This document shows positions 1-64,000 of a DNA stretch of 64,000 bases, one piece after another. This stretch comes from Bryum argenteum (taxonomy: Eukaryota > Streptophyta > Bryopsida > Bryales > Bryaceae). The notes beneath the pieces are model-generated. The model did not search any database. It was not told the DNA's origin and worked only from the letters and a program-made list of their open reading frames with translations. The position numbers and the translations under genes were made by a program. Position 1 is the first letter of the stretch, and every line of letters begins with the position of its first letter. The DNA is taken from contig CM073324.1 in NCBI GenBank assembly GCA_037043015.1, positions 22,956,097 to 23,020,096 on the forward strand, written 5' to 3'.

Positions 1-61
1 ATATGACAAATAGGGCCGCAAAGAGCTGCCATCTGTCAATACAAGAGGGGCACCTTTAAAT

Positions 62-267
62 GCTAGCAGCGTTTCTCGGAGCCCCATCAGACAATGGGAT
101 TTTTTCTTCAGACTCCATGAAATTTTCGATTTAGACCCTCAACGACCGTGTTTGAGAATTTTGAATTCCCCATGTTACCTTGAATGTCTACTTCTTAGCA
201 TGCTAAACCAAAACATTAGAAGTTTATGGGCTCTTTACCCCTCCCCTCCCCGAGAAACGCTCGTAGC
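62..267. repeat. Inverted-terminal-repeat element, GCGTTTCTCGG family, copy 1
   Basis: Begins with a GCGTTTCTCGG-type end and finishes with its reverse complement CCGAGAAACGC. The interior matches a second copy at 42962-43196 (shared stretches include GGGCTCTTT near the right end and GAATTTTGAATTC-like text in the middle). Two copies with inverted ends and related interiors indicate a short non-autonomous DNA transposon. The superfamily is not clear because no target duplication is evident. Confidence 0.6.
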
Positions 268-299
268 ACTGATCTAGAGTGATCATACGAAAGAATGAT

Positions 300-389
300 G
301 GCTACCCTACAGACTTCATCTCCGTCAATGGTTGGCCATCTGCTGGCTACCCTACAGACTTCATCTCCTTCAATGGTTGGCCATCTGCG
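300..389. repeat. Tandem duplication, 2 x 45 bp
   Basis: Two adjacent 45-bp units beginning GGCTACCCTACAGACTTC, at 300-344 and 345-389, differ by about one base. This is a recent local duplication with no coding role seen. Confidence 0.9.
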
Positions 390-827
390 GCCGTCGACCT
401 ATCAGGCAATTGAAACACGGCGTAATTCCGATTAATGCATGATCAATCCGCTCTCAAGCCAATTTTCAGGCAATCTCCAATTGACAAATATTTGAATCGG
501 AGCCCAATTGCCAAGATGAGCACGAAGCATTCACAGTTTGCAACCATATGAAACCAACAGACATACGTACACGTGGGTAGGCATCTGCCACAAATTATGC
601 TCTTGATAATAGAAAGAATTACCAAACTTGAAATCAAATAACTGTAAATTGTACCGTAGAAAGTAGACAGCTCTAGTACTAAACTGCTACCCACCTACTC
701 TCCTACATATGGTTCAAGGCGGTCCTCTGGAATGTCTTATGAAATGTATATACCAATATGTACAGCTCCAATTGCCACTTCACGAGATGCTGGTGATGTT
801 TGTTGCACCAATTTAAGCATCCATTGA

Positions 828-3648
828 TTACTGCCGAGGGGACATTGTGACTTGTACACCGTTTTTCATCGGCATAACCATAGTGGAAGTGTAGGTGATT
901 TCTTGTCCAGGAACCAACTGGAATGTAAAGAAATGAAATAGGAGTGCTACAGTTACTTTTAGCTGTAAAAACGCCGAATCTCGGCCCAAGCAGATACGAG
1001 GCCCCGCCTGCAGCCACAAAAATCAGTAGTATCAAGATCGAGAAAACTGAAATATCGTGAATCTTAGAATGTTCAAGTGTCCAATTTGTAAGCCTCCTAA
1101 CAGCAACTGGTAACAATTGAAACCTTGTCTGTAGAACCGTTCAAGCTAGTATTTTGCATATACAAGAAAAGTGTCCAAGTTGTGAACAGCATTGACGAAG
1201 GTCACAACTTGGAAGAACAATATCCAGTACCTGAAAAACTGTGTACTTAAATGGAGATTCGTTATGGAAAACTCCGTCCCTCAGCCACCTCTCAGGTTTG
1301 ATTTCCATCACATCGGGGCCCCAAAGGAAAGGCATTCTTCCCATGGCGTATGGTACATATTGAACTATCTCTCCCTTCTTCACGACTGTTCCATCAGGGA
1401 GTATATCATCGACAAGTACGGCCTTGCCATCCTGTTCATAAGAAGTGAAAACGCCATGATGCTAGCTTCTCTGTCCAAAGGTGTGAAGCAACAACGGTCT
1501 ACCAAGCATGCATATGGATCGGAGAATAAGAGGAGAATACTAACAGGGAGCGAGTTGCATGAGAAAATTTGCTTACTCTGGGCACTGGCGGATGCAACCG
1601 GAGACTTTCAGAAAGTGCAGCATGGAGGTAGTGCAAACGGCCCAAGTTGTCATGAGTTAAGTGTTCCGCCATGGAGTCGAAGTCAGCGTGTTTACCGACC
1701 ACTTTAATCCCTTCCTCATAAATCTTTTCTGCAACCTCCGGGTGACAGCACATTTCGTACATGAACCATGCAAGGGTGGCGGCTGTGGTGTCCCTACCAG
1801 CAAGCAAGAAATCAAGAGAAATGTCTCTCAATTCCTTATCGCTGTAGCTATCCTCAGCCCCGCGCGCATGAGACATGAACTTGGAAAGCAAGTCTTCCTT
1901 CTCCTAGAAAACCATATAGAAACATGAAACATTGCGATCAGACAAGACTTTCCATACAAAGTTGTCGCAATTTCTGACGGAAGCTTCAGCGATTCCTTAA
2001 ATTGAATCTAATCGAATATGACTTAAGTACGATGCGATATGCAGGTTAATGTAAAACTTACAAACTCTCTCCCTGCATTTTGAGCTTCAGCAATCTCCTC
2101 ACGTCTTTTGAGAATTATGTTATTTATGAATTCATTCACTTTGACCATGGCCGTTTTTAAGCGGCGCTCTGATCCGATGTTCAGAGCTCTTCGGACTTGA
2201 AATAGTGGAGCCACTAATCGCTTAGCAAGCAGGCTTTGCGCCTCGTCGAACGCCTTGGCGAACGGAACCTCAGGCAGATCAGGCGAGATTCCGCCTAAGT
2301 CGACTCCGAACGCAACTTTGCAGATGCTGTCCAAAGTCATGCGGTGAGTTAACATCTGTAAAACATTGTAAAATAGACGTTGTCATCAAATGTGTGAAAT
2401 AAATTTTCTAAAAAGGTGAGACATCCAGCATTGCAGGGAGAAATATAGCCGTCTCAGACCAACGGACGTTCTACATTTTGTCCTCCAGTATCATGGAGAC
2501 TGTAAATGTGCTTTCACAAACACTTTGCCTGCACATAATTTCCAACTAATACAGGAATAAGAAAATTTCATTCGAAGACATTATGTACATTCGAAGACAT
2601 TATGTATATTCCACATACTACACACCTGAAATTCCACGGCTTTGTTGGCAGCCATGGCTTGCTGTAAAACCGTCGCAAGTGCAATGGCATCTGCTCGAAA
2701 TACGTTGTTGCTGTGCTCCCGGAGCTTGCGTGTTGAGAATTCTGTACTTGCAATCTTGCGGTGGCGTCGCCAGGCATTTCCATCCACCATAAAAATGCCT
2801 GATCCAAGAAAATCTCCGAGTCTAAGAGTATTTGATTCACCCTGCCGAGCAATACCATATCAAGACATCAGATCATGTCTAGAACTAACAGAGTCCAGAC
2901 ATGCTTGATGCCTTGGCGGCACTCCGCATTCAAATTTCATTCAAACTACTTCAAGAGAAATCAATATATGAACATTGTATTCACAACGCATGCACTACTA
3001 GAAAAGAAGAGCAACAGCAATGGCCACATAGAAACTTCGCAGGACATGATCGCAATTAGAAACGTTCACAGGATCACGGAGCAATCTTTAAGAATGTCAA
3101 GGCATTGTAATTTGAAGCTCTGAATTTTGATAGATTCAAGCGAGGTCCCTCTCTCTTCCAGTAACAATGACAGCATGTAACAATTATAGTAGGCAGCAAA
3201 GATCAGCTCAGACAATGAATAGATACGTAAACTCTCGCCTTCGAGAACCTCAACAATTCAGCAAGCTTAGTACCTTTCCATACTTCTGAATGTTCGTTAG
3301 GATGTACTCCACAATGACGGGATCAACAGTGGCAATGAAAGTTTGATTAAACGGATACGGAAGTCGCAATGACCACGTCTTGACTTTCTCATTGAAGTAC
3401 TCAAGGTACCAGTCATTTATCCTATGAAAGTTCCGCCTCATCTCCAAAAGACTTCCAAATACGGGCCATATCACAGGACCTGCAGATTTGTGCGCTCGTT
3501 GCAGCACTCCGTACATCCACAACGAAGTCGAGACAGTAAACGCAGCTCCAACTGCAGCCGTAAGCCACATGTCCTCTCCAACAACAACATCCTTCATTGC
3601 AGAGAACGCCGCTGCCGCAGTTCCATTACTCAATCCTACAGCATCCAT
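828..3648 (-). CDS. CYP704: Cytochrome P450, CYP704-like fatty-acid omega-hydroxylase
   Basis: Six exons on the minus strand: 3648-3274, 2841-2626, 2355-2062, 1903-1577, 1431-1231 and 1007-828. They join in frame at GT/AG borders to give 530 residues, a normal P450 length. An N-terminal membrane anchor lies near residues 28-48. The I-helix motif AGRDTT is at 330-335, the K-helix ExxR (ESLR) at 394-397, PERW at 450-453, and the haem loop FQAGPRICLG has its cysteine at 477. The text around PERW (LPDGTVVKKGEIVQYVPYAM, then MGRM and WGPD) is characteristic of CYP704. In that family, CYP704B members omega-hydroxylate long-chain fatty acids in the ER for sporopollenin; that role is inferred here. 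All key residues are present and no break is seen. CYP86 or CYP94 are less likely alternatives. Confidence 0.94.
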
Positions 3649-4363
3649 TTCTCCTCCCTCTCGTAAAGCTCAAGAAACCAAAAAAAATTCCTCAGTTTTC
3701 TCTCTCCAGCTGTAGTTTACAAACCTGACACCGAACAAGACTGATTTCGTGTACAGAAACAAGGATGACTCCGGAACGAGGAGGTTCTACGAGCATGTTC
3801 CGATCGTGCTGAAAAGCTAGTACCAAAAAAGAAAGTGAGCATTCTAATAACTGAAGCTCGGTCCCTTTATTAACAGGAAGGACCTTGAGAAGAGCTATTA
3901 TTTCCGCTGCAAATTGATCGTGACAAAGATCGTCCAACGATCCGAAACAAGGAAACCGCTAAAAGTGCTGCAGCAGGAAGAAGGTGGGAGATCTGGATGA
4001 GTAGTTAGCCTCATCCATCCGTATTGGATGGTTTTCATCTATCCAATGTGGTTGCAGGGTCGTGGATAGCTAGAGTTTTGGATGAACGTTGTCGCTATCG
4101 TCCTTCGGATGAAGATGCTGCTTCTCTGCAACTTATGTGCTTCATCCCGGAACCAATGAAGCTTCATGGCCACTTGTCATCAGTTCAACTTGCTACATGT
4201 GAATGATTGTTTTGTAGTTTTACACTACTAGAATCTCATGTCATGCTTACGTCATTATTTCGAGTGCTTATTTTTACCTCATTATTATATGAGTGCTATG
4301 CTTTTTTTTTTTAATGGTATCTTTTGAAGAATGGTAACTTCTTAGATCTTGTGAGATACATTA

Positions 4364-4670
4364 CACAAGAGTTGTTAATTAGTGTTACGAGTTAATTGCG
4401 AACCGTGATAATAATGATCACACGTCAACATATTGTTACAACAATAATAGTTAGGGCATAGCACTATATGTAAGAGCATGCAAACTTTCTTGCAAGTGAA
4501 GAATTTCTTGGAAGTGGTGCAATTGGTGGATTAAAGAAAAGATAACAGACATTGATTGCAGTGGCTGCCCAAAGTGAGCAATAATCTCAAGAGAGTTCAG
4601 AAATAGTGTTATTTACAAAAAGTTATCTATTGCACTAACTTCCACGTAACACTCATTAACAACTCTTGTG
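4364..4670 (-). mobile_element. MITE, CACAAGAG family, copy 1
   Basis: Inverted ends CACAAGAGTTGTTAAT and ATTAACAACTCTTGTG are flanked by TA on both sides. The interior is the reverse complement of related copies at 36491-36832 and 50965-51227. No coding capacity. The TA flank suggests a Tc1/mariner-type origin, but the terminal sequence is not a canonical Stowaway end. Confidence 0.75.
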
Positions 4671-4674
4671 TAGT

Positions 4675-4915
4675 ACAAGAGTGTCCGTCTAACACCAACA
4701 ATTACACGTGTAAGTACACCCCTAGTGTCAAGTACATCCCTAGCGTTGAGTACACCTAGGGACCCCCACAATAGTTGCACGGCTGTTGGACCCCCCACAA
4801 TAGTTGGGTGGACTACAGTGGTGAATACCACGCTGGCGCGGTCAAGAACCCACGACCTCCTCATTGGGGACCATGAGCCCTAACCACCAAGCCAAGGCTT
4901 CTGGTGCCAATTGAA
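4675..4915 (-). mobile_element. Possible tRNA-derived SINE
   Basis: Read on the minus strand, 4905 downward contains a box-A-like TGGCTTGGTGGTTAG and, about 35 bases further, a box-B-like GGGTTCTTGACC. That is the spacing expected of a tRNA-type polymerase III promoter. About 180 bases of non-tRNA body follow, containing two near repeats of CAACTATTGTGGGGG. It ends next to the MITE at 4364-4670. I see no clear A-rich tail or target duplication, so the boundaries and the call are tentative. Confidence 0.4.
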
Positions 4916-5958
4916 GTTATTACAATTTACCTATTCTTGAATAAATTGAAAGAGTAAATGAGAGTATACAACTATTTTGGGCACATTTTTGCATGTCATG
5001 ACTGCACTTTGAAACTTTTTCTAATTAATATCTCCTAAAGTATGAGGAATTCTATATGCACATATATGGACTCGTTGAAAAGCACTCTACAATATGCCAT
5101 AAGTTTCTTGTTCATAGTGTAAAAACTCAGTAAATGTAGAGCCGACCCATCATAGACCTCACTTGACTATACCAAAAATGACAAAAATGAACAAAGTTCA
5201 ATATCTAGGCATGATCGTTTGTTTTTTCCGAACTAGAAGTCAAGCTTTAAAATAATAATTGGTGTAAAACAAACAGGACTGGTGCATGCACTGTACTTCC
5301 AACATCCTAAAAATGGATAAGGTAGAATGCTCTTAAACCGCTCGAATAAGGGATTGAGCATGGTTGTGGACTTCGTGTGTATTATTTGAAATTTTTCTCT
5401 GATGCGAAAACAGGAGGGAGAGTGAATGCAAAAATTTCCAGAATTAAATAGCAAAAACTGAATTTACTACAAATTTTTGAAGTCAAAAGTGTACATGACC
5501 TTAAAGTGATCAGTAGCCTCTCTTTTTTATGTGCATGACCTCTACTAGTTGTTGGTCATGGTTGAACCTTAAACCGTGAATCAATGAGTCAGGGAATCTA
5601 CCCAATTAATCCAATCAGATCTCTTTAAATAGAATAAAAATAATATTCTGTAATTCCAAATATCAGACATGACAGGAGCAATTAAAGATTCAGAGCATGG
5701 GCGGCTAAAGGGTGGTCTACTGATTGGTTTTGGGGGGTGAGCGGTTTAAGGGCATTCTACCTTAACTTTGCATGCAAATGGGTGCAACAACTTGTTAGAT
5801 CTCCATGCTACCTTCACTTCAATGCTAGCAACTTGTAAAATATGCTGATGCAAATGTCAACGGAAGAGACGAAATACCACTTGTCATGATACTATATTGT
5901 CACTGGAGTCTCACTCCAGTGTCAGCATTCTTGATTATTTTGTATACACAAAATAATA

Positions 5959-6060
5959 CTCCCTCTGTCCCATTATGATTTTCTGGTAGGTTCTCTCAAA
6001 TCTACCTTTGGAGGTAGATTTGAGAGAACCTACCGGAAAATCATAATGGGACAGAGGGAG
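5959..6060. mobile_element. Stowaway-like MITE (102-bp near-perfect hairpin)
   Basis: Starts CTCCCTCTGTCCCATTATG and ends with its complement CATAATGGGACAGAGGGAG, with TA on both sides. The two arms of about 49 bases differ at a single position. The CTCCCTC end and TA target duplication are the known hallmarks of Stowaway (Tc1/mariner) MITEs. Confidence 0.9.
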
Positions 6061-6980
6061 TAGTACTTCTACTTGTGGTCAAAGCTTTGTACTTTATTCA
6101 TTCTTCAGAAGACTATGACGTAAGCTTAGGTCACGTACAGACTATCGTACATTTGACCACAGACATAAGCAGTACACTACATTTTATCTAATAAAATGAT
6201 ACTTTCGTTTGATGTGTTTCATCCTTCCGTGGAATGTTGGGTTTTTCATTAAAGCCATACAGCTTTGATTATCACAATATATCTTAGTAGGGCTTGTTTG
6301 AGAAACCTCATTGCCTTATCTATATTGTTTTGTTTCAATCGTAGCCTCCCATTGTGCGATACATGGCTTTTAAACGCTATTCTATGTAATAGGCCTATTG
6401 CCCAAAATTGAAAGGATTGGGATAGGTAGGTTGGGATTGTACATAACCTTGTAGAAGGTTGCAAGCTCTTCATTGTTTGGTTCATTCATGATGCCCAAGT
6501 TCAAAGAATGCACCAATTCATGACACCCAAGTCCAAAAGATGCCGTGCTCCGATTTTGGGCTGCCCGTTACAGACCCGGCGTTTAAGGGTTAATCCAATC
6601 TCTTTCACACTTTGCACATTTTCCAAACTTGCTTTCCACATCCACTACCCAAACTTGATTTCCAATCTCAATTTCATGCAACTATTACGCACGTTGCCTG
6701 AAAGATGGATCTGCCAATCTTGAGTACAGAAACCTGACAAAACACCATACCCAGTCTGACTAGATCACATGAACGATGAAGGTGATGACGGATAAAACTA
6801 CGTCATCTGCTCGGCATGATTGTATGAGTCAAAGTTAAAACTTAAACCTGTCAACTGATCACACAAAAATGATGAAGCTCATACTCAGGGATTGTCAGCT
6901 CCCAAGGTGAAAGCATCGTCATCGAGCAGATGAAATCAGATATTGGGTCAGAAACATGAAAGCGGCTTGATAGCATCTTA

Positions 6981-7276
6981 GGGTGGGTTTACACAAGAAC
7001 AGGGCCATTGCAAAATGGAGGCCAATCCATCCCATGTGGCATGTGCATGGATCCTTGAGGCCATGAATAGAAAAGTGCCACAAATGCAGCAGCGCGTCCA
7101 CTGTATGTTAATATAAAAAGAAATATATGTGAGAAGACAATACTAATATTCTTAGCCCCACCTCCTCTTAGTGTAAACCCAATGGGGCTAGTCTTTACCT
7201 CCTCAACCAATGAGGGAGCTCTATTCCATGAGCCCAGCCCCTAAAAATGGCCTCAACTCCAAGTATAAACCCGCCC
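6981..7276. mobile_element. Tourist-like (PIF/Harbinger) MITE
   Basis: The ends GGGTGGGTTTA and TAAACCCGCCC form imperfect terminal inverted repeats flanked by direct TTA duplications (6978-6980 and 7277-7279). The 296-bp interior has no coding capacity. The TTA duplication and G-rich ends fit Tourist elements. Confidence 0.75.
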
Positions 7277-7484
7277 TTAGTCAACAAAACCACGAATCAA
7301 ATCTCCATTACTGCATATAAGAATCGAATATATCGGTTTCACATGTACAGTGCAAAGTTCATGTTTTCGAATCGAACCAACTAGCTGAATAAACTCTCTC
7401 CAGCTGTCGATAAATCAGTGGCTTCGTTACGTCCCAAAAATCCAGCTTCATTTGGCAGCGAGTCTACTGCTCATGTGTGAATCT

Positions 7485-10400
7485 TTAGAGGTTGGAAGCC
7501 TTGCGGGCCGGCAATAGGCCTAAAGTCTTCAGAACAAAGGAGTAGGTGAATGCAAACTCCTTCAGCTTGTCGAACCTGGAATATAAACGACAATTGCATC
7601 AACACGAAACTCTCGTGAGAGTAAACGACCTACATATGAGACAAACTGGAACTCAGTGACTTACCTTCCTGACTTGGAGAAGTGACCAGCGCCCATGTCA
7701 CACTTGAGAAGTAATAACTTTGAATCAGTCTTCATCTCTCGCATTTTAGCAACAAATTTTGTTGGCTCCCAATAAGCCACGCGGGAATCTGAAAAACGTC
7801 AACGTCAATGTCATAAGGTGATATCGCATTGTAGCGAAGGAGGCATACACTCTTTTAAGCGTACATGTGTGTCCCATTGACTTAAACAAACTCAGTGGTG
7901 AATCCTAAGTGTTCCTGAGTAAATTGCAAGTGATACTATATCATCCTTGACCTAATAGGTGACACGCTCTCACCATGAAGACCTCCGGTAACAAGCACGT
8001 TCGGGTAATCACAAGCTTTTATCTGCAATGACGAACATCCAGTTAGAGGTGGTGAAAAATACATTCGAGTTCTGACCAGATAAAATTCAGTATGATCGAG
8101 ATTAAGAGAGTAACTGGCTACAAACAGGCAACTGGTAGATAGTCGAATAATATGTCAAAGTAAAAAGTACCTTTAGTTCCTATCGGACAAACCAGCAGCA
8201 CTACATCAAAATATTAATCTGAATCTAATCGAAACGAAGACAGTAACTGGCCACAAACAGACAACTGGTTGAAAGCCGAATCACATAAAGTAGCTTCAGT
8301 TCCTTCAGAACGAACCAACAGTGCTACATGTCCTACAATTCTAAGTCATCCGATAGATGGGAAAACACCCCTACGTAGTTAATAGTTAAGAAAAGGTTAA
8401 GAGAAGCAGAATGGTGACTTCTTACATTATCCTGAGGTGAGTAAGACTTCATGTAGTAGTAAGCGTCCTCTTTTGTCGGATTACCCCATTCCTGTAGAAG
8501 AACCATGATGAGTTACGAAGTATGATGTTCACAGAAGAAATAGAAAATGAGCAGAATGTTGTGAGCTATATCATCTAGACGGACGATTTCCACATACCTC
8601 CCATTCGGCCGTCGTAAGCGGAATAGATGTATCAAGCATGGTAGTTAAGACATCTACAAAGGCGACCTCCGCAATAGCAGTAGTGAAAAGATCAGGTCTC
8701 ATGGTCACAACTGCACCAATGAGAAGACCTCCAGCACTCCGTCCTTGAACAGCAATCTTGTCCTTAGACCCATACTTATTCTCCAATAGGTACTCTGCAC
8801 AAGTTATAAAATCTGTAAAAGTATTCTTCTTGCACATTAATTTCCCATTCTCGTACCACTTGCGTCCTAATTCTCCTCCTCCTCGAATATGGGCAACAGC
8901 AAATACAAACCCTCTATCCAGCAACGAAAGGCGGATCGAGTTGAACTCGGGGTCATTCGAAATCTGCAGAGCAAATCAATATCATCAGCTTGCTGTAATA
9001 CATCACTTTGGAATGCTGGAGTAAAAAGAAAGAATACATCGGAAGTGTACCTCATAGGAACCATAACCACTGAGAAACAACGGATCTGTGCCATCCAATT
9101 TGACGAGATCTTTTCTGTAAATTACTGAAATAGGAATACGTGTGCCATCACTAGCTGTCGCCCAGGGCCTCACTGTTTCATACTTATTAATGTCGTAGCC
9201 ACCCAGGACCTAGAAACAGCAGAAATAGTTATTGGCAAGACGTCAAACGATCAAGGTGATGCAAAGACAATGCCACCATGAGTACTCGCAAAACCATAAC
9301 GACGTGACGATTCTCAACACCAAGTAGTTTCAAGTGCAAGTGTCAAAGAATTAGTAGTAACGTAGCAGTTTGCGAAATTATTCGATTCATAATCAATGCA
9401 AGGGTTGAGATTCACTGTACATACTGGCTTCTTTTTCTTCAAGACCGTCTTGCCAGTGTTCATGTCATAGTCATAGACAGATTGAGGGGTTCGCAGAGAA
9501 CTGTAGCCGTATCGAAAGATATGTGAGTTGAACTGAGATGACTCCTCCTCCAAAGAATATGTAGGCTCCGGGAACTTTATCTTCTGACCCTCAGAGAGCG
9601 TCTCTACCGGAGTTCCTGCTGGAGGAAGAGAATAGACAGTGATTGCCTGGAGTCCATCTTCACGCACATTGACAATTAGGTGATCCTTTGAGGCCTGCAC
9701 CTTCTCCAGCTTCACGCTGCACCATAGAAGCTATCATCAACAGAATATATGGTAGGAAGATGCACATGATCATACTAATGACCTTCGAAATCTAACGAGG
9801 GGCAGTTAGATCCGTTATTTTACCTGGGTCTATGTGGAAGCAACAATTTCAAGGAAGAGATATCTTCGACAGGTGCTACAAGAAGCTCAGAATTAAAAAT
9901 TTCTTCGCTCCTCCTTGTGAAAAAAAAGTGGTCCCCGCGATGAGTGACAGAGTAGTCTTCCCCTTCAACGTGGGGAGATAAAGGCTTCAAGTCTCCATCT
10001 GGTTCATTAGTACTCAAGTAAAGAGCAAATTGGGTCGTTTTAGTAGCAGAATACAGAAAAATATAATCGTCACTTTCGGACTTCTGCAGATCAATAAAAC
10101 GTTCCTCGTTCTCTTCATGATATAGACATTTGTCATCAGATTGCTCATCGTGTAATCTGTGCCGAAAGACCTAAAAGCCCACCAGAACAAAAACACCAGC
10201 CCAACAATTAGAATTTGAATGAAGATCTTGTTGAATGTTGAAGTACTCCAAGAAAGATGTGAAGTACCGGAAACACCAAAGTCATCACTTAAATTCCAAC
10301 TGAGCAACCGCAGTTTCAGAATCATCTGTACTTCCAGAAGCAAGCTGCATCTTGGCGCTACTTTTCGGTGGACACCACGATAGAAATAAAAAGCAGACAT

Positions 10401-12452
10401 GCACTTTAATACAAAACTTCAACGCGCTAGGGCATAAGCAATACTAAGCTGCTAACCTACAGTCGATGGCATGATGATGGTTACCTTAAACGGACGGTGG
10501 ACTTCATCTTGAGTTACGTAGAATATTGTTTCGTTATCCTTTGCCCATTCCATGTTTTCAGTGGTTCCAGAAATAGACTTTCCGACTGTTTGGCCGGTTT
10601 CGATGTCAATGACCCGAAGAGTATACACTTCATCACCACTAAAGTCTTCCGTCACAGCTAAGAACTTGTGGTTTGGACTAACCTGTCATACAGCATAAAA
10701 CCATTATGGTTACAAATCAAACTTCAAAGGAACCTCAGAGTAATTAGCAGAAGTGATATCTATGCCTTGAGAAGCAACAAGCTTGGCCAAGCAAGAAATC
10801 GACCTAACAAACGGTACACAAGAGCTTCAAGGCAAAAAAGAGATGCGGCAACAAACTTTACCTTGACTTCGCCAACATGATAAAATTCATGCTTCCTGCC
10901 TTCTTCATTTTCATTCAAAAGCACTTGCTCCTCCGGTGCTCCGCTCCCAGTTTCCATCACTTCGTCAATGTGTCCAGGACCTTCCCCTCCAGGCGCCGCC
11001 CGTCGACAGTGCACAACATACTGCTCACCCTCCAAATTTTTGGTATAGTAGAAGAACGGACCTTTTCGTTGCGGAGCTTGAGCATCATCCTCCTTTATTT
11101 TACCTCTCATTTCCTGATAAATAGAATCTTGCAATTCCGTCGTATCTGTCATTCACACGATAAATCTCTAGATTAATAACACTAAAGCAGCAACTTTCAC
11201 TTTTTTCACAGCTTCAATAGTTAAGGAAAACAGACGATGAGCCAAGGAGGAGGATAGCAAAGCTCAATGCTCGTTAGAAACTTTAGTGCATCAATGAAAA
11301 TCTCCAGACAGACAATGCAGCTCAGGGAAATCGTGATTCTCACCGGACATAACCGCCTCCGTGTAATCATTCTCCTCTTTCAGATACGCTAACACATCAG
11401 GATTCTTCCGTTCATCATCACGAATCCAGTAGTAATCGTCTTCCCTCTTGTCTCCATGAGTCTCCAGCACATGAGGCACCTTCTTCGGCACAGGAGGGTT
11501 CACCAAGGCCATCATGGCTGCTCCTGGACCTTCACTTATTGCTGTAAACACATGATATCGAACATTTCACTAACTACCGAATCACCAAACCTAATTATAA
11601 TTGCCAGCTTCGATCACCCCAATCACATCATACTACATGTGAGATATTAGAATGAGAAGATATGATCAAGACACTAGCTAAGCACTAAAAAACGAGACAG
11701 CACCATCCGAAAAAGACGATTTCCAATGCACGACACTAAAGCATTCAATTGAACAAGAGCTCCTGGACCTTCACTAATTGCAGCAAAGACATAACACCGC
11801 ACAACTAAGTCACCAAACCTAATTATAATCGCCACTCCAATCACATCTTACACCATGTAAGATACTGAAATGATTAAGAGGCTGGTTAAGCATTAAGCAC
11901 CATCCGAAACGATGATATCCAATGCACAGAGGGACACGGCACTAAAGCATTGTACACTAATTTCATACGAGCTCCCGGACCTTCACTAATTTGCAGCAAA
12001 CACATAACTTCGAGCATTTCACTACAAACCTAATTATGCTCGCCACTCACATAACATGCAATCGCATCTTACACCATGCGAGATATCGAAATATAAACAT
12101 ATGATAATACGGCTGGCGAAGAATTAAGCACCATCCGAGAAGGTAGTATCCAATGCGGCACGCTATGAGTTCCAATTGAGCATTTCTGTGGTAAATTGTG
12201 CTTAGAATAGGTTCAAGAGAGCATTGTACCTCGGATGAGTGGAAATCGTCTTCTGGAGTCGGCAATTGAGTTCGGGAGATGGCGATTCGAGCGAAAGAGC
12301 AAATGTGGAAGAGAGAGAGCTGGAAAAAGCTCGGCGGCTGTTGGGATCCCACTGCAGCAGAGATGCCAAGCTGTAGGAAGGGCGCGATGGTACAGCGATG
12401 GCGGAGCCCGGCGCAGGAAAGGCGGTAGAGTGAGCTTGAAATAGCCCGCCAT
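7485..12452 (-). CDS. Oligopeptidase B-like prolyl oligopeptidase (peptidase S9A)
   Basis: Twelve exons on the minus strand: 12452-12230, 11541-11344, 11145-10862, 10682-10485, 10170-9824, 9716-9425, 9209-9051, 8963-8598, 8491-8426, 8022-7974, 7788-7665 and 7575-7485. They join in frame to 798 residues. Residues 1 to about 75 are basic and serine/leucine-rich with no homology to the enzyme, so a plastid or mitochondrial targeting peptide is likely. A beta-propeller half follows, then the alpha/beta-hydrolase half. The catalytic triad is complete: Ser643 in GRSAGG, Asp728 in [12 protein letters not shown] and His763 in GAGHFSKSG. The GYGSYE and [11 protein letters not shown] motifs are typical of oligopeptidase B, a serine peptidase that cleaves short peptides after basic residues. 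The start at 12452 has a strong context (GCCATGG). An upstream in-frame ATG at 12482 would add 10 residues but has a weak context. Confidence 0.92.
11519..12180. repeat. Degenerate tandem triplication spanning the exon 1-2 intron and the exon 2 border
   Basis: Three diverged units of about 210-240 bp begin near 11519, 11758 and 11969. Each starts with a version of GCTCCTGGACCTTCACT, the reverse complement of the first codons of exon 2 of the oligopeptidase gene, and continues into shared intron text such as ACCAAACCTAATTATAAT and AAGCACCATCCGA. Only the unit nearest the gene body carries the exon that continues in frame; the other two are decoy copies of the acceptor region. Confidence 0.85.
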
Positions 12453-13425
12453 GGCTTCAGGGGTCTGCCATTGCAAGAGCATTGAGCCAAAGGAAGGCGT
12501 AGTGATATCTGGGTGATACCCGCAAGCAGCATACCCGGTTTGATACTCGATTGATGCCCGACATAACTTTCATGATAAAACTTTCCCCAATACCAACACG
12601 TAGGTTGCGATTAACAACTCAAAAATAACACATCGATTACAAGATCTCCATTTTCATTCATTATTGTGATCCGCACTTATCATGATAATGAGAATATGGA
12701 GAGTTGTTTAGCAACCTAATAATTAGGACCTCCATTTTAAGTCAATACGATGTTTTGATAATAAGAATATAAAGGGCATTTGGGAGCAAAACGAATATGA
12801 AGGGTTGTTTGGCGAACGTCTGGGAAGAAACAACAATAAGAGACTGATGTTGAGATATTAAGGTTCATACCTCTATTTTCAATGCTTACGTAATATCACG
12901 ATTATGGGGATATTATGATCTTGAATATCATGATAATGATGAGTTACCAAACGGGTGGTTACGAGTAAATATTGTGATTTAGCAAATATCTTCATTTAAG
13001 ATGAAATATTATGATACTCGTGTAGCTCCCAAACGTACACTTAAAAGCATTTGCAATTATAAGATAGAGGCACCTAGGGTAGTGACTTTTACAAATGCTC
13101 GTTATTCTTTAAAATAGATTTGTTTAATTTTCACTCAATCTTCTAAGAAAGTACAAGACAATTCCAATACACCAAAGGACAAGATTTGGATGCTTGTATA
13201 CAAAAGTTATCAACCTTTTAACAACAAAGCTTGCAACCATGCCTTTGATATATCACAAACAGTTCCATTCCATTACGTTAGATCTCTACTTTACGTATGC
13301 TCGTGGTACATTTCCTAAACTATGAAATTATAAATCAGCCACTAGGGGCTCGGTTGGGGCGGCACATTGGTGGGAGGAAGGGTAGCATAAGTTAATGAAT
13401 TGTCCGTTTAATTTACTCCCTATGT

Positions 13426-13604
13426 CTCTGAAGAAAACCATGATTTGGTATAAACCCTCCTTTCGCAAAAAACACGAGGATTTGATCCCAATGAGTAATT
13501 CAAACCATCCAAACCATATCCAACCATATTATTGAGTGATCCAAAACATTAGAGAAAATCCAACCATTTTTAGCAAATCATGGTTCTCTTCAAAGACATA
13601 GGGA
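13426..13604. mobile_element. Stowaway-like MITE
   Basis: The left end CTCCCTATGTCTCTGAAGA is mirrored on the right by TCTTCAAAGACATAGGG, and the arms run on through ACCATGATTTG and its complement. A TA precedes the left end; the right flank is less clear. About 180 bp, no coding capacity. Confidence 0.65.
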
Positions 13605-14234
13605 CTTATTGGTCCAAAAGGTCAAGTTTTAATCTCAATAATAGGTGGAAGGGATTTAGCAAAAGAACTTTGATATTTCAAGACCTTATAAAATCATATA
13701 TATTTGATTATCTTTATTTATTTTTAGATAGTCCTTTAGGCCTATAAAGATTAAGATTTGCATGCCGAAACTTTCTTGATTATTGAAGCAAATGTTATGA
13801 ATCATAGATCACTACAAAGCTCTTCGTGAGTATTGTACCCCTCATTGTCATCAATTGAAATTAGAGCGGGTGATTCTTGATTCATCAAATTTTGCCCAAC
13901 CTTTGGCGTGCTTAAACTCTATGATCAATGGAAGCAGATCTTATCAAACTAGATATCACTGCAAAGCTCTTGGAGAGAGCTATTCACCCAACTAGATTTT
14001 ATCTTTTTTAAATATCAAGATTGAGCTTAATTCTACGAGGTTTGTAATATGGTTAAGAAATTATGGAACAAAGGGAGTATGAGTTTTCATTTATCATTGG
14101 TTGAGACCTTCTCATAAATTAATAATTGTTCTTGAAACAAAGTATACCTATTGGCTACATCTTTTAACTACTTGTTGCTTACAAGTTATATCAAAAATGA
14201 TCAAAGTCTACTCTTGAACAACAATAATGAAGTA

Positions 14235-14425
14235 TTCTCTCCGTCTCACTCAAATATCATGCTTTAAAAACTTTTGCGATCTTAAGGTCATCTCAAATTA
14301 TGTTGCCTTCAAGAAATGAATTTGATTAATGAATTGGAGTAAAACACACCGCTATCAAATCTCTTAAACTGTACTATTCTGCAACAATCTTTTCAAGCAA
14401 ATCATGATGTTTTAGTGAGGGGGAG
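14235..14425. mobile_element. Stowaway-like MITE
   Basis: The left end TTCTCTCCGTCTCACT and right end AGTGAGGGGGAG form inverted repeats that extend through a CATGAT motif. TA flanks both sides. About 191 bp, no coding capacity. Confidence 0.65.
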
Positions 14426-14639
14426 TAGTATTCAATATGATTGAAAAAAATAGATACTTAATCAATATCTCAGAGCAATTCTACATTTAGCATGATTTGG
14501 TAGACCAATGAATGTGTTAATGGATGGAATGATAGATAAAAGAATAAGCAAATGAATTTGTAAAAAAGGGAGATCTAAGGATCGATTCGTAGATAAAAAT
14601 TCCCATACCATGAGCTTGTCGCTGTAGGTAAGGGAGAGT

Positions 14640-15620
14640 GCCTAATAATGGCTCAAATTTCAGATTTTCTAATTTGTAGTCAAGTAAGCAGTGTAAGCAA
14701 TTTTCGTGAATGGGGAAAGTAAATGGAAAGATAGTCAAAGTGGATTCGTGAATTTCCGACTCTTCTACAATTTGTTGTGAATTCTTGAAGGTTGTCTCAT
14801 AGGTGTTTCTAAAATGGTGCCCTAATTCTGCACCTTGTAATGTTTAAGGTGAGTACATGCTATTGTTGAGTGAAGAAGCTATTATGTATCTTTGGGTGAA
14901 GAAGCCTAGTGCTTCATTATTGATACCGCTCTAGTTTTGAGCACTCTCCCTTAGCATTGCAAGAACGATGATATTTTTACCTCTAAAGTTTCTAGGCACT
15001 ATCTCCATGCTTTACCTTCAATATTGCCTTCTTTCAATGCAAGGTGAGATTTTTCATTTTATGGCAAATTTTGAAGTATGAAACACTAAGATCTTGTACT
15101 AAACTTGTACAAGATCATGGACACCAAATCGTGCACTCAAATTCCTCCCCATGTGTGAGATCATAGCATTCAAAGCTGGAAAATGATTTTTTCACTTGTT
15201 GTGGAAAGGGAAAGCTATATTTAGAGGGTCAAAAACACCATTTTGGAGGTGAATCTAAATTGAGGTTGTTCACATTCGGCGTCCTCTGGGTGAATTAGGA
15301 ATATGACTATGCAATTTTTATTTCACTTGTTGTGAAAAGGGAAAGCTATATCCTAAGGGTCAAAAATACCATTTTAGAGGTGAATCTGAATTGAGGTTGT
15401 TCACATTCTGCGTCCTCTCCTCTCGCTGAATTAGGAATATGTCTATGCAATTTTTACCCTCACGCAACCTATACAATGAAATGCTTGATTTTCCACATTT
15501 AGGAATGCTAGAATTCACACACATAGGCCCATTTTCAACATTTAAAAAGGCATGTAAAATGTTATTTGATTGAAAATCTGAATAGTGAGACCATGCCTCA
15601 TTACCTTTTCTACATGTACA
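14640..15620 (+). repeat. Dispersed repeat, AGATCTTGTAC family
   Basis: The stretch 14640-14860 resembles 38090-38300 (shared AATAATGGCTCA, GTGTAAGCAATTTT, AGGTGTTTCTAAAATGG). The stretch 15095-15190 carries the AGATCTTGTAC and GTGAGATCATA motifs found also near 38465, 42190 and 57165. This looks like an old, decayed transposon family without recognisable coding sequence. Confidence 0.55.
15190..15455. repeat. Tandem duplication, 2 x about 131 bp
   Basis: Two adjacent units, each starting TTCACTTGTTGTG and containing TTGAGGTTGTTCACATTC, at about 15190-15320 and 15321-15455. They lie inside the dispersed repeat. Confidence 0.85.
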
Positions 15621-16161
15621 AAAGACACATCTAAAAAAAAAAGTAAAATCTCAAATTTTGGTGAATTTTTGAAGTTTCTGTGTTTTGATCAATTCTGAGC
15701 AGATTTTGAGGGTAAATGATCATATACTGCAGTTTGGGCAGATTTTGAGAATAAAGGAGCATATACAGCAGTCTGAAAGATTTTGGGCAGATTTCAAATA
15801 GTGTTTTCAAACTTGGATTGCAAATATCTTTTAGAGTAGGAAGAAGTTTGGAGCATGACATAACTTTTCAGAAACCTATGGAAACACTCTCGAACCTACA
15901 ATAGTTTCAACTTCATGCCATCTTGACCAAAGCCTAATCGGCCCAAAACGGGCCTCTTGAAACTTAAACCCTCGCTTTATACCATCATCACAGGGATACC
16001 AACAATGGCCAACATGGTACTCGAGCACTCAACTCGGAATCTGATTTCAGTTGTTCTTGATAGCGAAACACATCTATGGTATCAATCACGAGATTCGGGA
16101 ACTCCAGCACTCGTTCAAGAGACTAAGACTGCAAAATTGGCTACGATTCGATGAGTGCCTC

Positions 16162-18353
16162 TATGAACTCATCGATCCTGACCCAGTGCTCTTCGTCCTC
16201 CGTGCCTTCCTCTGCTGTACCAGGTTCCGAGATGCTTTCTGGTTGAACGATGTCCCCTGCACAACACAATCAAACACCCCCGTTCACACTCTCACTTCTT
16301 CCATACCATGCATCCAACATACCATTCTCACCCTCATTGCCCTCAACTCACCTTCAGCCACTCGCTCGCTGCTGCGGCGTCGCTGCTCGTGCGCGTACCC
16401 GTCTCCACTTTCTTGCCGCTCCTCTTCATCTTCTGCACTCAAACCCACATACCACCATTAGTCACCCTCTCATGCCCCACATCCTACTTCCATACCCTGT
16501 GTTCGTGGAACCCACTGCTGTACCTTGATGGACTCCTGCACTTTCGAGTACGTCCACATTCCCAGAAGTCCCAGCAACCCCAACCCGAACAGCGACAGGA
16601 AAATCGTCTCGCCCTTCGGCAAGTACCCCGCTTCCGCCACATCGATCGTGCCGTTGTGGAACACGCTCCTGTGTGCTTTGCCATCCACCTCGTACACCAC
16701 GTGCCCCACCAAGTCGTAGCTTCCTGGCTGCAACACCCACCCACAATGTCACTCACAACCCACCACCACATCCACACTCACATCTACACTTAACATGGTT
16801 GCGCCTCTTTGAGACCCGAAAGGAGTAGGAGGTTTGCCCATCCGCTCTGAAAAACCTACAATTAAATTACTACCACACTACATGACCACGAACTTAGTTC
16901 TGTTACAGCCCTCTTCTGCAAGGCTTGTGACCTTTATCACACTCAACCACAGTCCGCAAGCTCCCGACGACTACGCTAGATAAAAGAGCACACCGCACCT
17001 GCAGGAACTTGTTGATGCTGAACAAGTAGTTGATGGACGCCTTGCTGCCGCTCGCCACGGCGGGACCGCCCTCCTGTCACACACACACCACATTCTAAGC
17101 TCCCCTCCACAAGCTCGTGGAAGCCCTAACACGGACTTCATGACCAGCTTGTTTCCCAAAAGCTTGAAACTAGTGGTCATTTCCTTGATGGCGCATCGAC
17201 GGCACGTACCTTAACCGTGAAGTTCTGAACGATCAGACGGTGGTCATGGAGAAGGTGCAGAGAGGCACGGGCGTAAGCTACAGTCAATGGAGCAGCACCT
17301 GTGCACACACATTTCCCTGTTAACTCACGATTTCAATCCACACCCAAAGGAGCAATCCTATAGACACTATGCAGTCGATTAGAAAATATCCGAAAGAGCG
17401 ATTTGCAACAACCTCGAATTGGCAATAATTGGCAATTCAAATGTAGAGCGAAATGCTCACCATCGTTGCTGATATCGATATCGATCATCGTAGGCTCTCC
17501 TGCTTTCACCACTGTACACACCCAACACAACAACGAAAGAGAATCTCAAAAAAGGCGGCCACAATGCAGCAGAAACCTCCAAATGAAGAACTCCGAAAAC
17601 GATAGCGAGAATGCTCAAAGAGAAGAATTCCTTTCGAAGAAAGCCCAGTAACTTACCCTTGCCGATGTTCTTAGGAAAATATGCAGAGGCGCTGACTCCC
17701 GGGGCGGATGTCAACTTGGCCTCCACGACCTTCTCCGGAACAGGCTCATCCACTACATCCTTCTCGCTCTTCACTGATTCATCAACACCCTCAGCTTCGC
17801 TGCTCACAACTGGTGTCACTGCAATACCGAAAATCGCAGTTTCAACACAATGCAGGCGAACCCAAGTAGAGTAACCATCGTGTACGAAAACCAGCAATTT
17901 CGGACTCATCAGAACTCTTAGCAAGGATCATATCAATGCATAAAAAACTCGATCATTCTAATGATGTTGGGTGACCTAAAACCAGCATTCACGATATGAG
18001 CTAGCGTAAGGAGTGGAACCATCATATCATAAAAGCAGCAATTCTGGATTCTTCAGAACTCTTTCAAGAAAATCCGAGAATCATAGCAATGCATTAAGAA
18101 ATTGATCATTCTAATGCTGTTGGGTTGGGTGACCTAAAAGCGGCATTCACGATATGAGCTAGCGTATGTTAGGAGTGGACTAAGGAGCTAGTTTGAAGGA
18201 ACGTTGGGTCCTTAGAAGGCGGCGATCTAGCTCGGGGTGGCCGGAAACCTAGAAACAATCCAAGAGTGGTGAAAACGGCGTACCGAAAGCTTGCAGGAGA
18301 AGTGCGGATGCCAGCAGTAGCAAGAGCACGGTGCTCCAGGGTCCTTTCGCCAT
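16162..18353 (-). CDS. SSR1: Translocon-associated protein subunit alpha (TRAP-alpha / SSR1), copy A
   Basis: Eight exons on the minus strand: 18353-18284, 17818-17657, 17511-17461, 17298-17210, 17073-16999, 16727-16524, 16432-16352 and 16257-16162, all at GT/AG borders, giving 275 residues. Residues 1-23 form a cleavable signal peptide (MAKGPWSTVLLLLLASALLL). An acidic lumenal stretch (SEAEGVDESVKSEKDVVDEP) follows, then the conserved lumenal domain, one transmembrane helix (FLSLFGLGLLGLLGMWTY), and a basic cytosolic tail. TRAP is an ER membrane complex that assists Sec61 in secretory protein import. No lesion is seen. It is the mirror partner of the gene at 20334-22280, with identical exon lengths and phases and 12 amino-acid differences, all in exons 1-5. 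Confidence 0.93.
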
Positions 18354-19848
18354 CGCAGCAGAGCTTGATGAATGATCGCGAGCGTAGCACTACTGAAGTT
18401 GGAAAAGTGGGTTGTGAGCAAGGGACTGTGAGAATGATAGAAGTGTAGGGGTTTCCTCTTTCGGTCTCGCATGTACCTCGGTGGTACATTTGAGCTCTGA
18501 CGTCAGAGGGCTGCCAAGGTGGACTTGGATTGCTCCGTGGACGTTGACCTGGCAGGAGGAGCTGAAATCTATGAATCTCTTAGTTTTTATTCATTTTCCG
18601 TGAAGAACCAACCTTTGTGGGATTGGGTACTTCAGGATTTTTTATTTTTTTATTTTTTAAGTTTTAAGTTTTACTTTTACTTTTCTGAACCCTTCAAAAT
18701 AGTGATGAAAGAGTTTGACAATGAGCAAAATGGTATATTCCTATGGGTATCAGGGTCTTGCTAGGTCCATATGTATTACTATAATACCAACCAATAAATC
18801 TACCAACTTGACAACAAGAGTTGTTTGAAAAATAGAGATAGTAACTTTAGAAGTGATATCAATTAGTCTGAACCAATTGAATGCTCCGAATGTGTGGTTT
18901 TGGTCCTATGCAGATTTTGAGCATCACATCTTATTGGTCGGTGAAAGGAGCGTTAATAGTTGATAGGTGTTTTTACTTTAGGTTGAATTTTCACAAATGC
19001 CGACACAAAGTATAATTTAAACCCTATTGAGAGGGCCATTGTGTGCCTTCATGTAAACACAACATTACAACATGAATAATAAATCTGAAGTGAGGGAAAA
19101 GTCCTTCTGAGGAATGATTCACAACAATTCTGCTTAATTTTTTCCATTCACTTGGAACATCATTAAACTTCTTAGGTTTTGCTTAAATACCTCCATAAAG
19201 AGATTTCTCTCTTGGCATTACTAACATAACTCAACCCTCACGTGCAAAATTGGTTTTATCAGTCATATAAAAATCCATCCAATCAAATGCGTTACTCACA
19301 AAGACCTATATGCCCCCATACATCCTAGATGTCATTCCCTCACTCAACTCGACATATGTGTACTAGGGTTCGGGAAATTTTTGAAGCCTTAGTGGCTGAT
19401 TGCGGATGGTTGATATCAAGGGTCAGAATTTTTCCATTTCTCATCGGCAAGTGCCGATGTTTTATAGAATTTATAGGCCAATTGCCCATAATTTCAAATT
19501 TTCATGGGCTAATATCCGATTAAATGAAATTCCTCCCGGCCCTAATGATCTAAAAGAAATAATGTAAATTTATTGGTGTTCGTTTTTAAGTACAAAATTT
19601 TGAAATAGGAGAACACAAATGTTTGCTCAAAACTTTAAATTTGAGGCATTAACATCTTTGGTAGGAATTGGACCAACCAAGAGACAAAATCCATCGGCTG
19701 ATAATGTACTAGCTGTCGGTTTTCCCCGGTCATTGATGTGTACACCCCAAGCGCACACTATACATTTCCACATTAGCAAGATGATTCCGTGGGAATGACA
19801 GATGTGATTTTATCAATTTTATTAATTTTTTTTAATATTTTATTTTTT

Positions 19849-19889
<41 letters not shown>

Positions 19890-20333
19890 ATATATATATA
19901 TATATATATAAAAGATTGAAAACCTAGAAACCAATATAAGTTAAGTGCAAATTTCTGCCCCTCATTTACAGGTTTTTGTTGTGCACTAGAGCTATTCATT
20001 TTGTGAGGTTCCAAGATAAAGCTTATGATAGTTCTTTGCATCAGTTTCTCAAAGAAAAAGTATGGGAGGGGAAGCCTGCTATTGAGATGCATGGAGTGCA
20101 CTCTAGCACCCACAGAACGTGCCTGTACGCCGACCTCGAATCCAGAGCACCGGACCAATATCTACACTCTCGTTACATCTATCGCAGTTTATGTTCCAAA
20201 TGGGTACATCCTGCCTGATGTCCAGACGTTGCTGCAGCAAAGAGCACATCACCATCTTCGTCTCCCGCTCTCTGTGTCTCTCTCTCGCCATCGTCTCGAG
20301 GTGCCACAGATCTGCGCCGATCAATAAGCAGCC
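18354..20333. other. Shared divergent promoter region between the two TRAP-alpha genes
   Basis: About 2 kb separates the two start codons, so both promoters must lie here. The bases immediately upstream of the two ATGs are not obviously similar, so the duplication seems to stop near the start codons. An AAAT/AT microsatellite sits at about 19852-19910. No coding gene is supported. Confidence 0.6.
19852..19910. repeat. (AAAT)n and (AT)n microsatellite
   Basis: About ten AAAT units followed by about nine AT units. Confidence 0.95.
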
Positions 20334-22280
20334 ATGGCCAGGGGACCGTGGAGCACCGTGCTCTTGCTGCTGTTGGCGTCCACGCTTCTTTTGCAAGCCT
20401 TTGGTACGCGTTTCTCTTGCTTTTTATCGATCAGGGTTTTACTAGGGTTTGGATCGTGCTCTCTGGTGCCATTGATGGTGCAATGCGAGTAGGAGACGAT
20501 TTCGGAGTGCGTACAATTTGTTAAGCATGGCGCACTTAGGAATTGCATGTTGTCATTGTCATGCGTGGGTAATCCTGGATGAAAGGACTGTGTGCGAGCT
20601 CGCTGGTATGTGGCAATGCGATGGTCTGATTGCTTGGGTTTGCAGTGACGCCAGTTCTGAGTAGCGAAGCTGAGGGTGTTGATGCATCAGCGAAGAGCGA
20701 GAAGGATGTGGTGGATGAGCCTGTTCCGGAGAAGGTCGTGGAAGCTAAATTGACACCCGCCCCGGGGATCAGCACCTCCGCATATTTCCCTAAGAATATC
20801 GGCAAGGGTAAGTTAACTGGCTTCTTCACGAATTGAAAGGACTGCGCATTGTCATTTCTTTCAAGCATCCTCGGAGTTTTAGTTTGAAAGTTTCTGGTCT
20901 ACTGTGGAGAGTGACAGTCGTTGTTGTGCTGGTGTCGTTGTCGGGTGTGTACAGTGGTGAAAGCAGGAGAGCCTACGATGATCGATATCGATATCAACAA
21001 CGATGGTGAGCATTTCGCTCTACATTTGAATTGCCAGTTGTAGGTGGTTGGAAGTTGCTCTTTTGGATATTCTCTAATTAACTGGAAAGTGTCTAGAGGA
21101 TTGCTCCTTTGAGTCTGGATTGAAAGCATGAGTTAACTGGGAAAAGTGTATGCACAGGTGCTGCTCCATTGACTGTAGCTTACGCCCGTGCCACTCTGCA
21201 CCTTCTACATGACCACCGTCTGATCGTCCAAAACTTTACGGTCAAGGTACGTCTTTTGCAACGCCCTCGAGGGACTGGCTACTAGAGAAATCGACTACTA
21301 GTTCCGATTTGGTATTTTAGATGCAAGCTTCTTTGAATTCCGTGTTAAGGCTTTTAAGAGTTTGTCGAGGAGAGCTTAGAATGTCGCGTGTGCTGGGTGG
21401 ATGACAGGAGGGTGGTCCCTCCGTGATGAGCGGCAGCAAGGCGTCCATCAATTACTTGTTCAGCATCAACAAGTTCCTGCAGGTGCGGCGTGCTCCGACT
21501 TCAATCACTTGTCGAGAGCTTGTGGAGAGAATGAACAGTTCCACTTCGTTAGTTGATTGTGATGAAGGATGCTGGACACTGAAAGCATTTTAGAAGAGGG
21601 CTGTAGCAGATGTAAGTGTGGTGGTAGTGATTAATCAGAGGTTGTTCAGGGTAATCGTTCTACTCCATTCGGGTCTCAAATGTGGGGGTGGGTTGTAAGT
21701 GACATTGTGGGTGGGTGTTGCAGCCAGGAAGCTACGACTTGGTGGGGCACGTGGTGTACGAGGTGGATGGCAAAGCACACAGGAGCGTGTTCCACAACGG
21801 CACGATCGATGTGGCGGAAGCGGGGTACTTGCCGAAGGGCGAGACGATTTTCCTGTCGCTGTTCGGGTTGGGGTTGCTGGGACTTCTGGGAATGTGGACG
21901 TACTCGAAAGTGCAGGAGTCCATCAAGGTAAAGCACTGGTTTCCACGAACACAGGGTATGGAAGTAGGATGTGGGGCATGAGAGGCGTGACCAATGGTGG
22001 TGTGTGGGTGTGAGTGCAGAAGATGAAGAGGAGCGGCAAGAAAGTGGAGACGGGTACGCGCACGAGCAGCGACGCCGCAGCGGCGAGCGAGTGGCTGAAG
22101 GTGAGTTGAGGGCAATGAGAATGAGAATCGTATGGTATGAAAGAAGTGAGAGTGTGAACGGGGGTGTTTGATCGTGTTGTGCAGGGGACATCGTTCAACC
22201 AGAAAGCATCTCGGAACCTGGTACAGCAGAGGAAGGCACGGAGGACGAAGAGCACTGGGTCAGGATCAATGAGTTCATAG
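20334..22280 (+). CDS. SSR1: Translocon-associated protein subunit alpha (TRAP-alpha / SSR1), copy B
   Basis: Eight exons: 20334-20403, 20646-20807, 20955-21005, 21158-21246, 21408-21482, 21724-21927, 22020-22100 and 22185-22280, giving 275 residues. The signal peptide is MARGPWSTVLLLLLASTLLL. The lumenal domain includes NFTVK and a second NGT glycosylation site in exon 6, followed by one transmembrane helix and a lysine/arginine-rich cytosolic tail. The gene is intact and encodes the same protein type as its head-to-head partner at 16162-18353. Exon 6 is identical to the partner's at every one of 204 bases, while exons 1-5 have diverged. Similarity continues a short way past the stop codon. 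Confidence 0.93.
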
Positions 22281-23639
22281 AGGCACTCATTGAATCGCAG
22301 CCAATTTTGCAGAGTTCTCTGAAGTGTTGGATTGATCATGTGCAAAGCTTTCTACAGTCTTTGCATTGAGGCTGTAAATTCTGGTTGACAGCCACCGAGC
22401 GTGTCTTGTTTTAGCGGGATCTGTGGATGCCCTTTGGCACTGACATTACTGAATAGAGAATTATGTGGCTTTGTGGCTTGTGGCTTTGGAGAAGATTTGT
22501 TTACTATCTATCCCTGTGAGTTGGAATTATCATTTCTCTGGATTTATATCAGAAGTTGCAAGTCAAGGTTGTGGGAATCAACATCCAACGTCAACGTCAT
22601 TGGTGTCATTTGACTCTTTCGAGGGGTCAAGTGTAGTACAGCCAGGGTTCGTGGTATAGGCGAACAAGACTTTCAACTAGCATTCCTAATGTTTGACATT
22701 GTTTATATTGAAAATATAAAACTTGAATCCAATGTAGAACGATTGAATGGTTGTGAAAGATTTGCTTACAAGGGTTACAATGGACACTTAGTAATCTTAA
22801 GGTAGATAGACCCATTCTCGACCGGTGACCAATAACTGATCAAGCCCAATTCCTAGATTTTGAAAGAACAGATGTATCTCATTTGTATATTTGAGCATGT
22901 GATCGGCTTTAGGTTCCAAGCAACTTTTCACTTTAAACAATTATAACTATTTGAATAATGCAAATAAAATTACGAAACTTTTTGCATTCAACAAGAACCT
23001 TATGTTTGCACGCATGAAAAATTCTAAAAAAATATATATACCTTAATATCATGTGCTAAAATCCTTAAGTGGTCGGTTATAGGTGCCTCTATCTTAGTGT
23101 ATTGTCGTTTTGGGTACCTAAACAAGTTCAATTTTTGCAACTTTCTGTATCTACCGCCTTGCAATGAATTGCAAGCTGTGCGTGCAATGTGATAACTTCG
23201 CGAACACATTTCCAACTGCATTCACTTCTTTTCTGCATTGCATGTGTCTATTTGGAGAATTTCAACAACAACATATTTTCATCAAGTTTGATGGAAATGG
23301 TAAACTTGTGCAATGAATGATGACGATCGTGACATTGCTCAATTGTGGATGAAATATGTTTATTCACATGTGATCTTGATTGTTGAGTGTTGACGATCCA
23401 AGCCATGGGTTGTAGTGCTCTTAGGGAGGTTGCTCCCGTGGAACTTCATTGACAATTCATAGTTGCATATCTCTTGTTGAGCCAGAAAGTCCTATATCAT
23501 TGTTGTTATGTCTTGTAGGCATACCATCAAGGGTAGTTCGAACGGACATTATATTCCAAAGAACACCTTACGGGTTAGTATTCTTCGTCTTGAGCAAGAA
23601 ATTACTCTAATCTTGATGTTAAAAAAAATTCAAAAAATT

Positions 23640-23712
<73 letters not shown>

Positions 23713-24014
23713 CTGGTACACTACGAAGTTTTGGTTTCAAAACTAAAAGTTAATTAAACATTAGGATTGAGGAAGACAATGGACGGGAGCCTTTCTCTAA
23801 GACTTTAACTCTAAAACTTTAAGAGGGAAGGATGACGATATTTCATCCAGATTTCATCCATTCGCAAGCTCCTCTAATCGGAGCCGTTAAAAATTCAAAC
23901 AGATCCAAGCCGTCCAAAGACGAAATTAGGTTTCGAAGCTCACAAAGCCTGAACTCCAATGCTTTTCCAAGTCTCTTTCGCGTGTTTGCAGTGCCACCTT
24001 CATCACGTAGCACC
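22281..24014. other. Spacer between TRAP-alpha copy B and RPL27a
   Basis: It starts with the 3' UTR of TRAP-alpha copy B. It includes a poly(A) tract at about 23639-23709 and ends with the RPL27a leader. The leader is open in the RPL27a frame for about 60 codons, but plant L27a proteins begin at the MTTRLKK methionine. No other gene is seen. Confidence 0.6.
23639..23709. repeat. Poly(A) tract, about 70 bases
   Basis: Almost uninterrupted adenines with a single G. It could be a mononucleotide microsatellite or the tail of an unrecognised retroposon on the plus strand; no retroposon body is recognisable upstream. Confidence 0.9.
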
Positions 24015-24455
24015 ATGACGACCCGGCTGAAGAAGAACAGGAAGAAAAGGGGCCACGTGAGTGCAGGTCATGGGCGAGTAGGCAAGCACCGCAAGCATCC
24101 AGGAGGACGTGGTAATGCGGGAGGTATGCACCACCACCGCATCCTGTTCGACAAGTACCATCCGGGATACTTTGGCAAGGTCGGTATGCGCTACTTCCAC
24201 AAGACGATGAACAAGTTCCACTGTCCCATCGTCAACATCGACAAGTTGTGGTCGCTGGTGCCGGAGGCTGTCAAGGAGAAAGCCGACGGTGACAAGAGCG
24301 CGCCTCTCTTGGACGTCACTCAGCATGGATTCTTCAAGGTTCTTGGTAAAGGTGACCTCCCGACGCAGCCCATGGTTGTGAAGGCTAAGTTCTTCTCCAA
24401 GCTCGCTGAGAAGAAGATCAAGGAGGCTGGTGGCGCTGTCATCCTCACTGCTTAG
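24015..24455 (+). CDS. RPL27A: 60S ribosomal protein L27a (uL15)
   Basis: A single exon of 146 residues, the standard length. The N-terminus [20 protein letters not shown] and the glycine/histidine-rich segment [20 protein letters not shown] are diagnostic of eukaryotic L27a. The C-terminus [14 protein letters not shown] matches the family. It is a cytosolic large-subunit protein near the peptidyl transferase region. Lack of introns is also known for some flowering-plant L27a genes, so it does not by itself imply a retrocopy. The ATG at 24015 sits in a good context (CACCATGAC). Three AGGGTTT motifs (the reverse of the telo-box seen near plant ribosomal-protein genes) lie just after the stop. 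Confidence 0.97.
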
Positions 24456-26929
24456 GGTTTTGTACCTCGAGTGTACTAATTCATCAATTGAAATGGAACA
24501 TTTTTCTCAATCCGCGCTTCTTTTGAGGTCCTTTCACTCGTTTCTTTCTGTATTGTTGTTTTTAGGGTTTGAATGACTTAGGGTTCTGAGGTCCGTCCAC
24601 ATGTTGTTTCGTGTGCTGTTATTTTAGGGTTTGAATCACTTTGGGGTTCGTAGGTGATGAATGAGCTTCTCGCATGATCGATCTTCGTTTAGAAGTCCAG
24701 GTTTATTTGATTGATTAGAGTTGTGTCCTTCTCTCTCTCTGAGTGACCTGCTGTCAGTGTTATCATATCTCATGACTATAACCACGATTGGTATTATGGT
24801 GAAGAGGCTGTGAACAGAGTTTCGTAATATGGTTATTTCAAGTTGAAGAGACGTGCTCATGAAGTTGATTCTCGAGGTCTTTGGCTCGAGCTTGCCATGA
24901 ATTTGGTACCGGGAATTCTTGCTTTGGACTCAAAGCCCTAATTCGTCATTGTAACTGACGCATGCTGAGTTTGTACCACAATGAAATATTTCATTCAGCT
25001 ACTATTGAGGAGAAGAGCTCCTCGCAGAAGTACTACAGTTGTGGTATAGCACGTATGTCCACTTCTTTGAGTAGTATTATCTTTACTGCTCAATAACAGC
25101 ATTCCTCCTGAAGCAGCCGCTGTTCAGTCTTGAGCATTGTATGCCGGACGTCTATAACATCCACAGTTGTGATTGTAATGCTGTGGGTTACGTCGGAAGT
25201 CCACCTCCTTGGTACGTTTGAATGTGGTACATCTGTATACATGTTGATGAAATGTGCATCTAAGTGAAAACCAGAAGCTACACTAAATTGTGCATCTAAG
25301 TGAACACCAGAAGCAACACCAAATTGTCTGCTTAGTGTTGAGAACAGTAAATGTGAAAGTTGGCATGTGTATTCCCAATGTTCATTGGTTGGAATTGCTA
25401 CCCTTGACCTCACCTGTGAGTCATGATATCTGAGGAATATTTTCAAGCATCATCGGTTGGAAGTGATACTCTTGCGTTGTGAGTGTTAACCCTTAAACGT
25501 CATAGCATGCCCCTCGGGCTTGGTTTCCAGTGTATTTTCAGAGGGGCTTGACGTTTAAGGGTTAAGAGTATGGCCGAGAACGCACCTGTGATGTACTCTC
25601 AACCAAGAAAAATATGTGACAATTTTGAAGAGTTTGAGTGCACCGATGTATAAGATATATCAGTGTTCACATCCTTGGTATTACAAAGATGCACTTTATT
25701 TTGTAGAATTCTCCTCTTTGTGGCTCTAATAAATATCCACAGTTTCAAGACTAAGAAAATTAAACTCATATATCAAAATCAAAACTTGATCAAACATAGT
25801 CAAATAAGATATCATCCCAAAACTTTAGTAATGTAGAGGTCCAAGTTAATATGAAATCTACACCATGTCTTTTTCATTAGCAATTGTACTATTATAAAGT
25901 AGAGCACCTACTACTACCAAGTTCCACCACCTAGAGCTCCTATGACACCTATTTGGTTAGGCATTATGGAAATGAACTTCATGATACTCCTAAGGTATAT
26001 CCTCCTTTGCCAAATTAGCTAATGTTCACAATTTGCTTTTCTTTTGTAATGTATTTCTTTCAGTCTCATTGCTTCCTCACGTTCGCTTAGAGATTGATGT
26101 CAAGAAAATTGGTGGCCATTAAATAATGTTTTGTACATCATTGCACACATAAGTTCCAACATACACAATATTTACAATCTCACAGTCAAACTTTAATCAA
26201 AGAATTCTTAAAAAAGATACATATTACAATATCTTTGACAAATTTTCCCTCACAGATTTTCTAGGATAATTATGTTTGCAATTAACATACTTTCCAAGAA
26301 AGTACTCACATTTGCAAATACTCTCAACTTCAAACTTCTTTCAAATCTCATACTTTAGACCAGAGATAAGCTCACTGCATTCTTGATGCTGAATACTGGA
26401 TTGAGTTATAAACCTGATCGGGTTGTTATGCATTGACTATGGAGTTCATTCATGGAAGTTTGATGCGCGTTGAAGATACGACGGGCTGGCGAAGAGCAGA
26501 TTTGGGTGCTGATACTGGAGTGCTTCCTGTGGAGATGGAGAGATCACAGCTTGTTGCTCAGTACAACGAATCTGCTGCAGGTATGAAGCTGATACAGGTT
26601 GTTTGTTCAGAATGTTCAGTTCTTACACTCGTATGAACCAAGTGGACATTTAGGTTCCTTTCCATGTAGTGTAACTGATGCAATCAGTCCCTCTCCCCTA
26701 GTAGAATCATGTGTTGTCACTCTGCGTTGTTTGGTGATCAGATCACACCTCGAAGTCCATTTCTGTCAGTTTGATGGGCGATGGAGATATGACGATGGAT
26801 CGGCAAAGTGCAGATGAACTTGGAAGGCTGAAAATCTGTTCACCTGGCGAGCCGAAAGCAGGCAGGATGTCTGATGATACCAACATAGACTTGCTCTGAT
26901 CCTCCTGATTATTCTCCTGATGATCATGC
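24456..26929. other. Intergenic region up to the copia insertion
   Basis: No gene is supported. Contents: three AGGGTTT motifs in the first 200 bases, a short tandem pair near 25253-25327 (unit about 37 bp, GTGCATCTAAGTGAA...), and a 72-bp TTAA-flanked mini-element at 25490-25561. The rest is AT-rich without recognisable structure. Confidence 0.6.
25490..25561 (+). mobile_element. 72-bp TTAA-flanked mini-element, copy 1
   Basis: Ends CCCTTAAACGTC and GACGTTTAAGGG are perfect inverted repeats, flanked on both sides by TTAA (25486-25489 and 25562-25565). A second copy at 49205-49276 in the opposite orientation has the same length and differs at only 3 of 72 positions. CCC...GGG ends plus a TTAA duplication are the piggyBac signature. 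Confidence 0.85.
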
Positions 26930-27341
26930 TATTAGAAAATATGCTGCTGTCTCGGTAGCACAGCCCATGACCATTGTACGGGTGAAGTTCACAGCATGGC
27001 ACCGTTACAGCAACAGCATGGCACCGTTACAAGCATGCACCGTTAGAACTCTTGGTGGTAGCATACAAGAACATGATTAGCCTTTTTTTCCCGCTTAGCC
27101 AAGTCCATGGTATTTAGCCAGAGTGTTGCCATGGCTTGAATTATCTTTTGTCTGTTGAGCGTCGTAGTGGTACTAGCGTGCAGAGCTTTAGCTAGTATAC
27201 TGTAGCAATGGCCGTGTACATGTGAGGCTATCATCAGAAGCCGTGTTTGGGCTTTAATACACCGAGGAGAGTTGATGGTAAAAGTCACTGTGTAAGAGTC
27301 TGAGTTGTGATTGTGTGTATGACTCTTCACGTACTCTAACA
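26930..27341 (+). repeat. 5' LTR of the copia element
   Basis: 412 bp, beginning TATTAGAAAATATG and ending ACTCTAACA. Near-identical to 31990-32401. Contains a short internal duplication around CAGCATGGCACCGTTACA. Confidence 0.96.
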
Positions 27342-27353
27342 GGTTATGGGCCC
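27342..27353 (+). other. Primer-binding site of the copia element (initiator Met-tRNA, internal)
   Basis: GGTTATGGGCCC abuts the LTR. It is complementary to GGGCCCATAACC around the anticodon of plant initiator tRNA-Met, not to its 3' end. This points to priming by a half-tRNA, as known for Drosophila copia. Confidence 0.7.
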
Positions 27354-27652
27354 CAGCCTCTAGCTTCCAAGAGGCTATCCTTGACTCAATTTTTTCTTAG
27401 TTTGTCCAAACTCAGAAGTTCTTTGGAATCATCCTAGTATCAGCGGAGAGTACTGCTTTCTTGAGAGGATCTTTCATGTCAAGTGAGCGTGTCACTTGTT
27501 TAAGTTTGATAAGGTTTCTAGATGTCAGTGGAGAGTACTACTGTCTAGTGTAAGTACTGCTGCATGAAGCTTTACCGTTAAGTCCAGAGTTCTAGAATCA
27601 TCATAGTAACCTTTCACCAAACAGTGGGAGCAATCCTATCGTCATCAGAGTC

Positions 27653-30600
27653 TTGAACACAATGGCAGAATATAGTAGTAGGAGCGAAGCTGGTCATATC
27701 CAGGCTTTCAACGGAGATAAATATCACATTTGGTCCTTCCAGATGCGTGCCCTGTTCCTTGGGAAGGACATTATGGGAGTCGTCGACGGATCCGAACCCA
27801 AGCATGATGAAACCGATGCAACAGCATTGGCAGCTTGGGTAAAGAAAGATAGTCAGGGGTACTTCCTCTTGTCCCAAGCGCTTGATCTTAAGCGTCTAGA
27901 GTTGGTCATGAGCTGCACCACATCCAATGAGATTTGGCAAATGCTCAAAACCGTACATGACCAGCGAGCTAACGATAATGTTCACAATCTCACTGTGAAA
28001 TTCTTTGCAGCAAAGATGGAGCCAGGCGATACAATCGCATCCTTTCTTGGAAAGATCGAGCTCCTCAAAAGTCAACTTGTCCGCATGGGGGAAACTAGCA
28101 TCACTGACAAGAGTGTCATGGCCAAGGTTCTTGGCAACCTGCTCGATGAGTATGCCTATTTCCACTCATCATGGGATAGTGCTGCAGCAGCTGACAAGAC
28201 TCTCAACAATCTCCTTATCAGATTGATACGTGAAGAAACCCGCATGAAGGAGATGAAAGAGCGCGAGGCATTGGCCTCACCTACGTCAGCATTTGTAGCA
28301 CACGCGAAGCGGGTTGATGGAACCACCAAGCCGACACTCACATATGAGCAACGGCAAGCGCGGAAGAAGGAGTTAGACGACCGCAAGCGCACTGCTGAGT
28401 GTTGGAAATGCGGGAAGGTCGGCCACTACCATCGAGAGTGCAGTGAGCCAGATACGAAGAAAGAAAGTACCGCGCCTGCCTCGAAGAATACCAAGACCGG
28501 TACTAACACAAACCATCGGGCCTACATGGCATCTCTTCATCCTCTTGATGCCACCTCCTGGATAGCCGATAGCGGTTGCACAGAGCATATGACAGATCAG
28601 GAGACCTGGTTTGCTACCTATACGAACATTTCTTCCCAAGGTCGCCTGGTCGAGGGCATAGGAGGTATCAAGCTTCCCGTCATCGGTATCGGTAGAATCA
28701 ACATTCGTACCTACAACGGTCGCCAGTGGGAGACTGCAGTCTTACAAGATGTTCTACACGTCCTTAATCTCGGTAGAAATCTTTTCTCGGTGCGGCGCGC
28801 TGCTTTGCTCAACATCAACACCATTCACACAAAAGACGGCTGCAGGCTGGTGCTGAACGGAGAGACGCTCATCGAAGGAGTAATGGAGGGTACAATGTAC
28901 AAGCTGCTAATTGAAGCCGAACCGATCAAGAAAGCTACAGCTTACGTTGCAAATACTTTTGGTACTGAAACCAAGAAGGGTGCGACACAGAGTCTCGAAA
29001 TTTGGCACCATCGGCTTTGCCATATTCACCATGCGATGGTTCAAAGGATGGCCAGTGAGCAAATGGTTCATGGACTAGAGCTCACCACCGACCAACACAC
29101 TTTCTGTGAAGGTTGTGTCCTAGGAAAGAGCAAGCGTCACGCTTTTCCTACTCACCCCACTTGTGTAAGGTCAACAGTGGCTGGACAGCTTGTTCACACT
29201 GATGTATGCGGTCCCATGTCTGTACCGACAGTCGGAGGTTGTCTTTATTATGTTCTTTTCAAGGACGATTTTACCAGATATACAGTTACCTACTGCATAA
29301 AGAAGAAGTCCGAAGTTCTTGAGAGTCTCAAGAAGTATTCCACTCTTATTACACGAGAGACACGGAATCGTATTCGCGCCATTCGCTCCGACCGTGGCGG
29401 TGAGTACCCGGGAAGATTGTACGTGACTGGCTCGAGGAGCAACAAATCGAACAACAGCTCACCGTGCCTTATACACCTGAGCAAAACGGTACTGCGGAGA
29501 GGGAGAATCGGACAATAATGGAGGCTGTCCGAAGTATGCTGAACGCGAGCAATGTACATCCCAAATTTTGGGGGGAGGCTATCCATACCGCAGTCTATAC
29601 TCTGAACCGATGCGGTACATCGACGTTACCAGATCTCACGCCCTTTGAAGCATGGCATGGTACGCGCCCCTCCGTCTCTCATTTGCGGATCTTTGGTTCT
29701 ACAGCGTACCGACATGTACCGAAAGAGTTGCGCCAGAAACTTGATCCAAAAGCCAAGAAGGGTATCTTCATGGGCTATAGCCTTGTCAGCCAGGCATACC
29801 GAATTTGGTGTAACATCGATAAGAAAATTTACGAGAGTCGAGACGTTGTGTTTGACGAGCACTTGGTCCTCAACGCCGCTGATTCCAGCATACCATCTCC
29901 GAATGCCACGCCGCAATCCATAGTGCTCACCTTGCTTGAGGAGCCAGACCGTATATCACCACCTGTTCCAGAGCAGCTACCGCAGCAGAGTAGCCATGAG
30001 CTCCCTAGCTGCCCCATACCTGATCCAGAGTCAGGACATGATGATCCTACAAGCCCAAGCGGAAGTGGAAGCGGCTCTGAGTTAGAAGCCGATACAACAC
30101 TTGCCCCGTGGGAGGATATCACTCTCCGTGACATCGCACCTCGACGTTGGAGCACTCTAGTTGCTGATATCCCAAGTGATGCTCCAGACGAGATGCTCAC
30201 TCACAGTGCGTCTGTCCAGTCAGTAGCCGCAATGGATCCGCCAGCACCCTATCAAGGACGCAGCAGGCAGCCCACATCGATTTATGCAGATCATTGGGCT
30301 TACGTCGCAGCCGGGGCAACACCCTACAATGCCGATTTCTCAAACCCACAAGAGCCCCAGGTCTTGGTGGTTACTGCCCAATGCCCAAGGGAACCACTGA
30401 CGGTGGAAGAAGCCATGCATAGCCCTGAACGTGATCTATGGCGAACCGCAATGCAAGAGGAGTACAACTCATTGATAGCCAACGACACTTGGTCAATGAG
30501 CTCTCTCCCAACGGGCCGAAAGCTGATCAAGAATAAGTGGGTATTTAGAATCAAATACAATCAGCATGGGGCAATCGAGCGGTACAAAGCAAGATTGGTC

Positions 30601-31971
30601 GCCAAGGGTTTCACACAGAAAGCCGGTATAGACTATCAGGAAACCTTTAGTCCTGTCGTTAAGTTCGATTCAATTCGAACTGTTCTTTCAATCGCTGCAG
30701 CCGAAGATCTCGAGATGGCTCAATTTGACGTTCAAACCGCCTTTCTCTACGGTGATATCAGTGAAGACATCTACATGGCTCTTCCTCTTGGTTTTGAAGA
30801 TCAGTGTGAAGCTGGAAAGGTTTGCAAGCTGCAGAAGGCACTTTATGGTTTGAAACAGTCCAGCCGAGTATGGAACAGCAAGTTTAATGATTTTCTTGTG
30901 AATTACCAGCTCATCCCTTCATCCGTGGACCCATGCGTATACGTGAGTCTCACCTCACCTCGCCTCATCCTACTCATTTTTGTTGATGATGGTATTATTG
31001 TTTGTTCTCACATCGACCGCATCATCCACGCGATCGACTGCATGGAAGGCGCCTTCGTGATTAAGCAAGGCCAGCCAGAGGTGTATGTCGGCCTCCGGAT
31101 TACCAGGGACCGTGCCTCCCGCTCTTTACAGCTTGACCAGAGCCAGTATGTTGCTCGTCTCCTGCAGCAATATGGTTTTGAGAATGCAAACCCCGGCGCC
31201 GTCCCAGCTGATCCTTGCAGTATCCCGGATTGGGTCACGACACTCGACCAACCTCTAGCAGATGGCTTTCCATACCGCTCCAGTGTAGGTAGCTTGCAGT
31301 TTGCAAGCATGGGTACGCGGCTTGATATTACATACTCAGTAAGTCATGCAGGAAAGTTCCTTCAAGCTGCCAAGACCCCCCATGTCAACGTTGTGAAACG
31401 GATTTTGAAGTACCTGCGTGGCACATCCAGCATGCGTATCACGTACTCCGGCGGAGGTCCACAAACCAACCAGCTAATTGCCTATTGCGATGCGGACTTT
31501 GCCGCCGACGTAGATGATCGCAAGTCTCGCTCCGGTTACATCCTCATGCTAAACGGTGGCCCCGTTGCATGGGGTAGTAAGAAATAGACTTGCACGGCAA
31601 CGAGTACCACCGAATCGGAGTATGTTGCTGCACACCATACAAGCCAAGAGATCGTCTTCATACGACAGCTTCTTGCAGATCTTGGCCATCACCAACCCAA
31701 TCCGACTGTCCTGCATAGTGACAACCAAGCCGCCGTTCGCTTGATCCTCAATCCAGAGTTCCACCAACGAACTAAACATATTGATATTCGCTACCACAAG
31801 ATTCGGGAGGAGGTCCACAAACAGGAGCTGATTCCACGTTATATCTCCACAGACAGCCAGTTGGCTGATATTTTAACAAAGCCTCTCCCCCGAGATAAGT
31901 TTGTGCGTCTTCGTCGCCAGATTGGTCTTACTTCGACACCACTAGGTGACAGTCGAGGTCACAGCCCGTGA
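27653..31971 (+). pseudogene. copia gag-pol coding region (broken)
   Basis: Domains in order: a gag-like region, a CCHC zinc knuckle (CWKCGKVGHYHREC, near 28400), the aspartic protease motif DSGCTEHM (near 28570), an integrase zinc-binding HHCC region (HHRLCHIHH ... CEGC, near 29010-29120) and catalytic core, reverse transcriptase with the FVDDG active site (near 30980), and RNase H to about 31950. The region is broken about twice and is described as a fossil. Confidence 0.93.
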
Positions 31972-31989
31972 ACATCCCCCGAGTGGGAG

Positions 31990-32401
31990 TATTAGAAAAT
32001 ATGCTGCTGTCTCGGTAGCACAGCCCATGACCATTGTACGGGTGAAGTTCACAGCATGGCACCGTTACAGCAACAGCATGGCACCGTTACAAGCATGCAC
32101 CGTTAGAACTCTTGGTGGTAGCATACAAGAACATGATTAGCCTTTTTTTCCCGCTTAGCCAAGCCCATGGTATTTAGCCAGAGTGTTGCCATGGCTTGAA
32201 TTATCTTTTGTCTGTTGAGCGTCGTAGTGGTACTAGCGTGCAGAGCTTTAGCTAGTATACTGTAGCAATGGCCGTGTACATGTGAGGCTATCATCAGAAG
32301 CCGTGTTTGGGCTTTAATACACCGAGGAGAGTTGATGGTAAAAGTCACTGTGTAAGAGTCTGAGTTGTGATTGTGTGTATGACTCTTCACGTACTCTAAC
32401 A
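31990..32401 (+). repeat. 3' LTR of the copia element
   Basis: 412 bp. It matches the 5' LTR apart from one noted difference, ends TAACA and is followed by the CATGC target duplication. Confidence 0.96.
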
Positions 32402-33995
32402 CATGCGTGGCTGCGCGATTATACAACCGTCCCAACCCTTTCTGTTGTGACGGACATGTCACAGCTTATATATTGCTCCCCTCGATGGCCCTTCTGATAA
32501 CTACCTGGATGAGATTGGTTTGAGAAACTCTTTAATTGATGCAAACTTATCACTGGAGGTGGAGGACGAGGACGAGGACGAGGTTGCATGCTCCGTTCAA
32601 GGTTTTCTACCAATGCGTCTTCACAAGTGTCAGTTCTCACAAAATCAGTCATTTACTGTACAATGTTGAGGATTAGGAGTAGGGTCCTTTCTCACTGATT
32701 GAGTATTGTATCCAAAACCACACAACAATAAGTGAAGTAAGGAATTTTTTTAAAGCTCACAACACAGAAATAGCTCCGAGTTGAAAGACAAGATTAGGCT
32801 CTTAGGATTTCATTTGGATTTTAGAGTGATATAGAGTGGGGAGAGAAGTGTATGGTACGAATACTTGAAATTTGGATACTTAAATACATGAGTTGATATA
32901 AGAGTACGGAAAGAGCTACCTAACTCCACTACACTACATCTCTAATGTCTCGCTGTTGGTACCTACATGAAGGTCTCTTCACACCCTGCCAAGTCAAGAT
33001 TTGTAGTTGTCAATCATCTGGATTACAATGCAGTCGTTTGCATGATATATGAATTAATAATAGTCTTACAGGGATTCCTCTCTAGAAAGTAGTTTCACCT
33101 TGTATCTGCAAAGAGGGTAGTTTTTGCCGACTTCAAGGCTTTCTGGCAGTTTTGAGCGTAGTCCACTTTAGGGGTTAATTGGTCGACAAAGTCATATGGT
33201 AGATGCATTATAACTTGTGCACATCCATAAAAGACTTACCAACTGTATTAGCTTGTGACGCTTTAGTTTCAAAATCGGTATTGGGAACCATCAATTTTTA
33301 AGGCAAGAATTGCCCTTGTTGTGTGAAATTCCTTTTCATGGGAGATTAAGAAGAATAGTTAGTAACCTTTATATCATGTACCACTTTGGTGACCTAGTTT
33401 GGAGAGCTTTGGCAGAGTGAGTAACTACTCGTTAGTCTAGAACTCAGCTTGTGAGATCAAATCTCATGATTAGTCTAGAACTGAGCTTGTGAGATTAAAT
33501 CTCTGTGCAATTGGGGGAATTGCTAACGAATGGCCACCCCTAGAGCTCCTGAAACTGGAGCCACCGGAAAAATTCTTCCAGGCGGACGAGTCTAAGCCCT
33601 GCTATCGTGCCGTAAGGTTCACTGCCCGTGAAGGGGACAAAGAGCAACAACATGAAGAAGTAGCTAGAGGGGGCGTGACCAAGGCTGCTACGACCTCCAT
33701 GGCTACAGGAGGGTGGCAGCGCAGGGTTGAATGCTAGGGTATAAGAGAGCTCTGGAGAATGTTGCTACAATGTTGGCTCAGAAACAAGGTCAGAGAGATT
33801 AATTGAATGGAGAATGGTAGGGTCCCTTATAGCCCTATATCCTTAGCTTCATTCGCTTTGCTTTATTATATGCTTGTCAACTTTAGACTTTATTACCTAA
33901 CAATTTATGATCACTGTAGAGGAAAACGTTAATATGGTTGAAACAACATATGCATAATGAAGAGAATGTTGTTTCAACCCTCAAGTGTTGTTTGG

Positions 33996-34096
33996 CACTA
34001 GTGGTTGAAACAACATTCAAAATTTGGGGCGGTTAAAACAACATTTTGGCAAGATGTTATTTTAACATGTTGTTTCAACCTAGTTCTCCACTAGTG
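33996..34096. repeat. Inverted repeat with CACTAGTGG ends
   Basis: About 101 bp begins CACTAGTGGTTGAAACAAC and ends CCACTAGTG, with internal GTTGAAACAAC/GTTGTTTCAAC arms. The CACTA ends recall En/Spm-type elements, but no matching 3-bp target duplication is visible. Related GTTGTTTCAACC text also lies just upstream. Confidence 0.4.
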
Positions 34097-34757
34097 ATCC
34101 TTTTAAGAATTTATTTGCTAAGTGGGTCGAGTTTGGCACTTTGGCACGATGGCGAGTTGGCACTGACTATCTCGTTCGGCGAGAGGAGTTGGGGCTAAGG
34201 GTGCATTCATATAAGATGCCTCCCGGGAATTCTATGGTAGAAGCCCTCATGTGCCACTATCAAGGAAAGATTATGAAGGGCCACTTACATGTCTTTCCTC
34301 AAAATCCAAATATGAATCCTCCTCTCGAGGGAATGGGTCCTAGTAAGGCCCACAACCATGGAGATGGTGGTGGCCATCGCCCATCGGTCAGAGTCACCCA
34401 AACTCAGAATGAATGGATGCCCTAGGTGACTTTTGTTTTGCCGAAGTCAGTTGCTCTGTTGATTCTAATTGCCCTTTAACTCTTCAACTATCGAAGCAGT
34501 TGAAAATGAGATCTCGAATAAGGAAGGCACTATTTGCAGACTCGAGAATTCAGCTGCTAGTCCAGCTAGCGTCTGTAACAAAACTCGGCGGACGGCGTCT
34601 TACCACCGCGCCGTGTGTAATCAAACTCTGTACCATTCTGCTTGAACAATTTTCTTCTGGTTCATGTTGTGGAAAAGAACAGCTGTGAATATCGAAGTGA
34701 GAATCGGTAAAGCCAGCTGCTCGGCCTTCGCTGACTGATCTATTTCAATGCAGTACA

Positions 34758-34823
34758 GTGCAACTGGTACTATAGTGGAAGTTTATCATAAACCCTAAAC
34801 TTCCACTATAGTACCAGTTGCAC
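34758..34823. repeat. Perfect 27-bp inverted repeat with 12-base loop
   Basis: Arms 34758-34784 and 34797-34823 (start GTGCAACTGGTACTATAG) are exact complements around a 12-base loop. It could be a very small MITE or a transcribed hairpin; nothing else identifies it. Confidence 0.9.
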
Positions 34824-35185
34824 CAACACGATCGTGTGTCTATACAGACATTGCCTGGTAGCATGATTGGGAATGCTTCATTACACCACCAATCCTGTAC
34901 ACCACTCTTGTTCCGTCACTAATCACGATGCACCAATAATGGCAATCGAATTCTCATGCAGGCCCACTTACTGTGCTTCGTGTATATATACAGACAGTGC
35001 TTGATATCAGAATTGGGTCTGCTTGTCTGCAGATGCATTCTCGTTTCCGTCCAATATTGGGATGCAGTTTCTTCTCATGCAATTGACTGGTACATTGATT
35101 GTTTCAAAAATCTAAAGAAGAACTATTAGGATGCATTCAGAATGGCGACTGAAAATTACCACGACCTTGTTTAGTGATTCTATTC

Positions 35186-35540
35186 TATGGTACTATAGAA
35201 GGCTGTGAAATAAGTTAAGAAGACTAAAAAGCAGTTCTTCCTCATACGTGGACCATCATATCACCCTAGTCAATTCAACTAAATGGGAGAAAAGCACCTC
35301 CCCTAAAAATGGAAGAAAAGGAATGGCGCTAAAAGGTTGGGAGAGTATCCTCCTAACTTAAGAAAGAGATTGACCCGTATTATCGAGAGGGCTTGCCAAG
35401 CCCCTCTTGGAAAACAGGGATACTAAAAAACAAAGGGTTTTGATTTTCATAGGTCAGATGTCTCCAAGTATCATGGAGCCAGTGAGCCACCTTCACGCTC
35501 AAATAAATACGGCTTGGTTGGAGCATGGTGAGAGACTCTT
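35186..35540 (+). repeat. Dispersed repeat, copy A, with an unoccupied TTAA site
   Basis: Matches the reverse complement of 40083-40930 once the 458-bp insert at 40258-40715 is ignored. Shared text includes GATAATACGG, CTCTTTCTTAAGTTAG and the GAGGGCTTGCCAAGCCC core. It has a single TTAA where the other copy carries the tandem elements. Confidence 0.85.
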
Positions 35541-36490
35541 AGTTTGACGAGACTAGGAGGGGTTTAGCAGGGAGCCTTGTTGTTGTAGTGAGATGCTGCT
35601 GCATAGTGAAGGTCACTATGTAGTAACATTAATTAATTAACCTATTGGTCTTTCTTGCCACATGGGCCATGAGTGCGCTTTATTTCGTACGTTTCTAACT
35701 ATGAGGAGAGCCCCCAGCCCTTTTGTACATTTTCAGGGGCAGAAGTAGCAACAAATGATATGGAACAAATTCCTCCCCCAAGACCCCCCGCCCCCAAGAC
35801 CCTCCAGTGGACCCCTCCCAAACCCCTCGGCATTTTTAGGAGCAATTTGCGTCCCGCACTCCACGGCCTCAGTGAGATTTTGGGAGATAGTGATTGATAA
35901 ACCTCATGTTTTGCTCTTTTTTAGCGGCCACACCACCATACTGTTCCAATGACAGGCGGCGCGGCTATAGAAGATGCTCTAAGTAAACAACAACTTTGTT
36001 TAGAAAGAATGATTTTGGACGGCATTCAAAGTTCAGACACACTCATTCAACAACTGAAACTAGAAGTGATTGAATTGAAGCCAGGTCAAAGTATCATAGT
36101 ATGTACAAGTTTAGGACTCGTATCATTCTTTCAAATTATTGTGGTTGTAGCTCCACCACAACAAAAAATTAGGGTTGTAGAAAATCAATTTTTCTTATAA
36201 CTAGGTCTTATAATTAGGGCATGTTTTACACATCATTTGAGGATATTTTACCATTATTTTATTAGCCCATTTAGTCAACAATAAATGTCATTATATAATT
36301 CATCTATTACACCCAATGTAATTTGACAACCTTGGTTCCTTTCTCAACAAGATGCTGCTGCTACTTCTATACAAGTTAGAATGGAGGATTTTACCTGGGA
36401 CAACTCTTGAAGGGTTCTATCTTACATGCTTGCCTTTGATGATCTGTTGCTCCTATCAACTCATGCGAGGTGACGTCATTCCTTCCACTA

Positions 36491-36832
36491 CACAAGAGTT
36501 ATTTATTAGTGTTACGTGGCGATTAGTGTAACAATCAACTTTTGTTAAAGATCACTATTTCTCAACTCTCTTAAGATTATTATTCACTTTGGGTCGCCAT
36601 TGCAATCAGTGCCCCTTGTCTTTTCTTTAAGCCACCAATTGCACCATTTCTAAGATATTCTTCCACTGGCACGAAGGTGAACATGCTCTCACATCTAGTG
36701 TTATGGGTTGACGATTAGTGTTGTAACACTATGGTGACGTGTGATATTTAGTGTTATGGTTTGCAATTATTGTTTGTATTACTAATTAACAGGTTTGCAA
36801 TTATTGTTTGTATTACTAATTAACAACACTTG
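36491..36832 (+). mobile_element. MITE, CACAAGAG family, copy 2
   Basis: Left end CACAAGAGTTATTTATTAG, right end TTAACAACACTTG, flanked by TA. The interior matches copy 3 in the same orientation (AAGATATTCTTCCACT, CATGCTCTCACAT) and copy 1 in reverse. Near the right end a segment of about 34 bases (AGGTTTGCAATTATTGTTTG...) is duplicated in tandem. Confidence 0.75.
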
Positions 36833-38089
36833 TAAAGTAGAAAATGGCAAGAAAGTGGCGTCTGAAGTGACTTTATTAAAGAGTACATGTTTAATTACGT
36901 TATAATAAATTGTAATATTTATCACATTTCTTTAAATTTTTTTGTAATCTAGTATGCTGTATAGCTTATTGAACCAATTTTTTCAAAAAGGAAGTGACAA
37001 ATATAATAATTTATTTTGGTGTGTTTGGAAGAAAAACTAATCACGCTCTTCTTATTACTTGGGACAAGTCACTACGGATGTCACATTATGTGCAATTTTC
37101 TACTTGTGTTTTCGGAAGCTTGTTGTTTCTCATCATGTAATAATACTAGCATTGAGGCATCGACACAAACTTCCTCACCTTACAACATACCGGTAGGTAT
37201 TGGAGAGTGGCTCTATAAGCTAAATATATATTTGAGATCCGAACCCTCATTTGAGCTAAGATTGACCTTTATTTCATGTAATAAGAAACAACTATTTTCC
37301 AAGATGAGGCCTCCGTGATTATAACTCAAATAGTTTATGGGGATGGAGGGTACATTGAAGGCCCTTTTCGGGGAAATTGAAAGAAACACAATATACAAAG
37401 GAGTTAAGGGGGGGATGGAGGGTACATGGTACACCGTACCACCATAGCAGGTTTGTTTATAAATAGTTCTATTCTTAAAAAAATGTAAATTTGAAATTAC
37501 AACGCAAGAGGAACGAAAAGTTGGAAAATTAAATTATGAAAAGGGTATCCAAAAGTTGGGAAATTATATCCAAAAACAACTTTATTGTGACAAAAGGGTA
37601 TCCAGAGTTGGGAAATTATATAAAATAAACAAAAGAACAAATTTCAAAAAATCTATTTTTGATAGACAAACCTTATTTTTCAAAAAAAATTATAATTCGT
37701 TCCTTGAGAACATAACTTGCTATAGTGGTATGGTAGTCCCAATACAAGTGCATGCATTACTTCACTGGAGGGATCAATACAATCATTAATAATATATTTT
37801 ATATATTTTAAAAGTCCAATCTAAACACTCATAGAACTATTATTTTTCTAATTTTTTGTTATATGGTATGGAACCAAATCACAGAAAATCTTATCAGATC
37901 AGAAGTAGTCAGTTGCAGAGATGCAAAATAAGTGGGTATATTAAAAAATTGGGTAATTATTAAGTGAAGTTTGTGGACTAAAGGTATCAAACTCACAATT
38001 AAATTGGGTATTACATTTCCGTATTTATTTGGACCTACCATCATAGTGATGTCTTAGAAGCACTACAAAATTTATATTTATAGTAAGGT

Positions 38090-39292
38090 GCTCAATAATG
38101 GCTCAGTTTTTACTATGAGAAATCTACAGGGATGTTACCAATGTAAGCAATTTTAGTGCATAAGGAAAATCAATAGAAAGATAGAGTAAGTGGAATCATC
38201 ATATTTGGACACTTTTACAAGGAGTCATGAATTCTTAAACTAAGTGGATATACAGGTGTTTCTAAAATGGATAGGTGCCCTTATTCTACACCATACAAGC
38301 ACATGTTTATCCAAAAATATATTAATGAGTGTAAAGAGTTACTTAACCCCTACAAATCCAAGCGTTTCTTCAACCTCCAGAACCAAAAACTGCCATTTTT
38401 CACCTGTGCTTAGAAATGGGGAAACGGAGAAACTTTTTTTTGTGGTCTTAGACTTTGAACCGTAAGATCTTGTACCTAACTTGAATACAAAGGAGTGATC
38501 AAAATTTCAACCCTTGGATTCACTTTGTCATTTGTGAGATCATAACAATCAAAGTTTGTCCAACACTTTTTTTTGGGCCGCTGTCCGAGAGGCATTGTCT
38601 AAATGGTGCCAAGGGCACCTTGATGATTGTTACTTCAAACGTTTTTCCCTCATTTTTTTCCATGTAGGTAATCAAGTTGGGTACGCTCATGCAAAAGTTT
38701 AGAGAATCATTCCACTTTTTGACCTTAATGTACATTATTTTGTGAAAAAAGGTCTAAAAACAACAATATAGTAAAACAAGCGCCACATATGATGTATTAA
38801 GTTTACAAAAAATTTAGACGGTGAGTAGGTGCCTATATGAGTATGTGAATTTTGAAAAAAAATAAATAAAAAAATAAATAAAAAATAAAATAATCAAAAA
38901 ATCAAAAAATCTTGGAAAAAATTTTAAATCCCAAATTTTGGCAATTTTTCAAACAAAAAATTGTAAAATTACTAGAAATTGTGAAGATTTTTTTTGAAAG
39001 TTTTGGAGGTTGCCCTTGTAAAATTGGTAAACTTTTTGACTTCGGACACTTTGGAATTTGAATAATAATTTGGTATTGAACATATGTCCAAACTCCCGTT
39101 TTGGACTTGAAACCTTAAATTTCTAGATGAAGGTTGTAAAATTAAAATTTGGCTTTGCAAATTTTGCCTCATACACATTATAGTATGGGGAGCACCCAGT
39201 AAAAATCTTAGGCAAAGATTTCAGTTAATCTTCTTAATACGAGCTGCCCAAAATCTCAAAAAACCAAATCAGTTTTCCTGGATTTTTAGAAG
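38090..39292 (+). repeat. Dispersed repeat with a probable decayed TTAA element inside
   Basis: 38090-38300 matches 14640-14860. From 38347, after TTAA at 38343-38346, the text CCCCTACAAATCC and ACTGCCATTTTT resembles the left end of the element at 57043. The GTAAGATCTTGTACC and GTGAGATCATAAC motifs follow. A degenerate right end adjoins TTAA at about 39293. Boundaries are approximate. Confidence 0.5.
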
Positions 39293-40257
39293 TTAATTCT
39301 TTTCTACTAGAAAGTACACCCTTCCTAATTTGATATTACCGTCACTTGAATACTTCAAATATAATCAAAATAATATCTAATAAATGAGGAGCTTAGACTG
39401 CTTAGTCCATGTACATTGAGAGAGTGTCAGAAACACAATGCATGTTGCTTTCATTTTCTAAACTCGTACTCACCATGAGTAATTCAAGTCAAATAACTCT
39501 TTAGGTGAGATGCATTGAAGTCTTTGCATACTCCACTATAGTTATATAATATCATAAATATTTCATGATTCAATTCATAACAATCTCACTAACTCACCAA
39601 CTAAATATCAAATTATGAATTTACAACCACCTCAACATGTGGTGACTATACCACATACCACGACTGTCTTAGATTCATAACTACCTTACCACGAGACCAA
39701 ATTGCAAGATATAAATCAACAACTGCCTTTGCATTATTCTAAATGTCACGTAGCCACCTCAAGGCTAGGTTGTACTTTAAGTTCCAAACTCACGGATTGA
39801 CAACAACTTGTGACCACAATATCAAAACAATCATTACAATGTGACTTTAATACAATTGCCTTACCACTTGCTGACTAGACCACAAGGCACAATTTGTGGC
39901 TTACAACTACCGGCTCACCACTTAGCCAAATGTAACCATATAAATATGCAACCATCCTATCACTAGGTAGATCTTATATTTCCAATTCAAGCCTGCTCAC
40001 ACCATGACTAAACTACACGTCACAAATTGTGATTGACAACCACTTCACTATCATATGAATGTAGAGCCAACTTATTACTAAGCACCTCTCTCTCCATGTT
40101 CCAATTGAGTGTATTTATTTGAGAGTGAGAGTGGCTCCCATGCAACTTGGAGACACCCTACCCGTGAAAAATAAAAGCCCTCTGTTTTCTTAGAATCCCC
40201 GTTTGCCAAGAGGGCTTGCCAAGCCCTTCTGATAATACGGACCACTCTCTTTCTTAA

Positions 40258-40482
40258 CCCTTATAAGTCCCTTGGGGATAGTATGTACGCTGTCGTATAA
40301 TTAGGATTTGATACCAACAAGAAACTCTAAACTGGAATCGTAACAGCTCACTAGAACCGCATTAATTCAAATGTCAACTTCTTCTTTGAACTCAAACCCA
40401 TTAAATGTGTGCATTCACTCCAAATACAACCAAAATACGCCGTATTCCACTGGTCGCCACGGCACGCTCAGACCTTTAGGGG
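40258..40482 (+). mobile_element. 225-bp TTAA-flanked element, tandem copy 1
   Basis: Starts CCCTTATAAGTCCC, ends CAGACCTTTAGGGG, flanked by TTAA at 40254-40257 and 40483-40486. No coding capacity. It differs from the adjoining copy at about 11 of 225 positions. Confidence 0.88.
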
Positions 40483-40486
40483 TTAA

Positions 40487-40711
40487 CCCTTAAAGGTCCC
40501 TTGGGGATAGTATATACGCTGTCGTATAATTAGGATTTGCTATAAACAAGAAACTCTAAACTGGAATCGTAATAGCTCACCAGAACCGCATTAATTCAAA
40601 TGTCAACTTCTTCTTTGAACTCAAACCCATTAAAGGTGTGCATTCACTCCAAATACAACCAAAATACACCGTATTCTACTGGTCGCCACGGCACGCTCAG
40701 ACCTTTAGGGG
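40487..40711 (+). mobile_element. 225-bp TTAA-flanked element, tandem copy 2
   Basis: Starts CCCTTAAAGGTCCC, ends GACCTTTAGGGG, flanked by TTAA at 40483-40486 (shared with copy 1) and 40712-40715. Same orientation and length as copy 1. Confidence 0.88.
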
Positions 40712-41774
40712 TTAAGTTAGAAGGATAGTCTACCATCCTTACAGCTACATTCCTTTCCTTCCATTTTTTGGGGAGTTGCTTCTCAGTAGGACTCTATTTA
40801 AATTGAGACGGGGGATATGATGGTGCGGTCCACACATGAGGACGTACTTCTTTTTACTTTTCTTGAATTTTTTCACGGCCTTCTACCGTACCAACTGTGA
40901 AATAATACGGCTCAGTTGGAGCATGGAGAAACACTCTTACTAATCAATGTATTAGGCCCATTCCCATGTAAGACCTGTCACCATAAAATTGAGAGGGTTC
41001 CAAAAACCACGCCATTCCCATCCAACCCTACCCGTAATTAGTTTCACGGGAACCCTTAATTTTTCTAGCGCGTGCCAAGGGGAGGTGGCAAGGCCTTGAA
41101 ATAAAAATAGAACCTGTAATGCACATTTGGAGGCTTTGTTCACTTGTCTTTGCCTCTTTGAGAATAAATAGTGCTTCCTCAAATGGAGTGCCAAATTGCC
41201 AATATTCCCTCAAAAGGAGGACTTAAATTGGATTTTAACTCCTAAAGTCAAAATCAATTAAATCGCAGAAGATTCGAAATTACTTTTTTTCAAGTTTTGT
41301 TTCCAGTAAATGTAAATAAGGTTTTATGACATGATCTCAGCGCTCGAATCTTCAATCCAATTGTTCTTCACATGCTATTTTTGTTGTCAAGAACGACCTT
41401 TGTATTTGAATTTCAGCATACCTGCTTGTGAAAATTCAAGCATTTCTTTAGGATTTATAGGTCGCATGAGGGTAAAAATTGCATGGACATGTTCCTAACT
41501 CACCTAGGAACAAGAATGTGAAAAGTCTTACTTCAAATTTAATCTCAAAATTGCTTTTTGGACTCACAAAAAACTTCAAACCCATTTTGCAGCAAGGCAT
41601 ATAAACTTTTTTTCAACTTTGAATGTTATGATCTCACAATTGCTTAGGAATTTAAAGCTAAGATTTGGCACACACATACATGGCCAAGTTAGGTACTAGA
41701 TCTTACCGTTCCATACTTGAAATTATGTCAAAAGTTGAAAGTTTTCATCTTGATTTAAAAAAGAGTGGTTTTAA

Positions 41775-42665
41775 CCCCTAACTTTCCTTGAAGCCCGAAA
41801 TGGGCTTTTGCAATTCCGGGCAGCCTAGATGAAGGGGTTAGAAGTAATATTTTTGCCTAAGAATTTTATTGGGTCCTCCTTATACTGCAAAGTGTATGTG
41901 GTAAAATTTGCAAAGTCGAATTCCAATTTTTGAGTCTTCTAGGACGATCCTTGGGTTGCGAGCCGAGATGGGGCAGCTCAAAAAAGTAACTTTTTTGAAT
42001 TTTTTTTTTTTTTGAAACATGATCATTACCAAATCACTACTCAAATTTCAAAGTGACTCAAGTCAAAAAGTTTACCAATTTTACAAGGGCAGCCTCCAAA
42101 AAAATTTAAAACCAATCTTCGCAATACCCAAAAAAACTCTACCTCTAAGCACTTGTGGGGGTGTAAACCGATTTCTTTTCTTTTTTTAAAACTTCCAACC
42201 GTAAGATCTTGTACCTAAGAATATGCCTCATTACTCTTTAAAAAAATTGACCGTTGGATGTTTACCATTTGAGAGATCATAACATCCAAAGTTTATCTCC
42301 CAAGTTTTTTTGGGTATTGCAAAGATTGGTTTTAAAATTTTTTTGGAGGCTGCCCTTGTAAAATTTGGTAAACTTTTTGACTTGAGTCACTTTGAAATTT
42401 GAGTAGTGATTTAGTAATGATCATGTTTCAAAAAAAAAAATTCAAAAAAGTTACTTTTTTGAGCTGCCCCATCTCGGCTCGCAACCCAAGGATCGTCCTA
42501 GAAGACTCAAAAATTGGAATTTGACTTTGCAAATTTTACCACATACACTTTGCAGTATAAGGAGGACCCAATAAAATTCTTAGGCAAAAATATTACTTCT
42601 AACCCTTTCATCTAGGCTGCCCGGAATTGCAAAAGTCCATTTCGGGCTTCAAGGAAAGTTAGGGG
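41775..42665. mobile_element. 891-bp foldback TTAA element with 360-bp arms
   Basis: Flanked by TTAA at 41771-41774 and 42666-42669. Ends are CCCCTAACTTTCCTTG and its complement. The arms 41775 to about 42137 and about 42304-42665 are inverted repeats of about 98% identity. The 166-bp loop contains the GTAAGATCTTGTACC and GAGATCATAAC motifs of the wider family. No coding capacity. The near-identity of the arms suggests recent formation, and a transcript would fold into a long duplex. Confidence 0.9.
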
Positions 42666-42961
42666 TTAAGGGCTTTTGACAATTTTATGACCTTTTGATT
42701 TCAAGGGGTTATGGGAAGACATATGAATGGCCCTTCATAATCTTCCCTTGATAGCGGTCAATGATTTTTCAAGGGCTTACAAAGTGTAATTACAAGGACT
42801 GGTCTCAGATGGGAATTGGCCCTTAGTTAGTTGAGGAGAATACAATCTTGAACCAAAGTAGCAATTGAGGATTTCGAATTGAAAGGCGGCAAAGGCACAG
42901 AGTTGTTCCAAGGGGCCCGCTCTAACTTTTTAAGGGGGCCTAGGGGCGCCCGTATCTCAGT

Positions 42962-43196
42962 GCTACAAGCGTTTCTCGGCAAACCCAATCAGCTAATGGA
43001 ATTTTTTCTTTAAAGTCCCCAGAATTTTCCATTTGGACCTCCTGACGGCTGGCGGTGGATTTTGATAATTTTGAATTCAAATTTGAGGCCTGCGACTCCA
43101 AATTACACTTAAAAGCCTACTCCTTGATATGTAAAGCCTATACATCGTTAGGGGCTCTTTTGCCCATCCCCTCCCTTGCCCCGAAAAATGCTCGTA
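42962..43196. repeat. Inverted-terminal-repeat element, GCGTTTCTCGG family, copy 2
   Basis: The left end GCTACAAGCGTTTCTCGG and right end CCGAAAAATGCTCGTA are imperfect inverted repeats. The interior matches copy 1 at 62-267 in the same orientation. Confidence 0.6.
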
Positions 43197-44409
43197 AATA
43201 CGGTGATCTGAGGCCTAGCGGCAATTTACCGGGTCTTTGTGCGCGATACTGGGCTCAAGCTGGTCCGAAAGCCTCTTCTCAATTGCTTAACAGATTGATT
43301 AATTAAAAAAGACTTAGAAAATATTATAAGAAAACTAACAACTGTGCTACCAAACAATCAAACTGGTACTGCAGCTTGCATGGGTACGCGATCGAAGAAA
43401 TCGACACCGTGGATCTTTTTGGTTTGAGCATGAAAATGGGCTGCATGTGAGCCAAGAGCAATTTTGTTCTAGTGCTCAATGAAGGTAAAAATGTATGATG
43501 TGCATTTGAAGCCTCCAGAAAATTTATGCATGTAATTTTTTCTTTTGCCATACTGGTGTAAGAAAATGTTCATTAGATCTTTTTGCATAAATTTGATTAC
43601 TATTATTACTATTATTATATTTCATTCTCATGAAAAAATTTAGTTGATTGCAGAATCCTCTGTCATGTTGAAAAATCATCATGAAGTTTCATCATATGAT
43701 TCAAACTGTTGTACAAAGGCACAATCCTGGATTAAAACTGTCCTGACGATTTCTGTAGTTCCAAGTTCTGCAGGACCGTAACTTTGAGATCTGGGTCTCT
43801 GTTCAGCTAGCCTCCAACGAGGTCTGTGTCGTCTCCCTGTTCTGTCATGCTCCGAGTCCCTGGACGAAACTGTTGCCGGCCCTGCCCTCCTTCGCGGTTC
43901 CGATACGTTCCCGGTTCCACAAGATCCTACATCCGGAAACAACCGCTCCCCGATCGCCCTCTCAGGTTGTCCCGTCCCCTGCAGCAGCAGACCATGTCCG
44001 CCCTGCGTTCAACCGCGCTACGCTCGCTATCCACAGCACCGTTTCTCCTTGATTCCCACCCCCGTTTTCCAACGCTGTCCTAAACCGCGTCAAAGGATCC
44101 CTCTAGGGCATCAAAGGATTAGTACAATGACTGCTTCACGAAAGAAAAGAAGAGTACTACGTCAGATGAGCATCATCGTCTTTATTTGGCACCTTCGCAG
44201 GTGTATATATACTGCCACAGATGTTGTGTAGAGTACTCGAGTTAAGCCATTGGGAGAGCTCTGTGTGCTTTGAGCTGAGAGTTGGGGTGGGAGCGTGCGA
44301 CTGACGTCCGAGCTGAAGTCGTCCTTTATGCTTTGAGTGACGGTGAGCCTCACCTGCACAGTGCACTCTTCGTGAAGCGTGCATGATCCACCGAGCGAGC
44401 TAGTTTGCT

Positions 44410-44491
44410 GGAAAGCCGAACGAGTGTGCTGTGAAGCCGAACGAGTGTGCTGGGAAGCCGAACGAGTGCATGTGCTGGGAAGCCGAACGAC
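44410..44491. repeat. Minisatellite, about 21-bp unit, four copies
   Basis: Repeats of GAAGCCGAACGAGTGTGCTG with small length changes. Confidence 0.85.
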
Positions 44492-44868
44492 TGATCGTTG
44501 AGCGATCTTCTTCGATCTCGTGTGTAACCTCCTGGTCTCATTGGAGATCAACTCACAGTGCCTAGTGAGCCTTCTAACAATGCTGAAATCGATTATATGT
44601 CCTCATGGCTGGCGATGTGCTGAACCTGGTGTGTTTCAAGTCAGTCAATGCTGATGTAGGTGGCATGTCATGCATGTTGGTGTACTGGCATGAGTCCGAA
44701 CTATTAGAAGTGTGTCAATGCTGATGGGTTCGAAGTATTGGAAGTGTGTCAATGCTGGAAATCTGTTGAGAATTTGTCGTGCCTGTGAATGTTCGGGTCG
44801 GGTGTTTTGGGTTGGGTGTGTTCAACTGTGTCATTGAGCACCGTTGAAGGTGATATACGGTATGTCAT

Positions 44869-44960
44869 GCATGTTTCTGTACTAGTTCGGAAGTGTTGCA
44901 AGTATATGAGTGATGCATGTTTCTGTACTAGTTCGGAAGTGTTGCAAGTATATGAGTGAT
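44869..44960. repeat. Tandem duplication, 2 x 46 bp, in a decayed minisatellite
   Basis: Two identical-looking 46-bp units starting GCATGTTTCTGTACTAG (44869 and 44915). Degenerate relatives containing GAAGTGTTGCAAG run from about 44700 to 45070. Confidence 0.85.
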
Positions 44961-45468
44961 GATTTGCCATGTCAATGTACTAGATCCGAAGTGTTGCAAG
45001 ACTATAAGTGATGATGTGTCATGCATGTCGAAATACTAGCTAAGTCTGGATTGTTGCAATATCATAACTGCTTATTAGTAATGGTAGTCATGCTTGGGTG
45101 TAGTGTGTTTCGATCAGGTCTGTCATTGCTCAGAATGATGATATGTTACGGATGTTGATGTTCTGGGTCCGGAGTGTTTCTAGAACAGAATACTACACTG
45201 CTTGCATGATTTTGGAAACTGAGTACTTATGCATGATTCAAGATTCGATGTTTATAGCTAGCACTTGCTATGTCGATCTCGATTGCAGTTTCTAGCTAGC
45301 AGCAGGTTGACTCTTGCCTATTCGTGTCGCGACGTTGTATGCCCGGTGGAATGTCGTGTACATAGTAAGCAGACGCTCATTGCGAGCACTCTCTGATGCA
45401 GAGTGCGGGTCTGTTGGGGAGGTACCTTAGTCCCAGATGATCTAAAACTCAGTCATGTTTCAGGAGAC

Positions 45469-45534
45469 GTAAGCTTCTGTAATTCTAAAACTGTGAGTGC
45501 TGTAAGCTTCTGTAATTCTAAAACTGTGAGTGCT
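45469..45534 (+). repeat. Tandem duplication, 2 x 33 bp, in the GTPase leader
   Basis: Two copies of a 33-bp unit starting GTAAGCTTCTGTAATTC. Each copy begins with a good splice-donor sequence (GTAAGC), so a leader intron starting here is possible; a CAG at about 45544 could be its acceptor. This is inference only. Confidence 0.8.
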
Positions 45535-45607
45535 AAACACAGGCAGTTAAGGTGCTAGCGGGCTCGACCGGAGCCCAACCTCCCTTCTGAAGCGGTGACG
45601 ATTGTAT

Positions 45608-47614
45608 ATGGCGACTGTCCAGGAACCCCAAATTCCTACGTTGGTCATGGAGACAGTCCAAGAACCTGGAGTTCCTGCACTTGGTGGCCCTGTGAACATC
45701 CTCCTGCTCGGGGCATCAGGAGTTGGCAAGTCAACATTCATCAACGCGCTGTGTAACTATCTCACTTATGCTTCTCTCGATGAAGCTGTTAAGGGAGAGC
45801 TTCGAAGTCTCATATACAGCGAATTCGAGGATTCAAACCGTGACAGATCGGGTCATCTTTCCACGAGAAAGATTGTCGTTGGAAAACCTGACAGTGACGA
45901 GGGTGGTGCCAAGAATCAGATTGGTGCATCCTGCACTCAGAAATGTAAGGCTTACACGTTTCCCCTTGAGGGCTGTGGGGAAATTCGGCTCATAGACACC
46001 CCTGGAATTCTGGACACAAGGGGCGTCGATGCGGATGCAGTCAACATGAAACATATACTGGGATTCTTATCCCAATATGAGGTGCTGCATGCTGTGTGCA
46101 TACTTCTCAGGCCGAATGAAGAGAGACTCTTGGCTTCCCTCAAGTACTCCATCGTCCAGCTTCTTGAGAAACTTCACAAAGATGCTTCACCCAACATAGT
46201 CTTCTGCTTCACAAACTCTAGGGCTACGCGTTACAAGATTGGAGGCACTCTCCCTCTCCTTGAGAAGATGCTGAAGGACGTCAAGGTCAATATCGACCAC
46301 AGGAGCGAAAGTAGTATGTACTTCTTTGACAGCGAGGCTTTCAGATATCAAGCCATTTTGAAGCAGAGTGAGGACGCCATTGATCATGAAGAATTCAAGG
46401 ATTATCAAAGGAGCTGGAACAAATCAGCAGAGGAGGCAGAGAGGCTGATAGGTCATATTTTGACATTGGAGCCACACCGCCTCAAGGATACCTTATCCCT
46501 GAATCGTGTTAGAAGCATGCTCGAATCAATTCAGCAACCATTGGGCGTCTTAGCGTCCAACATTCAGGAAAACCTGCAAAAGATGAGGAAGACCAGAGAA
46601 GAACTACAGAAGGGAAGAGGCGATGTAAGCAGCTATGTGAGTAAATTGTTAACTGTGGAAACTTACCAAAGAGCTGTGGCTCTCGAACATCCGCAGACGG
46701 TTTGCACAGAGAAAAAGTGCGAACGAATTGTCTGTCATGAAAAATGCTCTCCCACGGAGACGACTTTGGGTATGCTCGAAAATGTTGAACGATCCTTAGT
46801 CAACAAGATTTCTCGAACCTTCACCGGCTTCAGTATTGCCGACCTTGTTGACCCTGAATTCAAACTGATTCGAAAAGTTTCTGGCTACACAGATGACGAC
46901 GTGTTTTGCACAAATATTTCTGTATCTTCAGGGAAGTGTAGGACTTGTAAGTGTCTCAACAGCAAACATATTCGTGTTCAAATCAAGATGGAGCCTGCTA
47001 CTCGCACGGTCAGGGACGAAAGTATCCAGAAGGTGCTGGACGACACGACTAGCGACATGGAGAAGAAGGAGAGCATACTGAAGATACTAGAGACGAAGGA
47101 GAAGGCTATGCAGGACGAGAACGAAGTTGTGGTCAAAGCAGCTGCGCTCTTTGCTGGCTTCTTAGAGCAGAATTCAATTATCACATACCACAGCGCGATC
47201 TCGGATTACTATAAAGAGGAGATCAAGAAAATGAAGCGCGCTGGCGATCTAAAGCGAGCTGAGGAACTCGATGAGATTCTTCAGCTGTACAACAAGAGTC
47301 TACGCTTTTTCACTGCCTGCCGCGTGAACTGCACCGACGCCGGCGACAGCAACGTCACAGAAGCGATGGTTAACGAAGAGCTCCAGAGGCTCTACAAGCT
47401 GGAGCTGCATGGTCCGCAGTTGAAGGCTTGGATGGACAGTATAGAGAGCGCGGCCGTGTTCGAAGAGAATGTAGCGAAGCTGCGAGGGGAGGCCGTGTTC
47501 AAGGCCCCAGTACTATCCTCCAACAATGCTGCAGGAGTTCACGAAGGCTCGCGCCCCAAGAGCTTACGTGAAAAGATTGCTCTGTACCGCCCGCGCACCA
47601 AAATCTATAAGTAA
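45608..47614 (+). CDS. Intronless P-loop GTPase with a cysteine-rich region
   Basis: One uninterrupted frame of 668 residues, starting at the ATG at 45608. The G1/Walker A motif GASGVGKST is at 35-43. G3 is DTPG at 130-133. A weak G4 candidate, FTNSR at 201-205, replaces the usual NKxD. Residues 366-380 hold Cys366, 371, 376 and 380 with a CHEKC core, and 434-454 hold a second cluster (FC ... CRTCKC ... KH), suggesting zinc binding. Helical, probably coiled-coil stretches follow (about 480-520). The fold resembles AIG1/septin-like GTPases. I recall this GTPase-plus-Cys arrangement as commonest in fungal proteins of unknown function, so transfer is possible. No function can be assigned. The codon and base composition is richer in G+C than the flanks, as expected for a real gene. 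Confidence 0.85.
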   Translation: MATVQEPQIPTLVMETVQEPGVPALGGPVNILLLGASGVGKSTFINALCNYLTYASLDEAVKGELRSLIYSEFEDSNRDRSGHLSTRKIVVGKPDSDEGGAKNQIGASCTQKCKAYTFPLEGCGEIRLIDTPGILDTRGVDADAVNMKHILGFLSQYEVLHAVCILLRPNEERLLASLKYSIVQLLEKLHKDASPNIVFCFTNSRATRYKIGGTLPLLEKMLKDVKVNIDHRSESSMYFFDSEAFRYQAILKQSEDAIDHEEFKDYQRSWNKSAEEAERLIGHILTLEPHRLKDTLSLNRVRSMLESIQQPLGVLASNIQENLQKMRKTREELQKGRGDVSSYVSKLLTVETYQRAVALEHPQTVCTEKKCERIVCHEKCSPTETTLGMLENVERSLVNKISRTFTGFSIADLVDPEFKLIRKVSGYTDDDVFCTNISVSSGKCRTCKCLNSKHIRVQIKMEPATRTVRDESIQKVLDDTTSDMEKKESILKILETKEKAMQDENEVVVKAAALFAGFLEQNSIITYHSAISDYYKEEIKKMKRAGDLKRAEELDEILQLYNKSLRFFTACRVNCTDAGDSNVTEAMVNEELQRLYKLELHGPQLKAWMDSIESAAVFEENVAKLRGEAVFKAPVLSSNNAAGVHEGSRPKSLREKIALYRPRTKIYK

Positions 47615-48899
47615 CAAGCCTGGGTGGTCTGAGACACTAGTACAGTTGCCAATTCTTGAGTCATAATGACAACTCCACTGTCGTCACTTTTGGTGCTAAA
47701 TAAGTTAAGTGGAAATACTTGTGTAGAGCTTTCGAAGTACATGTCCTTACAAGACAGTGAGTTACTTTCCTACTTAGTATGACTTTGCATTTTCAAGTTT
47801 TGTGAAGGTTGTGCATAACATGCACAAGTTTGTTAGGTGAGCCACCTTAGGTGTTGAACTATGTTCTTCTTAAGATTTTAAATAAGAATAAGAATTGGCC
47901 TTATGAACTTGTACTACTCTGTCTATTGAGCTTTGTGGTATTCTTGAGCTTTTAATCTTCCATAACTTGGACAGGGTTACTTAAGTTCTGGAACTTGAAA
48001 CTTGGGACCTCTATCAAGCAAACTCATTGGAACACAGTGTACCTGATTAATTGTGCATGGAATCCGCATATCGACAATAAAGTGTGGATCTCCTTCCAGA
48101 ATTAGATTTTGTCTACCTTCAGCCATGCAAGCAAACATAAATTGCCGACGCAGGGGTAATGCTAAGACTTAACTTAAGCAATCCTCCAAAATGGAGTCTA
48201 GAGGAATGGGGTACTAGCTAGGCGGCATTCAGAGCACGCAGTAACATAGAACTAGAGCTATAATGGTGTCACGAAGCTGGTACTTCATATTCTCGTGCCG
48301 GTAGATTCACAACGCTTGCCTGCCCAGCCTCGTCTCGACTTGACAACCAAGCATCCTAGCGTCCTTCAATCTGGACTGTGAGATTGATACACGTTTCTTT
48401 CTTTCAATTAGGGCTTCCATACTGTTGGCAGGTTCCTGGATGCTTTTCACGAAGCATCTTATATAGTTTCCCCATGCGCATCTTACAGTAGAATGGGCTA
48501 TTCCATTTCAACGTATTAAATTACCATTAGGACTTTAGGGATATATATGGTTGTGTTCCCAAATTGGAAGTTTGGGACCTCTCACATAGAGCACCTCTTG
48601 CTTAGAACCCTGTAATATCACTCTCTCTTGGAAGTTGCTACTGTTGGAAGATTTTACTGCAATGAAAGAATCATCACCAAGATTGCATGCATCAAGTTCA
48701 GCGGTACTCGTACAGTCTTACCGAGGAGATACCTATGTAACGCAAGGGTGAGCAGACATTAGCCTGGGAAATCAACAGCTAGAATAGCTACACTAATTAG
48801 TTCATTTAGGTTGTTCCATATTAAGTTGAAACTAGTTATTTCGAATTATTTGATTACGTATTACTACTATGGTAACTTTCATTTATCAATAAACTTGGA

Positions 48900-49818
48900 A
48901 AAAATTCCATTGACCCACGAAGCTCAAATGAGGTTTTTGCTATTTCGGGCAGCCTAGATGAAAGGGTTAAAATTAATATCTTTGTCTAAGATTTTTTTTG
49001 GGTACACATTATATTATAATATGTTTTTTTACAAAAATTCATAGTCAAATTGGATCATAATAATTCTTCAATTGAAATTTGTGTTTCTAGGCCCAACTTG
49101 GGACGAAAAAAATAAAAAATAAATCTTGCATTTAACTTTTATTTTATTTATTTATTTATTTGGTGATGGGTTCATTGATTACTGTTTGCATGCTCAGATT
49201 TTAACCCTTAAACGTCAAGCCCCTCTGAAAATACACTGTAAACCAAGCCCGAGGGGCATGCTCTGATGTTTAAGGGTTAACATGACCCCCTGTTGTCACT
49301 TGCGAGTGATTGTAGATGGGCAGCCTCCAAAATTAAGGCATCTGCCTATGAGAGATTTGGTAATTTAGCAATGTTTTGTTCCAAAATTGTCAAAGTTAGA
49401 GATATAAGAATTTTTTGAAAATATTTTTTGCCTAAAAATCACAAACTTGTAGAGGTATCTTATCAACATTCATTTTTTTCTGAACCTAATACAATAAACA
49501 AGATCCATGTCTTACGAGATTGTCATTTTTATACCTTCTTCTGAAAATAGTTTGCATGAAGGTCACAAAAGCATTATGAGTCTTCGAAATTTTGTATAAC
49601 GGTACTCAACTTAGTTATCTATATAAAAAAAATATGACCAAAATGTTCTGGGTAAAAATCTTCAACATTTCCTTTGTACCATGGAGGCAGTGCCTTGTGA
49701 GCAATGCCCCATAAATATTTTGAATAAACTTTGAATGTTACGATCTTGATAAAGGTAAAAAATTGCAGATTTGAGGTTTCAAACTTTCAATCTCCCAAAA
49801 CACAAGGAAAGTTAGGAT
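48900..49818 (+). mobile_element. Decayed TTAA-family element with a nested element
   Basis: The left part (TTTCGGGCAGCCTAGATGAA, then TTTGTCTAAGATTTT) matches the left arm of the foldback element at 41775. The right end AAGGAAAGTTAGGAT adjoins TTAA at 49819-49822. The left terminus is decayed. The 72-bp element 49205-49276 lies inside it. Confidence 0.6.
49205..49276 (-). mobile_element. 72-bp TTAA-flanked mini-element, copy 2
   Basis: Inverted-orientation copy of 25490-25561, same length, three differences, TTAA on both sides (49201-49204 and 49277-49280). It is nested in a larger decayed element. Confidence 0.85.
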
Positions 49819-50006
49819 TTAAACTCCTAATATAATGTTCCGACCTCTTACTAATAGATAAAAAACACAACCTTTTTGAAAGTGTCATAAATGGAATTGA
49901 AGGTAGGACATAGTCATCTCAAATTCTCAATCATAGAATCTTGTTATTTCTATTTCATAAATAGTGATGTGAATCAAATTTGAAGTCACGAGGCCTCATA
50001 GATCAA

Positions 50007-50153
50007 GGTTGTCTTATTAAGCAAAATTCCTAGTCATTTGTTATACAAAATTTAGATGAGATGTACATCCAAGACCGTCATCAATGTATCAAAGGTACAT
50101 CTCATCTAAATTGTGTCTCACAAATCAACAAGAATTTTGTCTGATAAGACAAC
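50007..50153. repeat. Inverted repeat with arms of about 60 bp
   Basis: The left arm (50007-50066) and right arm (50095-50153) pair through GGTTGTCTTAT/ATAAGACAAC-like and TTTAGATGAGATGTAC/GTACATCTCATCTAAA segments, with mismatches in the middle. Loop about 28 bases. No element family identified. Confidence 0.75.
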
Positions 50154-50964
50154 ATTGTCATAGAACATAGATTGCAAGACCATAATATTTTTCTACTTAA
50201 GTCTTGTATGTCCTAAATGTCAAAAACAACAATTTGGATAAAGGGTTGTAAGTTTCAAGAGCCATAACTTCTTCATGTGATCTGGACAAAATCACTTAGG
50301 TTGAGTCCCAAATCAAGTTTGAATTGTGTGGTATAGTCTTCAAATTCATAAACAAAAGCATGAACTAATGACATGTATTTTACTAAAGGCAATTTCTTTG
50401 GGGGTTTTCAAATGTGGGGCATGTTTTACCACTGCAAGCCAAATATGTGAAATAAAAAATAGGTTCTCATGACCAAAAAAAAAACAATAGTATAATTCTT
50501 AAATGATTTCCAAAAACTTCCTAGTTGAAGGTTTTCAGATTTGAATAATTTTAAAATTCGATTTGCAATAATGTTCTTACAATAATAGCTATATCTCCTT
50601 CATCCACCATTGCATTTCAGCTTCATTTTCCGAAATGGATTCTACTTAGAGTCTAAATTTAATGACAAGTACTAAATCTTCTAAAAAGTTTTTAGAACTT
50701 GTCATTAATGCGAGATGTTTACAGAAACAGTCTCACTATGCAACAGCTACACAATAATAGGCACCCACAATCCTGAGCACCTCTAAAGAATGGACCAAGT
50801 TTACATTACATTCCTCTCTACGAATATTGGAGTGTACGAACTATATATCAAGTACTCAAGATTCAAACAACGGTGCAAAAAACTTCATTCTTTGAAGATG
50901 ATAGGTTACAAATTCTCCAACACAAAGCTTCGTACATGATCTCTAAGGTTGCTTATCATCTGTA

Positions 50965-51227
50965 CACAAGAGTCATTACTTAGTGTTATGCGGAATTAGT
51001 GTAACGGGTAAAGAAGACTATTTCTCTTAAGATTAGTGTTCACTTTTGGCAATCAATGTACATTGTCTTTTCTTCAAGCCACTGATTGCATCACTTCCAA
51101 GATATTCTTCCACTTTGCAAGAAAGTGTGCATGCTCTCACATTTAGTGTTATGGTCTGACAATGGTTACGTGTGACATTTGGTATTACCAAAATTAACGT
51201 ATATAACACTAATTAACAACTCTTGTG
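50965..51227 (+). mobile_element. MITE, CACAAGAG family, copy 3
   Basis: Ends CACAAGAGTCATTACTTAG and TTAACAACTCTTGTG, flanked by TA. Interior shared with copies at 4364 and 36491. Confidence 0.75.
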
Positions 51228-52237
51228 TATCGGAACTGAAATCTCAACCTTTAGAGGCTTTTCGAAGATTCTTACTGAGGCCCAAGCAGAGAGACGGATA
51301 ATCATCATCCTCGTGCACCGCCAGACCCACAATTGTTGCATTGACACATCGATCTCCCTTAGTGCTACCTCAATAATAAAAACTGATCATGAAAAGCGCT
51401 TGAAAAGAGTTGCTGCTTCCTTTCACCCATCCATGTGAATTTTGATGACGAGCGAAATCAACAGAATACTTGTTACAATTTAAGTACTTGACTAGATCAG
51501 CTGCATGTTCGCCATATATCTACGAAATGCCTTTCGAAGAATGATCTCCACAGAAGAAAGCAAGTGCATATACGAGGCAGGATGCCAAGTATAACATACA
51601 GTTCCTTAAGCAGAATCACAGAAGTGTAAATGTTTTCAGTTTGATTGAGATACTAACGATGAGGGTCCTGGATTTATTGCGAAGGTTGCCATTCCATGGA
51701 CAAATCGAGTGCATTGTGCTAAAACCCGTACCCCTGAAAACAGAGTCGATCGAGCCAGCCACCGAATTGAGTTGTCCTTGGATCGAGGGAGCTGTTTCCA
51801 AGGGAGTTATCGTTTGTGGCGATGGTGAGTTCGTCACTCTCTGGTTGTCTTGAGTGAACTACAAGTAAGTGAAATCAAAACAAGGATGAAACGAGAAGAC
51901 TATTCATCTCAAGTTTGAGTTCTCTACTATGATGATCATAAAGACCCCGAGTCTCCAAAAAGTTCTTGAGTTCACTCTCACTTCAAGTACAGTCACCTCC
52001 TTTTATGGTCCATGTTCCGTCTGTATATTGAGATGTTCTTCTGTGACGGAAGCCAGTTTTGTACTAGAATTGCAAACAACCTAGACTTTCCCTATGTACA
52101 GGTATGTGTTTCAACCGACATGTGCTTTTCTTATTGATATGATCAGGTGTATGGATGGCTCGGCTCTCCTTACACGCAAGCAGTTTCCTCGTATCAATCA
52201 GTACTTCTAGATTGTATCGATTGTGTGCAGATTTTCA

Positions 52238-53381
52238 ATGGAGAGAACTATGTTTTGGTGGATGCTGCTCCTGTTGGCGTTTTGCGGTGTGTCTGGGTCG
52301 CCAACGGCAGTGCCACCAGCAGATCATGAGAGTATTCTCAACGCCCTACGGTACGCGGGTTTATCATCATCCGCAGCAGCATTAGAGGATGCAATCAATC
52401 TGGGTGGTTTCCAGGTACCTCCGAGTGCGACATTGTTGGTGCCGACCAACATCGCCATGGAGATAGTTACAGCGAGCGACGTGGACGAGCTCGTGGCCGT
52501 ATTCTCGTACCACACCATTGAAGAGAATCTGTCGTTCAACACGCTCACGAGCGTACCTCTGGGCACCCAGATTCCCTCTCTGCTGAAGAATTCTACCTTG
52601 CTGGTGACGGACAACAATCCCAACAGCTTCCATATCAATGACCGCGAGCTTCTGGCTGCTGATCTATGTTCCATTCAAACCGTCGCTTGCTATGCCGTCG
52701 ACACGGTCTTCGACCGAGATGCCTGGGGCCATGCCGACATCTCCATCATCTTCGCCACCCCTCCCACTTCCGACATCTTGCCCCCAGCAGAGTCTCCCTT
52801 CTCTCCTCCAGGTCAGAACTCACTGCTCACTTCTCGTTAAAACCACGGATTATATCTCTATCTTGTTGCATTCCAAGGGTATTATCCTCAAGAACAAAGA
52901 CATCTGCATATGTGTATAAAGAAAGAAGACTCATTCTGTATCATATTCGAGACAGATGCATTACCCTGAAGTGAAGATAATATTAGTTGAACACAAAATG
53001 AATGATGAAAGCCTCATCTTTTTTCACGTTTTCTAATATCGATTGTTCAGCAGTAGTCAAATGGTGTTTTTGAAGCTGATTGTGTTGGTATTAATAGGTC
53101 TTCCTGCGACTCCAGTGCCTGTGGGTGCACCGTTGATATCGCCCGTGGGAGCCCCCGCAGGAGCTCCAGGTTCGCCACCTCCAACAGCCGGCGGACCGAC
53201 CACAGCATTTCCTCCTCCGGGCAGCCCGGGCAGTACACCCACAGTGCCTTCGGGACCGGGAGCTAGTCCTCCTCCTCCTCCGGGGACTGTAACCGGCGCC
53301 TCAACTGGAGTCATGGAATCACCTTCCTCGTTTCTCACGGTAGCTGTGCTTGCAACGCTAATTGCTATCAACGTGCTGTAG
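52238..53381 (+). CDS. Fasciclin-like arabinogalactan-type protein, GPI-anchored
   Basis: Two exons, 52238-52811 and 53098-53381, join at a phase-1 GT/AG intron to give 285 residues. The signal peptide is MERTMFWWMLLLLAFCGVSG. One divergent FAS1 domain spans about residues 28-165, with the second conserved block around FSYHTIEENLSF and an N-glycosylation site NST. A tail of about 90 residues rich in Pro, Ala, Gly, Ser and Thr (VGAPLISPVGAPAGAPGSPP) resembles arabinogalactan glycomodules. The C-terminal hydrophobic stretch (FLTVAVLATLIAINVL) after small residues is a typical GPI-anchor signal. The protein is predicted on the outer plasma membrane and in the cell wall. A second ATG at 52250 is also possible and keeps most of the signal peptide. 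The function is adhesive or structural by family, not shown here. Confidence 0.85.
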
Positions 53382-54502
53382 ATAGTTCAAATGTTGGTAC
53401 CATTCAATTTTATGATATCACTTAGGAATTGTGATTGCATTGTGATTGAGAATTCTTGTTGTTGCGGATGATTTCCGCAAATTTATGTCGAACATGTGAA
53501 TATATTTGACAACAAAGTCTATTGAGATTTTGTGTAGTTACCTTCTGTTCAGATTATCGATTCTTGTTATCCTTGTGTAGCTCCAGAAATATTATTCTAC
53601 AGAACTGTTGGTATTCAACTGGGTCAATATAAAAGTCAACCTATCAACCTGTTCTTATTCTGGGTAGATCATTGTCCCTCATCTGATTCACCTTGTATTT
53701 GTTTTTCGAATCAGAAATTTACACTATGAACATGGAAGAGTCGGAAGAAAAATGCTCATATTTCACTGGTAGTCTTATCAAAACTTCCAAAACTACCATT
53801 CAGAATGTCGTTTCCTGGTTATGTGCTAATAGTATTGCAGGACATATATAATAGGAAGTTTCTTAGAAAACGATTTTCAGATTGGCAAGCTCATTGACAA
53901 GTGGCTAAGTGAATTTATTTTTGTAGATGGGCAAAGTACGTAAGGAGTTGGACGAAGTGGAATCATTAATTTTGGATAAAAATTGATATACTTATAAATT
54001 TTGGAATTGAAACCTATAGGTGTACCCAAAACCGCTTAACCTAAAATGTTCCGAGTAAATTAAAATTTATAACTAGAAGCCATATAATGTACTTCCTTGC
54101 TTGAATTGGCAGGGTGTTGTGTGGGTTTTGGGCCACCTACCATAGGTTAATCAACCTACAAAAGAACCTACAAAAGTACCTACTTAGAATATTATCGACT
54201 CAATACATGAAAACTGATATTGTTTGGCTTCGATAAGGTAAGTTACTGTGTCAGAAAAAAAGCATCGACTTGTTTACATGAAGTCTCTTGAACTCAAATG
54301 AGTGACAAACTCAAAACCAAAGACGTACAATCGTGAACACAAACTCAGTATCATTACATAAGTGAAAAGCGATGATATATTGAAAAAACTATGATACATT
54401 ATCAATGAGCTCCTCAACGATCGGTGGCTGGTCCATGTTATTCACCATAGTACTCATGTGATCTTCCTCATTCTCGAACATCAGCACGAAGATGATGGAG
54501 GC
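53382..54502. other. Spacer between convergent fasciclin-like and quinone oxidoreductase genes
   Basis: Contains the 3' ends of both flanking convergent genes and otherwise AT-rich sequence with no gene or clear repeat. Confidence 0.6.
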
Positions 54503-56240
54503 TTACTGTGCCTGTGGCTTGAACAAAGCATCAGGAACAAAAACCGTGGATCCCATGGTCTTGCGCCCTTCAAGATCATCTTGCGCCTTGGCAGCTTGGG
54601 AAAGTGGATAGATTGCATGCACGCGGACTTTCAGCACTCCCTTCGCAACAGCTGCAAACAGATCTGCGGACACCTCTTCCAGCTCTTCCCGTTTCACTGT
54701 GTAATGAAACAATGCAGGTCTGGTGAGAAATAGCGATTTTGCAGCTAATGCAGAAGGTGGCATCGGATCAGGCGCTCCTGACGATTGCCCATACAAGACC
54801 AGCATTCCTCGGAGAGCCAAACACTCCAATGAATCCTGCAAACAGTTTCAATCGTTACATCAGCAAATGCATGTCTCGGAAGGGGCAATTCAATTTCAAA
54901 GATATCGTATGAAGAAGGCTGACATTTACCTGTAAGGTATCTTTGCCGACCGAGTCATACACTACTTGAACACCAGCTCCATTAGTAATCTCCTTCACTC
55001 TCTGCACAAGATTCTTCTCTGAATATATAATCACGTGGTGGGCACCGTCTGCTTCTGCCGTCTTTCCTTTCTCTGCAGTTGATACACACGCAATGACCGT
55101 AGCACCAAGACTGCTGGCCCACTGTACCATCAAAGATCCGACTCCACCAGCTGCTGCATGAACAAGAATTGTATGTCCCCTCTCAACCTGATAAAAAAAC
55201 ATCTTAAGAATCAGTCTGGTGCTACAAAATCCATTCCAAGAATGCTTTCCATTGATGCAGTCTGTACCTTGAAAACTTTCCGTAGCAATACTTGAGTTGT
55301 CATTCCTTTGAGAACAATGGCAGCAGCAGTGACATCGTCCACTGCGTCAGGTATCTTCACAAGTTTCTCGGCTGCTATTAACCTCTCTTCAGCATATGCG
55401 CCCTGTCCAACAACACCTGCAGAGGTCCATGGCAATGTACTCAGCTTTGATCCTAATGTAACATTCTTCACAAGCCTAATAAGATCCGTCTAAGTCTTTT
55501 GTGCCATAGGCAAAAAGACTATTTTCTGCAATGTATACACTGTTCAAGCCTTCCGTTAACGACTCAAAAGTACAAAATGACGGCAAAGGACACAACGCTG
55601 CATATTTAAGAGTGAGAAAATTTATCATTAACAACGTTGACTGAAACGTTAACATGGTAGCAGCAACAAATGAGGAAGCAACATTCCTCAAATTCCTAAT
55701 GAGATCCTTCGCCTTCAGTGGAACATTGTTCACTGACGATCTGGGATGCAAACTAATACCGAAGGACACAATGCTTCATAATCAAAAGTGATAAGAAATA
55801 TTATAGCAGCAAAGGTCATACCTGCGTAGCAAACCCTATCGCCAGCACGAACTTCGGTAACATCCGATGCTACTTCCTCCACAACACCAGCGGCCTCCAT
55901 TCCTGAAAAATCACTCCCAATCTCAGTCACTACTCTTGCAAATGGCAAGATTCGATCGCAATGGAATTAAATTACGCGTACCTGGAATGTAAGGAAGCTC
56001 CGCCTTGTACAGGCCTCGTCGAAAATAGGTATCGATCATGTTCAAGCCGATTGCGGTTTGCTTGATCCTGGCTTGTCCGGGACCAGGCTTCCCGACCTCC
56101 ACATCCTCATATTTCAAATTCTGCACAGCATCACAAAAACATATCAATCTCTATCGAATTGCAGCAATCCTGAAATTCCAAATCGGTGAAAAGCGTACCT
56201 CGGTTCCTCCTACTTCATAGAGTTTCACCACCTTCACCAT
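54503..56240 (-). CDS. NADPH:quinone oxidoreductase, zeta-crystallin type (MDR family)
   Basis: Six exons on the minus strand: 56240-56199, 56120-55982, 55902-55822, 55416-55268, 55187-54930 and 54835-54503, at GT/AG borders, giving 333 residues, the usual family length. The N-terminal GroES-like domain includes GLNMIDTYFRRGLY and GMEAAGVVEEV, typical of quinone oxidoreductase 1. The NADPH-binding AAAGGVGSLMVQWA lies at about 148-161. No structural or catalytic zinc ligands are seen, as expected for this branch. The enzyme reduces quinones with NADPH; no targeting peptide is present, so it is probably cytosolic. All exons are intact. It is convergent with the fasciclin-like gene. Confidence 0.94.
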
Positions 56241-58400
56241 AGCTGATCCTCAATTTTGATGCTGAAAGTGGCGATTATGAAGCTTGTAATGCAATAACTG
56301 GCGATTCTGGAGCTGAAAATGCGATGATTGAATTGTTTGGTGATCGATGGCCCTTATACGATTGCTGGGATTGGTCACCAGCACTTGCAGCTTCCATAGC
56401 CATGGCTCATGAGGAGCTACAGACGAGAGTACGGGTGGCGGAGAGTGGTTGATTGGGACCGGCTTAATTCCGACGTGGACACTGATAAGTATATCCTGGT
56501 GGGTTCACACTGAAACCTTCTGGGACTCTTTCGTCGTTTCAGGAATTCGGATGTCATTTATCGATGAAGGATAACATCCATCCAGAAGCTCGGAGCAGTG
56601 AGTGTGACCTTGTCTTGCGCTGAGAGTTCTAAAGAAAACAGTCTAGATAGATAGAAGATACATAGAAACTCTCGCCTTGTTGAAGATGCAAATGACAGCA
56701 AGGAGAATACAAAGTAAGCATAGAAAAGATAGACACAAAAGAGAGAGTCTTAGATTGTGAGAAAGAGTATATGGAGGTACAAGGAGAGAAAAGATAAATA
56801 ATACTTCTCTCTCATAGGTCCAAAGTTGATGGTATATTACATTCGTGACTCAACAAATCACGAGACAAATGAGAGCGTGTGTGAGAATATTAATTCTCAA
56901 GAGTCCTCCTCGCTCGATGAGGTATTAAAAATATAAAATAACATAGTAAACTGGTACAAATACGGCTCAATGCCGATGATAGTCGCCAAGTTGTAGACTT
57001 GGTCGACTGAATAAATTGTCGGTAGTTAACCGACCGCTTTAACCCCTAAATTTCCTTGTTGTTTTTGGAACCTTGAAACCTCAAAACTGCCATTTTCTAC
57101 TACTATGTACTCCCGGCGGTACGAGTCAGATTTTTTTACTTTATTTTGACTTCTAACCGTAAGATCTTGTACAAAACCCTAATTGGAAAAACTGATTTAA
57201 ATTTCAACCGTTGGATGTTTGGCATTTGTGAGATCATAACGTTCAAAGTTACCACAAATGTTTTTTTGGGTATTGCCCAAGAGACAAAATGTCAATGGTG
57301 CAAAGGGCGAATTGATGATGATTACCTCAAACATTTTGGTCACATTTTTTTTCATGTAGGTTTATAGGTTCTTCATGCTCATGCAAAAACTTGGAAACAG
57401 ATTCCACTTTTAGAACCTTCACTAAAAATGTTTTCCAACTTAGGGTCTAAAATCTCCCATTAGAGTTGAAATATGAAAAAACTTGGTGGTATCTATAGGG
57501 TTCTGAATTTTGAAAAAGTGAACGGTGAGAGGGTGCACTCATAGGATTGTGAATTTTGGGCACAACTTTTGTTCAAAAATTTTACAATCTCAATCTGTAA
57601 TGAATTTTTTAAGATTTACAGTAAGAAAATTAGAAAAATAAGAAAATGGCAGCCTTACAAAGCTGGACCCCTTATTAGCCCCACTACACCCTTTACATGC
57701 ATTCATAAAAATATCAAAGTAGATCTTGTTGTTATAAATGCAATGGCCTAAATTGGTCAAAGTTGACTTACATTTATGGCATGTGTAAGTAAAATTCACT
57801 CGTGGATAGTGCCACCTATGCGGAATACATTGAAATTACATTGAGATTAGTGTTAGGGGGGGAGCATTTAGTATGGCATGAGAGCAACCCCCATTCGCAG
57901 ATCATGGGTTAGCCATAACCCCCTTCTTAACCCCTTGTCCATGTCATATTTCTTCTCTCAAACCGCACGACTGCCCTATTTCTGACAGTAACCCCCATTG
58001 GCTTAGAGCCCCGCCCGTCTGCCCCTTCTCGACTCCAAAACAAAATAATGTCATAGAAGTCGTGAAAATGAGAATTTTACACCAAGATTTTTACAACATC
58101 CTCATCATGAAAATGCCCACCTCCGATAAAAAAATTAGCAAAAAATATCAATTTTTACTACTTCACTTACGCTGCCCAAAACAACTAAAACCCGTTTTGG
58201 GTTTTAAGAAAAGTTAGGGATTAAGGTTCGATTCGCGCCAACCTCGTCAAGTGATGGGGAAAACTCACGGCTTGGCACGCTAGTGAGGCACGCAGAACCA
58301 GTCGACCCGATCACATACCTAAACATGTGACAAGATGCGAAGCACCTTAAGATGACTAACGGACTCCATGCATGAATCAAAGATTGTGATTCTCATCACG
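56241..58400. other. Spacer with quinone reductase promoter and a TTAA element
   Basis: The first few hundred bases should hold the promoter of the quinone oxidoreductase. The 1178-bp TTAA-flanked element at 57043-58220 fills most of the second half. No gene is supported. Confidence 0.6.
57043..58220 (+). mobile_element. 1178-bp TTAA-flanked element
   Basis: Left end CCCCTAAATTTCCTTG, right end AAGAAAAGTTAGGGA, flanked by TTAA (57039-57042 and 58221-58224). Inside are the GTAAGATCTTGTAC and GTGAGATCATAACGTTC motifs of the family. There is no transposase-like frame, so it is non-autonomous. Confidence 0.75.
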
Positions 58401-61370
58401 ACCTGCCTTTTATTTGCTACCTCATTAAAACCTTATTTGCGAAAAACTTTAATGATGATCAAGAGAAAAACACAAATGAAGGAACAAGAGTACAACAAAC
58501 TTCATCACCTCCTTTTCATGGTAAAACTCATTGGAAAAAATCCAGATAAGAGTATTAGAAGTTATTGGGTAACTTCTTATTTTATGACATTCAATTGATG
58601 CATGCCAATACCATGAACAACTCTACGATGAACAAACACCGGAAGTGCTTTCGTAAACAAATCTGCAAGATTGTCTGCTGATATAATCTTCTTGATTTCA
58701 AATACATCACTGATATTATCAAATCATGAGTGAAACTTAAATACTTTGGATCAATATATTTGCTTTGATTGTCCTAGTTAAAACTTGTCTGCATTTGTGA
58801 AACACAAGCACTATTATCCTTATATAAACTGTAGCAGCGTTGTCATATAGTAATCCAGAATTCGTTAAAATAAAATTACCAACAATTTTTAGTTAGATGC
58901 ATTCTCTAAAAGCCTCATGTAAAGCAATAACTTCTGAATGATTCGATGATGTCGCAACTATAGTTTGTTTTACAGATTTCCAAGAGACTGCAGCACTGTT
59001 ACTCAAGAAAACATAACCAATTTAAAATTAGGAGATTGTCGGATCAGATCTATAATTAGTATCAGCATATCCAACTAATGTTGAATTCGTCAATCGTGTA
59101 TAATGTAGACCCAAGTGCTTAGTTCTCTTCAAACATCGAAATAAATGTTTTATGTTGTTCCAATATAGTAAAGTTGCATGAGCACTATGACGTGCAAGAC
59201 ACTAATTGCAAAAAAATGTCTCGCATTGTTCGTTTGACCAAGTATAATATTCTTCCAACCACTGCAAAGTATAAATATTGTTCGCCCAATGTATTTTCCT
59301 CCTTCCTGCAACGACGATAACGATAATCACCTTTAACATTATGACCAATCATTGGCGTAGATAATGGATGCGAATCAATCATGTTGAAAGTTCTAAAATT
59401 CGATTGATATATGTCGATTTAAAAAAAAAAAAATTAAAAAAATACTACTATTTTTCAAACAAAGTACTTGTAAATCAATACAAAAAGTGATTTGAGCAAG
59501 TAATTTCATTTCAAACTCCCCCCTTAGAAGCCGAGTAGCTGCATAGCATGCACATGCCGTTCTAACAACATTTGAGATTATCTACATATGCTACATTTTA
59601 AACGTTTGTGTGTCTCGTTTGATGAATAAATAGTAGAGTTACATATCAATCATAAAATGATGACTGATAAGAAAATCCCTTAAATGCAGGTACCAGATAC
59701 GACCCGATTGTTTGAAGCCATATAGAGCATATTACAATTTAACCTCATGGTGCTTACCAGCAATAGGTGCTGAAGAACTTGTGCGATCAAGTCCATGAAG
59801 AAGCTTCATATAAAGGTTAGGCTCAAGTGATTTGTAAAAATAAGCAGTGACAATATCCATGAGACGCATTTTTAAAGTGAAATGCATAGTAATACCGATT
59901 AAATATCGGAAAGTAACGAAATCCATAACAGGTGAACATACTGAATTAAAATGAATTCCAAAATTTTGGATAAAAGCTTAAGCAACCAAACGGTCTTTAT
60001 AACGAGTGATTGTACCTTTGCCATCACGTTTGCGAAGAAACAGAAGTTTGTGGTCAAGAAGTTTATATGTGAGATTATTCACAATAAAGCCAATATCGGT
60101 CATTTCCTCAAAAATATATATTTTGCTTCCCATTTAAGCCAATCAAAGCAATGCATCGCTTCGTCAACTTTCACGCAACAGATGGGATCATCTTTCACGC
60201 AACAGTTGCTCTCAGCAATCATACATAAGAAATTATTGTCGAATTGAAAGTCGGGCCTAATGAACATCTCAACAATGTTACGATAGAAAATTATTAATTT
60301 TGTAAAAGATATAAATATTCCTCCAACTGGTGAAGCTTGAATGAAAGCAATGCGATTTTTTGTAAGAAAAGCTAAGGATATAATAGAAAAAAAATGATTA
60401 GAAGTTACCATTTTTTACGTGATTTGCGTATCAGGATCACAAGTGCATTTAACTATCGGTTCAGAATGTATAGATACTGGTGAATATACCATAGAAACCC
60501 GAGCATGAAGATTGTGAGCTTCATTGAGTGAATTTTTAATAATCCTCGATGCCTTGTAGAAATTCTCAGGTGGTAAATTAGAAATCTTTTGCAAATATGA
60601 AATTTTAACAACTTCACTTTCAGCTAAAGAAGATTACGAATAAAAATTTAGTATAAATATTTCAGAGGTTTTCTTCTCAAGAGGTTTAGTCTCTTGAGAA
60701 GATATTCTGTTAGTGAAAAACGAAAATTTCTGTCTTTTGAACCTGCAGGTGGCGAAACAGGCCTGTAGTAACGTACCGGTAGTTGAAGTGATGCAGCGAA
60801 TGATACTTTGTGAATCAAATTCAACATAAATATCTTCCTGTCGATGAATATTGGTCTTATGTGAATAGGGTTCGAAGAAAGGAACCTATACACGACACCC
60901 AAATGTACGCAAATAAAAAACATCTGAGTGTCACTCGAAAATAAGTTCTTATGAGTTGCATTTTTTGTAAATGAAAGTTGAAGACGGATTAGCGTCGCAG
61001 CATATAAAACAGCATGTCCCAACATTGTTGAAGGTAAACGAGCGAGTAGAAGTACAGATCGTGTAAATAACTGAATTCTTTTTATAAAGCATTCAACTTA
61101 GTCGTTTTGAGCGTGTTTATACGGGACAGAATAAGTGAGGTCAATTCTCGTTGCGATGCAACAATATTCGAATGACTTCGAACGAAACTATTGAGAATCA
61201 TCCATAGGTAGCGTTTAAATTGGATAATCAAGAAAATGAGCCTTACAACTTATAAGCATTGAAAATAATTGGCAAACGCTAAATTTTAATGATAATAAAG
61301 AGACATAGGATTGTCAGACCGATGCATTAGCAAGAAGAAAAAATAAAAATTAAAAAAAAAAAAATAAAAA

Positions 61371-61401
<31 letters not shown>

Positions 61402-63100
61402 TGGTGCACTCATAGGAGTGATTGAACTGCAACTGTCTCCATGAAGTCTAGAAAGCATAGATAAAAACTGATTAGGTAGTTTGTATAGTGAAGATTTGAT
61501 AATTAATTTGCAGATCTTGCACAAACTCATTGAGTTAACATTTGTTCATTGTAAGTGATGTCTTACAACGCATAGAAGAATTTTGCGAAAAAAAATGTAA
61601 AACGTGATTGACTAAATTTTTGGAACCAAAATGTAACTTTATTAGGTTTAAAAAACAAAACAAAACTACATAGAGTACCTCTCGGTCAAATAGTCATTAG
61701 TCCCTCGATTTATGTTCGAACAGATTGAGAGTTGGGATGATCGTAGATCTCTTTAGTAGCTTTCCATCGGTATATGACTTGTCCAATTCCGATCTGTAGT
61801 GAAAGAGGATTCACCTCCTAAAGTCAAGAGTGTTAAAAGTGTCTATCGGCCAGCGTAAATAAAAAACAAGCCTAACCAGAAGTCAATTTGTTATAGATTT
61901 TTTATCTTATGCTTTGAAGATTTTCAGAGTAGATGTACAATCAAGTTGGTTTTTTAAAAAGGTTAAGGCACCTCCAATTCCGAGCTAGCATAGAAAAATA
62001 GCGGCTTAAAAACTTAAAGTCACTTTAAAAGGCATTTGACCTGGAGATTTCTTCTTATTCTTTCTCTTGTTCCTCATCATTTTTTCTTTTTTTCTTTTTT
62101 TCCCTTCTTCATTTCTTTTGTGATCTTGATCTCCAACACAATATTGCGACCAATTGCCACGTCATGTAGCTGACACTGGTTTTCCTCGCAACGAAATACA
62201 TTAGATCTAGCCATGATCATTAGATTTATGGTTTGTCACTTTCACAGATTATTTATATAAAAAAATATTTTATTCCGCATGATTGTATGAATAGTTGCAG
62301 AAGCACAGAGAGCATCACGTGACTCACGAGGAGAGATGTCATTTAAAACATAGGTTTCCATTTCGTTGATTTGAAATGAATTCATAGAAGCCTCCTCGTT
62401 TTTAAGACCTATATTGCTTGTTCTTTTGAAAAATCTTTACAAAATAATTTGGTATTCTGCAAACATTAGCCATATGGCCTACTTTAACATATTTGTAGCA
62501 AATACGTGTTTCTGATGCAGCTTACCACGACTAGTAAGAAACTCATTTTCTTTTCAAGCAAAAACTAAAGGGATATGAGATCAGAATCGATAGTAAATCT
62601 TATATTTTTGTACTCTTAGGCTAGTACAACACACATAGAAAAGTTGGATTTTCTATATCAATTTTTCATTTATTATATTTTTACTACAGAGCCTTAGTTG
62701 TGAAATTGTTTTATAAATGTCATTGTTAAAAGCAAGAACTGTTAGAAAATCCAACATTCGAAGATGGGTGTAGTCAGAGAGAACTCAAGAATTAAAAATA
62801 CTTTTCTGGTCATCAAAATGAGATTTGAGATTTTGCCAAAGCTCATTGGGATTTTTAATCTTCTGATATTCATACTGGAGAGATAAAATTAGATAGACGA
62901 AATTTGAACTTTTGCCAAAGCTCATTGGAATTTTCAATCTCCAGATATTGATACTGGAGAGATGAAACTAGATAGTGACGACGGAGAATTAAAGTTTTTC
63001 CAAGTAATAAAGAGTAAGACTTACAATTATTTTCGGATGAAAAGAAATATAACCCGATAACTGGTGCGCAAAAATGTGAGCTTTGATCATCTTCATCGCT
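58400..63100 (-). mobile_element. Old, heavily broken Ty1-copia element
   Basis: Fragments on the minus strand appear in copia order from high to low coordinates: a gag zinc-knuckle relic (near 62480), integrase remnants (near 60650-61020), reverse transcriptase remnants (near 59730-59930) and its C-terminal part (near 59190-59380). Breaks are very numerous. LTRs are not recognisable, so the ends are approximate. It is much older than the element at 26930-32401 and clearly a fossil. Confidence 0.75.
61350..61397. repeat. A-rich and (AT)n microsatellite
   Basis: An A-rich run followed by about 13 AT units, lying within the old copia fossil. Confidence 0.9.
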
Positions 63101-63239
63101 TATAATAAATAGTTGTTGTCATTCATTGGCTGCCAACTGTGAAAACTGTAAAGATTGAAGTCTCATCGGAGGATGGAGGTTAGTTAAAGCCACCGGCATG
63201 ACTGAAGATGTACCAACGAAGAAATAGAAGAAATCGTAA

Positions 63240-64000
63240 TATTATTTAAAATATTAAATAATATATTATGTAAAATAGAAACAAGTTAGTTCGAGTTTTA
63301 TGAATAGTGTAAAAAATTTAAAATATTAGGTAGTTAGTGAGAAGCTAAATGTACGAAGTACAAATTCACAACTTACAAATATGTACAGTAAAGGGTAAGA
63401 AAAATAAATTTACAAGGTAAAATATAAATCACTGAAAGAAAACAATAAAAACAGTAAAAGTATAAATACAATGAAGTAAAAAAAACAATAAAAAGTAAAA
63501 ATATGTAAAAATACAAATACTAAATGTAAAAATAGTAAAATTAAAAATAATAAATATAAAAGTACATGATAGTATGTAGTTAAGGTTTAGTGTGGAAAGT
63601 AAATGTAAAAAGTATAAGTAAAAAGTAAAATAATTGAGGTTTGTAAAAAAAGCTTTTGTAAAGAAAAAGCTTCTAAAGGACAACTAAATAAATAAAAACA
63701 ATAAAATGAAACTAAATACGAACAAAACGAGAAGAAATGAACAAGTATCAAGTTTGAAAATAACAAAACTAAGTTGTAAAGTTTGTCAATAAAAGTTACA
63801 AAAGAGATGTAAGGAAGTTCACAGTGTGAGGAGGGAAGTTTTGAGTCAAAAGAGAAGATTGGAAAAGAAATAATTTATTCTAAAATTTTGTTCCAAAAAC
63901 AAAACTCCAAAAAACTACAATGAAATTAAAGACAAGTAAAAGATAGCTAAGATACAGTATCAAGAAATTAGTACTAAAAATTAAGAATTATAAAAGAGCA
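63240..64000. other. A-rich low-complexity tract
   Basis: The plus strand is dominated by AAATA/GTAAAA-type short repeats. The T-rich reading frame on the other strand (63429-63683) is a composition artefact, not a gene. Nothing else is seen to the window end. Confidence 0.7.

Follow-up and report, generated by a model that had tools for sequence, protein, structure and literature searches.

Two nearly identical 225-bp units lie head to tail in this plant DNA, with TTAA before, between and after them. Does this arrangement reflect transposition of the piggyBac type, which has been studied chiefly in animals, and how did the two units come to adjoin? The window (the whole stretch analyzed, 64,000 nucleotides) contains further elements with TTAA at their borders, and these bear on both questions. 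The elements are assigned to three families, A, B and C, and their positions are given in Table 1.

Table 1. Positions of the TTAA-bounded elements, of the repeat that surrounds the A1-A2 dimer and its paralogue, and of single ends within the window
Feature	Position	Strand	Length	Ends and remarks
A1	40258-40482	+	225 bp	CCCTTATAAGTC...GACCTTTAGGGG
A2	40487-40711	+	225 bp	CCCTTAAAGGTC...GACCTTTAGGGG
Left TTAA of dimer	40254-40257
TTAA common to A1 and A2	40483-40486
Right TTAA of dimer	40712-40715
Host repeat split by A1-A2	40083-40945	+
Paralogue of host repeat	35186-35545	-		empty site CTCTTTCTTAAGTTAG
B1	25486-25565 (TTAAs included)	+	72 bp	hairpin, both ends CCCTTAAACGTC
B2	49201-49280 (TTAAs included)	-		copy of B1, nested in C4
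C1	41771-42669	+	891 bp	fold-back between TTAAs, both ends CCCCTAACTTTCCTTG
C2	38343-39296	+	946 bp between TTAAs	CCCCTACAAATCC / CTTCTAAAAATCC; diverged relative of C1
C3	57039-58224	+	1178 bp between TTAAs	CCCCTAAATTTCC / TCCCTAACTTTTC; diverged relative of C1 and C2
C4	about 48900-49822			TTAAATCCTAACTTTCC at 49822, other end eroded; diverged relative of C1-C3; host of B2
Single end	6560-6593	-		TTAACCCTTAAACGCC
Single end	33145-33178	-		TTAACCCCTAAAGTGG

The A1 and A2 units are identical at 214 of 225 positions without indels, which bears out the preliminary description of two units in the same orientation that are about 95% identical and set among TTAAs. Tandem Repeats Finder gives the array a period of 229, 2.0 copies and 0% indels. 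The 11 differences (seven transitions and four transversions) are scattered across the unit. The terminal inverted repeats match at 11 of 12 positions in A2, and at only 9 of 12 in A1 because the left end of A1 carries two further changes. Neither unit contains a stop-to-stop reading frame of at least 120 amino acids, and strand folding of A2 is unremarkable relative to shuffled sequences (z -1.2). A third copy was not found in the 64-kb window, where the next best match has an E value of 0.14.

The dimer splits a repeat whose sequence aligns with the reverse complement of its paralogue over 345 columns at 78.8% identity. At the insertion point, the paralogue has one TTAA and no insert. When A1, A2 and two of the three TTAAs are deleted, the host junction equals the paralogue sequence CTCTTTCTTAAGTTAG exactly and without a gap, so the relative lacking an insert that had been proposed near 35186-35540 is confirmed by alignment. 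The host repeat has imperfect inverted repeats near its own ends (36 nt, 75% complementary), and TTACTAA occurs on either side of it; for these reasons, it may itself be a transposon, older and of a different type.

Two elements of only 72 bp, B1 and B2, surfaced in an end-motif search that did not require TTAA. This search gave 15 matches, compared with 6.85 +/- 2.88 in shuffled sequences, and the matches include both ends of each element. B1 and B2 are identical at 69 of 72 positions, lie in opposite orientations within unrelated flanks, and are each found between two TTAAs. Their end differs by one base from the left end of A2, and one of the four B ends has a further change. Hairpin folding of the two elements exceeds that of shuffled sequences (z -5.6 and -3.1). 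Because B2 is nested in C4, it is the younger of the two. Removal of B2 and one TTAA from C4 leaves a junction that is free of gaps when aligned to both C1 arms and to C2. At this point C4 reads TTAA, whereas its relatives read TCAA or CCAA, so this second empty site is less clean evidence for the duplication than the first. Adjoining 5-mers, GAGTG and GAGTA, hint at a longer duplication at B1, and this candidate was rejected, as nothing comparable is present at B2.

Family C comprises longer elements of 0.9 to 1.2 kb. The arms of C1 are 88-89% complementary and have the common end sequence TTAACCCCTAACTTTCCTTG. Aligned pieces of the family are mostly 63-77% identical, with a maximum of 83%, and C4 retains its TTAA end on one side only. 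Family C looks older than families A and B. For the two single ends listed in Table 1 (at 6593 and 33178), the best candidate partner in the adjoining 4 kb matches at 6/14 positions, which is not convincing. A lone TTAACTCCTAAAGTC at 41235 and the TTAACCC sites at 48970 and 57927 were left out of the count of element ends.

The preliminary description held that the empty site in the paralogue establishes TTAA as the target duplication. The empty site does not suffice for this, because TTAA is palindromic and one locus therefore cannot separate a 4-bp TTAA duplication from a 2-bp TA duplication: CCC...GGGG between TTAAs at the dimer can be read equally as ACCC...GGGT between TAs. The elements might belong to Tc1/mariner, with TA duplications and ACCC...GGGT ends, or to PIF/Harbinger, with TTA or TAA duplications, and sit in TTAA by chance. 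Judged by the inverted repeats, the 2-bp register is no worse than the 4-bp one (in C3 it gives 10/12 matches, compared with 9/12), and a TA-flanked, Stowaway-like element is located in the same window (5951-6068). However, the other loci speak for TTAA, so the claim stands on a broader footing than the one first given. At NTAACCCYTA sites, N is T in 14 of 14 cases at eight loci, and the base outside the TTAA is variable. With a 2-bp duplication, N would be expected to vary, and such a duplication is therefore disfavored. In all seven two-ended elements, the 4-bp (or 2-bp) register gives 9-12 matches among 12 terminal positions, whereas both 3-bp registers give only 4-7, which argues against PIF/Harbinger (Tourist) elements. 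A chance location of either kind of element in TTAA is thus highly improbable, and a 4-bp TTAA duplication is supported by two empty sites and by the 14 sites at eight loci.

The association of TTAA with inverted repeats was also assessed against all 256 flanking tetramers, by counting inverted repeats with at least 11/12 matches that are bounded by the same tetramer, lie 50-3000 bp apart and contain at least four G/C. TTAA bounds five such pairs in the window, namely, four elements (at 25486, 40483, 41771 and 49201) and one pair within the C1 palindrome; A1 falls below the 11/12 threshold. Among the best 12 of the 256 tetramers, the other 11 together bound 23 pairs. Sixteen of these are within the C1 fold-back, and the remaining seven amount to a maximum of one per tetramer. 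No TTAA-bounded inverted repeat with at least 11/12 matches occurs in 60 first-order Markov sequences.

The end motif itself gives a similar distribution. Exact CCCYTAAM occurs 22 times in the window and is preceded by TTAA in 12 cases and by any other 4-mer at most once, whereas TTAA followed by CCCYTAAM has a mean of 0.02 and a maximum of 1 in 100 first-order Markov sequences. With at least 7/8 matches to the motif, 16 sites preceded by TTAA are observed, compared with 0.91 in Markov sequences (maximum 5), although CCCYTAAM was derived from these same elements, so that the enrichment depends on their discovery and is more a description of the signal than a test. The shorter sequence TTAACCC is counted 16 times, compared with 6.99 +/- 2.51.

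Hallmarks reported for piggyBac elements are a TTAA duplication and terminal inverted repeats that measure 12-19 bp and carry the motif CC[C/T]T (PMC2872659). Many piggyBac ends have CCC as their first three bases, and CCCTT is given as the most conserved motif (PMC10813416). Here, short inverted repeats start with CCC in 14 of the 17 TTAA ends (seven CCCT and seven CCCC), and CC[C/T]T is strictly matched in 7 of the 17. The three ends without CCC are all from family C (CTTC at the right of C2, TCCC at the right of C3, and ATCC in C4). Kolobok-superfamily MITEs, such as T2, offer an alternative, as they likewise have TTAA as their target (PMC9587614), and the diverged end of C4 starts with a purine (ATC). 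However, the termini of Kolobok elements are described as 5'-RR...YY-3' (PMC9587614), and full-length Kolobok copies in Xenopus have AG ends (PMC6004289), in contrast to the CCC...GGG ends found here. Moreover, the cited part of PMC9587614 names only chlorophytes and red algae among plants with Kolobok. A Kolobok origin is therefore very unlikely.

Families A, B and C unite CCC ends with duplication of TTAA and are therefore best read as non-autonomous piggyBac-type elements that were presumably moved in trans, a label based on their ends and target. For A1 and A2, assignment to non-autonomous piggyBac/TTAA-type MITEs is very probable. The view that CCC...GGG ends and TTAA constitute a piggyBac signature had been put forward for the dimer, and the further elements strengthen it.

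Mobile elements of the piggyBac superfamily are cut out and joined at TTAA, and the domain of their transposase is DDE_Tnp_1_7 (PF13843). A transposase of this superfamily, presumably encoded elsewhere in the genome, would recognize the TTAA-CCCYTAA ends, excise the element with TTAA overhangs and join it into another TTAA. As a result, every copy would come to lie between two TTAAs.

No DNA-transposon transposase was found by Pfam (E up to 0.01) in any of the 33 stop-to-stop open reading frames of at least 120 amino acids in the window, three of which were start-trimmed. Matches to integrase cores occur in a copia element only. Since no transposase in these 33 reading frames is linked to the ends, the elements could instead belong to a superfamily, as yet undescribed in plants, whose transposase has converged on TTAA. 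However, piggyBac already fits both the TTAA and the CCC ends, and we assign such a superfamily a very small probability.

Searches outside the window were made with the ends of the elements. An exact 22-mer of the right end has no match in GTDB genome contigs or in IMG/VR, neither of which is a plant collection, and Rfam gives no match at the gathering threshold. In IMG/VR, at least 120 stretches match a 14-mer composed of right-end sequence and TTAA; these were set aside because many chance matches are expected in so large a collection, by an estimate made without a control. Full-text searches of the open-access literature with the end sequences returned no title on plants or DNA transposons.

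The piggyBac assignment is compatible with two origins of the dimer. A second copy might have been inserted into a TTAA bordering the first, or one 225-bp element plus one TTAA might have been duplicated in tandem by slippage or unequal exchange, a process that would account for the dimer alone. Tandem duplication fits the common orientation, the exact 229-bp period and the lack of indels. Also, coral arrays of full-sized piggyBac-type MITEs are ascribed to replication slippage (PMC2872659), and unequal crossover is among the causes proposed for KolobokP multimers (PMC9587614). Against it are the 11 scattered differences, which make A1 and A2 as divergent as the dispersed copies B1 and B2, and the fact that a TTAA at an element border can itself be targeted, although neither point is decisive. 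Tandem duplication thus has not quite an even chance. Insertion into the border TTAA is slightly preferred, because the divergence of A1 and A2 (11/225) is close to that of B1 and B2 (3/72).

Coral CMITEs (PMC2872659) share with the elements described here the TTAA duplication, short inverted repeats that start with CC, the lack of coding capacity and the presence of full-sized copies in tandem. In corals, some alleles are reported to carry the element and others to lack it. The resemblance is one of description, and the elements in the window differ in their plant host, in the small size of one family (72 bp), in the 0.9-kb fold-back of another and in the strict match to CC[C/T]T in only 7 of 17 ends. 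Autonomous piggyBac elements of animals (PMC10813416) also have the TTAA duplication and CCC as the first three bases, but they encode a transposase, whereas none was found in the 33 reading frames of the window. Stowaway (TA) and Tourist (TTA or TAA) MITEs resemble the present elements as short, gene-less elements of plants with terminal inverted repeats, and they differ in target duplication and end sequences (PMC10004981).

The preliminary description considered piggyBac elements to be little described in land plants. A 2008 grapevine survey, in the passage cited, names only five other superfamilies as described in plants by then (PMC2528002). Later papers do, however, list PiggyBac: a 2015 survey tabulates it for every group it covers, including land plants (PMC4438587), a 2024 review gives it as a superfamily of plants (PMC10794571), a 2023 review has it as one of seven superfamilies of angiosperm MITEs (PMC10004981), and a fern annotation contains 1230 copies (PMC6890710). 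Superfamily listings for plants thus exist. The cited portions of these last four papers list PiggyBac without describing the plant elements themselves, and a described TTAA family from plants was not found in the open-access literature; to that extent the earlier statement holds. This kind of element is therefore already known in plants, and it is the density that is notable, with eight elements of three TTAA families in 64 kb.

These elements point to a piggyBac-like transposon system that was once active in a plant. The sequence TTAA-CCCYTAA provides a concrete search key with which the transposase could be found in plants, dated and traced in its distribution, and an order of insertions can be read from the copies that are nested or in tandem. 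The eight elements of the window, their three families of different age and their common end CCCYTAA also suggest, tentatively and with some doubt, that TTAA piggyBac-type elements are a major, multi-generation class of MITEs in this genome, in which border TTAAs serve as targets and so build head-to-tail dimers.

By its content, which includes a copia element, a Stowaway-like element and reading frames that correspond to L27a, fasciclin, cytochrome P450 and prolyl oligopeptidase, the window is plant nuclear DNA; chains of plant ribosomes are among the best PDB matches of the L27a protein. Several other repeats are also present. The copia retrotransposon at 26930-32401 has 412-bp LTRs (26930-27341 and 31990-32401) that are 99.76% identical and shows CATGC as an apparent 5-bp duplication. 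Its reading frames for gag and pol are long, and it is a recent insertion. The element at 5951-6068 is a 118-bp palindrome (91.5%) between TAs with CTCCCTCTGTCCC ends, which we take to be of the Stowaway type. An element of about 270-310 bp occurs in three copies (4362-4672, 36487-36791 and 50963-51229); the ends TACACAAGAGT...ACTCTTGTGTA are both present in two of these, and the copy at 36487 has one end only. An inverted repeat of 1.7 kb (16129-17824 and 20640-22312) has arms that are about 81% identical, and its reading frames of at least 120 amino acids have no Pfam match. A 66-bp palindrome (88%) with arms TGCAACTGGTACTATAGTGGAAGTTT is located at 34758-34823. In the 668-amino-acid reading frame at 45608-47611, the N-terminal part matches a GTPase domain (MMR_HSR1/AIG1), and no Pfam match occurs past residue 203.
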